From Gammaproteobacteria bacterium (GTDB taxonomy: Bacteria > Pseudomonadota > Gammaproteobacteria > UBA6429 > Thiohalophilaceae), in the NCBI GenBank assembly GCA_026197095.1, contig JAPHTF010000035.1:1-40985 (forward strand): a stretch of 40,985 nt of DNA, given 5' to 3'. The notes beneath the pieces are model-generated. The model had not been told where the DNA came from and did not search any database. It saw nothing but the letters and a program-made list of their open reading frames with translations. The position numbers and the translations under genes were made by a program. Shown piece by piece: positions 1 through 40,985 of the stretch (positions within the stretch are counted from its first letter, which is position 1; every line of letters starts with the position of its first letter).

Positions 1-23
1 CGTAAATTGCGCGCTCTCTTACA

Positions 24-99
24 GGGGCTATAGCTCAGCTGGGAGAGCGCTACACTGGCAGTGTAGAGGTCGGCGGTTCGATCCCGCCTAGCTCCACCA
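24..99 (+). tRNA. tRNA-Ala (anticodon GGC)
   Basis: A complete cloverleaf can be folded. The acceptor stem GGGGCTA pairs with TAGCTCC, with one G-T pair, and CCA is encoded. The anticodon arm CTACA/TGTAG encloses CTGGCAG, giving anticodon GGC (alanine). The T-loop is TTCGATC. It is the first gene of a short tRNA cluster ending in tRNA-Glu at 353. Confidence 0.96.
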
Positions 100-148
100 A
101 ATACTGGGATTTAGATTATAATGAAGACCTGTATAAAGAATCGAGCAA

Positions 149-343
149 ATGCTTAAAGCAGGAAAACTTGCTGTTATAGCAGGAATTATGCTCATTGTTA
201 TTGGTATGGTGATTGGATTTACGCTTCTTTTTAAAGAAGAGGAAAATGCAATAATATGGCTTGGCACCATCATACCAGTGGGATTTATAGTATTGTTAAC
301 CGGTACGGTTACATCGCTTTTATCTCCCAATGACGACGACTAA
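149..343 (+). CDS. small two-helix membrane protein
   Basis: A 64-residue ORF starting at ATG 149 sits between the two tRNA genes. Residues 7-28 and 37-58 are strongly hydrophobic and are separated by a charged KEEEN turn. The protein ends in an acidic NDDD tail. I do not recognise the family. The two clean membrane segments and the fit into the 253-base gap between tRNAs support it as real, but the Shine-Dalgarno signal is weak, and transcription may simply come from the tRNA promoter. Function unknown. Confidence 0.55.
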   Translation: MLKAGKLAVIAGIMLIVIGMVIGFTLLFKEEENAIIWLGTIIPVGFIVLLTGTVTSLLSPNDDD

Positions 344-352
344 AAAGTTTTA

Positions 353-428
353 GTCCCCATCGTCTAGAGGCCTAGGACACCGCCCTTTCACGGCAGTAAC
401 AGGGGTTCGACTCCCCTTGGGGACGCCA
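353..428 (+). tRNA. tRNA-Glu (anticodon TTC); island insertion site
   Basis: The acceptor stem GTCCCCA pairs with TGGGGAC, followed by discriminator G and an encoded CCA. The anticodon loop CTTTCAC gives TTC (glutamate). The sequence closely resembles bacterial tRNA-Glu. The anticodon stem CCGCC/GGCAG carries one C-A mismatch (pair 28-42), where a G would be expected. The last 17 bases, including one base past CCA, recur at 14728-14744, marking this gene as the target of the downstream island. Confidence 0.95.
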
Positions 429-429
429 T
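413..429 (+). repeat. attL-like direct repeat (3' end of tRNA-Glu)
   Basis: CCCCTTGGGGACGCCAT here is identical to 14728-14744. The left copy completes an intact tRNA-Glu; the right copy is an isolated tRNA tail. This is the usual footprint of site-specific integration at a tRNA 3' end. The island between them is about 14.3 kb. Confidence 0.75.
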
Positions 430-431
430 CT

Positions 432-466
432 TAAACCCGGTTATCATCTGATAATCGGGTTTTTTT
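432..466 (+). terminator. rho-independent terminator after tRNA-Glu
   Basis: AACCCG pairs with CGGGTT, and the stem is extended by TTATCA/TGATAA. It is followed by a run of seven T. It lies just inside attL, so it belongs to the island and now ends tRNA transcription. Confidence 0.8.
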
Positions 467-477
467 ATGGATAAATT

Positions 478-720
478 TTATCCACCATAGGTTGCATCAT
501 CAAAGATCATTTGTGGATTACCCACCGTCAAGTTTTGACGATATTCGACAAGCAGTTGTCTTAGCTTCGATTTGCCTATACTGATTTGTGCAGGATTTTG
601 CTTGAGATTTTCGATTTCTATCTATTCATCAATTAAAATGTGTTCTTCCTATTGTGTCTCGAATTTTCCAAGTAGAGCACGCTTATGTTATGACTCGGAA
701 ATACAATTAATAATTTCATT
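478..720 (-). pseudogene. decayed coding sequence, family not recognised
   Basis: On the minus strand, one frame from 720 down to a TAA at 478-480 reads as protein-like sequence interrupted by three stops. The longest clean part contains LRQLLVEYRQNLTVGNP and ends IFDDATYGG. A neighbouring frame at about 779-721 continues the coding character (LENQLKIWTENK), suggesting a frameshift near 720. It may be the remnant of a mobilisation gene of the island, but I see no integrase or transposase signature. Confidence 0.4.
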
Positions 721-1236
721 TATTTTCGGTCCATATTTTTAATTGATTTTCTAAGGCTTTAAGTTGGTGGTTGAGTCCTCATACATTTACGATCGTATAC
801 AAGTAATGATCTACAAGGTGAAAAGAAGAGGGCGGATGAAACGGGTGTTAACGGAATCTCAAAAGGCGAAAATTGGCGAATAAATAAACAGTTTTGGGCT
901 TTTTTGCCATCAATTGTTAAAAAATGAGACATAAATGGCTTTTTTTGGTATAAAACTTAAAATTATGAAAGCAGGGACGCAATCAACATACTTCCTGCAC
1001 GCGCTTGCTTAACATCCCCCCCCAACGCAAGCATGACACTATTTACGAGTTATCCAGCATAAAAGGATTTATTGGGTTCTACGTACACTCTGAAAAATAT
1101 CACTATTTAAATAATTGTTATATGGATCTTTTATAGATTCCAGTGTGCTTATTCACCATAGATAAATCTAAAAAAAATATTATCAATATGATTGTTTAGT
1201 TGTGTGATGCGATTATTTATACAAGGCAGTATTAAA
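721..1236. other. non-coding stretch upstream of the head array
   Basis: No convincing gene is present. There is a short frame from ATG 836 (16 codons), an inverted repeat GCTTGC/GCAAGC at 1003-1032 enclosing a C8 tract (1016-1023), and AT-rich sequence before 1237 that could hold the promoter of the Rhs operon. No clear -35/-10 pair could be chosen. Confidence 0.5.
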
Positions 1237-1650
1237 ATGAAAAAATCAGTATTTGCGTTATTGTTTTTTCCTCCCTCAATCATAGTGGCTGATTGGCTTT
1301 TTATTGTAGGCTGTGGAGCAAGCGTACAACCTACTTGCATTGAGTCAATGAACACATGTCTGAGTGACACAACATATGTAATAACTTCGTCAGTACTTAC
1401 CTTACAGCCAGACAGAGTAACACCTGCTTTTGTAAATATTACCTATAACGCAACAACGGGTGATGGATTACACACTTGGTATAATCAAGGTGGGCAGTGT
1501 GGATGGGCAGGACCAGCTTGTACAGCTGATGCGCCTTATGACCCTAATACTGAAGCATGTTTTATACCAAGTCCTCAACTTAATCAGCATGCTAAAACAT
1601 TGGGTGCATCCCCATGTGATTTAATTAATTCTAGTGTCGGTAGAAATTAG
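1237..1650 (+). CDS. orphan Rhs head-like secreted protein 1
   Basis: A 137-residue protein. ATG 1237 is preferred over an in-frame start at 1192 because it begins an MKKS-type signal region followed by a hydrophobic stretch. The mature part is rich in Thr and Asn, with several Cys (CIES, CLSD, QCGWAGPACT). It ends with GASPCDLINSSVGRN, the first of four proteins here ending in the pattern G-x-(P)C-x(4-7)-VG-(N/G/D). That pattern matches the VGN that precedes PIHAGTGNKFQ in the Rhs protein at 3223. It is first in a same-strand run with short gaps leading into Rhs. Role unknown; inference is an alternative N-terminal cap for Rhs or a stand-alone secreted partner. Confidence 0.75.
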   Translation: MKKSVFALLFFPPSIIVADWLFIVGCGASVQPTCIESMNTCLSDTTYVITSSVLTLQPDRVTPAFVNITYNATTGDGLHTWYNQGGQCGWAGPACTADAPYDPNTEACFIPSPQLNQHAKTLGASPCDLINSSVGRN

Positions 1651-1680
1651 AATGAGCTTATTAGACATGGAAGACAACAA

Positions 1681-2151
1681 ATGGAGAAAATAAAATTATT
1701 TGCATTTTTTATTTTGATATATCTCAGTGTGCATTCTAATGTGTATGCAGAGCTATACACGGGTGCTGCATATTGGGGTAAGACAACGGCAAACTATGTG
1801 TATCCATCTCAACAAGGTTATGGCGATCCACCTTCTGTTCTTACTGCAGGTACAGCGGAAGGTGTTTTAGCAGAGTATCAAGATATATCACCTACTGGGG
1901 AAGTAGTCTATGCAAATGGCCCTTATTACCTTGCTGTATGCAGGCTTGCACTTGATAGTGATGGCAGTTGTAGTAGTTATATTGATTATCAATGGGCAAT
2001 TCAACGATCAATCGACTGTCCACCATTAACTACTCCCAGCTCTGATTATTATTCATGTGTTGAAACTGTACCCAATAATCCTCCTGTTACTCCCGTAGTA
2101 AAAATGCATGGTGAGGACTGTGGTTCAATTGTCAGTGTGGGTGGTAATTAA
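1681..2151 (+). CDS. orphan Rhs head-like secreted protein 2
   Basis: A 156-residue protein with a clear Sec signal peptide (KIKLF core, cleavage near VYA-ELYT, about residue 24). A GGAAGA box lies upstream of ATG. The mature domain contains YTGAAYWGK, WAIQRSIDCPP and SSDYYSCVE, all shared in order with protein 3, so the two are tandem paralogues. A Pro-rich linker (NNPPVTP) leads to KMHGEDCGSIVSVGGN, then stop. The end corresponds to the residue just before the conserved PI..GTGNKFQ of Rhs. Likely secreted to the periplasm or surface; no enzymatic motif seen. Confidence 0.8.
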   Translation: MEKIKLFAFFILIYLSVHSNVYAELYTGAAYWGKTTANYVYPSQQGYGDPPSVLTAGTAEGVLAEYQDISPTGEVVYANGPYYLAVCRLALDSDGSCSSYIDYQWAIQRSIDCPPLTTPSSDYYSCVETVPNNPPVTPVVKMHGEDCGSIVSVGGN

Positions 2152-2228
2152 AATGAAAAACTTAACCTCATTAAATAGTATGCGGATCGCTAGTTGTGTT
2201 ATTCGCAATTAATACCAGGCTTTTAGAA

Positions 2229-2702
2229 ATGAAACGATTAACCACAATAATTTTTTTGACATTTATGTATACAGGATTGTTTTCTAATTCTTATGCAAAC
2301 CTGCCTGTTGAATATACTGGAGTAGCTTATTGGGGAAAAAGCCCATTTTCCTCACAACCTCCTTCACTTTATGATATTCCTGTACCTACAGTTTTGAAAG
2401 AGGGAGTGCTTGAAGATGTGTTGGGGCAGTATTTAACACAAAATAACTCAATTCACTTTTGGAATGGTATTCCACAAGTTGCTTATTGTATTAAATACAG
2501 AATACCTGATGCAGATGGAAATATTTCTTGCCAGTATTATGAATATCATTGGGCAATACGACGCAGCATTTTTTGTTACGAACCGAATGTTCCTAGTTTT
2601 GATTACCGTTCTTGTATTGCACCTCCAGCACCAATAATTCCCCCTATAGCAAAAATGAACGGTGATCCATGTGATTCAACTTCGTCAGTAGGTAATAATT
2701 AA
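2229..2702 (+). CDS. orphan Rhs head-like secreted protein 3
   Basis: A 157-residue protein read from ATG 2229, where a signal peptide begins (MKRLTTIIFL, cleavage near SYA-NLPV). An upstream in-frame start at 2196 would bury this signal. The domain is paralogous to protein 2: YTGVAYWGK, YHWAIRRSIFC, PSFDYRSC, then a Pro-rich linker. It ends KMNGDPCDSTSSVGNN. The nucleotides GTAGGTAAT match Rhs GTCGGTAAT and then diverge into AATTAAGTGAG. The same AATTA(A/G) junction follows proteins 1 and 2. Confidence 0.8.
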   Translation: MKRLTTIIFLTFMYTGLFSNSYANLPVEYTGVAYWGKSPFSSQPPSLYDIPVPTVLKEGVLEDVLGQYLTQNNSIHFWNGIPQVAYCIKYRIPDADGNISCQYYEYHWAIRRSIFCYEPNVPSFDYRSCIAPPAPIIPPIAKMNGDPCDSTSSVGNN

Positions 2703-2764
2703 GTGAGCTTTTCAATAACAGTCAAGCCCGTTGCTACGATAATTAACTTTGGTTATTTATAAAA

Positions 2765-3211
2765 ATGAAAATGATAAAAATAATTTTACTCTCTGTTGTC
2801 TTATCTGGCTTTGTATCTCAGGCTGTCACAGCATCAGAAACCACATACTACTTTGGGGTAAATGAGCAACATGATACAAATTTATATTTGGATGGGCAGT
2901 CAGCATGTAACGAGTTTCAAGCTTGGTATAAAGGCAATCACCCTAATAATTGTGGTTATTCTTCGCCTGTATATGAACCTGTTTATGGTGGCTGCACGTG
3001 GCACTATAATCTCGCTTGCTCAAGCACAGTAATGTATGAGGGTGTAAATATTTATCGCAAGACATGTGTTGATCCGCAAGTACCAAAATTAGTCTACACG
3101 ACTTACGCTCATTGGACTTGTTCCGAACCACCAGAGCCAGAGATTCCACCACCAGAACCCAAGTCATTCGGCGAACCTCCTTGTGATGTGAATGCACAAG
3201 TTGGTGATTGA
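2765..3211 (+). CDS. orphan Rhs head-like secreted protein 4
   Basis: A 148-residue protein with a typical signal peptide (KMIKIILLSVVL, cleavage near VTA-SETT, about residue 24). The mature part differs from proteins 2 and 3 and has seven cysteines before the tail. It then has a Pro/Glu linker (EPPEPEIPPPEPKS) and the shared tail GEPPCDVNAQVGD, then stop. The Rhs start codon follows within 12 bases (or overlaps, if TTG 3208 is used), so translation is probably coupled. Same family logic as proteins 1-3; function unknown. Confidence 0.78.
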   Translation: MKMIKIILLSVVLSGFVSQAVTASETTYYFGVNEQHDTNLYLDGQSACNEFQAWYKGNHPNNCGYSSPVYEPVYGGCTWHYNLACSSTVMYEGVNIYRKTCVDPQVPKLVYTTYAHWTCSEPPEPEIPPPEPKSFGEPPCDVNAQVGD

Positions 3212-3222
3212 AATTAATTAGA

Positions 3223-6200
3223 ATGAAAAAAATTAATAATGTATTAAGTGACAACTTTAATAATTCATATAAAAAAACGGTATTGAGCATGAAAAATATA
3301 AAATGGATGTATTCAACAATAATGTCAGTAATGATTTTAGTATTAATTGCTGTAACGGTAACTGCACAAGGGAATGTGATAAAACTTTCACCTTTTGTCG
3401 GTAATCCTATACATGCTGGAACGGGTAATAAGTTTCAAGTGGTAAAAGATTATTCGGGTACAACGTCTGGTACATCATTTACTCGGTACTATAATAGCCT
3501 TGATGATAAGGATATTGGTCTGGGAGTTGGCTGGCGACATACCTATTCAAAGTCACTTGACTTGAGTTCCACAACATCAATTTTGGCGACACGTTCTGAT
3601 GGTAAGGTATACACATTTACTCAGGATGCTTCAGGTAACTGGATTACTGATCCCGATACACCGGTAACATTAACGCAAACCGCAACAGGGTGGATGTATC
3701 AGCAAGGTGACAACGGTGAAAGTTATAATACACAAGGTCAGCTTGTATCGATTTCTGATAACAATGGGTTAAAAATCACTTTAACTTATGATGTTGATAA
3801 ATTACTGAACGTCACCGATCGTTTTTTACGTGAAACCTCATTTTCATATAATGCTGACAATAAGATCGAAACAGTCAATTTTACTGGAAATGAATCTGTT
3901 ACATATACATATGATGCAAATTCAAATCTCGTCAAAGCACTTTATAATGATGGCACGAGCAAACAATACCTTTATGAAGACACACGCTTCCCGAATGCGT
4001 TGACCGGCCGTGTTGATGAGAACAATAATCAAATTTCTAATTATGAATATGATGCTGAAGGGCGAGGTGTTCTGACAGAGAAAACAGGTGGAATAAATCG
4101 TTATACCTTAGTCTATAATGCCGATGGTACAACAACGGTTACCGATCCTTCTGGTGCTGCTCGTATATATCATTTTGAAACACTCCATGGTGTTACTAAG
4201 GTTGTAAGCATTGAGGGTGGGCCTTGTACAAGTTGCAGTGCTGATACTACGGCAGCTACTTATGATGCGAATGGATTTATTGCCAGCAAGACGGACTATA
4301 ATGGTAATGTTACATCTTATACTAATAATACTGCCGGATTACAAACTAGCCGTACTGAAGCCGTTGGTACACCACAAGAACGTACTATTTCAACAACCTG
4401 GAATACGACAACACGTCGTCCTTTAAAAATCACCGAGCCGGGTAAAATAACGGATTTTTCCTATGATACAAACGGTAATTTAGTACAGCGTACTGAAACT
4501 GATACGACAAACAGTAAGACTCACACGGTTAATTACACTTACAATAATTTAGGTCAGATTCTTACCGTTAATCAGGCCCGAACTGATGTCAATGACACCA
4601 CACTCTTTACTTATGATAGCCAAGGAAACCTTACTCAAGTCAATAATGCATTAGGCCATATTTATAAAATTACTTCGTATGATGCGGCAGGTCGCCCTTT
4701 AATTGTTGTTGATGCGAATGGGTTAACCACTACATTAAGTTATGATAGCCGTGGCCGATTAAAGTCACGCACATCAGGTAGTGAGACGACTGTTCTTGAA
4801 TATGATATAGCGGGTAACTTAAAAACCATTACGCTACCTAATACCAGTTCATTAACTTATGGGTACGACCTGGCGCAACGTTTGATTTCTGTCAATGATC
4901 ATCTGGGAAACACGATTATGTATACCCTTGATGCTGCAGGGAACAGAATAAAAGAAGACATTAAAGATGCGAGTGGTGTACTTACACGTACTCGTCAACA
5001 AACATATAACAGTTTAAATCAACTTGTAAGTATGGTTGGTGCGCAAAGCCAACAAACAAGCTTTGGCTATGATGGCAATGGTAATCGGATTAGTGTTACG
5101 GATGCAGCAACTAAAACTACGCAGTATGCATTTGATGCTTTAAATCGTGTTATTAGCGCAACCGATCCATTAGCAGGCAACTCTACCTATGGGTATGATG
5201 CTCAAGGCAATTTAACTTCTGTAAAAGATGCTAACGGTTCTACCACCTCATATACCTATGATGGGTTTGGCAATCGCACCAGTCAAATGAGTCAGGATAC
5301 TGGGACAACCACGTACGCGTATGATGAAGCGGGTAATGTACTTTCCGTCACCGATGCAAAAACTCAATTAACGACTTATCAATACGATGCGCTAAATCGT
5401 CTAACACAATCAACGTATGCTGATGGTACGACAGTTGTGTACAGCTACGATCAAGGCGTTAGCCAATTAGGTCGCTTAACCTCAGTTACGACAAATAGTC
5501 CAACTAATGGAGTCAGTAGCTTAGCGTATAGCTATGACTTGTTTGGACGAATGATAAGTAAAACTCAAGATGCGAATAATGTAAGTTTAACGACTACTTA
5601 TACCTATGATGCGCAAGGTCAACTCAGCAGCATGACATATCCATCAGGAAGTGTGGTGAGCTATAGTTATTTGAATGGCCAACTTAGTACAGTAAGTGTG
5701 AATGGCCAAACTGTACTCAATAATATCATCTACGAAGTTTTCGGAACTGTGAAAGGCTGGTCCTGGGGTAATGGTCGTGTTCATAGCCGTGGTTATGATT
5801 TAGATGGTCAGTTAATTTCACAATCACTGGCAAATGACACTCGTTTACTTGGCTACGACGTGAAAGGGAATATCACGAGTATTACTGATGCAACGGTGAA
5901 TCAACTCTTTGGCTATGATGAACTCAATCGTTTAGCAGCTGCGAATGATGCCAATATAACAACCGGCTTTAATCAAACTTTTAGCTATGATGCCAACGGT
6001 AACCGTTTATCAATAACGGATACTGCTGCAACAGACACATATGCTTACGATGCAACAAATACGAATCGTTTAACGTCAATTTCGGGAACCACCGCTAAAA
6101 ATTACCAATATGATGCTAATGGCAACATCATTCATGATGGGCTTCATGCCTATGACTACGATGCAACTAATCGCTTAATTGCTGTTGATGCTACACAAGC

Positions 6201-8289
6201 GCTTTACCAGCACAATGCGTTAGGCCAACGGATTAAAAAAGATGCGTCAGGTAAAATCACGCTATATGTTTATGACGAACAAGGGCAATTAATTGCAGAA
6301 GCGGATAATACGGGTTTTGTCACAAAAGAATATCTTTACCTTGGAACTCAACCTGTTGCTGTGCGTAATCTAAAACAGGTTACTACCCAGGTGGATAAGG
6401 TCATCGATAATACCGATGCCGGTGTCCTGCTAATTGGTAACTGGAAAAGCTCAACATCGGTAGCAGGTTTTGAAGGTGTTAATTATTCCGCTATTGCACC
6501 AAACGGACTACCTGCTTCAAGCACAATTTTTGATAATGGTTCCGCAGGATTTGGTACAACAGGTACGTGGAAAGCTTCTACATCAGTAGCAGGTTTTGAA
6601 GGTATTAACTATCAACATCATTATGCGAATGGTGCATCGCCAGATAGTATCATCATAGATAATTCTTCTGGCAGTGCAGTAGGGACATGGCCTGTTTCAA
6701 CATCTGTCCCAGGTTATGAAGCAACGAACTATCAACATCACAGTGCAGGTACAGGATTAAACACCTTTAGCTGGCCAGACGGAGTATCGAATACCGGTGA
6801 CTATAATGTTTATGCGAAGTGGACAGCGAACACAAACCGTGCCAGTAATGCCACGTATATGGTGATACATACTGCAGGTCATACACCCGTTACGGTAAAT
6901 CAACAAACACAAGGTGGAGAATGGGTATTGCTTGGTCAGTTTGCATTAGATGTAAATAGCCAGGTTACGCTCAGTGATAACGCCAATGGCTACGTGATTG
7001 CCGATAGTATTATGATTGAACCCGTTGGCGCAGAGCCAAATACGGCACGCTGGTCAATCGCACCAACAACAGCAGGTAATCACACGGTATATGCTAAATG
7101 GACGGCGCACAGTAATCGTGCAAGTAATGCAACATATACCGTTCATCATGTGGGCGGCACAACCTCCGTTGTTCAAAACCAGCAAACCAATGGTAGTCAA
7201 TGGGTGGCTCTCGGTGATTTTGAGCTTGACGCCAACAGTGCTGTGACATTAACCGACCAGGCAGATGGGTATGTTATTGCCGATGCGGTTGCAATTAACC
7301 CCGTGGGTGCCGCGCCTAACCAGGCAATCTGGCAGTTGAATGTTAATCCATCAAGCTACGACGTGTATGCTAAATGGACCGCACATGCCAATCGTGCAAG
7401 TAACGCCGCATTTAGCGTCAGTCATGTTGATGGCAATACGCCATTTACCATTAATCAACAAGCCAATGGCAGTCAATGGAATCTGATAGGTAACTTTAAC
7501 CTCGACTCAAGCAGTACAGTCAATCTTACTGATATTGCAGACGGCTATGTTATTGCTGATGCATTACGTGTCGTCGGGCAATACACGACCACAGAAGAAA
7601 CACTTCATTATGTTCATACTGATCATTTAGGTACGCCTAGAGTGATTACTGATAATAACAATACAGTGATCTGGTCCTGGTATAGTGATGCGTTTGGTAA
7701 GTCAGCGGCGAATGACGATCCTGACAATGATGGTATCAAGTTCACATTTAACTTACGTTTCGCGGGACAGTACTATGATGCCGAGACGGGTTTACACTAC
7801 AATTACTTTAGGGACTACGATCCATCAACCGGTCGTTACATGCAGTCTGACCCTATTGGTTTAAATGGTGGGTTGAATACGTATGGGTATGTTGATGGAA
7901 ATCCACTAAGTTTTGTAGATCCATATGGATTACTTACTGCAACTTTAACAGGTGGTGCAGAATCTACTCCTGGTAAAGGATTTGGTGTGTCAACAGGTTA
8001 TTATTTTGATGCGGATAACTTTAAATTTGGTGGTGTCGGAACCTCATCTGAAACTACAGGGTTTCTTGTAGACCTTGGTTTTTCGTTAGATTTTTATAAA
8101 GGCGAATCATCATGTCTCACAAAAGAAACATACACTAAAAAAATCTGTATAGCTGTCGTTTGCATAAACTGGCATACAGATAGTAACAATGATTTCTATG
8201 GGCTAGGATTCGGACTTTTCGCTGGGACTGAGACTGGTTTAGGTGGTGGTTTCTCTCATCATAAAAATGAAACTGAATTAGACCGATAA
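3223..8289 (+). CDS. full-length Rhs/YD-repeat polymorphic toxin
   Basis: About 1688 residues from ATG 3223. TTG 3208 and ATG 3289 are in-frame alternatives, and 3289 would place the hydrophobic signal (MSVMILVLIAVTVTA) nearest the N-terminus. Domains, numbered from TTG 3208: signal segment ~33-53; junction FVGNPIHAGTGNKFQ ~61-76; YD repeats ~80-1050 (many GYDxxG, YDANGN, YDALNR); golvesin-like beta repeats ~1058-1462; Rhs core with HTDHLGTPR at ~1472, TGRYMQSDPIGL, NTYGYVDGNPL, and DPYG at 1571-1574; variable tip ~1576-1693. The tip is Gly-rich (GVGTSSETTG, GFGLFAGTETG) with a short Cys-containing segment, and no nuclease motif is seen. The signal segment and lack of PAAR/VgrG suggest Sec-type rather than T6SS export. 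It is followed by a candidate immunity gene. The family is established; the toxin activity of this tip is not known. Confidence 0.9.
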   Translation: MKKINNVLSDNFNNSYKKTVLSMKNIKWMYSTIMSVMILVLIAVTVTAQGNVIKLSPFVGNPIHAGTGNKFQVVKDYSGTTSGTSFTRYYNSLDDKDIGLGVGWRHTYSKSLDLSSTTSILATRSDGKVYTFTQDASGNWITDPDTPVTLTQTATGWMYQQGDNGESYNTQGQLVSISDNNGLKITLTYDVDKLLNVTDRFLRETSFSYNADNKIETVNFTGNESVTYTYDANSNLVKALYNDGTSKQYLYEDTRFPNALTGRVDENNNQISNYEYDAEGRGVLTEKTGGINRYTLVYNADGTTTVTDPSGAARIYHFETLHGVTKVVSIEGGPCTSCSADTTAATYDANGFIASKTDYNGNVTSYTNNTAGLQTSRTEAVGTPQERTISTTWNTTTRRPLKITEPGKITDFSYDTNGNLVQRTETDTTNSKTHTVNYTYNNLGQILTVNQARTDVNDTTLFTYDSQGNLTQVNNALGHIYKITSYDAAGRPLIVVDANGLTTTLSYDSRGRLKSRTSGSETTVLEYDIAGNLKTITLPNTSSLTYGYDLAQRLISVNDHLGNTIMYTLDAAGNRIKEDIKDASGVLTRTRQQTYNSLNQLVSMVGAQSQQTSFGYDGNGNRISVTDAATKTTQYAFDALNRVISATDPLAGNSTYGYDAQGNLTSVKDANGSTTSYTYDGFGNRTSQMSQDTGTTTYAYDEAGNVLSVTDAKTQLTTYQYDALNRLTQSTYADGTTVVYSYDQGVSQLGRLTSVTTNSPTNGVSSLAYSYDLFGRMISKTQDANNVSLTTTYTYDAQGQLSSMTYPSGSVVSYSYLNGQLSTVSVNGQTVLNNIIYEVFGTVKGWSWGNGRVHSRGYDLDGQLISQSLANDTRLLGYDVKGNITSITDATVNQLFGYDELNRLAAANDANITTGFNQTFSYDANGNRLSITDTAATDTYAYDATNTNRLTSISGTTAKNYQYDANGNIIHDGLHAYDYDATNRLIAVDATQALYQHNALGQRIKKDASGKITLYVYDEQGQLIAEADNTGFVTKEYLYLGTQPVAVRNLKQVTTQVDKVIDNTDAGVLLIGNWKSSTSVAGFEGVNYSAIAPNGLPASSTIFDNGSAGFGTTGTWKASTSVAGFEGINYQHHYANGASPDSIIIDNSSGSAVGTWPVSTSVPGYEATNYQHHSAGTGLNTFSWPDGVSNTGDYNVYAKWTANTNRASNATYMVIHTAGHTPVTVNQQTQGGEWVLLGQFALDVNSQVTLSDNANGYVIADSIMIEPVGAEPNTARWSIAPTTAGNHTVYAKWTAHSNRASNATYTVHHVGGTTSVVQNQQTNGSQWVALGDFELDANSAVTLTDQADGYVIADAVAINPVGAAPNQAIWQLNVNPSSYDVYAKWTAHANRASNAAFSVSHVDGNTPFTINQQANGSQWNLIGNFNLDSSSTVNLTDIADGYVIADALRVVGQYTTTEETLHYVHTDHLGTPRVITDNNNTVIWSWYSDAFGKSAANDDPDNDGIKFTFNLRFAGQYYDAETGLHYNYFRDYDPSTGRYMQSDPIGLNGGLNTYGYVDGNPLSFVDPYGLLTATLTGGAESTPGKGFGVSTGYYFDADNFKFGGVGTSSETTGFLVDLGFSLDFYKGESSCLTKETYTKKICIAVVCINWHTDSNNDFYGLGFGLFAGTETGLGGGFSHHKNETELDR
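6379..7590 (+). repeat. golvesin-like repeat insert inside Rhs
   Basis: Inside the Rhs gene, about 1.2 kb encodes three copies of a W-x(2)-STSVxGxE-x-xNY unit (near 6450, 6570 and 6690). Three copies follow of a longer unit containing YAKWTAHSNRASNA, NQQ-x-NGSQW and DGYVIADA (near 6805, 7087 and 7360). These resemble golvesin/xanthan-lyase-like carbohydrate- or matrix-associated beta domains. They sit between the YD shell and the Rhs core. Confidence 0.75.
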
Positions 8290-8313
8290 ATGTAAAATAT
8301 TATAGGAAATAAT

Positions 8314-8610
8314 ATGACTGAATCTACTGTATATAAAAATATAATCAAACGTAGAAACTATTGGCTATTGTTTGTATTAATTATACCAATATTATTAATT
8401 CTTCTATCTGCATATGTTCATGAAGATAAATTATTTATAATCATTGGGCTATATGTGGTTATATCTGTAGTTTGGACATTATTCCTCTATTATTCATCAT
8501 CATGTCCTAAGTGTAACGGACTATTTTTTGGTCCTATGAAGAATATATATGTAATACATAAATTCTTTATGAATAACAAATGTAATAATTGTGGCTATAA
8601 GTCTAAATAA
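8314..8610 (+). CDS. candidate immunity protein 1 (membrane, zinc ribbon)
   Basis: A 98-residue protein starting 24 bases after the Rhs stop, with a GGA-containing leader (ATAGGAAATAATATG). Two membrane segments lie at ~19-33 and ~41-60. A C-terminal zinc ribbon has CPKCN and CNNCG, four cysteines in two CxxC pairs. Its position directly behind the fused toxin tip and in front of a terminator makes it the presumed immunity gene for tip 1. A membrane-located immunity protein would fit a toxin acting at the inner membrane. The function is inferred from context only. Confidence 0.7.
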   Translation: MTESTVYKNIIKRRNYWLLFVLIIPILLILLSAYVHEDKLFIIIGLYVVISVVWTLFLYYSSSCPKCNGLFFGPMKNIYVIHKFFMNNKCNNCGYKSK

Positions 8611-8625
8611 AGTAAATTGCGCTAG

Positions 8626-8840
8626 GAAATTTTATACGGCCTAAATCAAACGAGGCCGTTTTTCTTTCTAAACCACCGTCACCACTACCTAATTATGATG
8701 TAACAGTATGATTCATATAGCCTGATTCAGTTTACAATTACTTCAGGGACTACGATCCGAGTACTGGACGATATGTACAGTCAGATCCGATAGGTCTAGC
8801 GGGTGGTTTGAATACATATGGATATGTTGATGCTAATCCA
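8626..8840 (+). repeat. cassette direct repeat, copy A
   Basis: Copy A consists of a terminator hairpin, a ~65-bp spacer containing TATGATTCATA (8707-8717), and then Rhs-core 3' sequence from GTTTACAATTAC (8730) encoding YNYFRDYDPSTGRY, SDPIGL and NTYGYV. A TAG at 8718-8720 closes the core frame upstream, so the core piece is displaced, not expressed as part of Rhs. Similar blocks are at 10175, 11450 and 14200. Confidence 0.9.
8636..8665 (+). terminator. terminator ending the Rhs-immunity 1 unit
   Basis: ACGGCCT (8636-8642) pairs with AGGCCGT (8653-8659) around a 10-base loop, followed by TTTTTCTTTC. It is part of repeat copy A, so every cassette ends with its own terminator. Confidence 0.85.
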
Positions 8841-9299
8841 CTTTATTGGATTGATTTGTTTGGTTTGTCAGGTTCTGTTCCAGGTCGTATACCACAAGGT
8901 TATAATCCAAATGATACAAGAGGTGGGTTTGATGGAAGTGGAAATAGCTTAATTTTTCATCCAGATTATTACGATCCTAGTGGAGCTTCCGAAATCCTAT
9001 TAACTGGAGTGGCAACAGCAGCTACGGGTTTTTCTGGTACAGGCATTTTACAGTGCACTGCTAAAGCAATTGGCCCATCTAAGCAATGGTTAAGGTTTGG
9101 GCCAAGTTATAGTAAGGCTCTAGGAGAGAAAATTGCTTTTTCTATGAGGTGGGGAGCCTCTCCTGCGAAAAATGGTAAATATATAAATCAAATTGGTAGT
9201 AAGAATTTGCAAAAGTTTAACCAGTGGTTGCGGGGGAAAAAACTTCCAGGCACTAGTTGGCGTACTAAAGATTCAGGTCACTTGCATTTAAGAAGGTAA
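8808..9299 (+). CDS. orphan Rhs tip 2 (core fragment plus toxin domain)
   Basis: The frame is open from 8721, just after a TAG. The first usable start is TTG 8808, inside the core (GGLNTYGYVDANPL). The frame has the Rhs core end YDPSTGRYVQSDPIGL, a DLFGL boundary where DPxG is usual, a Gly-rich linker, and a basic C-terminal domain. That domain contains GASPAKNGKYINQ, KNLQKFNQWLRGKK, and a terminal WR-x-KD-x-GHLHLRR. The His pair near the end could be catalytic in a nuclease-type tip, but this is inference. It lacks secretion, YD and shell regions, so it is silent unless recombined into the full Rhs. Immunity gene 2 starts 3 bases after its stop. Confidence 0.8.
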   Translation: MNTYGYVDANPLYWIDLFGLSGSVPGRIPQGYNPNDTRGGFDGSGNSLIFHPDYYDPSGASEILLTGVATAATGFSGTGILQCTAKAIGPSKQWLRFGPSYSKALGEKIAFSMRWGASPAKNGKYINQIGSKNLQKFNQWLRGKKLPGTSWRTKDSGHLHLRR

Positions 9300-9302
9300 A
9301 GC

Positions 9303-9872
9303 ATGGGAAGACTATTATTAAAATCAATAGGTGATTTTGGAAAAAGTCCAAATACAGAGAGTGAGTATGATAATCAGGCAACTGAAGAACGGATAGGTTC
9401 AGTTTTAGAAAGAATTACTGCTGTACTGAACTCAAAGGGAAATGAAAAAGCTTGTTACATTTTTGGAATGGGGGCTCAGCCAAAGTCTGTATATAATAAT
9501 CTTAAAGCTGTTGATGGAGTAGAAGTAATTTGGTCAGGGTCATTATTACCTAAAGTTATAAGATTTATGGGGGGGATAGTGGCTAGCCATGCTGGTTTAG
9601 TAAAGATAACTAACCCTGATATGATTACTGATACCTTTGATAAGTTAACAGAATTATCTATGGCTGGCATTTATTTATTCTCTCCTGATTTTGAGAGTAA
9701 ATTTGTAAAAGAAGTAATTTCAAACCCAGCTCCATTTTCATATGATTTTATAATTAAGGAAGACAAGGGTTACTTTCTTTATGTGGTTGATGCAGATAAT
9801 CCAGAATCAGAAACAGGTATTTATGAAATAGTTTCATATGGTAAGTCAGCTCCTGAGTCCCTTAAAATTTGA
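9303..9872 (+). CDS. candidate immunity protein 2
   Basis: A 189-residue soluble-looking protein whose ATG lies 3 bases after the tip 2 stop, the tight spacing usual for toxin-immunity pairs. An AAGAAGG box precedes it inside the toxin gene. There is no signal peptide or membrane helix. I do not recognise a named immunity family. A cytoplasmic immunity protein would fit a nuclease-like tip 2. Confidence 0.7.
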   Translation: MGRLLLKSIGDFGKSPNTESEYDNQATEERIGSVLERITAVLNSKGNEKACYIFGMGAQPKSVYNNLKAVDGVEVIWSGSLLPKVIRFMGGIVASHAGLVKITNPDMITDTFDKLTELSMAGIYLFSPDFESKFVKEVISNPAPFSYDFIIKEDKGYFLYVVDADNPESETGIYEIVSYGKSAPESLKI

Positions 9873-9998
9873 CAGCAAGTAACCAATAGATAAGCTTGTT
9901 TGTATAAATGAGACAGATGACTAAATTTTAATCATTTTTTAGTTTTAATAACAAATTTGGCTAGGTGGTCTCAAAAACAAAAACAAGAGATGATAAAT

Positions 9999-10157
9999 AT
10001 GAGTGATGAACATCCATATAAAGCTTTTGAAACAAATGAAAATTGGAAGATAGTTGAAAAAGCAATTGCAGATCTTGTTGATAATCAAGATTTAAAAGAG
10101 ATGACTGATAGAAAATATATTGTTGGATATATTTGTAAGCTTTTATCAGAAAGCTAG
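9999..10157 (+). CDS. small acidic conserved-type protein in cassette 2
   Basis: A 52-residue protein from ATG 9999, preferred because AAGAGA lies about 8 bases upstream; TTG 9957 and ATG 9990 are in-frame alternatives. It is mostly helical and acidic, with MSDEHPYKAFE, KAIADLVDNQDL and a terminal YIVGYICKLL. It sits between immunity gene 2 and the cassette terminator, so it may be a second immunity gene or a leftover of another cassette. Function unknown. Confidence 0.55.
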   Translation: MSDEHPYKAFETNENWKIVEKAIADLVDNQDLKEMTDRKYIVGYICKLLSES

Positions 10158-10174
10158 TTCAAAATCATATCTGG

Positions 10175-10385
10175 GAATTTTTACACGCCTCACAGCCATG
10201 AGGCCTCTTTCCGTCTTAAACCCCTGTCACCACTACATAATTATGATGTAACAGTATGAATCATATAGCCTGATTCAGTTTACAATTACTTCAGGGACTA
10301 TGATCCATCAACAGGTAGATATGTTCAATCTGATCCGATTGGGTTAGATGGTGGGTTGAATACTTATGGGTATGTATACCAGAGT
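10175..10385 (+). repeat. cassette direct repeat, copy B
   Basis: It has the same organisation as copy A: hairpin, spacer with TATGAATCATA (10255-10265), TAG at 10266-10268, then GTTTACAATTACTTCAGGG and the core end. The palindrome differs from A only at its centre base. The terminator half is the most diverged of the four copies. Confidence 0.88.
10187..10212 (+). terminator. terminator of cassette 2
   Basis: GCCTCA (10187-10192) pairs with TGAGGC (10199-10204), then CTCTTTCC. The stem is good, but the T-run is interrupted, so termination may be weaker than at copies A, C and D. Confidence 0.6.
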
Positions 10386-10811
10386 CCTTTAAATTATGTC
10401 GATCCACTGGGATTGTATGATGGATCTGGATTATTTTATGGTTATGGTGCTGGTCAAGGAATAAATGCCGAAATAAATGCATTTAAAGATCCCGAGAACT
10501 ATAAACAAGCGGCTAAAGATTTTGGTAAGATTGCTGCAGGTACAGCAACCGTCTACTTCCCTATGACGAGAGCGGCTGGACTAGCAGGTGGAGCTCTAGC
10601 AAAAGGTGCTCAACAATGTAAAAAAGCTGTTGATAAGATTGGGAAGAAGGAATTATGTGCTGGTGTTTTAGCTATTTTCTGTAAAGATATTAATAATAAA
10701 GACATTGATGCTGGTGCTGAGGCTCTAAAAGCATTACGAACGAACCCAGAAATAAGCAAAAGTATCAATATCGAAAATAGAATTAGACCTTTTATTACAA
10801 ATACGAAATAA
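10356..10811 (+). CDS. orphan Rhs tip 3 (core fragment plus toxin domain)
   Basis: The frame is open from 10269 and the first start is TTG 10356. It carries YDPSTGRY, SDPIGLDGGLNTYGYV and a canonical DPLG boundary. About 129 variable residues follow: a Gly-rich stretch (GLFYGYGAGQG), a small hydrophobic Ala/Gly segment (AAGLAGGALAKG) and a charged tail ending RIRPFITNTK. No catalytic motif is recognised. The Sel1-repeat gene 8 bases downstream is its presumed immunity partner. It has no export or shell regions of its own. Confidence 0.78.
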   Translation: MNTYGYVYQSPLNYVDPLGLYDGSGLFYGYGAGQGINAEINAFKDPENYKQAAKDFGKIAAGTATVYFPMTRAAGLAGGALAKGAQQCKKAVDKIGKKELCAGVLAIFCKDINNKDIDAGAEALKALRTNPEISKSINIENRIRPFITNTK

Positions 10812-10818
10812 AAAATAT

Positions 10819-11415
10819 ATGAGTTTGGATAACAGCAATAATACTATTGATAATCTTGTAGAAAGAGCTGAGGCTGCGCTTCGTAAATCTGATGGTGCAG
10901 GAGCGCTTTATCTTTATAAAGCGTTAGTTAAAAAAGGATATAAGCATGCCTATTGTGAAATAGGTAATATATATGAGTTAGGCGTAGGTGAGATAGATAT
11001 TGATTATAAACAAGCTCATGATTGGTATATGAAGTCTGTAGATGACGGAGATGATCCAATCGGTGCATATTGTTTAGGTCGTATTTATTATCTGGGTAGA
11101 GGAAAATCTATCGACTATGAAAAAGCTGAGTGGTACTACAAACTTGCAGCAGACTCAGGTGTCACAATAGCACAACTAATGTTAGGACGAATCTATAATC
11201 TAGGTTTAGGGAATACAAGAGATATTGATAAAGCAAGACAATCCTTTCAAAAAGCTGCTAAGGAAGGATATGTTTATGCATTAAAGAATCTTGGAAGCTT
11301 AGAAATATCATGTGGAAACATATTAAAAGGAGTTTTGCTTTATGTGAGAGGTATCTGGAGTCATCTTATGATTTATATAAATAACAAACGTGATCCTAGA
11401 ATACGTAGTGCTTAA
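10819..11415 (+). CDS. candidate immunity protein 3, Sel1-like repeats
   Basis: A 198-residue protein with Sel1-like (TPR-type) helical repeats: AHDWYMKSVDDGD, AYCLGRIYYLGRG, AEWYYKLAADSG, AQLMLGRIYNLGLG, and ARQSFQKAAKEGY. There is no signal peptide. The C-terminal ~45 residues lose the repeat and are hydrophobic (GVLLYVRGIWSHLMIYI). It starts 8 bases after tip 3. Sel1-repeat proteins serve as protein-binding scaffolds and have been found as immunity proteins in other toxin systems; here the role rests on position. Confidence 0.75.
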   Translation: MSLDNSNNTIDNLVERAEAALRKSDGAGALYLYKALVKKGYKHAYCEIGNIYELGVGEIDIDYKQAHDWYMKSVDDGDDPIGAYCLGRIYYLGRGKSIDYEKAEWYYKLAADSGVTIAQLMLGRIYNLGLGNTRDIDKARQSFQKAAKEGYVYALKNLGSLEISCGNILKGVLLYVRGIWSHLMIYINNKRDPRIRSA

Positions 11416-11449
11416 AGTAATTTACGAATTTTGAAAACTGCATCAAGAA

Positions 11450-11660
11450 ATTTTCTCACGGCCTCACTCAACCGAGGCCATTTTTTCTTTCTAAAGCACC
11501 ATCACCACTACATAATCATGATGTAATAGTATGATTCATGTAGTCTCATTCAGTTTACAATTACTTCAGGGACTATGATCCATCAACGGGTAGATATGTG
11601 CAGTCTGATCCGATTGGTTTAGCAGGTGGATTAAATACGTATGGGTATGTTGGCGGGAAT
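11450..11660 (+). repeat. cassette direct repeat, copy C
   Basis: Terminator, spacer with TATGATTCATG (11530-11540), TAG at 11541-11543, then the core end identical in layout to copy B (GGGACTATGATCCATCAAC). It introduces tip 4. Confidence 0.9.
11458..11488 (+). terminator. terminator of cassette 3
   Basis: GGCCTC (11460-11465) pairs with GAGGCC (11474-11479), followed by ATTTTTTCTTT. Confidence 0.82.
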
Positions 11661-12038
11661 CCATTACTTTATACTGATATATTTGGTCTTGAAGCTAATG
11701 CTACTAGTTTGTTTCCTGGTCCTAAAGCATGTGGATATTACGAAAAACAATGTAAAGATAGCTGTGGTGAGGATAAATACGCCTGTGAAGCAAAGCAATG
11801 TTGTGAGTCTTTTGGAGACAACTTTACATCTAACTGCACACGAAAATGTTTAATTGATCAAGATATTGGAGCTTGTTCAAAATTCACTGGCGAAAAAAGA
11901 AATAACTGTAGAAAAAAAGCGCATTATTTTTGTTATTCAGTTTGTTTTAATATACCAGATGCAGTGGGAGGAGGCTTTGGACTTTTACCACCAGCTTCAT
12001 GTAAAGGCGCAGCAGACTCAATCGGAGGTATGTGGTGA
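11598..12038 (+). CDS. orphan Rhs tip 4, cysteine-rich toxin domain
   Basis: The frame is open from 11544; GTG 11598 (VQSDPIGLAGG) is the first start. After the core end NTYGYVGGNPL and a DIFGL boundary comes a compact tip with 13 cysteines (KACGYYEKQC, KDSCGEDKYAC, QCCES, NCTRKC, FCYSVC) and a Gly-rich end closing in GGMW. Such density suggests a disulfide-bonded domain folded outside the cytoplasm, acting in the target envelope. Its partner at 12035 is an integral membrane protein, which is consistent. No family recognised. Confidence 0.75.
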   Translation: MQSDPIGLAGGLNTYGYVGGNPLLYTDIFGLEANATSLFPGPKACGYYEKQCKDSCGEDKYACEAKQCCESFGDNFTSNCTRKCLIDQDIGACSKFTGEKRNNCRKKAHYFCYSVCFNIPDAVGGGFGLLPPASCKGAADSIGGMW

Positions 12039-12421
12039 TTATTAATGTAGATAAATTATTACCAATAGGTATATTTTCTAGCTTAGGTGCGCCTATTGCT
12101 TATGTGACTTATATCATAGTTATGAAAATACATAATGGAAGTGAATTTGATGTTTCACTAATACTTGCTGCGTTGATAAGTTCCGCGTTATTTTCGTTTT
12201 TGACTACTTTATCGTTGGTTTTTATTACTATTGTAATATCGAAATTGATTAAGAAAACAAATTTAAATATTTTTAAACTATTAATATTTTATTTTACGTT
12301 AATTTTGATTGCGGTCGCAATTATATATGATTTAAATGTTACATATATATTTGGATTCCTTATGTTGCCAAATTTCATAATTTTTCTATTTTTGGCTCAA
12401 AAGAGTATTAAGAAATCTTAA
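12035..12421 (+). CDS. candidate immunity protein 4, four-helix membrane protein
   Basis: About 128 residues. GTG 12035 (or GTG 12032) follows a GGAGG box at 12024-12028, and the gene overlaps the tip 4 stop, so translation is coupled. Four hydrophobic segments can be seen (ending near AYVTYIIVM, LILAALISSALF, LVFITIVI, and IFYFTLILIAVAIIY, with a further FLMLPNFIIFLFL). There are no cysteines. The presumed role is protecting the producer membrane against tip 4. This is inferred from overlap and topology. Confidence 0.72.
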   Translation: MIINVDKLLPIGIFSSLGAPIAYVTYIIVMKIHNGSEFDVSLILAALISSALFSFLTTLSLVFITIVISKLIKKTNLNIFKLLIFYFTLILIAVAIIYDLNVTYIFGFLMLPNFIIFLFLAQKSIKKS

Positions 12422-12486
12422 AGTAAAATATGAAAAGTACTTTTTGTAATTAATATTTATTTCAGTTGCATCTATTGGCGAACTAG
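12422..12486. other. truncated cassette junction before the transposon
   Basis: The terminator-spacer-core block expected after an immunity gene is missing here. Only AT-rich sequence lies between immunity 4 and the transposon end, so the junction was deleted, probably during or after transposon insertion. Confidence 0.6.
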
Positions 12487-13421
12487 AGGGCCAAGTCTTA
12501 CAAATTACATTTGTCGGGATGTTTGGTAATAAAGTAAACTAGAAATACATATATTTATCACAAGGAGGTGATGAATGGCTCGACAACTCAGAATAGAATA
12601 CGTTGGTGCACTTTACCATATAACATCTCGAGGTAATGCTCAGGAAGCTATCTACCGAAATGATGAAGATCGAACTGAATTTCTCTCACTATTGAATAAA
12701 ACATGCACTCGCTTTAATTGGTATTGCCATGCCTATTGCCTAATGGATAATCATTATCATTTATTGATTGAAACAAATACTTTAAGTTTATCAAAGGGAA
12801 TGAAATACCTTAATGGCACATACACTCAATTTTTCAATCGTTCTCACAAGCGAGTTGAACACGTATATCAAGGTCGCTTCAAAGGAATACTGATTGAAAA
12901 AGAAAGTTATTTACTTGAGTTAGCTCGTTATATTGTATTAAACCCTGTAAGGGCTAGAATGGTCAGGACAGCGAAAGACTGGCCATGGAGTAGTTATCGT
13001 GCGACTGCAGGAATGTGCCAGACACATGATTGCCTGACATTTTAGCGGCCTTTGGTAAACAACGGAAGCAGGCACAACAGTGCTATCGTGATTTTATCCA
13101 GCAAGGTAAAAATCAACCTTCACCCTGGGAAAAATTAAAAAATCAAATTTATCTAGGTTCATCAGCGTTTGTAGAAGACATGTAATGTAAACTAGATCCA
13201 GAACAATCATTAAAAGATATTCCAAAGTTACAAAAACAAGGTGCAATGAAATCACTTGATTATTATCAGCAACGGTATTCTTCACAACGTGAAGCCATGG
13301 CAAGAGCTTATCTTGCGGGCCACTATACTTTGAAAGAAGTCGGCCGACATTTTGGGGTAAGTTATGCAACTGTGAGTCGCTCAGTTAAGAAAATGGAATG
13401 TGATATGTAAGACTTGACCCT
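12487..13421 (+). mobile_element. RAYT-type (Y1 transposase) element with inverted ends
   Basis: AGGGCCAAGTCTTAC (12487-12501) and GTAAGACTTGACCCT (13407-13421) are inverted repeats with 14 of 15 positions matching. They bracket a decayed single-strand transposase gene that ends at the right repeat. No target duplication is evident. The right side continues directly into GTGGACCCT repeated twice and then a truncated Rhs core, showing rearrangement of the cassette. Confidence 0.75.
12575..13410 (+). pseudogene. RAYT/TnpA-REP-like Y1 transposase, frameshifted
   Basis: It starts at ATG 12575 behind a near-perfect AAGGAGGTGATG box. MARQLRIEYVGALYHITSRG is the family's standard N-terminus. The HUH motif is NHYHLLIET and the catalytic Tyr lies in LELARYIVLNPVRA. 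The reading frame ends early at 13045 (CLTF). The continuation is in another frame from about 13040 (ILAAFGKQRKQAQQCY), is interrupted by TAA at 13183-13185, and then encodes an HTH-like end (LKEVGRHFGVSYATVSRSVK) to TAA 13410. At least two disabling changes are present, so it is inactive as written. Confidence 0.88.
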
Positions 13422-13882
13422 GTGGACCCTGTGGACCCTATGGGTATGTTGGGGGCAATCCTCTTTCTTATAGTGATTCATTAGGTTTACTTTATGATCC
13501 AGGTGGTACTTTTACTCGTACTGCTGCAACTCAAGTTACAACTAAGGCAGGGTTGGCTGGACTTGGTCCTATTGGTCTAGGTATTGGTGTTGGGATTACT
13601 GTTGCCGAAGCTTTATTGCCAGGTTATACATCTGTTGTCGATATACCTGATTTACCGGCAGCTAATGATGATCAGATGTGTGAAAATACATCTTCTGAAG
13701 ATGATGACGATTGCAAGCAGCTATTGAAGGATATGGTATTGTTGTTTAAATATGTTGCTTCACAAGTAAAGCAAAATGGTAGAGCTAATTCACTAATGCT
13801 TATAAATTCATATAACAAACAAGCTGCAAGTGCATGTAAAGTATGCCCAGGAATATGTGCAGCAATTCCAAGGTTTGATTGA
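13418..13882 (+). pseudogene. orphan Rhs tip 5, 5' end replaced by transposon junction
   Basis: The frame opens at 13418 after a TGA in the transposon end. The core is cut to YGYVGGNPLSYSDSLGL (usual DPxG changed to DSLG); everything before NTYG is lost. The tip has a Gly-rich hydrophobic segment (GLGPIGLGIGVGITVAEALL), an acidic part (SSEDDDDC) and a terminal CKVCPGICAAIPRFD. There is no ATG in frame; TTG 13553 is the first start. It may still be translated weakly, but it cannot recombine through the core as long as copies A-C can. Confidence 0.7.
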
Positions 13883-13883
13883 T

Positions 13884-14168
13884 ATGGCTGAGAAAAGAAC
13901 AGTACTTCAATCATTATGCGATTTGACTGGAAAAATAACAGGCGAATCTGTAATTGGTGATCAGAAAGTCTCAAGTATTTCGCATATAGAAGATGTAGAT
14001 AAAATAATATTAACTCTACAAGATGTTACGAATAATAATTATGGGAAAGATTTATTAAAATGGGTTGAATGGTATATGCCTCATTGTAGTGGTGATAGAG
14101 AAAAAATGATATTGCAGTTTATAAAAGTAAAAGGACAGCTGATTAAAATTGATAATAATAGTGATTGA
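13884..14168 (+). CDS. candidate immunity protein 5
   Basis: A 94-residue soluble protein starting at ATG 13884, one base after the tip 5 stop. An upstream in-frame start at 13830 is possible but lies inside the toxin gene. It begins MAEKRTVLQSLCDLTGKI and has a central LQDVTNNNYGKDLLKWVEWY. Family not recognised. It looks intact even though its tip gene is damaged, as expected if immunity is selected longer than toxin. Confidence 0.65.
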   Translation: MAEKRTVLQSLCDLTGKITGESVIGDQKVSSISHIEDVDKIILTLQDVTNNNYGKDLLKWVEWYMPHCSGDREKMILQFIKVKGQLIKIDNNSD

Positions 14169-14199
14169 TTAATTGTACTTTTAATATTTATAACTGCAT

Positions 14200-14334
14200 C
14201 AGAAAATATTTACACGGCTTCAACTTTACGAGGCCGTTTTTCTTTCTAAAACACCGCCACCACTACCTAATCATGATGTAACAGTATGATTCATATAGCC
14301 TGATTCAGTTTACAATTACTTCAGGGAATATGAT
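14200..14334 (+). repeat. cassette direct repeat, copy D (truncated)
   Basis: It has hairpin, spacer with TATGATTCATA (14285-14295), then GTTTACAATTACTTCAGGGA. Identity to copies A-C stops at TATGAT (14334), so the TGRY...NTYGYV part of the core is missing. Confidence 0.88.
14214..14245 (+). terminator. terminator of cassette 5
   Basis: ACGGCTT (14214-14220) pairs with AGGCCGT (14231-14237), with one G-T pair, followed by TTTTTCTTTC. Confidence 0.8.
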
Positions 14335-14477
14335 GTGGAAATACAGCTTTAAAGGAACTTAAAGTTGTTCAAATTTTAGCCAGACATCCTGGTGCACATT
14401 TAATTGAAGTGGAATCCGATAAAACTAACTCATCAAGCTCACTGAAAAGGCGTAGGAGGGGGATAAAGTCATGCTAA
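14334..14477 (+). pseudogene. remnant of toxin tip 6
   Basis: Directly after the break in copy D, a frame of 47 codons encodes GNTALKELKVVQILARHPG, ending in a basic stretch (SLKRRRRGIKSC) before TAA 14475. It looks like the C-terminal end of another tip whose core and N-terminal part were deleted. Its stop overlaps the start of the decayed gene at 14471, as in toxin-immunity pairs. Confidence 0.45.
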
Positions 14478-14611
14478 AAATCCCTTCCCAAGCATAAATC
14501 AGCGTTGAAGACTTCCATGTACATGCTCTGAATACTCTCAAGTTACTTCAGTAATATGGCATTCCAGTGAAATATCCACCAACATTTAAATTACCAACAA
14601 ATCAAGAATAA
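14471..14611 (+). pseudogene. decayed immunity gene 6
   Basis: ATG 14471 follows a strong AGGAGGGG box (14454-14461) and overlaps the tip 6 stop. The frame runs to TAA 14609-14611 (46 codons) but contains TAA at 14495 and 14552. The protein-like parts are MLKIPSQA, ISVEDFHVHALNTLKLLQ and YGIPVKYPPTFKLPTNQE. This looks like a short immunity gene inactivated by two nonsense changes. Confidence 0.45.
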
Positions 14612-14727
14612 GTTATTATATTTCAATAAGATAGCAGTATTCGTAAGTTTTTTTATATTAAAATGAGACCTTATTTTTTCTCCATTTTTTGCTTAATTCA
14701 ATTACTATGGTGTGGTTAGTGATGTAG
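14612..14727. other. right end of the island, no gene seen
   Basis: AT-rich sequence between the last cassette remnant and attR. No integrase, excisionase or inverted repeat pair is seen. Confidence 0.5.
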
Positions 14728-14744
14728 CCCCTTGGGGACGCCAT
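14728..14744 (+). repeat. attR-like direct repeat (tRNA-Glu tail)
   Basis: An isolated 17-base copy of the tRNA-Glu 3' end, identical to 413-429. The bases before it do not form the rest of a tRNA. It is followed within 8 bases by a terminator of the kind expected behind a tRNA gene. Confidence 0.75.
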
Positions 14745-14751
14745 ATAATAG

Positions 14752-14777
14752 AAAAAGATCCGAAAGGGTCTTTTTTT
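14752..14777 (+). terminator. original tRNA-operon terminator, now beyond attR
   Basis: AGATCC (14756-14761), loop GAAA, GGGTCT (14766-14771, one G-T pair), then a T-run. Its distance from the tRNA tail (8 bases) suggests it ended tRNA-Glu before the island inserted. Confidence 0.82.
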
Positions 14778-14934
14778 ATGCCTGTTTATTTTGTAATTAA
14801 TATCTAAATATTGAACACAGTTATCAATTTTCAATACTGGTGCAATTCAGGTAAGCTTGCCTGATGCTATGGTGCTAAAATGCGATACCACGGTTGTAAA
14901 TGGAAAGACAAAGCTATATTTCAGGGGATAGAAA

Positions 14935-15108
14935 ATGCTGGTATTAGAACGAAAGTCTGGTGAATCGATTGTCATAACAAATGGTGATGATGTAATCGAA
15001 ATTAAGGTCGATAAGTACAAAAAGGATGCTATTAAATTAGTATTTGATGCTCCTAAAAATTACCTCATATTACGTAAAGAACTCACAGAAAAAGATAAAC
15101 TTTTATAA
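14935..15108 (+). CDS. csrA: divergent CsrA-family RNA-binding regulator
   Basis: A 57-residue protein. [14 protein letters not shown] aligns with the CsrA N-terminus (MLILTRRVGE), and [12 protein letters not shown] aligns with the APKEVSVHREE region, keeping the RNA-binding Arg. The middle is shorter and more divergent than in housekeeping CsrA, so this is probably a paralogue. CsrA proteins bind GGA motifs near ribosome binding sites and control translation. The gene's own leader holds CAGGGGATAG just upstream of ATG, a possible self-binding site. A coupled DUF481 gene starts 2 bases after its stop. Confidence 0.85.
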
Positions 15109-15110
15109 CC

Positions 15111-15911
15111 GTGTTGTTTAAAAATAATTATATTTCTATATCCCACAAATTTAGCCTGTTAGCTATTTTTTTTCTATTTTTAATCTATTCTTCGTTCGCA
15201 TCCGCCATTGTTAATATGGATGGTTTACACTTTGATAATAATCAAAATACATTTACTGCAGCGCTTGATTTAAGCGTGAGTGGTTCTTCTGGTAACAGCG
15301 ATACGAGTAAAGCGGCTTTAAATACCCAGGTGAACTGGATTTCTGATAAATCAATTAATTTAGCACTCTTAGGTTATCAATATGGTGAAAGTAATAATGT
15401 ACGCAGTGTAAATAAAGCTTTTGTTCATTATCGCTATATTCGTCAAATAAATAATGCTTTTGATTGGGAAGTTTTTGGACAATTGGAAAAGAATGAGTTT
15501 ACCCGGTTGTCATATCGTGGTTTATTAGGTACGGGTATGCGGTATTCACTGGCAAAGTCAGATCAGCACCGTGCTTTTTTTGGCTTCGGAGGATTCCATG
15601 TAAAAGAAGAAACTGAAGTTACAGCGGGGCTGACCGATGATGGAGTAGAAGAATATACACGAGCTAACTTTTACCTTTTATCAAAATATAATGTTAAGCC
15701 AGCGATCAGCTTTTCCAATGCTATTTATTATCAACCACGATTTAATACCATGTCGGATTATCGTGCATTATTAGAGTCAAAATTTGATTTTAAAATTAAT
15801 GAAGATTTAAGTTTTAGATTAAGTTTAGATATTGAACATGATAGTGACCCATCGCAGTCTATTAAAGAAACTGATATAAGCTATATGACAGGATTAATAG
15901 TTAATTTTTAG
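15111..15911 (+). CDS. DUF481-type outer membrane barrel protein
   Basis: A 266-residue protein from GTG 15111 (TTG 15114 is an alternative). It has a signal peptide with a long hydrophobic core and SASA-type cleavage near residue 27. The mature part alternates polar and apolar residues in beta strands (LDLSVSGSSGNSDTSKAAL, FDWEVFGQLEKNEFTRLSYR, YSLAKSDQHRAFFGFG) and ends with an aromatic residue in IVNF, as outer-membrane barrels do. It resembles the YdiY/DUF481 family, whose substrate is unknown. There is no Shine-Dalgarno box and the gap to the csrA-like stop is 2 bases, so translation is likely coupled. Confidence 0.82.
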   Translation: MLFKNNYISISHKFSLLAIFFLFLIYSSFASAIVNMDGLHFDNNQNTFTAALDLSVSGSSGNSDTSKAALNTQVNWISDKSINLALLGYQYGESNNVRSVNKAFVHYRYIRQINNAFDWEVFGQLEKNEFTRLSYRGLLGTGMRYSLAKSDQHRAFFGFGGFHVKEETEVTAGLTDDGVEEYTRANFYLLSKYNVKPAISFSNAIYYQPRFNTMSDYRALLESKFDFKINEDLSFRLSLDIEHDSDPSQSIKETDISYMTGLIVNF

Positions 15912-16214
15912 TAGGTATGTAAACCTGATTAAAATTAGTTAACCCTTCTATTAAATATAACATTGGTTAACGTTTAATATGAGTACATTTGTGATAGAAA
16001 TCATTATAATGTTGCTGATAAAAATAATGGTATTAAGTTACCTACAAATTCTTTTCCTTAATACTATTGAATTTACGCTATCTCTCAATTAAAGAGCTGG
16101 GTAAAAATGTGGTTTTTAAAAACATTTTTAAATACTAGAATGATTGGGATAACAAAAACTCTTGGTAGAATATAGTTTATACATAAAAAATTTTTTATTC
16201 AGTGAGATCTATAA
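15912..16214. other. intergenic region with a 9-bp inverted repeat
   Basis: No gene. TAAAAATGT (16102-16110) is repeated inverted as ACATTTTTA (16122-16130) around an 11-base loop, about 85 bases before the kinase start. It could be an operator or a weak terminator for the csrA-DUF481 unit. No convincing promoter could be chosen. Confidence 0.45.
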
Positions 16215-18188
16215 TTGACAAAAAAAATCTCTAAAGTTCTTCCCGAAAATAAGATCTCGCATCAAAATTCCAGACCATCATTGACTGAATTTGATGCGAT
16301 TATTAATTCAATACCTGACGTAATAATTAGATTTAACCTGTCCGGTAAAGTCGTTTGGTGGAATAAAAATTTAGATGATGTTGTTTTATTGTCAAATGAA
16401 GAATTACTGTCTTGTAATTTTAGTGATTTGTTTGAATCATGTTGCGGTGCATCAACAGAAATTATTATAGACAAAACTATTAGCGATGGTTATTCAGAAG
16501 TTGATACATTGTTGTACACTTCTGATGGTGATAAAAGATATCATGTGAAATGCACTCTTGTTGATGGTGTATCAGATAAAGAAATTCTTGTGGTTGGCCG
16601 AGATGTGCATGAACGGGCACAAATGTCTGATGCACTTAAGCAAAGCCAGAATCAGTTACAAAAACTTATTGATGCACTTCCTTTCCTTGTTTTTCTAATT
16701 TCAACTGAAAATAAATACTTGTTAGCGAATAAAACATTTTGTGATTTTGTTGGTTTGCCTCAGGAAGAAATTATTGGTTTTCACCATAATGATATTTTGA
16801 ACAGTGAATTAGTTAAATGTCTGAATCGCGATACTGATAAAGTTTTATCCGATAAAAAATCCGTTCATTGTGAAGGAACAATAGAGCTTCACAGAGGCAA
16901 TGTAAGTTTATCGGTAGATAAGTTCCCCATGTTTGATGATGAAGGTAACATGTATGCTATTTGTGGTGTTGTTGAAGATGTCACAAACCAGGTTCAATTG
17001 CAGCGGCAATTACAGCAAACTCAAAAAATGGAAGCTATTGGGCAGCTAACCGGAGGTATTGCTCATGATTTTAATAACGTACTTGCATCTATTATGGGGT
17101 ATACCAGCTTAACTAAAAGACAGGTAGCACAGTTTAATGACAGCAAAGTAGAAGCTTACCTTGGACAAATTACACGAGCCGGTGAAAGAGCACGGGACCT
17201 TGTGCAGCAATTATTAGCATTTAGCAGGGGCGATATTGGTGGTTTACAAGTATTACAACCTGAACCATTAGCAAAAGAAGCTATCAAAATGTTAACTTCA
17301 TTAATACCGAGTAGCATTAATCTTAATCTTAAAATAAGAAGTAATAATGTAAAACATTATATTGAAGTTGATCCCGTTCAGTTTCATCAAAGCCTGATGA
17401 ACCTGGTGATTAATGCTAAGGACTCTATAACTGGGGGAACAGGTAAGATTGATGTGTCCTTAAAGTATTTACCCAATGTAAAACATATGTGTGATTCCTG
17501 CCATCTTGGTTTTTCTGGAAAATTTATTCAGCTATCTGTTTCTGATACGGGAGAAGGAATTAAAAAAGAAATATTAGGAAGAATATTTGATCCGTTTTTC
17601 ACAACAAAGGCAATTGGTAAAGGCTCTGGTATGGGGCTTTCAATGCTTCACGGTATTGTACACAGTAGTGGTGGTCATATTGTTGTTAAGTCAAAGAACT
17701 CCCCATCTGAGTCAGGTACTACAATTCAGATTTTTTTCCCTGAAGTTAAATCAAAAGAAATAAAAGAAAATACTGCTCAATACATTGTAGAAAAAGTCAA
17801 AAATATAAATACAGATAAAACAATCCTGATCATTGATGATGAAGTCATGATTACTCAATACCTGAGTGATTTGTTAAAAAGGGATGGATATAAAGTCATT
17901 GCCTTTAATAATCCGGTTAAAGGCTTAGACTATTTTTTAGATAATAATAAGAGTATTGATATCATTATCTCCGATCAAACAATGCCAGGATTAACTGGTC
18001 TTGAATTAGCCAGAACAATAAGAGAAAAAAACTATGATGTTCCGGTAATCTTATGCACCGGTTACAGTGATTTTGCTGTTGATATTCAAAATACTGATAC
18101 GGGAGTTGATGTTTTTATGAGTAAACCGTTTGATAATAATTTGCTTCTGCAGCACATTTCACAATTAACAACACTGTATGAAAATTAG
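16215..18188 (+). CDS. PAS-PAS hybrid histidine kinase with receiver
   Basis: A 657-residue protein read from TTG 16215 (GTGAG about 9 bases upstream; no nearby ATG keeps the N-terminus). PAS 1 at ~25-130, PAS 2 at ~145-262 (VVEDVTNQ), HisKA with GQLTGGIAHDFNNV and phospho-acceptor His284. HATPase boxes are LMNLVINAKD, SDTGEGI and GSGMGLSMLHGI. The C-terminal receiver has IIDDE, phospho-acceptor Asp587 (SDQTMPG) and the MSKPF lysine. No transmembrane segment is obvious, so it probably senses a cytoplasmic signal. It has no DNA-binding output and there is no adjacent response regulator, so its target must lie elsewhere. Confidence 0.9.
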   Translation: MTKKISKVLPENKISHQNSRPSLTEFDAIINSIPDVIIRFNLSGKVVWWNKNLDDVVLLSNEELLSCNFSDLFESCCGASTEIIIDKTISDGYSEVDTLLYTSDGDKRYHVKCTLVDGVSDKEILVVGRDVHERAQMSDALKQSQNQLQKLIDALPFLVFLISTENKYLLANKTFCDFVGLPQEEIIGFHHNDILNSELVKCLNRDTDKVLSDKKSVHCEGTIELHRGNVSLSVDKFPMFDDEGNMYAICGVVEDVTNQVQLQRQLQQTQKMEAIGQLTGGIAHDFNNVLASIMGYTSLTKRQVAQFNDSKVEAYLGQITRAGERARDLVQQLLAFSRGDIGGLQVLQPEPLAKEAIKMLTSLIPSSINLNLKIRSNNVKHYIEVDPVQFHQSLMNLVINAKDSITGGTGKIDVSLKYLPNVKHMCDSCHLGFSGKFIQLSVSDTGEGIKKEILGRIFDPFFTTKAIGKGSGMGLSMLHGIVHSSGGHIVVKSKNSPSESGTTIQIFFPEVKSKEIKENTAQYIVEKVKNINTDKTILIIDDEVMITQYLSDLLKRDGYKVIAFNNPVKGLDYFLDNNKSIDIIISDQTMPGLTGLELARTIREKNYDVPVILCTGYSDFAVDIQNTDTGVDVFMSKPFDNNLLLQHISQLTTLYEN

Positions 18189-18255
18189 GCGCAATTAGTC
18201 CCTCTTTATATCCTGATTACCCCCTATTACTATTGTTAACATATGTTCTAATATC

Positions 18256-18284
18256 TTGACTTCATTTGTTTTTTTCTATTAAAT
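18256..18284 (+). promoter_or_regulatory. candidate promoter of the tetR-efflux operon
   Basis: TTGACT (18256-18261), 17-base spacer, TTAAAT (18279-18284). It lies 32 bases before the tetR start. Only sequence match supports it. Confidence 0.4.
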
Positions 18285-18315
18285 AACTCTCCGGTCATTT
18301 ATTTGAGGTGCCATT

Positions 18316-18966
18316 GTGGGAGCAGTACATTCAACAGTGCATAAGTCTTGTCGCTGGCATCGTCGCAAAGAAGACCGTCCCGCTGAGATATTAACTGCCG
18401 CATTAAAAACATTTTCCGTGAAGGGTTTTGCTGCTACGAAGTTAGTTGAAGTCGCTAAAGAAGCAGGCGTATCAAAAGGTACACTTTATCTTTATTTTGA
18501 GAGCAAAGAGGCACTCTTTAAAGAAGTCGTTAGCGAATTTGTTTTGCCACAAATAGCAAAAGCTGAAGAGCATGCCGAGCAATATAGCGGTTCTACTAAG
18601 GAGCTGATGTTTAACCTTGTGGATCACTGGCGAACTCATGTTCTTGAAACTGAATTATCAGGTATTTCAAAAATGATGATTGCAGAAGCATCAAACTTTC
18701 CTGATCTTGCACACTTTTATCTTGAAAATGTTATTCAGCGTACTCGACACTTTGTCGCCAATTTAATTGAGCTTGGAATACAACGTGGTGAATTTCGAAA
18801 GTGTAATTCGCAGTACGCTGCTCGTGCATTTCTCACACCCATGGTATTTTCTGCAATCTGGCAATACTCACTTGCGCCATTTGATGAAAGTTATGACATT
18901 AATGAATATTTAAACCTGAGTATGGACATATTTATACGCGGCATCTTGAAGGAAAATCAAGGATGA
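18316..18966 (+). CDS. TetR/AcrR-family repressor of the efflux operon
   Basis: A 216-residue protein starting at GTG 18316, five bases after GAGGTG. The N-terminal HTH reads ILTAALKTFSVKGFAATKL and ends with the family's KGTLYLYFESKEALF. The C-terminal ligand-binding domain is all-helical. It overlaps the downstream tolC-like gene by four bases (ATGA). TetR proteins of this arrangement usually repress their own operon and are released by pump substrates; the inducer is unknown. The N-terminus has about 20 residues before the HTH, including Cys12 and His-rich residues. Confidence 0.92.
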   Translation: MGAVHSTVHKSCRWHRRKEDRPAEILTAALKTFSVKGFAATKLVEVAKEAGVSKGTLYLYFESKEALFKEVVSEFVLPQIAKAEEHAEQYSGSTKELMFNLVDHWRTHVLETELSGISKMMIAEASNFPDLAHFYLENVIQRTRHFVANLIELGIQRGEFRKCNSQYAARAFLTPMVFSAIWQYSLAPFDESYDINEYLNLSMDIFIRGILKENQG

Positions 18967-20408
18967 ATAAAAAATTTTTAATGATAGCCTTTGTATTAAG
19001 CAGTATTTTAATTTCCAATATTGCCAATGCTAATAACAGTATGGAATTAACTATTTATCAGGTTATGCAACGCGTTATTGATCGTTATCCATCATTAAAA
19101 ATTTCTGCAATGGAAGTCGCGCAAGCAGCAGAACAACGGCAACAAGTGGAAAGTAGTTTAGGCTGGATATTAAATAGTTCAGCTGGAGTTACTCATGATC
19201 TAACAGGTTTAGGTACACCATCTGATCGATTGGATCTCAATGCGTCACTTGCACGTCAATTAGAATCAGGTGCAACATTAAGTTTAAGTGGTGGTTATCG
19301 TTATGAAGATAGCCAGCTAACATTTAGTCCGGCATTTCCTAACCCGGCACACACGACAACACTTGATTTAAGCTACCGTTTACCTTTAGCCCAGGGAGAA
19401 GGTAATCCAGTGTATACTGAAGGCTTAATCTCTTCAGAAGCAGGACATGACTTGGCCAGGGCAAACCAGTTAATGACCCGTATTACTTTAGCCGAAAAAG
19501 TAAAGGATCTCTTTTATTCCGCATTATCCACTCAGGCAAGATTATCAAATGCAAAACAAGCCGTGCTTAGAGCAAGAGAGCTCAGTGGTTACATCAATAA
19601 AAACGTTAAACTGGGATTGTCTGAAGATAAAGACCAGTTGCAGGCTCAGGCACAATTAAATTCAAAGTTAGCTGATCTCAGTTCAATCGAGCTGCAATGG
19701 CAACAACAGCAAACCTCAATTAACCGGTTAATGCTTGAAGACTGGAATCAGCAAGTGCAACCAACGCTAATGCAATTAGAGAAAAATAATTATAATGTAA
19801 TTGATTTAATTAAAACTACAGAGGCATATCACCCTGCAGTTAAAATTTCTCAAGCACAATTAGATATGGCAGAAAGTTCAATAAACTCTGCGCTTGATAG
19901 TAAGAAAGATAATGTCGATCTAGTAGTTTCAGTCGGAACTCGTACTTCAGATGGTAAAAGTACAACAGGGACGGTTAGCGAAAAAGATTGGGCAGGCACT
20001 GTAAGCATTCAATATAAACATCTGTTTGATGATAAAGGTGTAAGTTCTAAATACAAACAGGCAATGCTGGAAAAAAATATAGCACTCGAAAATACAATTA
20101 AGACTAATGATGATATTCGTTATACCGTATCAGGTTTGGTTGCTGAAATTGAAGCGGCCAGATTAGCCGTTAACACTGCTCAGCAGAAATTGCATAGTGA
20201 AACTTTAAAGCTTAAAGAAGCTGAGTACCGTTTTCGTAATGGCAGGGCAGATACCGCTCAACTGATTCAATTTCAAAATGAACACTCATTAGCACAATTA
20301 GCCTATCAAACTCAAAAAATTGATTTAAATAACCGGATAATAGCTCTGCAAATATTTAGCGGACAGTTTTGGAATGAACTTTCAAAAGTACATGGAGTGA
20401 AAAAATGA
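18963..20408 (+). CDS. TolC-family outer membrane efflux protein
   Basis: A 481-residue protein. Signal peptide residues 1-23 (cleavage near ANA-NNSM). Two internal repeats with long amphipathic helices (LRARELSGYINKNV, AARLAVNTAQQKLHSETLKL) and Gln/Asn-rich strands are typical of outer membrane factors that form a periplasmic tunnel. It overlaps tetR by 4 bases upstream and the RND pump gene by 4 bases downstream, so all three are one translationally coupled operon. Confidence 0.92.
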   Translation: MNKKFLMIAFVLSSILISNIANANNSMELTIYQVMQRVIDRYPSLKISAMEVAQAAEQRQQVESSLGWILNSSAGVTHDLTGLGTPSDRLDLNASLARQLESGATLSLSGGYRYEDSQLTFSPAFPNPAHTTTLDLSYRLPLAQGEGNPVYTEGLISSEAGHDLARANQLMTRITLAEKVKDLFYSALSTQARLSNAKQAVLRARELSGYINKNVKLGLSEDKDQLQAQAQLNSKLADLSSIELQWQQQQTSINRLMLEDWNQQVQPTLMQLEKNNYNVIDLIKTTEAYHPAVKISQAQLDMAESSINSALDSKKDNVDLVVSVGTRTSDGKSTTGTVSEKDWAGTVSIQYKHLFDDKGVSSKYKQAMLEKNIALENTIKTNDDIRYTVSGLVAEIEAARLAVNTAQQKLHSETLKLKEAEYRFRNGRADTAQLIQFQNEHSLAQLAYQTQKIDLNNRIIALQIFSGQFWNELSKVHGVKK

Positions 20409-23400
20409 AATCAGTATTTCGGTTTTTTGTTGAACGTGCCTTAATGGTAAATCTGATTTCAGTATTTTTAATGGCCATTGGTATATATGCGATTTTTGAC
20501 ATTAATCGAGAAGCTTTTCCAAATGTTAATTTAGATAAAATACAAATTGATATTCCATATCCCGGTGCATCGCCTTCAGAAATTGAACGCCTGGTGATAA
20601 CACCTATAGAGCAAGAGTTAAAAGCACTGGATGGAATTGACACCATGAATTCTATTGCTTTTAGTGGTTCAGGTATTATTACGCTTGATCTTGATCCTGA
20701 TTCAAACAATCGAAATCAAATAGTCAATGATGTTCAAATGGCGGTTGATCAGGCTATTTTACCCGATGATTTACCTACACAACCCCATGTGCTTGAAATT
20801 GATGGTGCCGTCTTTCCAATAATTCAACTTGCGATTTCTTCGGATATATCTGATCTTGAATTAAAGCGTTTGGGTGATCGAATTCAAGATGATCTGTTAG
20901 CTATTAAAGGTATAGCTAAGGTTTTAATACAAGGCGATCGTAAAGCTGAAATCCGCATTACAGTTAACCCCGAAAAACTTGCTTTACATCGTATTTCAAT
21001 TGGTGAAATCGCTACTTTATTAAAAGCATGGAACATTAATTCACCAGGTGGCGAAGTGAATACAGATCAAGGTCAAAAAATGGTCCGCATTGTTGGCCAG
21101 TTCCAAAATGTGAAAGATGTAGAAGGGCTTGTGTTACGTTCAAATGATCGTGGCGATAATATTAAACTTGGCGATATTGCGACAATTGAAGAGTCACTGG
21201 TTATTCCTACTGTATATTTTGATTCAGGTGGTGAGCCTGCATTGAATATGATTGTTTTGAAAAAAACAGATGGCGATATTATTGATGTTGTTGATGATGT
21301 TATGAAATACATTAAAACGATTCCCGTTGTGTACGGTGCCAATATAAATGTGAGTACTTCACAGGATTTCTCACGTTTTGCCCGTTTACGTTTAGGTGTG
21401 CTAACCAATAACGGGATAGTCGGCTTAATTTTAGTTTTCATTTCATTAATCGTGTTCTTACGTTTCTCTGTCGCAATGACATCAACCTGGAGTTTACCTA
21501 TTGTTTTCTTAACAGGGTTATTCCTTTTGCATATGTCAGGAATAACATTAAACCTCATTTCGATGCTTGGCTTCATTATGGTCCTGGGGATGTTAGTTGA
21601 CGATGCAATTATTGTCGGGGAAAATATTGCATATCACATGGAACAAGGAGAAAGCCCCAACGATGCTGCTGTGAAAGGTGCATATGAATTATTTGGCCCG
21701 GTTACAACCACAATTTTAACAACGGTTGCAGCATTTCTACCTCTAATGTACATGTCCGGTATGATAGGTAAGTTTATTATTGCAATCCCCGTTGTGGTTA
21801 TTTCTTTATTGTTTTTTTCCTGGTTAGAAGCTTTTTTGATCTTACCAAGTCATGTTAGTCATTTAACGAATTCAAAAATTAAAACTAAAGAAAAACAATG
21901 GTTAGTTAATTTTGAGCATGGTTATGCGAAGTTCCTGGCGTGGGTTTTACATCATCGCTGGACTGTGGTTTTGTTATCAGCTTTAGTTTTAGGTGGGAGC
22001 ATTATCTTAGCTAAACAATTGATGCAGTTTCAGTTATTCCCGGCGGTTGCTGTTGATCAGTATTTAGTTCGGGTGACTGCAGAACCTGGAACAAGTCTCA
22101 ACGATTTACGTAAAAAATTACAAAGTGTTGATAATGAAATTCGTAAAAATATCGATCTCAAGAATCTGGAGACGACCATATTATCAAGCGGACAAACACA
22201 GCGTGATGCCGGCGATCCATTAACTCAGCGTGGCAGCCGCTTTGGCCAAATCAGGGTGCTCTATATACCTGCAGTTTTACGAGAAGGTCATGATGCAGTA
22301 AAAGATTTACGTTACCTGGAAAAGACTCTTCCACTTAAATACCCGCAAATGGAAATAGCGTTTGAACTTGTGACAGCAGGCCCTCCAACCGGCCGTGCGA
22401 TGGAATTAGAGATATCCAGCAATGATGGAATATCAAACGAGAAAGTGGCTCAAAATTTAATCAACTTTCTACAAGATGTTGAAGGTGTCACAACCGTTGA
22501 GAGTGGACTACAACCCGGAGATAAAGAAATTCATGTTGTGCTGGATAAAGGTCTGGCTGCTTATTCTGGTGTCGATCTCATTACAGCCGCTTCACATATC
22601 AGGGCAGCAGTAGACGGTCTTCGTGTATCAACAACACGATATGGTACCGAAGAAGTCGATGTTACCATTCGTTATCCAGAAAACATTGAAGAGATTAAAG
22701 CTTTAGAAAATTTAAAAGTCCCTAATACACGCGGAGGCTTAATACCTTTGAGTTCAATCTCAAAATTTGTTGAAAAAACAGGTTTTACAACAGTACGTCA
22801 TAAAGACGGTTTGCGCGTGATTCGTGTTTTCGCAAATATTGATTCAAGTAAGATCACAAGTATTAAGCTAAATAGTTTTGTTGCCAAGAATCAAGATACG
22901 TGGCTGGCTGAATACAAAGGAAAAGTGAAAATCAATTATGGAGGTGAAGCAGAAAAGAATGATGAATCATTTCAGGACTTAGCCTTTTCATTTTTATTTG
23001 CACTCATCGCTATTTTCTTTTTGCTAGCGATTCAGTTTAATAGTTTAGGGTATCCGCTTATTGTCATGTTAGCGATACCGTTTGGTGTTGTTGGGGTAAT
23101 TATAAGTTTTTACCTTCATGGTGTTTTTTGGAAACCGATGCCATTATCTTTCTTTTCGACTATGGGCATGGTTGCGTTAACAGGCGTTGTTGTAAATAGT
23201 TCAATGATACTGCTGGTATTCATTCAACGTGCACGTGAAGAGGGCATGGATGCTTTAGAAGCTATTTTACTTGCAGGTCGAAGACGATTACGTGCGGTTG
23301 TTCTTACTGCCTTTACTACAGTAGTGGGATTATTGCCTACGGCATATGGTTGGGGCGGAACTGATCCGTTTGTCGCACCCATGGCCCTGGCTTTGTCTTG

Positions 23401-23509
23401 GGGACTTGCTTTTGCGACATTAATTACATTGATAGTTATTCCAGCCGCTTTAGCTGCAAGTGTTGATACTGCAGAGCATTTTAAAAAATGGTTCAGGAAA
23501 AAATCATAA
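20405..23509 (+). CDS. RND-type efflux permease (HAE-1-like)
   Basis: A 1034-residue protein with 12 membrane segments in the RND two-half layout: TM1 near the N-terminus, porter loops with PYPGASPSEIE and TPIEQELKALDGI, TM2-6 ~330-480, and a second set after ~520. The TM4 proton-relay pair Asp399-Asp400 is kept (GMLVDDAIIVGENI). In TM10 the usual AcrB Lys is replaced by Asn (TGVVVNSSMILL), as in many non-AcrB RND subfamilies. It probably exports drugs or lipophilic compounds through the TolC partner. No periplasmic adaptor (HlyD/AcrA-type) gene is in the operon, so one must be supplied elsewhere or is not needed. Confidence 0.93.
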   Translation: MKSVFRFFVERALMVNLISVFLMAIGIYAIFDINREAFPNVNLDKIQIDIPYPGASPSEIERLVITPIEQELKALDGIDTMNSIAFSGSGIITLDLDPDSNNRNQIVNDVQMAVDQAILPDDLPTQPHVLEIDGAVFPIIQLAISSDISDLELKRLGDRIQDDLLAIKGIAKVLIQGDRKAEIRITVNPEKLALHRISIGEIATLLKAWNINSPGGEVNTDQGQKMVRIVGQFQNVKDVEGLVLRSNDRGDNIKLGDIATIEESLVIPTVYFDSGGEPALNMIVLKKTDGDIIDVVDDVMKYIKTIPVVYGANINVSTSQDFSRFARLRLGVLTNNGIVGLILVFISLIVFLRFSVAMTSTWSLPIVFLTGLFLLHMSGITLNLISMLGFIMVLGMLVDDAIIVGENIAYHMEQGESPNDAAVKGAYELFGPVTTTILTTVAAFLPLMYMSGMIGKFIIAIPVVVISLLFFSWLEAFLILPSHVSHLTNSKIKTKEKQWLVNFEHGYAKFLAWVLHHRWTVVLLSALVLGGSIILAKQLMQFQLFPAVAVDQYLVRVTAEPGTSLNDLRKKLQSVDNEIRKNIDLKNLETTILSSGQTQRDAGDPLTQRGSRFGQIRVLYIPAVLREGHDAVKDLRYLEKTLPLKYPQMEIAFELVTAGPPTGRAMELEISSNDGISNEKVAQNLINFLQDVEGVTTVESGLQPGDKEIHVVLDKGLAAYSGVDLITAASHIRAAVDGLRVSTTRYGTEEVDVTIRYPENIEEIKALENLKVPNTRGGLIPLSSISKFVEKTGFTTVRHKDGLRVIRVFANIDSSKITSIKLNSFVAKNQDTWLAEYKGKVKINYGGEAEKNDESFQDLAFSFLFALIAIFFLLAIQFNSLGYPLIVMLAIPFGVVGVIISFYLHGVFWKPMPLSFFSTMGMVALTGVVVNSSMILLVFIQRAREEGMDALEAILLAGRRRLRAVVLTAFTTVVGLLPTAYGWGGTDPFVAPMALALSWGLAFATLITLIVIPAALAASVDTAEHFKKWFRKKS

Positions 23510-23533
23510 ATAAAAAGTAGTTATGAAGATTGG

Positions 23534-24022
23534 TTAGAGAAAACGTCCTGCGCCAGTAAAACGTTGACGCCAGTATGTTTCTTTCATCGAACTGATTTTT
23601 ACACGCTTACCTGAAGAAGGGGCGTGTATGAATTTATTGTTGCCCAGGTATATGCCTACATGGGATACCAGTCGCGAAAGGGCTGTTTTAAAGAAAACGA
23701 GATCGCCGGCTTTTAGATATTTACGAGGAACGCGTTTTGAGGCCTTGTATTGCTGGCCTGTAGTCCGTGGGAGATCGATACCTGCGGCTTTATGGCTGTA
23801 TTGCACCAAGCCGCTACAGTCAAAACCACGGTTGGGGTTTGCCCCACCGTAACGATACTTTACTCCGAGCATGTTTTTAGCCGTCTTGATTATGGCTTGT
23901 TTACTCGCGGGGACATTGCTTTGCTGATATTTTGGGCTGCTACCACATCCGGACAATGCTAGTCCAAAAGCAATAACACCTGTAATACCGGCTATCTTAA
24001 TTTTTAGTTTATTTATTGTCAT
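23534..24022 (-). CDS. NlpC/P60 lipoprotein, peptidoglycan endopeptidase
   Basis: A 162-residue lipoprotein on the minus strand. Signal peptide with lipobox LSGC (lipidated Cys26). The NlpC/P60 domain at ~40-162 has catalytic Cys69 (GFDCSGLV), His121 (VSHVGIY) and His133 (FIHAPSS). These enzymes cut peptide cross-links of peptidoglycan (Spr/NlpC-type). It is convergent with the RND gene, with a 24-base gap and no visible terminator. Its own promoter should lie between 24023 and 24154. Confidence 0.93.
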   Translation of the reverse strand: MTINKLKIKIAGITGVIAFGLALSGCGSSPKYQQSNVPASKQAIIKTAKNMLGVKYRYGGANPNRGFDCSGLVQYSHKAAGIDLPRTTGQQYKASKRVPRKYLKAGDLVFFKTALSRLVSHVGIYLGNNKFIHAPSSGKRVKISSMKETYWRQRFTGAGRFL

Positions 24023-24160
24023 AATGTATTATTGTAGACAAATAATCTGAATAATCAACGAGATATAGTAATACTTTAATAAATTAAATTAAATTGTTAA
24101 TATTTCAAAAATGCCTTAATGGACACAGTAAAAGTCTGGTTCATGGACTAGAATTTGTCT

Positions 24161-24544
24161 ATGGAAATCTCATCAACATCGAATGCCTCATTTTCTCGCA
24201 CTGTTACGCCGGCGAAAAGCAGCAGTGACAGGCAAACATATGATGATTCACAAGCGAAAAATGCTGAAAATAAAGCTCAGGAGCGCACGCAAGAACAGCG
24301 TGCCATTCAGGAAAAACTCCAGCAAAATAAAGAAGATAGCCAACGACGACTCGATGGCAGGTTAATCAGCTTTGGACAGGAGCAAGACAATATCAGCAGT
24401 GAGCAAAAACAGGCATCTTACAACCGTTCACGAGTTAATGAAGCGTATAGCCGTCCGCCACAAAATGAATCTACCTATTCTTCGAATCAGCAGCAACAAT
24501 ATGCACGTGACAGAAATAACGATGCCATTGATATTGTTGTTTAG
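24161..24544 (+). CDS. small polar Gln/Asn-rich protein
   Basis: About 127 residues from ATG 24161 (TTG 24155 is in frame). It is strongly hydrophilic and probably disordered or coiled-coil: NAENKAQERTQEQRAIQEKL, then a conserved-looking RRLDGRLISFGQEQ, then Tyr/Asn/Gln-rich sequence ending AIDIVV. There is no signal peptide. Similar short polar proteins occur in gammaproteobacteria, but I cannot assign a function. Confidence 0.7.
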   Translation: MEISSTSNASFSRTVTPAKSSSDRQTYDDSQAKNAENKAQERTQEQRAIQEKLQQNKEDSQRRLDGRLISFGQEQDNISSEQKQASYNRSRVNEAYSRPPQNESTYSSNQQQQYARDRNNDAIDIVV

Positions 24545-24660
24545 TCGTTTAACGGCTTAGCGAGTCATACTGTAACTAATGAGTTTGCCGCGTTCATTGA
24601 AAATGTCCTAATTGTGATTTTTTACCTGTAGCAGTGATATGTTTACGGTAGAATGCCGGC

Positions 24661-26955
24661 ATGAAAAGAAAATCCCCACTACGACGCAAAAAAAAATCGT
24701 CCTCAAAAAAACAATCTCATCATAGTAAAACACAATGGTTTCAGAATCTGCCCCTGATGCGAATATTCCTTGTCATTCTGGGTATTTTTGTTATTTATGT
24801 TATTTATCTTGATTATGAAGTGCGCTCTCAATTTGATGGCAGACGATGGTCAGTTCCTGCACGCGTTTATGCTCGCCCCTTAGAGCTTTATATTGGAAAG
24901 CCACTCTCGCATGAACAATTTAACTATGAATTAAAAAGATCAGAATATCGACTCAAAGACAGTGATATTAAATCGGGAGACTATCAACGCAGCGGGGATA
25001 GTTACAGGGTCGTTGTACGTGAATTTGATTTTTGGGATGGCCATCAGCCTCCACGTTATATACAGATTAAGCTTGAAGAAGGTTTTGTCACTGAAGTCAC
25101 TGATTTTAGAGATCAAACAGAGGTGGATATTGTTCGTTTAGAGCCTGCTGTAATAGGCCGGATCTATCCATCACACCGTGAAGATCGCATGTTGGTAAAA
25201 TTAGATGATGTGCCTGAATCATTAATAACCGCGTTACTCTCTGTGGAAGATCGTGATTTTTATTCACACTATGGTGTTAATCCAAAAGCAATAGTACGTG
25301 CTATTTTTGCAAATATAAAAGCGGGTGCTGTTGTTCAGGGTGGCAGTACGTTAACACAACAACTGGTTAAGAATTTCTTTCTAACCAAGAAAAAAAGCCT
25401 GGTGCGAAAATTCAATGAAGCCATTATGGCTTTTTTACTTGAGGCACACTATGAGAAAAAAGAAATTCTTGAAGCTTATCTTAACGAAATATATTTAGGG
25501 CAGGATAAAAAACGTGCGATACATGGTTTTGGTTTAGCGAGTCGTTTCTATTTTGATAAGCCCATTTATAATCTCGAACTATCTGAAATAGCGACACTTG
25601 TGGCAATGGTAAAAGGCCCTTCGTATTATGATCCATGGAAATATAAAGATCGTAATCTGGAAAGACGGAATGTTGTTATTAACTTAATGCATCAATCTGG
25701 TGCTATAACGAATTATGAGGCGCTCGAAGCAAAGTCGAGTCCATCAAAAGTTATTAAGCGTAGCAAAACACTGACAAGTGATTACCCTGCGTATATGGAC
25801 TTACTAAGGCGCCAATTACAACAGGATTATGATAAAGAAGACTTAACCTCAGAAGGTTTACAAATATTTTCAACCTTTGACCCCTACATTCAAAACCTTA
25901 CTGAACAAGCAGTTAAGTCAAAAGTAAAACGATTAGACCAACAATATAATATGAAGGGTACATTACAAAGTGCAGTTATTGTCACTAACACAAATAATGC
26001 CGATGTACTCGCGGTAGTGGGTGATAAACAGCCAACATACGCCGGCTTTAACCGTGCCCTGGATGCAATGCGCCCCGTTGGATCGTTAATTAAACCTGCT
26101 GTCTATTTAACTGCGATTCAACAGAAAAATTACTCATTAGTCACCAAGGTTGAAGATAAAGCCATTACATTAAAAGCTGAAGATGGAAACCTTTGGTCGC
26201 CACGCAATTATACCGCTGAATCACACGGTGAAATCCCCTTATATAAAGCGCTAATCAGTTCATACAATCAGGCAACAGTCCGTTTAGGCCTGGAATTAGG
26301 GTTTGAGCCTATCGTTAAAACATTAAGGAACCTGGGCATTCAACGAGATATACCACCATATCCCTCCATGCTTTTAGGTGCTGTAACAATGACACCATTT
26401 GAAATTACACAAATGTACCAAACACTTTCGGCTGAAGGGTTTATCACTCCGCTGCATACGATTCGTAAAGTATTAACAGCAAAGGGTGAACCTTTAAAAC
26501 ATTACCCGGTAAAAATTAAACAAGGTATCGATGAAACATCGGTAAGAATAATTAATAGCGCATTACATGAAGCGACGCGTCACGGCACTGCAAGCTCTAT
26601 GAGTTGGCGCTTGCCTAAAGGTTTGAAAGTAGCCGGTAAAACAGGCACCACGAATGATACCCGTGATAGTTGGTTTGCAGGGTTTAGTGGTGAACATTTA
26701 ATTGTTACCTGGTTAGGAACAGATGATAATAATTCAACTGGCCTTACGGGCGCGAGTGGTGCTTTACCAATATGGACTGATATTATGAAAAAGATACGAA
26801 CACGACCGTTATCATTTGCTTTTGACGATCAGCTTGAATTTACTTATGTGGAACCGACTAAGGGATTAATTGTTGATGAGAGTTGCTCATCTGCCGCATA
26901 CCTGGCTTTTAGAAAAGGTCAGGTTCCGGAAGATCACGGTCGCTGTCCAGATTAA
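24661..26955 (+). CDS. mrcB: penicillin-binding protein 1b (bifunctional)
   Basis: A 764-residue protein with a basic cytoplasmic tail (residues 1-32), one membrane anchor (~33-50) and a UB2H-like segment (~65-160). The GT51 transglycosylase has the catalytic Glu196 motif VEDRDFYSHYG and GGSTLTQQLVKN. The transpeptidase has Ser475 in GSLIK, SSYN, and Lys660-Thr-Gly in AGKTGTTNDTRD. It polymerises glycan strands and cross-links peptides at the inner membrane. Length and order match PBP1b, including the UB2H region where LpoB binds in enterobacteria. Confidence 0.95.
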   Translation: MKRKSPLRRKKKSSSKKQSHHSKTQWFQNLPLMRIFLVILGIFVIYVIYLDYEVRSQFDGRRWSVPARVYARPLELYIGKPLSHEQFNYELKRSEYRLKDSDIKSGDYQRSGDSYRVVVREFDFWDGHQPPRYIQIKLEEGFVTEVTDFRDQTEVDIVRLEPAVIGRIYPSHREDRMLVKLDDVPESLITALLSVEDRDFYSHYGVNPKAIVRAIFANIKAGAVVQGGSTLTQQLVKNFFLTKKKSLVRKFNEAIMAFLLEAHYEKKEILEAYLNEIYLGQDKKRAIHGFGLASRFYFDKPIYNLELSEIATLVAMVKGPSYYDPWKYKDRNLERRNVVINLMHQSGAITNYEALEAKSSPSKVIKRSKTLTSDYPAYMDLLRRQLQQDYDKEDLTSEGLQIFSTFDPYIQNLTEQAVKSKVKRLDQQYNMKGTLQSAVIVTNTNNADVLAVVGDKQPTYAGFNRALDAMRPVGSLIKPAVYLTAIQQKNYSLVTKVEDKAITLKAEDGNLWSPRNYTAESHGEIPLYKALISSYNQATVRLGLELGFEPIVKTLRNLGIQRDIPPYPSMLLGAVTMTPFEITQMYQTLSAEGFITPLHTIRKVLTAKGEPLKHYPVKIKQGIDETSVRIINSALHEATRHGTASSMSWRLPKGLKVAGKTGTTNDTRDSWFAGFSGEHLIVTWLGTDDNNSTGLTGASGALPIWTDIMKKIRTRPLSFAFDDQLEFTYVEPTKGLIVDESCSSAAYLAFRKGQVPEDHGRCPD

Positions 26956-26993
26956 TTTTTTCAGCAGTAATTAAATTATTGTATAATTAAAAA

Positions 26994-27479
26994 ATGAAAA
27001 CATTTAATTCTTATTTTGCTCATATAATTACATTAATACTGGTTTTATCTATTACTGCTTGTCAGGCACCGGTAGATAAAACACCGGGTTGGACTTCTGA
27101 GTCCGGAGAAGTTCGGCCAGGACCTAAAACAGGTAAAGCTGTTCTAGCCCTATTAAATAAAGCGAGGCAAGCAAGTACAAAAGGTGAATTAAGTACAGCT
27201 GAAAGTCATCTTGAAAGAGCATTAAGAATTGAACCACAAAATCCTGCTTTGTGGTTATATATGGCCAAGCTTCGTCTTTATGCAGCTAAATCAAAAGAAG
27301 CCATAAACCTGGCAAAAAAAGCGTTGGCAATGTCATCTCGTGAAAGTAACCTGACGCGTTCAAGTCGTAAAGCCTTACAGGCTGATTGCTGGTTAGTCAT
27401 CGCGCATGCCCATCAAAAGATGGGGGATCTCGAAGAAGCTCAAAAGGCTCAAGATAAAGCAAAATCACTAAGTTATTAA
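26994..27479 (+). CDS. TPR-containing lipoprotein
   Basis: A 161-residue protein. Lipobox ITAC (Cys23) follows a hydrophobic signal. About three TPR-type helical pairs follow (AESHLERALRIEPQNPALW, EAINLAKKALAMSS, GDLEEAQKAQDKAKSL). It starts 38 bases after mrcB and may be co-transcribed. By position it could be an accessory to PBP1b, similar in idea to Lpo-type activators, but it shows no LpoB-like sequence. This is inference. Confidence 0.85.
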   Translation: MKTFNSYFAHIITLILVLSITACQAPVDKTPGWTSESGEVRPGPKTGKAVLALLNKARQASTKGELSTAESHLERALRIEPQNPALWLYMAKLRLYAAKSKEAINLAKKALAMSSRESNLTRSSRKALQADCWLVIAHAHQKMGDLEEAQKAQDKAKSLSY

Positions 27480-27574
27480 TATTATTCGTATTTTCTTCAT
27501 CAAGTCATTTCCTATGCGGACGCTAATTAGATAAACTAGCGAATAAACTCGTTGTAACATTTACTTAGGATAGC

Positions 27575-28093
27575 GTGGTGTCATTGTATTCAGTCGACAA
27601 ATTAATTTCAGAAGCGCGTCGGATTGCCGCAGAATATCGCCGTGCTACCGGCAAGCCATTAGGGATTAGCGCTGAAATTGCATGTCATGACGCCTGTACT
27701 TACCTTGATCTCGAAGCTAATGAAGAAGCCGTTGGCTATGATGCTATTGGCTTAAAGGGTGAACGTGCAGGAAACCGTTTTCAAATAAAAGGGCGTGCTA
27801 TTTTTGACGAACAAAAAGGCGGACAACGTCTTGGCCAGATCAAAATAGATCAAGACTGGGATGAAATTTTACTCGTTTTGATGAATGAAGAGTTTGAAAC
27901 GACCGAAATTTATGAAGCGTCACGTCAAGAGATACTTGAAGATCTTGATGGCGCAGGTTTAAGTAGCCGACAAAAACGGGGCATCATGTCAGTGGCTCGT
28001 TTTAAACGTTTAGCACATCTTGTATGGAATAAAGATGAGGGCTTAATTGAAAGTGAAGTCTGGAATAATCAGACCGGTACAACTCATATCTAA
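27575..28093 (+). CDS. conserved-type protein upstream of yoaA, function unknown
   Basis: A 172-residue soluble protein starting at GTG 27575 or GTG 27578. It has LISEARRIAAEYRRATGKPL, RFQIKGRAIFDEQKGGQR, and DWDEILLVLMNEEFE. The pattern of a conserved lysine (QIKGR) followed by paired acidic residues is loosely reminiscent of restriction-endonuclease-like folds, but I cannot confirm this. It is 30 bases ahead of the YoaA-type helicase and same-strand, hinting at a DNA-related role. Confidence 0.75.
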   Translation: MVSLYSVDKLISEARRIAAEYRRATGKPLGISAEIACHDACTYLDLEANEEAVGYDAIGLKGERAGNRFQIKGRAIFDEQKGGQRLGQIKIDQDWDEILLVLMNEEFETTEIYEASRQEILEDLDGAGLSSRQKRGIMSVARFKRLAHLVWNKDEGLIESEVWNNQTGTTHI

Positions 28094-28123
28094 TCATATA
28101 GCATAATTAAATCGAGTAGTTTC

Positions 28124-30046
28124 TTGCAAGATTCAGATGTTTCCTACCTTTTAAGCGAAAAGGGACCTATTGCGAAATTGGTTCCGGGTTTTGCTGCGCG
28201 CCAACAACAACAGGAAATGGCTGAAAGAGTGGCAGCTGCACTTGAAGATGGTAACCATTTAATTGCAGAAGCAGGCACAGGTACAGGAAAAACGTTTGCT
28301 TATCTAGTTCCTGCCCTTATGAGTCAATCAAAAGTTTTAATTTCTACCGGTACTAAAAATTTACAGGATCAACTTTTCCATAAAGATTTGCCGATTGTCA
28401 GCAAAGCTTTAGCCGTACCTGCGACCGTTGCAATATTAAAAGGCCGGGCAAATTATCTCTGTTTACATCGACTGGATCTGGCTGAACAAGAAGGGCAGTT
28501 TCGTACGCCTGAAATAGCGCACAGTATTATTGATATAAGGGCATGGGCAACTCAAACGCGCAGTGGTGACATTGCTGAAATGTCTTCAATCTCAGAAGAA
28601 GATTTGATTTGGGCAAGTGTGACTTCAACCAGTGATAACTGTTTAGGTTCAGATTGCTCATATTTTGATAGCTGCCATTTAGTAGAAGCACGCCGCCAGG
28701 CACAAGCCGCTGATATTGTGGTTATAAACCATCATTTATTATTTGCCGATATGATGCTACGGGAAGATGGGTTTGCTGATTTACTGCCACAGGCTGATGC
28801 CATTATTGTTGATGAAGCACATCAACTTCCTGAAGTGGCATCATCATTTTTTGGGGAATCTATAAGTGGTAATCAGTTACTTGAATTAGCACGCGATTGT
28901 GAATCTGAATACCTGGCCGAAGTTAATGAAGATCCAAACTTTGTTCGCATTGCTTCAGTATTACAAAAATTGACCAAGGATTTACGACTTTCATTTGGAA
29001 CTGAACAACGTCGAGAAGCCTGGCAAAGTATCGCGCATGATAAAGAATTTAAAAAAGCCATTTTGGCCGTTGCAGAACAGTTAGAAAAACTTCAAAGACA
29101 ACTGACACCATTGGCGGAACGCAGCAAAGGTTTAGAAAGCTGTTATGAGCGTTGTGTTGAGTTAAGTTCACGATTTACTCGTTTAACGACTGATGTACCA
29201 GAAGATCACATACACTGGTTTGAAACTCATCGTCGTAGTTTTACTTTACATATAACTCCGTTTGATATTAGTGAAATTTTTCATTCGCAAATGCAAACAA
29301 TGGACGTTGCCTGGATATTTACTTCTGCCACGCTGACTGTTGCCGACAGTTTTGAACATTATAAAAAACGCCTGGGCATTGAAACCGATAACACAGCAAT
29401 TTGGGACAGCCCTTTTGATTACGGCAAACAGGCTGTCATGTATGTTCCCGAATCTTTACCTGATCCCACTGATCCTGATTATACCGAAGCAGTAGTAGCA
29501 AAAGCGTTACCCATCATTGAGGCATGTCAGGGTGGTGTCTTCTTTCTTTTTACCAGCCACAAAGCATTACAACAGGCTGCTGATTTACTTGATAGTGAGT
29601 TAAGTGTTCCACTCATGGTGCAGGGTGATAAACCACGTGATGTTTTATTGAGTGAATTTCGCCATTACGGTAATGCTGTCTTACTTGGAACAAGCAGTTT
29701 TTGGGAAGGTGTTGATGTCCGTGGTGAAGCGCTGACCTGTGTGATTATTGATAAATTACCCTTTGCCTCACCTGGCGATCCGGTATTGAAAGCAAGAATA
29801 GATACGATGCGTAAACAAGGCGGTAACCCATTTATAGATTTTCAATTGCCGACTGCCGTCATTACCTTAAAGCAAGGAGCAGGAAGACTAATACGCGATG
29901 TGAATGATCGTGGTGTACTCATGCTGTGTGATCCACGGCTTATTACAAAATCCTATGGCAAAATCTTCATTGATAGTTTACCCGCTATGATGAAAACGCG
30001 TAATCAAGAAAAAGTAGAAGGCTTTTTGAGAATAAAGTCGGCCTAA
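28124..30046 (+). CDS. yoaA: DinG-family XPD-like helicase
   Basis: A 640-residue protein from TTG 28124. Walker A is EAGTGTGKT, DEAH is in VDEAHQLPE, helicase motifs are FTSATLT and LLGTSSFWEGVD, and the final motif is QGAGRLIRD. Four cysteines that would hold a 4Fe-4S cluster are at 113, 173, 178 and 184. This is the YoaA branch of the DinG/XPD superfamily, 5'-3' helicases used in DNA damage repair; in E. coli YoaA works with the Pol III chi subunit. The TTG start is preferred because it gives the usual family N-terminus. Confidence 0.92.
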   Translation: MQDSDVSYLLSEKGPIAKLVPGFAARQQQQEMAERVAAALEDGNHLIAEAGTGTGKTFAYLVPALMSQSKVLISTGTKNLQDQLFHKDLPIVSKALAVPATVAILKGRANYLCLHRLDLAEQEGQFRTPEIAHSIIDIRAWATQTRSGDIAEMSSISEEDLIWASVTSTSDNCLGSDCSYFDSCHLVEARRQAQAADIVVINHHLLFADMMLREDGFADLLPQADAIIVDEAHQLPEVASSFFGESISGNQLLELARDCESEYLAEVNEDPNFVRIASVLQKLTKDLRLSFGTEQRREAWQSIAHDKEFKKAILAVAEQLEKLQRQLTPLAERSKGLESCYERCVELSSRFTRLTTDVPEDHIHWFETHRRSFTLHITPFDISEIFHSQMQTMDVAWIFTSATLTVADSFEHYKKRLGIETDNTAIWDSPFDYGKQAVMYVPESLPDPTDPDYTEAVVAKALPIIEACQGGVFFLFTSHKALQQAADLLDSELSVPLMVQGDKPRDVLLSEFRHYGNAVLLGTSSFWEGVDVRGEALTCVIIDKLPFASPGDPVLKARIDTMRKQGGNPFIDFQLPTAVITLKQGAGRLIRDVNDRGVLMLCDPRLITKSYGKIFIDSLPAMMKTRNQEKVEGFLRIKSA

Positions 30047-30286
30047 TATGGCTTTTATCCCCTTCAAATAAAACGTCAACTCCGTCACATTAATTGTTAA
30101 ATCCTGTGACAATTCCATAATAGTGCGATATTGTGAATGTCCTAAAAATGTAGCGACCTCCGACTATATTTTTATAATAATAATAAGTTATTGAAAGTAT
30201 TAATTTTTATTTTGTGTCACCTTGATACATAAATCATGTCGCGTTTTGCGACAGTATTTAACTCAATAAAATCGTAGGATCGTGAT
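30047..30286. other. intergenic region before the FHA gene
   Basis: No gene seen. It is AT-rich, with several ATAATAATAA-type tracts (30174-30183). No clear promoter pair. Confidence 0.4.
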
Positions 30287-30790
30287 GTGGCTTATTTAAC
30301 ACAATATTCAGGTAGTGTTCCAGTCATAAAATTCAATATTGATCAAACACTTATGACGATTGGTCAGGGTTTTGAGATGGATATCTGTGTTCCAGAAGAG
30401 GGGATATCTGATTACCATGCTGCAATTGAAGCGATTAAACAGGATAAAACATACCGTTATATTGTTAAATCGCGAGAAGATGAACCCTTACTTGATATTA
30501 ATGGTGAAACGCTTTCTCACGCCGAGTTAAAAGATGGAGATTGGTTAACCCTTGGTGGTGTTGAGTTTCAATTTAAAGATGATGGTATAAATAACATCAA
30601 AGAAGTAGAGATATCATCATCGCTTGAGGATACTAAACATAACATTCAGCCACGAACTAAAAAAGAGCCTAATGAATCAGACGCTTTAGCTCTGATGAAA
30701 GAATTAAAACAGGAAGTTGAATCAATAAAAACCAAGACAGAAAAAGTCATTGAAGATAACCGTTTTAGCCGTCGTTTAAGCTTATTTTAA
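30287..30790 (+). CDS. FHA-like domain protein
   Basis: A 167-residue protein from GTG 30287, with AGGATCG about 6 bases upstream. Residues ~15-100 fit an FHA fold: TIGQGFEMDICVPEEGISDYHA, then LLDINGETLSHAELKDGDWL and GGVEFQF. The phosphothreonine-contact residues are changed (IGR to IGQ, S-R-x-H to S-D-Y-H), so classical phosphopeptide binding is doubtful. The C-terminal 60 residues are charged and coiled-coil-like. Partner unknown. Confidence 0.78.
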   Translation: MAYLTQYSGSVPVIKFNIDQTLMTIGQGFEMDICVPEEGISDYHAAIEAIKQDKTYRYIVKSREDEPLLDINGETLSHAELKDGDWLTLGGVEFQFKDDGINNIKEVEISSSLEDTKHNIQPRTKKEPNESDALALMKELKQEVESIKTKTEKVIEDNRFSRRLSLF

Positions 30791-30908
30791 TACGCTCTTG
30801 CCGGGTAAAACCATCTCCTAATAGATTCCCATATTTTCATATACTAAATACTAGAAGTGCTGCAGTTCACTGTGTATGCTATGGACTTCTCATTTTGTAG
30901 CTCCGTTA

Positions 30909-31589
30909 ATGAAAATTCTCGCAATTGATACCGCCACTGAAGCATGTTCTGTCTCATTACTCAATGATGGGTATTGTCAGGAAATTTTTGAAGTTATTCC
31001 TCGTCAACATACAGAACGCGTATTACCCATGGTTGATGAGATTTTAAAAAAAGCAGATGTAACTTTATCTCAATTATCTGCCGTGGCCTTTAATAGTGGG
31101 CCAGGTTCATTTACAGGTGTACGAGTTGGTACTAGTGTTGCCCAGGGGTTGGCATTTAGTTGTGACCTGCCTGTTATCCCTGTTTCTAGCCTTGCTGCAC
31201 TTGCTCAATTAGCATTTAGAGAAGAAAATAAAGAGCAGATTTTGAGTGCAATTGATGCACGAATGGCTGAAGTATATTGGGGCTGTTATCAGCTGGAAAG
31301 CGGTATAATGAGATTAATTGGCAAAGAGCATGTCAGCCCTGTAGCCGAGATTAAGCAAACCGGACAATGGCATTGTCAGGGAAGTGGCTGGGATACATTT
31401 AAAACTGAACTTGAGCAATCTAATCTGGTCAATGTAACCAGTTCAACGTTAAATTGTTTTCCTCATGCACAGGATATAGCTATTTTAGCTGCTGATATGT
31501 TTCAGCAAGGGAAAATGGTTAGCGCAGAAGATGCGATACCATCATATATTCGCGATGAAGTAACGTGGAAAAAAATTAAAGATCAGTAA
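30909..31589 (+). CDS. tsaB: tRNA t6A biosynthesis protein TsaB
   Basis: A 226-residue protein from ATG 30909, which gives the family start MKILAIDTATEACSVSL. An in-frame TTG at 30876 would add 11 unusual residues. GPGSFTGVRVG is the TsaB signature. TsaB partners TsaD and TsaE to make threonylcarbamoyladenosine at position 37 of ANN-decoding tRNAs. Confidence 0.95.
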   Translation: MKILAIDTATEACSVSLLNDGYCQEIFEVIPRQHTERVLPMVDEILKKADVTLSQLSAVAFNSGPGSFTGVRVGTSVAQGLAFSCDLPVIPVSSLAALAQLAFREENKEQILSAIDARMAEVYWGCYQLESGIMRLIGKEHVSPVAEIKQTGQWHCQGSGWDTFKTELEQSNLVNVTSSTLNCFPHAQDIAILAADMFQQGKMVSAEDAIPSYIRDEVTWKKIKDQ

Positions 31590-31628
31590 CTTTTTAAAGT
31601 TTAAATTTTTTAGTTTGAGGTAGAGGAC

Positions 31629-32147
31629 GTGTTTAAATTACTTGGCATATTATTATTGATTCCTATCGCATCATTAAATGCAGAAACACCGCTAGTTGTG
31701 AAAGAAGAGAATGCCGCCAGCATTCAGCGTGTAAATCCACTAATTTATGATCGTACTGTAGCCGGAGAAATGGACGAAGTTTATAAAAATGTATTTACAG
31801 CATTAGAAAATAATAGTTACTTCGTGATCTTTGAACCGAATATTGGTAAGAATTTATCTCACTTTGCAAAACGCTGGGGTGAGGATTATAACAGGAACAA
31901 CTTGACCAGTATTCGTAGCATGGTTTTTTGCAGCGCATGGTATGCGAATAGAATAAGTAATATTGACCCCAGTATGCTGGCTTTATGCCCGTTAAGAATT
32001 ACCTTATATAGCAAGGATAAACAAACACATATTCTGTTTGTGAGACCGGGTAAAGTGGCTGCAACAAGTAAAGCTCAAGAAGTGGCGAAAGAACTTGAAG
32101 ATGATGTAATTCGTACTCTTGAAGTTGCAATCGGCAATATGAAATAA
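31629..32147 (+). CDS. secreted DUF302-type protein
   Basis: A 172-residue protein with signal peptide (FKLLGILLLIPIASLNA, cleavage near residue 18). The mature domain has DEVYKNVFTALENNSYFVIFE and ends with repeated acidic/Lys helices, resembling DUF302 proteins. It has two cysteines (VFCSAW, ALCPLR). It is likely periplasmic. GTG 31629 follows a GAGGTAGAGG region. It ends one base from the convergent dapE stop. Confidence 0.75.
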   Translation: MFKLLGILLLIPIASLNAETPLVVKEENAASIQRVNPLIYDRTVAGEMDEVYKNVFTALENNSYFVIFEPNIGKNLSHFAKRWGEDYNRNNLTSIRSMVFCSAWYANRISNIDPSMLALCPLRITLYSKDKQTHILFVRPGKVAATSKAQEVAKELEDDVIRTLEVAIGNMK

Positions 32148-32148
32148 A

Positions 32149-33611
<1,463 letters not shown>

Positions 33612-34091
33612 ATGAAACAGATAAAAGTATTATTCGTGTGCATGGGCAATATATGCCGTTCACCAACAGCAGAAGGTGTATTTCGTCATCTTATACAACA
33701 AGAGCGCCATGAAGGCTGGATAACCACTGATTCTGCCGGCACGCATGCGTATCATATTGGTGAGCAACCTGATCGTCGTGCGCAACAAACTGCGCTTGGC
33801 CGAGGAATTGATATAAGTGATTTACGTGCTCGAAAAGCCAGTGTAAATGATTTTTATGAGTTTGATTATATTTTAGCCATGGATGATGATAACTACCGGT
33901 TACTTAGTGATCTTTGTCCATTAGAGCATATCGATAAGTTAAGTTTGTTTCTCGATTTCAGTAAAGACTATTCTGAAACTCAAGTACCTGATCCCTATTA
34001 TGGTGGTGATCAAGGTTTTGAGCATGTTTTTAATTTAGTAGAATCTGCAAGTCGTGGATTATTAGCTGATATTAAAAAACGATATACTTGA
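33612..34091 (+). CDS. low-molecular-weight protein-tyrosine phosphatase
   Basis: A 159-residue protein from ATG 33612; the upstream TTG 33603 adds only three residues. P-loop VCMGNICRSP with catalytic Cys10 and Arg16. C-terminal general-acid Asp in VPDPYYGG. It belongs to the LMW-PTP family, often linked to exopolysaccharide control in gammaproteobacteria (Wzb type) or housekeeping. There are no polysaccharide genes here, so the substrate is unknown. Confidence 0.94.
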   Translation: MKQIKVLFVCMGNICRSPTAEGVFRHLIQQERHEGWITTDSAGTHAYHIGEQPDRRAQQTALGRGIDISDLRARKASVNDFYEFDYILAMDDDNYRLLSDLCPLEHIDKLSLFLDFSKDYSETQVPDPYYGGDQGFEHVFNLVESASRGLLADIKKRYT

Positions 34092-34294
34092 TTTGTGAGG
34101 CCAATCATAAATACCTTTAATTCATATAAACAATATTTAAATTAATCCAGATATTGGTTTTTTACTTATATTCATGCTTATATTTGAATGTGAATGCTTT
34201 AGAGCTAACGTTTATCTTTACATTTATTTATATTAGCTGGTACTGTTATCTCACTTAGTAAGTGCACATAAAATATAAATATAAGTAAATACTA

Positions 34295-34423
34295 ATGAAT
34301 AAAATCTTTATCAATATAACATTAAACATTTTTTGCATTTTTCTACCCATTAGCCTACTAATTTCATCTTCTCAAAAACAGGTAAAGGCCTGTCTGTTGC
34401 GTAATCATTCGCTGCTACAATAA
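34295..34423 (+). CDS. possible micro-ORF upstream of the hybrid kinase
   Basis: A 42-codon frame from ATG 34295 ends 5 bases before the kinase ATG. It encodes a signal-like hydrophobic stretch (INITLNIFCIFLPISLLISS) and a short basic tail. It could be a leader peptide whose translation couples to the kinase, which has no Shine-Dalgarno of its own. It could equally be chance. Confidence 0.3.
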   Translation: MNKIFINITLNIFCIFLPISLLISSSQKQVKACLLRNHSLLQ

Positions 34424-34428
34424 GATTA

Positions 34429-37254
34429 ATGAGTAATAATTACCTTATGTCTTTTCTTGTTTTATTTTTACTCATGTTTATCGCATGGCATTATTGGAAC
34501 AATTCACGAAAGAATAAAATTTTACAAGATAAAGAAGCTCATCACAGAGCATTACTTGAATCTACTGCGGCGATACCCTGGGAACTTGATTTATCTACCT
34601 GGCTGTTTACCTATGTCGGGCCACAAATTGAAAAAGTTTCTGGCTATAAACCTGAGGAATGGTATGCCAAAAACTTCTGGGTTGATCATTTATATCCCGC
34701 TGATAAAGATAAATCAGTCTCATTTTGTAGTGAAGCAACCTCCCGACATGAAGACCATGAGTTTGAATACCGTTTTATAAAAAAAGACGGTAGTACTATG
34801 TGGATACGGGATACCGTACAGGTTATTGTCGATGACGGAAAGCCCGTTGCTTTACGTGGATTCATGTTTGATATTAGCAAACAGAAAAATGAACAGGAAC
34901 AGCAAAGAAAAATTGAACTTCATCTTGCCGAAGCACAAAATATTGCTCATGTAGGCTCATGGGAACTTGATATTGTGAGCGGAGAACTGCAGTGGTCAAA
35001 TGAAACATTTCGTATATTTGAAATAGATTCAACCTTACTAAAACCTTCTTATGAAAATTTTTTAAATATTATACACCCTGATGATCGTAACCGTGTTAAC
35101 CAGGCTTATAAAGAATCGCTTGAAAATAAGTCACCTTATTCAATTGAACACCGTTTATTAATGCCGGATGGCCGTATAAAACTGGTAAATGAAAAGTGTG
35201 ATACTGAATATGATAATAACGGTAATCCAGTTCGATCTTTTGGCACAGTACAGGATATTACTGATCGTAAACGAACCGATGATGCCATAAAAACAATTGC
35301 TTCTACTGTAGCAAGTACATCTGGTGATGATTTTTACCAGGAACTGGTTACGAACATGGCCGAGATGTTTGATGCAGATTATGCTTTTATTGGTTTGCTG
35401 GATGAAGTCGATCCCTTGGTAATCAACACGTATGTTGTTTATGGCCAAGGCAAGATTATTCCGAATGTGTCTTATTCATTAATTGGTTCACCTTGTAAGA
35501 ATGTAGTTGGCAAGACCGCTTGTGCCTATCCAAACCACGTCCAGGAATTATTTCCTGAAGATAAGTTTCTTGCTGCTATGAATGTCGTTAGTTATATCGG
35601 TTTGCCATTATATTCAAGTGATGGAACCGCATTAGGAATTGTTGTAATTTTAGACAGTAAACCAATGAAAAATACAACAGAGATGGAAGAGGTCTTAAAA
35701 ATCTTTGTTGCGCGTACAGAAGCTGAGCTTGAAAGAAAAAAATCGAGTGAAATAATTCAAAAGTTATCTTTAGCCGTTGAACAAAGCCCAAACATTATTA
35801 TCATAACAAATGCAAAGGGTCACATTGAGTATGTTAATCCCGCTTTCACTGAATCAACAGGTTACAGTCGTGATGATGTGTTAAATAAAAACCCATCTAT
35901 TATTCAATCTGGTGAAATGAGTGAAGATTTTTATAAACAGTTATGGCAGACCATTCAGTCCGGAAAAACCTGGTCAGGTGAATTTTATAATAAAAGAAGT
36001 AATGGTGAATTGTATTGGGATGAAGCAAAGATTTCGCCTATAAAAAATTCAAGAGGGCAGATTACTCATTATCTTGGTATTCAGTCTGATATAACGGATA
36101 AAAAGCAAATTGAGCAGAAATTACGTCGTAGTCAAAAAATGGATGCACTGGGCAAATTAACAGGCGGTATTGCTCATGATTATAATAATATGCTGAATGT
36201 GATTCTTGGTTATACTGAGCTGCTTAATATGGTTATCGGTACTGATGGCACTAATGATAAAGTGGTTGAATATATACAGGAGATTCAACATGCCACTGAA
36301 AGAGGTTCTGCGTTAACAAAAAAACTTCTGGCTTTTTCACGTCAGGAACCTACCCAGCCAGAAAATGTGAATGTCAATCAACTGTTGCTTGATACTCAAA
36401 ATATGCTGGAGAAAACATTAACCGCGCGTATCAATCTTGACTATCGTCTGGCTGACAATATTTGGTCCATATATATTGATAAAGGTGATTTAGAGGACGC
36501 AGTATTGAATTTATGTATTAATGCTATGCACGCCATGCCAGATGGTGGAGACGTATTGATTACGACATCAAATCAAAAACTGAGTAACCATAAAGCCACT
36601 ATTTTAAACCTGGCTGCAGGTGAATATGTGCAGCTTTCAATATCAGACACCGGTTGTGGCATTCATGAAGATGCTCTTAACCAGGTTTTTGACCCATTCT
36701 TTACAACAAAAGGGACGTCGGGTACAGGACTTGGTCTAACCCAGGTATACGGTGCAGTTAAACGTGCAAAAGGGACAATTACCGTCGATTCAAAATTAAA
36801 TAAGGGGACGAATATTTCAATTTATTTTCCCCATATGCATGATCCGAATGAAGGAAGTTTATCTGTACCAGAAAAGGTTATAAATCAATATGGAACTGAG
36901 TCGATACTCGTTGTTGATGATGAAAGATCAATTTGTGAGCTCTCTAAAAATTTATTGAGCTCGAAAGGCTACCAGGTATTAATTGCTGATAATGGTAAAA
37001 CAGCACTGGAATTACTAGAGAACAATCAAATTGATTTACTCCTGTCCGATGTCATTATGCCAAATATGGATGGCTATAAACTTGCTGATATAGTCCGAAA
37101 TAAATTCCCACATGTCAAAATTCAATTAGTGAGTGGTTTTGATGATGATAAAAAGCGTACTGAAAAAGATAATACTTTATCAAAAAATATTTTGCAGAAA
37201 CCCTATACCGCAAGTCAGTTATTCACAGTTGTACGCAAAGTACTCGATTCATAG
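34429..37254 (+). CDS. membrane PAS/GAF hybrid histidine kinase
   Basis: A 941-residue protein with a transmembrane anchor at ~4-21. PAS 1 ~40-155 (FDISKQK), PAS 2 ~165-285 (VQDITDRK), GAF ~290-440, PAS 3 ~445-570 (GIQSDITDKK). HisKA has His583 in GKLTGGIAHDYNNM. HATPase boxes are NLCINAMHAMPDG, SDTGCGI and GTGLGLTQVYG. The receiver has Asp874 (SDVIMPN) and KPYT. It shares architecture with the kinase at 16215 but adds a GAF and a third PAS. It has no DNA-binding output and no adjacent regulator gene. Confidence 0.92.
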   Translation: MSNNYLMSFLVLFLLMFIAWHYWNNSRKNKILQDKEAHHRALLESTAAIPWELDLSTWLFTYVGPQIEKVSGYKPEEWYAKNFWVDHLYPADKDKSVSFCSEATSRHEDHEFEYRFIKKDGSTMWIRDTVQVIVDDGKPVALRGFMFDISKQKNEQEQQRKIELHLAEAQNIAHVGSWELDIVSGELQWSNETFRIFEIDSTLLKPSYENFLNIIHPDDRNRVNQAYKESLENKSPYSIEHRLLMPDGRIKLVNEKCDTEYDNNGNPVRSFGTVQDITDRKRTDDAIKTIASTVASTSGDDFYQELVTNMAEMFDADYAFIGLLDEVDPLVINTYVVYGQGKIIPNVSYSLIGSPCKNVVGKTACAYPNHVQELFPEDKFLAAMNVVSYIGLPLYSSDGTALGIVVILDSKPMKNTTEMEEVLKIFVARTEAELERKKSSEIIQKLSLAVEQSPNIIIITNAKGHIEYVNPAFTESTGYSRDDVLNKNPSIIQSGEMSEDFYKQLWQTIQSGKTWSGEFYNKRSNGELYWDEAKISPIKNSRGQITHYLGIQSDITDKKQIEQKLRRSQKMDALGKLTGGIAHDYNNMLNVILGYTELLNMVIGTDGTNDKVVEYIQEIQHATERGSALTKKLLAFSRQEPTQPENVNVNQLLLDTQNMLEKTLTARINLDYRLADNIWSIYIDKGDLEDAVLNLCINAMHAMPDGGDVLITTSNQKLSNHKATILNLAAGEYVQLSISDTGCGIHEDALNQVFDPFFTTKGTSGTGLGLTQVYGAVKRAKGTITVDSKLNKGTNISIYFPHMHDPNEGSLSVPEKVINQYGTESILVVDDERSICELSKNLLSSKGYQVLIADNGKTALELLENNQIDLLLSDVIMPNMDGYKLADIVRNKFPHVKIQLVSGFDDDKKRTEKDNTLSKNILQKPYTASQLFTVVRKVLDS

Positions 37255-37291
37255 TTACACGAATAAGCTCATATTACTTTAAAATTCATAT

Positions 37292-37320
37292 TTGACCCCA
37301 TAATCTACAAGCCTCATAAT
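37292..37320 (+). promoter_or_regulatory. candidate sigma-70 promoter of the 4.5S RNA gene
   Basis: TTGACC (37292-37297), 17-base spacer, CATAAT (37315-37320). It is followed by a hairpin CACACC/GGTGTG (37321-37338) at the presumed start site, about 50 bases before the RNA's paired end. Confidence 0.5.
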
Positions 37321-37374
37321 CACACCCGTTTTGGTGTGTTCACCACATATCAATAAACATGTAGTACCTTCAAT

Positions 37375-37489
37375 GGTGGCCTGGATGGGTCCCCTCGCAA
37401 CAATAATCCGTGAACCTGGTCAGGCCTGGAAGGGAGCAGCCACAGCGGTGGACTTGTGTGCCGGGGTGTGGCTTGTCCAGGTCGCCGCC
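37375..37489 (+). ncRNA. ffs: 4.5S signal recognition particle RNA
   Basis: The ends GGTGGC and GCCGCC pair, as do CTGGA and TCCAG. The conserved SRP apical part is present: CAGGCCTGGAAGGGAGCAGC, followed by GTGTGCCGGGGTG. Size (~115 bases) fits the bacterial small SRP RNA that binds Ffh. It lies directly upstream of dnaX, a position also seen in other gammaproteobacteria. Confidence 0.95.
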
Positions 37490-37618
37490 TTACTACTTCC
37501 CCCATTTTCTCAAAATTTAAGACAATTTTTGCTTTTGATGTCTTTCGTAACAGCGATAATGGATATTTTGAGTTACAATACCTGACAGTTTGTTTTACTG
37601 CCAAATTTAGGGAATTAC

Positions 37619-39319
37619 ATGAGTTATCAGGTACTTGCGCGCAAATGGCGTCCACGTGGTTTTGCCGAAATGGTGGGCCAGGAGCATGTTTTGCGGGCTT
37701 TAAGCAATGCACTAGATAGTGGACGTTTGCACCATGCTTTTTTATTCACCGGTACCCGTGGTGTAGGTAAAACAACGATTGCCCGTATACTCGCAAAATC
37801 TCTTAATTGTGAGCAAGGGATTAGTGCCTCTCCTTGTGGCCAATGTGCAACCTGCAAAGAGATTGATGAAGGCCGGTTTGTCGATTTAATTGAAGTTGAT
37901 GCGGCCTCAAGAACGAAGGTAGAAGATACACGGGAATTACTGGATAACGTTCAATATGCTCCAACACGTGGTCGATATAAAGTCTATCTTATCGATGAAG
38001 TTCATATGCTTTCTGGCCACAGTTTTAATGCTTTACTCAAGACATTAGAAGAGCCACCCCCGCATGTTAAGTTTTTATTAGCCACCACAGATCCTCAGAA
38101 ATTACCGGTGACGATTTTATCGCGCTGTTTACAGTTTAATTTAAGACGTCTATCTATCGAACGTATTCAGGCTCATTTACAGTTAATTTTAGAAAAAGAA
38201 GATCTTGGCTTTGAATCTGCAGCATTGTTGCAACTGGCTCGCGCAGCAGATGGCAGTATGCGTGATGCATTAAGTTTACTTGATCAAGCTATTGCCTTTG
38301 GTAATGGCATAGTGAATGAAAGTGATGTGCGTTTAATGCTGGGAAGTATTGAACAACATTATGTCTATGATTTACTCGATGCTTTGGCCTCAGCAGATGG
38401 CAGTATTCTTATTCAGCGTATACAGGAGCTTGCTCAACAAGCACCTGACTTCTCGGCTGTACTGGCTGAAATTATTACCTGCTTACATTATTTAGCCTTA
38501 TTGAAACAGGTGCCCGATGCCTATGATTACAATATGGGCGATAAAGAGCGTTACTCAAAATTATTAGAATCATTAACTGCAGAAGATATTCAATTGTATT
38601 ATCAAATTGCATTACATGGTCGCCGTGACTTGCCTTTAGCACCGGATCAACGTAATGGTCTGGAAATGGTTTTATTACGGATGTTAGCGTTTAGACCAGA
38701 TGATGGCAGTGCTAAAACGATTAGCAAGCCTGTTCAAACTTCAACAGCACCGAATCAAGATCACGCTACTCATGTCACACAACAAAAAACTGTAGCTATT
38801 AGTGAATCAGGAGTGAAAGAGCCGGCTACGAAGTCTCAAGAATACGATAATGATCATCATGACGTATTGACAGCACCAGCTGAAAATAACACCTCAGTTA
38901 AGTTAAACATAACTGAGCTGTCGGCTGTTAACTGGCATGAAGTCGTTTCAGTATTAGGTGCAAAAGGAATATTAAAGCAACTTGTAGAACATAGTGCCTT
39001 TGTAAGTACTGATAACTCGACTCTAAAGCTGGCTGTAGCACCATCTCATGCTGCAATGTTAACTTCAGAACGCGAGCAGCAATTACAAAAAAAACTAACG
39101 AATTATTTTTCTAAGCCAGTTAAATTAATTATTGAGAAAGCTCAAATAGAAACAGAAACACCAGCTGCACGTAACGATCGTGAACAACAAGAACGTCAGG
39201 CTTCGGCAGAGAACTCAATTATCAATGATGATAATGTAAAAAATATAATGGATGCATTTAGCGCTCAAGTTGATATGGAGACGGTGCAACCCATTGATTC
39301 AACTATTAATGAGTCATAA
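37619..39319 (+). CDS. dnaX: DNA polymerase III tau/gamma subunit
   Basis: A 566-residue protein. Walker A GTRGVGKT (45-52), zinc cysteines 64, 73, 76 and 79, DEVHMLS, sensor LATTDPQKLP, and SRCLQFNLRR. The C-terminal tau part follows a variable linker and starts near NWHEVVSVLG. It loads the beta clamp and links polymerase cores. An A8 run near 39087-39094 lies within the tau domain; a -1 slip there would end translation within seven codons. Confidence 0.96.
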   Translation: MSYQVLARKWRPRGFAEMVGQEHVLRALSNALDSGRLHHAFLFTGTRGVGKTTIARILAKSLNCEQGISASPCGQCATCKEIDEGRFVDLIEVDAASRTKVEDTRELLDNVQYAPTRGRYKVYLIDEVHMLSGHSFNALLKTLEEPPPHVKFLLATTDPQKLPVTILSRCLQFNLRRLSIERIQAHLQLILEKEDLGFESAALLQLARAADGSMRDALSLLDQAIAFGNGIVNESDVRLMLGSIEQHYVYDLLDALASADGSILIQRIQELAQQAPDFSAVLAEIITCLHYLALLKQVPDAYDYNMGDKERYSKLLESLTAEDIQLYYQIALHGRRDLPLAPDQRNGLEMVLLRMLAFRPDDGSAKTISKPVQTSTAPNQDHATHVTQQKTVAISESGVKEPATKSQEYDNDHHDVLTAPAENNTSVKLNITELSAVNWHEVVSVLGAKGILKQLVEHSAFVSTDNSTLKLAVAPSHAAMLTSEREQQLQKKLTNYFSKPVKLIIEKAQIETETPAARNDREQQERQASAENSIINDDNVKNIMDAFSAQVDMETVQPIDSTINES

Positions 39320-39373
39320 AAAATATTCTGAACACCACATGAACAACCAATTGAAAATAAATGAGGTAATATT

Positions 39374-39697
39374 ATGAAAGGCGGAATCGGAAACCTGATG
39401 AAGCAGGCGCAAAAAATGCAAGCCGATATGGAAAAAGCGCAAAAAGAAATGGCGAATATTGAGGTAACAGGCCAGTCAGGCGGCGGGATGGTTTCAGTTG
39501 TGATGACATGTCGACATGATGTAAAACGTGTTTCCATTGATGATAGTTTATTGAGTGATGATAAAGATATGTTAGAAGATTTAATTGCTGCGGCAGTTAA
39601 TGATGCTGTACGTCAGGTTGAAAAAACATCTTCTGAGAAAATGGCTGGAATGACGGCAGGGTTAAATTTACCAGGCGGTATGAAACTCCCGTTTTAA
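39374..39697 (+). CDS. ybaB: nucleoid-associated protein YbaB/EbfC
   Basis: A 107-residue protein: [20 protein letters not shown], then [13 protein letters not shown] and [11 protein letters not shown], which are family hallmarks. GAGGTAAT precedes ATG. It lies in the dnaX-ybaB-recR operon. Confidence 0.95.
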
Positions 39698-39703
39698 AAT
39701 ACT

Positions 39704-40300
39704 ATGTCAGGCAGTCCTCTTGTAAATCAGTTGATTGAAGCTTTACGCTGCTTACCCGGTGTCGGGCCAAAATCAGCTCAACGTATGGCCTATCATTTAC
39801 TAGAACGTGAACGTGTTGCTGCGGAAAATTTAAGTGCAGTATTAGCAAAAGCGGTTAATGAGGTAGGGCATTGTGAGCTTTGCCGTAGCTTAACCGAACG
39901 CAAAGTTTGTGATATATGTGAAAGCTCAAATCGAGACAGAACACTACTGTGTATTGTTGAATCACCTTCTGACGTGCAAGTGATCGAACAATCAACTGAC
40001 TACAAAGGTTTATTTTTTGTTTTAATGGGACATCTTTCACCGTTAGATGGAATTGGCCCAGAAGACATTGGGCTGGATCTTTTGGCAAGTCGACTTGATC
40101 AGGGTGAAGTTAAAGAAGTTGTACTGGCAACCAACTTCACTATTGAAGGTGAAGCTACAGCTCATTACATAAGTGAAATGGTTAATTCGCGTAACATTAT
40201 TGCAAGTCGCATTGCTCATGGTGTTCCTGTTGGTGGTGAGCTTGAGTATGTTAATAGCACAACACTCTCACGTGCATTTAGTGGGCGTCAAAACTTCTAA
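39704..40300 (+). CDS. recR: recombination mediator RecR
   Basis: A 198-residue protein. HhH motif [17 protein letters not shown], zinc finger Cys57/60/69/72 (CELC, CDIC), Toprim part [10 protein letters not shown], and the C-terminal [10 protein letters not shown]. It acts with RecF/RecO in gap repair. It starts 6 bases after ybaB. Confidence 0.96.
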
Positions 40301-40311
40301 TTTAGATAAAA

Positions 40312-40985
40312 TTAATCCGAAATTTGCTCAAAAATCTTCGATGCATGTGTGCATAGTGTTTTGAAGTAGTTGTAACTTCTCTCATCAAGCTGGCAATTCG
40401 ATGTATGTCGATCGGCATAAAAAAGCCCATATGGTTTATTCTTCTTGAAGATAGACATAATAACAAATGTATTGTTATTGATAAGTTTTTGAAATTCGGG
40501 TTGAACTAACTTCCAGTATGTTGCTCTGTTACTATCGTTAATTAAAAGAGCTTGTTGTTTTTTTACCAGGTGAGTAAACAGATTTGCATTATCGACTTTA
40601 ATCTTGAAACGATTAAATACCACATCATTTTCCGTTCCTTTTATTACAAAAGGATTCAACATTTTTTCTTCTTCTCGGTAATGACAAAAAACAACCCGGT
40701 TTAAACCTATACCATCATGCATAGCGTCAACTATAAGGCGAATGATACTTTGCTCAGTTTCTTCAGCAGGTGACAAGGTCGTTAAGTTTTTTATTGCATT
40801 TCGTAAAACGGGTAATTGAGGGATCAAACATATTGTCGAGTGTTCTTCACTTTGTTCTTCTGTTTCTTCATCATATAATTCTTGAAACTCAATTATCAAT
40901 GGTATTGTGCGGGCATAAGCTGGTGTATCGTATTGTGGAATTTCTCTTGCTACCTCTGCTGCAATAATATGAGTGCGCGTAATAA
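40312..40985 (-). CDS. HDOD-type signalling protein, C-terminal part (partial)
   Basis: On the minus strand, the open frame continues past the right edge, so the start is missing. The visible ~223 residues begin ITRTHIIAAEVAREIPQYD, then an acidic linker, then a GAF-like domain with AMHDGIGLNRVVFCHY, NRATYWKLV, FVIMSIFKKNKPYGLFYADR and LDERSYNYFKTLC. This C-terminal module is typical of gammaproteobacterial HDOD proteins. It is convergent with recR, separated by 11 bases. Confidence 0.8.
   Translation of the reverse strand, partial: ITRTHIIAAEVAREIPQYDTPAYARTIPLIIEFQELYDEETEEQSEEHSTICLIPQLPVLRNAIKNLTTLSPAEETEQSIIRLIVDAMHDGIGLNRVVFCHYREEEKMLNPFVIKGTENDVVFNRFKIKVDNANLFTHLVKKQQALLINDSNRATYWKLVQPEFQKLINNNTFVIMSIFKKNKPYGLFYADRHTSNCQLDERSYNYFKTLCTHASKIFEQISD

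Follow-up and report, generated by a model that had tools for sequence, protein, structure and literature searches.

The window (the whole stretch of 40,985 nucleotides that was analysed) is contig 107 of a 3.12-Mb draft genome of 201 contigs. It contains csrA2, encoding an accessory CsrA protein of 57 amino acids (14935-15108, + strand), and, immediately downstream, a gene for a DUF481 outer membrane protein (OMP) of 266 amino acids (15111-15911, + strand). The csrA2 stop codon is followed by CC and then by the GTG of the DUF481 reading frame. This arrangement had been pointed out in a preliminary description of the locus, and the sequence confirmed it: the OMP gene lies 2 bases after the csrA-like frame and starts with GTG, with no Shine-Dalgarno-like purine stretch upstream in the window. 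The downstream neighbour, located outside the conserved pair, encodes a PAS-PAS-histidine kinase-receiver hybrid (HK; 16215-18188, + strand).

A terminator-like hairpin of 14 pairs, only 3 of them G-C (14748-14779, + strand), separates the csrA2 unit from the upstream DNA, and the same GATCC...GGGTC/T-run was found after tRNA-Glu in three relatives of the genus (G001, G003 and G005). An island of roughly 14.3 kb (413-14744), ending just before the csrA2 unit, is flanked by tRNA-Glu (353-428) and a 17-base copy of the tRNA 3' end (14728-14744); in the same three relatives, the tRNA 3' end is directly followed by what in the window lies beyond the right copy. The island carries genes for a 1693-aa Rhs-repeat/Golvesin_C protein, a Sel1 protein and an IS200-type transposase. 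Between the hairpin and csrA2, a conserved block, TTGAA..AGTTATCAATTTTCAA (14810-14849, + strand), with 22 of 40 columns invariant in six species (edges set once the alignment had been seen), looks like an operator or part of a promoter, and by eye it faintly resembles a Fur box. A possible extended -10 element, TGCTAAAAT, without the last neighbour context, was noted by eye at 14874-14881 (+ strand). The promoter and terminator scans, covering window positions 14700-16250, L008 and L005, returned a promoter at the homologous position only in G007 (L005:1124-1151) and nothing at this site in the window or in G001. The numbers of promoter-like sites were close to those obtained for shuffled DNA (11 versus 8.3, 7 versus 7.5 and 9 versus 7.2), and from these scans we take only the G007 hit, as a hint.

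The accessory CsrA and its partner protein

CsrA2 matched the CsrA/RsmA family profile PF02599 with 60.4 bits (cut-off 27) but, at 49.5 bits, fell short of the cut-off of 70.1 for the NCBIfam csrA equivalog, which agrees with the earlier view of it as a short divergent CsrA. The preliminary description had held that its regulatory proposal would fail if this were the only csrA of the organism. A canonical csrA was found downstream of an aspartokinase gene; its product scored 100.5 bits against the same equivalog and was 28% identical to CsrA2. Three CsrA-family genes of the genome exceeded the Pfam cut-off, the third encoding a CsrA-HTH fusion of 148 amino acids (L003:1243-1689; G000:C66:2611-3054). 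This protein combines a CsrA domain carrying an insertion (38.7 bits) with a Cro/CI-type HTH (23.7 bits), both above the Pfam cut-offs, and is possibly an RNA- and DNA-binding regulator. Its gene adjoins an HTH gene and a gene for a TacA-like antitoxin with a GNAT gene, and it was detected at E <= 1e-8 in two of the 274 sampled genomes of the class, its own included.

The excerpted account of CsrA (PMC7652899) names L4 and R44 as critical RNA-contact residues. L4, R6 and R47 (corresponding to E. coli R44) were invariant in the CsrA2 alignment, and L4 and R47 were kept in the csrA2 products of five species as well as in canonical CsrA. The csrA2 proteins of the relatives were 68-77% identical to the window copy, with dN/dS values of 0.04-0.23 in seven of ten species pairs (three were saturated), and the gene is under purifying selection. 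The dN/dS values, like the intergenic distances given below, were obtained with the exclusion of G005, in which the frame is interrupted, and one inserted codon of the G003 gene was skipped to maintain register. In G005, an in-frame stop follows after 40 residues and the remaining match continues in another frame, while the OMP gene is intact; this may reflect a fault in the assembly or a genuine break. The CsrA2 monomer model (mean pLDDT 57.1) was too weak for an assessment of the fold.

Accessory Rsm/CsrA copies have been described in Pseudomonas, plasmids and phages as divergent proteins that keep R44 (PMC7366521, as excerpted). The genome studied here resembles these cases in having several CsrA proteins, divergent and with R44 kept, and csrA2 differs from the cases covered by that excerpt in being confined to one genus in our sample, lying outside the island and lacking relatives among viral contigs. 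We considered a mobile origin of csrA2 and rejected it, given its position outside the adjacent island and the lack of relatives in the viral contigs searched. The matches to csrA2 in phage (two) and plasmid (four) records were 41.5-48% identical.

The OMP aligned with PF04338 (DUF481) over profile positions 2-210 of 210 with 113.6 bits (cut-off 21.1), and its N-terminus is signal-peptide-like. The best model, too weak to rely on, comprised one N-terminal helix and 13 strands at a mean pLDDT of 58.1, the other four models being near 30. The protein has 266 amino acids in five of the six species and is 63-66% identical to the window copy; the start codon is GTG in five species and ATG in G004. 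The dN/dS values were 0.06-0.15 in nine of ten species pairs (one was saturated), G004 being left out of this comparison owing to its different length. Both proteins, CsrA2 and the OMP, were thus shown to be under selection.

Joint inheritance of csrA2 and the DUF481 gene

The two genes were adjacent in six of the eight genomes of the genus, including that of the window. Among the 58 genomes searched, these six alone contained relatives of csrA2 at E <= 1e-18, and DUF481 relatives occurred in 16 of the 58, six of these within the genus. A profile built from five csrA2 proteins recognised all six pair-bearing genomes at E <= 1e-27 and gave weaker matches in five of the 32 other genomes of the family, which are other accessory CsrA genes; a csrA2-type gene (E <= 1e-20) was absent from these 32 genomes, the best value being 1.6e-10. 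A contig search with csrA2 retrieved five relatives, all from uncultured gammaproteobacterial MAGs (one labelled Ectothiorhodospiraceae), and a further three distant CsrA genes with 37-41% identity.

In the remaining two genomes of the genus, G002 and G006, genome searches found neither gene. The absence is less sure here because the two drafts are fragmented, with about 500 contigs (88% complete) in G002 and 540 (94% complete) in G006, and the G006 contig starts inside HK, with the sequence upstream of HK out of view. G002 retains the RR-HK-TetR-OEP run without the pair within the 6.5 kb read. The opposite was observed in G007, where the pair is present and both RR and HK are missing between it and TetR: HK had no match anywhere in that genome at E <= 1e-60. 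The window lacks RR, its best matches there being receiver domains at 32% or less. The pair thus remains linked while its neighbours change, and csrA2 and the DUF481 gene are a two-gene module that is inherited jointly.

Between a small membrane gene and csrA2, G004 carries genes for a phosphonate-binding protein and an HK-receiver-Hpt protein (L055:381-3590). This second insertion upstream of csrA2 is different from the window island, and the csrA2 leader is intact there too. The possibility that DUF481 genes generally travel with csrA was rejected: at 11 DUF481 loci outside the pair, no CsrA-like reading frame was seen upstream by eye (L014, cut at a contig end, could not be judged), and in seven family genomes of other genera with a DUF481 relative, no CsrA match was present on the same contig. 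We found no description of a CsrA and DUF481 pair in the open-licence literature searched.

Candidate CsrA sites in the csrA2 leader

The csrA2 leader contains two GGA motifs that were invariant in all six species. The upstream one (14902-14904, at -33) lies in a conserved block at 14896-14915 (+ strand), and the second (14926-14928, at -9) in the Shine-Dalgarno region of csrA2 (14920-14934, + strand). The upstream motif is located at -33 in the window and G004, at -35 in G007 and at -37 in G001, G003 and G005, the two motifs starting 24, 26 or 28 bases apart. In the block, whose edges were set after the alignment had been seen, 14 of 20 columns were invariant, compared to 5 of 46 in the adjoining segment 14850-14895; in the Shine-Dalgarno region 12 of 15 were. 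The leader motif occurred exactly at one position of the genome only. The leader of canonical csrA contains several GGA motifs as well, of which five were counted by eye within 170 bases. According to the excerpt of PMC7652899, a CsrA dimer bridges sites 10-63 bases apart, with an optimum above 18, and the SELEX consensus is RUACARGGAUGU, all ligands having contained ACA and GGA. The spacing of the two motifs lies in the optimal part of this range and suits a bridging dimer. The layout known from CsrA-autoregulated mRNAs, with conserved GGA sites at a bridging distance and one of them in the Shine-Dalgarno sequence, was found in all six species.

The preliminary description had singled out CAGGGGATAG, which is indeed present ahead of the csrA2 start (14922-14931), as the CsrA site. 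This element, mainly the Shine-Dalgarno sequence of csrA2, is without the ACA that belongs to the SELEX consensus. A better candidate is the upstream block, not mentioned earlier, which reads ACAUGGA in four of the six species and AAAUGGA in the other two, the window and G004. Moreover, leaders with two GGA motifs, one in the Shine-Dalgarno sequence and the other at a bridging distance, were counted in 6 of 29 window genes that we chose from the list of open reading frames, csrA2 included, so CAGGGGATAG in a single sequence is not significant alone. Such a leader in one genome is unremarkable, and conservation across species is what counts.

The same count speaks for an alternative explanation, in which the pair is an ordinary operon with no Csr control of its own and the Shine-Dalgarno GGA is a plain ribosome site, which would be conserved anyway; the upstream block would then belong to a transcription start, to a tiny reading frame in the leader or to a small-RNA site. 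CsrA prefers a GGA within a hairpin loop, and no hairpin enclosing the upstream GGA was conserved in single-sequence folds. A possible tiny reading frame (14901-14945) begins with an AUG before the upstream GGA (AUG GAN AGA ...) and runs for 5-15 codons; it was seen by eye in all six species, has no Shine-Dalgarno sequence, and is a possible other cause of the conservation of the block. Against this explanation, both GGA motifs were invariant in six of six species beside 46 columns that retain only 5. Nor was a conserved GGA outside the Shine-Dalgarno sequence found in any of the seven other genes of the locus, OEP included (three to seven species each), a control in which start positions were partly pattern-set and the RR alignment was poor. 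We regard this explanation, taken as a whole, as unlikely.

Possible control of the pair

The arrangement is most readily explained by one operon with a leader bound by a CsrA-family dimer, for which CsrA2 would be the simplest binder, and we adopt this reading tentatively, at a little less than an even chance. We infer that csrA2 and the DUF481 gene probably share one mRNA, and that a CsrA-family dimer, most simply CsrA2, would hold the upstream GGA and bridge to the Shine-Dalgarno GGA. The bridging dimer would block csrA2 translation and lower the level of the whole message, and the supply of CsrA2 and the OMP from the shared mRNA would thereby be self-limited. In the window species only, the OMP start 2 bases past the csrA2 stop might add stop-start translational coupling. 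The likelihoods that we attach to this reading and to its three alternatives overlap.

Coupling had been deduced earlier from the 2-base gap and the missing Shine-Dalgarno sequence, and neither observation bears it out across the genus. The distance between csrA2 and the OMP gene was 64, 57, 87 and 58 bases in G007, G001, G004 and G003, respectively, in contrast to 2 in the window, and near-adjacency of stop and start was thus not conserved. Since the relatives have 57-87 bases here, tight translational coupling is not a conserved part of the arrangement; the 2-base join is a derived state peculiar to the window species, and stop-start coupling is possible there only. These four relatives have no Shine-Dalgarno sequence at the OMP start either, so that its absence is no pointer to coupling; it is ancestral and coupling does not explain it. 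Sequestration of the OMP start was also rejected, as in the predicted folds it was no less accessible (0.39-0.58) than the csrA2 start (0.28-0.55). Given these gaps and this accessibility, nothing points to a dependence of OMP translation on csrA2.

These data also bear on the proposal that most members of the genus transcribe and translate the OMP gene independently, from an AU-rich start needing no Shine-Dalgarno sequence, and that the 2-base join is a deletion of no regulatory meaning. The wide gaps, the GTG conserved outside G004 and the shared lack of a Shine-Dalgarno sequence speak for it, as does the neighbouring HK gene, which likewise starts without a strong Shine-Dalgarno sequence. 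However, the scan, weak in that its counts were near those of shuffled DNA, found no promoter-like site on the + strand between the two genes of G001 or of G007, or within the window csrA2, and the two genes are jointly present and jointly absent. Independent expression and a meaningless deletion both seem quite improbable to us. If the G005 interruption is not an assembly error, it shows that the OMP can be kept without a full CsrA2.

The chief alternative to autoregulation by CsrA2 is that canonical CsrA controls the pair. The leader would then be a target of the global regulator, which would silence both the paralogue and the OMP. Canonical csrA is present in the genome, with a product that passes the equivalog cut-off, and the leader sites partly match the canonical consensus. 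There is a precedent as well: Legionella csrR is reportedly both a CsrA paralogue and a direct CsrA target (Abbott et al. 2015). As far as that system is represented here, it resembles ours in an accessory CsrA message with apparent CsrA sites and a canonical CsrA in the genome, and differs in that csrA2 is paired with a DUF481 OMP and is only a candidate target. On the other hand, CsrA2 retains the RNA-contact residues, and the data do not separate the two binders. Sole control by the global regulator is rather unlikely in our judgement, and CsrA2 autoregulation and canonical CsrA control could both hold.

Better-studied Csr targets provide partial models for a self-limiting csrA2 leader. In E. 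coli, CsrA autoregulates csrA, which has four sites and five promoters, and represses glgC through a high-affinity upstream site and a Shine-Dalgarno site (PMC7652899, as excerpted). Like the leaders of these mRNAs, that of csrA2 is short and has at least two GGA sites, of which the last overlaps the Shine-Dalgarno sequence, at a distance that a dimer could bridge. Unlike E. coli csrA in that excerpt, it has two GGA sites and no conserved hairpin; unlike both E. coli mRNAs, it precedes a gene for an accessory protein with an OMP gene downstream. For the 2-base join of the window, the model is iraD, which CsrA controls through coupling to a short upstream reading frame (PMC5574718, as excerpted). 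In both cases, CsrA sites located where an upstream frame begins could govern the downstream gene by stop-start coupling; in the iraD system, as that excerpt presents it, the stop codon overlaps the start codon and the upstream frame does not encode a regulator, whereas for csrA2 and the OMP gene coupling is a possibility in a single species.

The RNA-level circuit proposed in the preliminary description thus stands in part. The presence of a canonical csrA, the joint inheritance, the retained L4, R6 and R47 and the two GGA motifs speak in its favour; the role given to CAGGGGATAG and the coupling were not upheld. Autoregulation of csrA2 is plausible, and the conserved pair together with the leader sites suggests local self-limiting control of an envelope protein. 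It is doubtful, although conceivable, that CsrA2 serves as a local Csr switch dedicated to one envelope protein, in a cassette standing outside the global Csr network. That the cassette acts as a self-limiting RNA-level homeostat, CsrA2 and the OMP it doses being gained and lost together, seems comparably speculative.

To our knowledge, accessory CsrA copies are common and their targets mostly unknown. If canonical CsrA were the binder, the pair would be an ordinary branch of the global network. A small conserved cassette with its likely target adjoining would allow a direct test, using two proteins and a single leader RNA, of whether paralogues have private targets and, if the proposed control is true, would give a first functional lead for a DUF481 protein.
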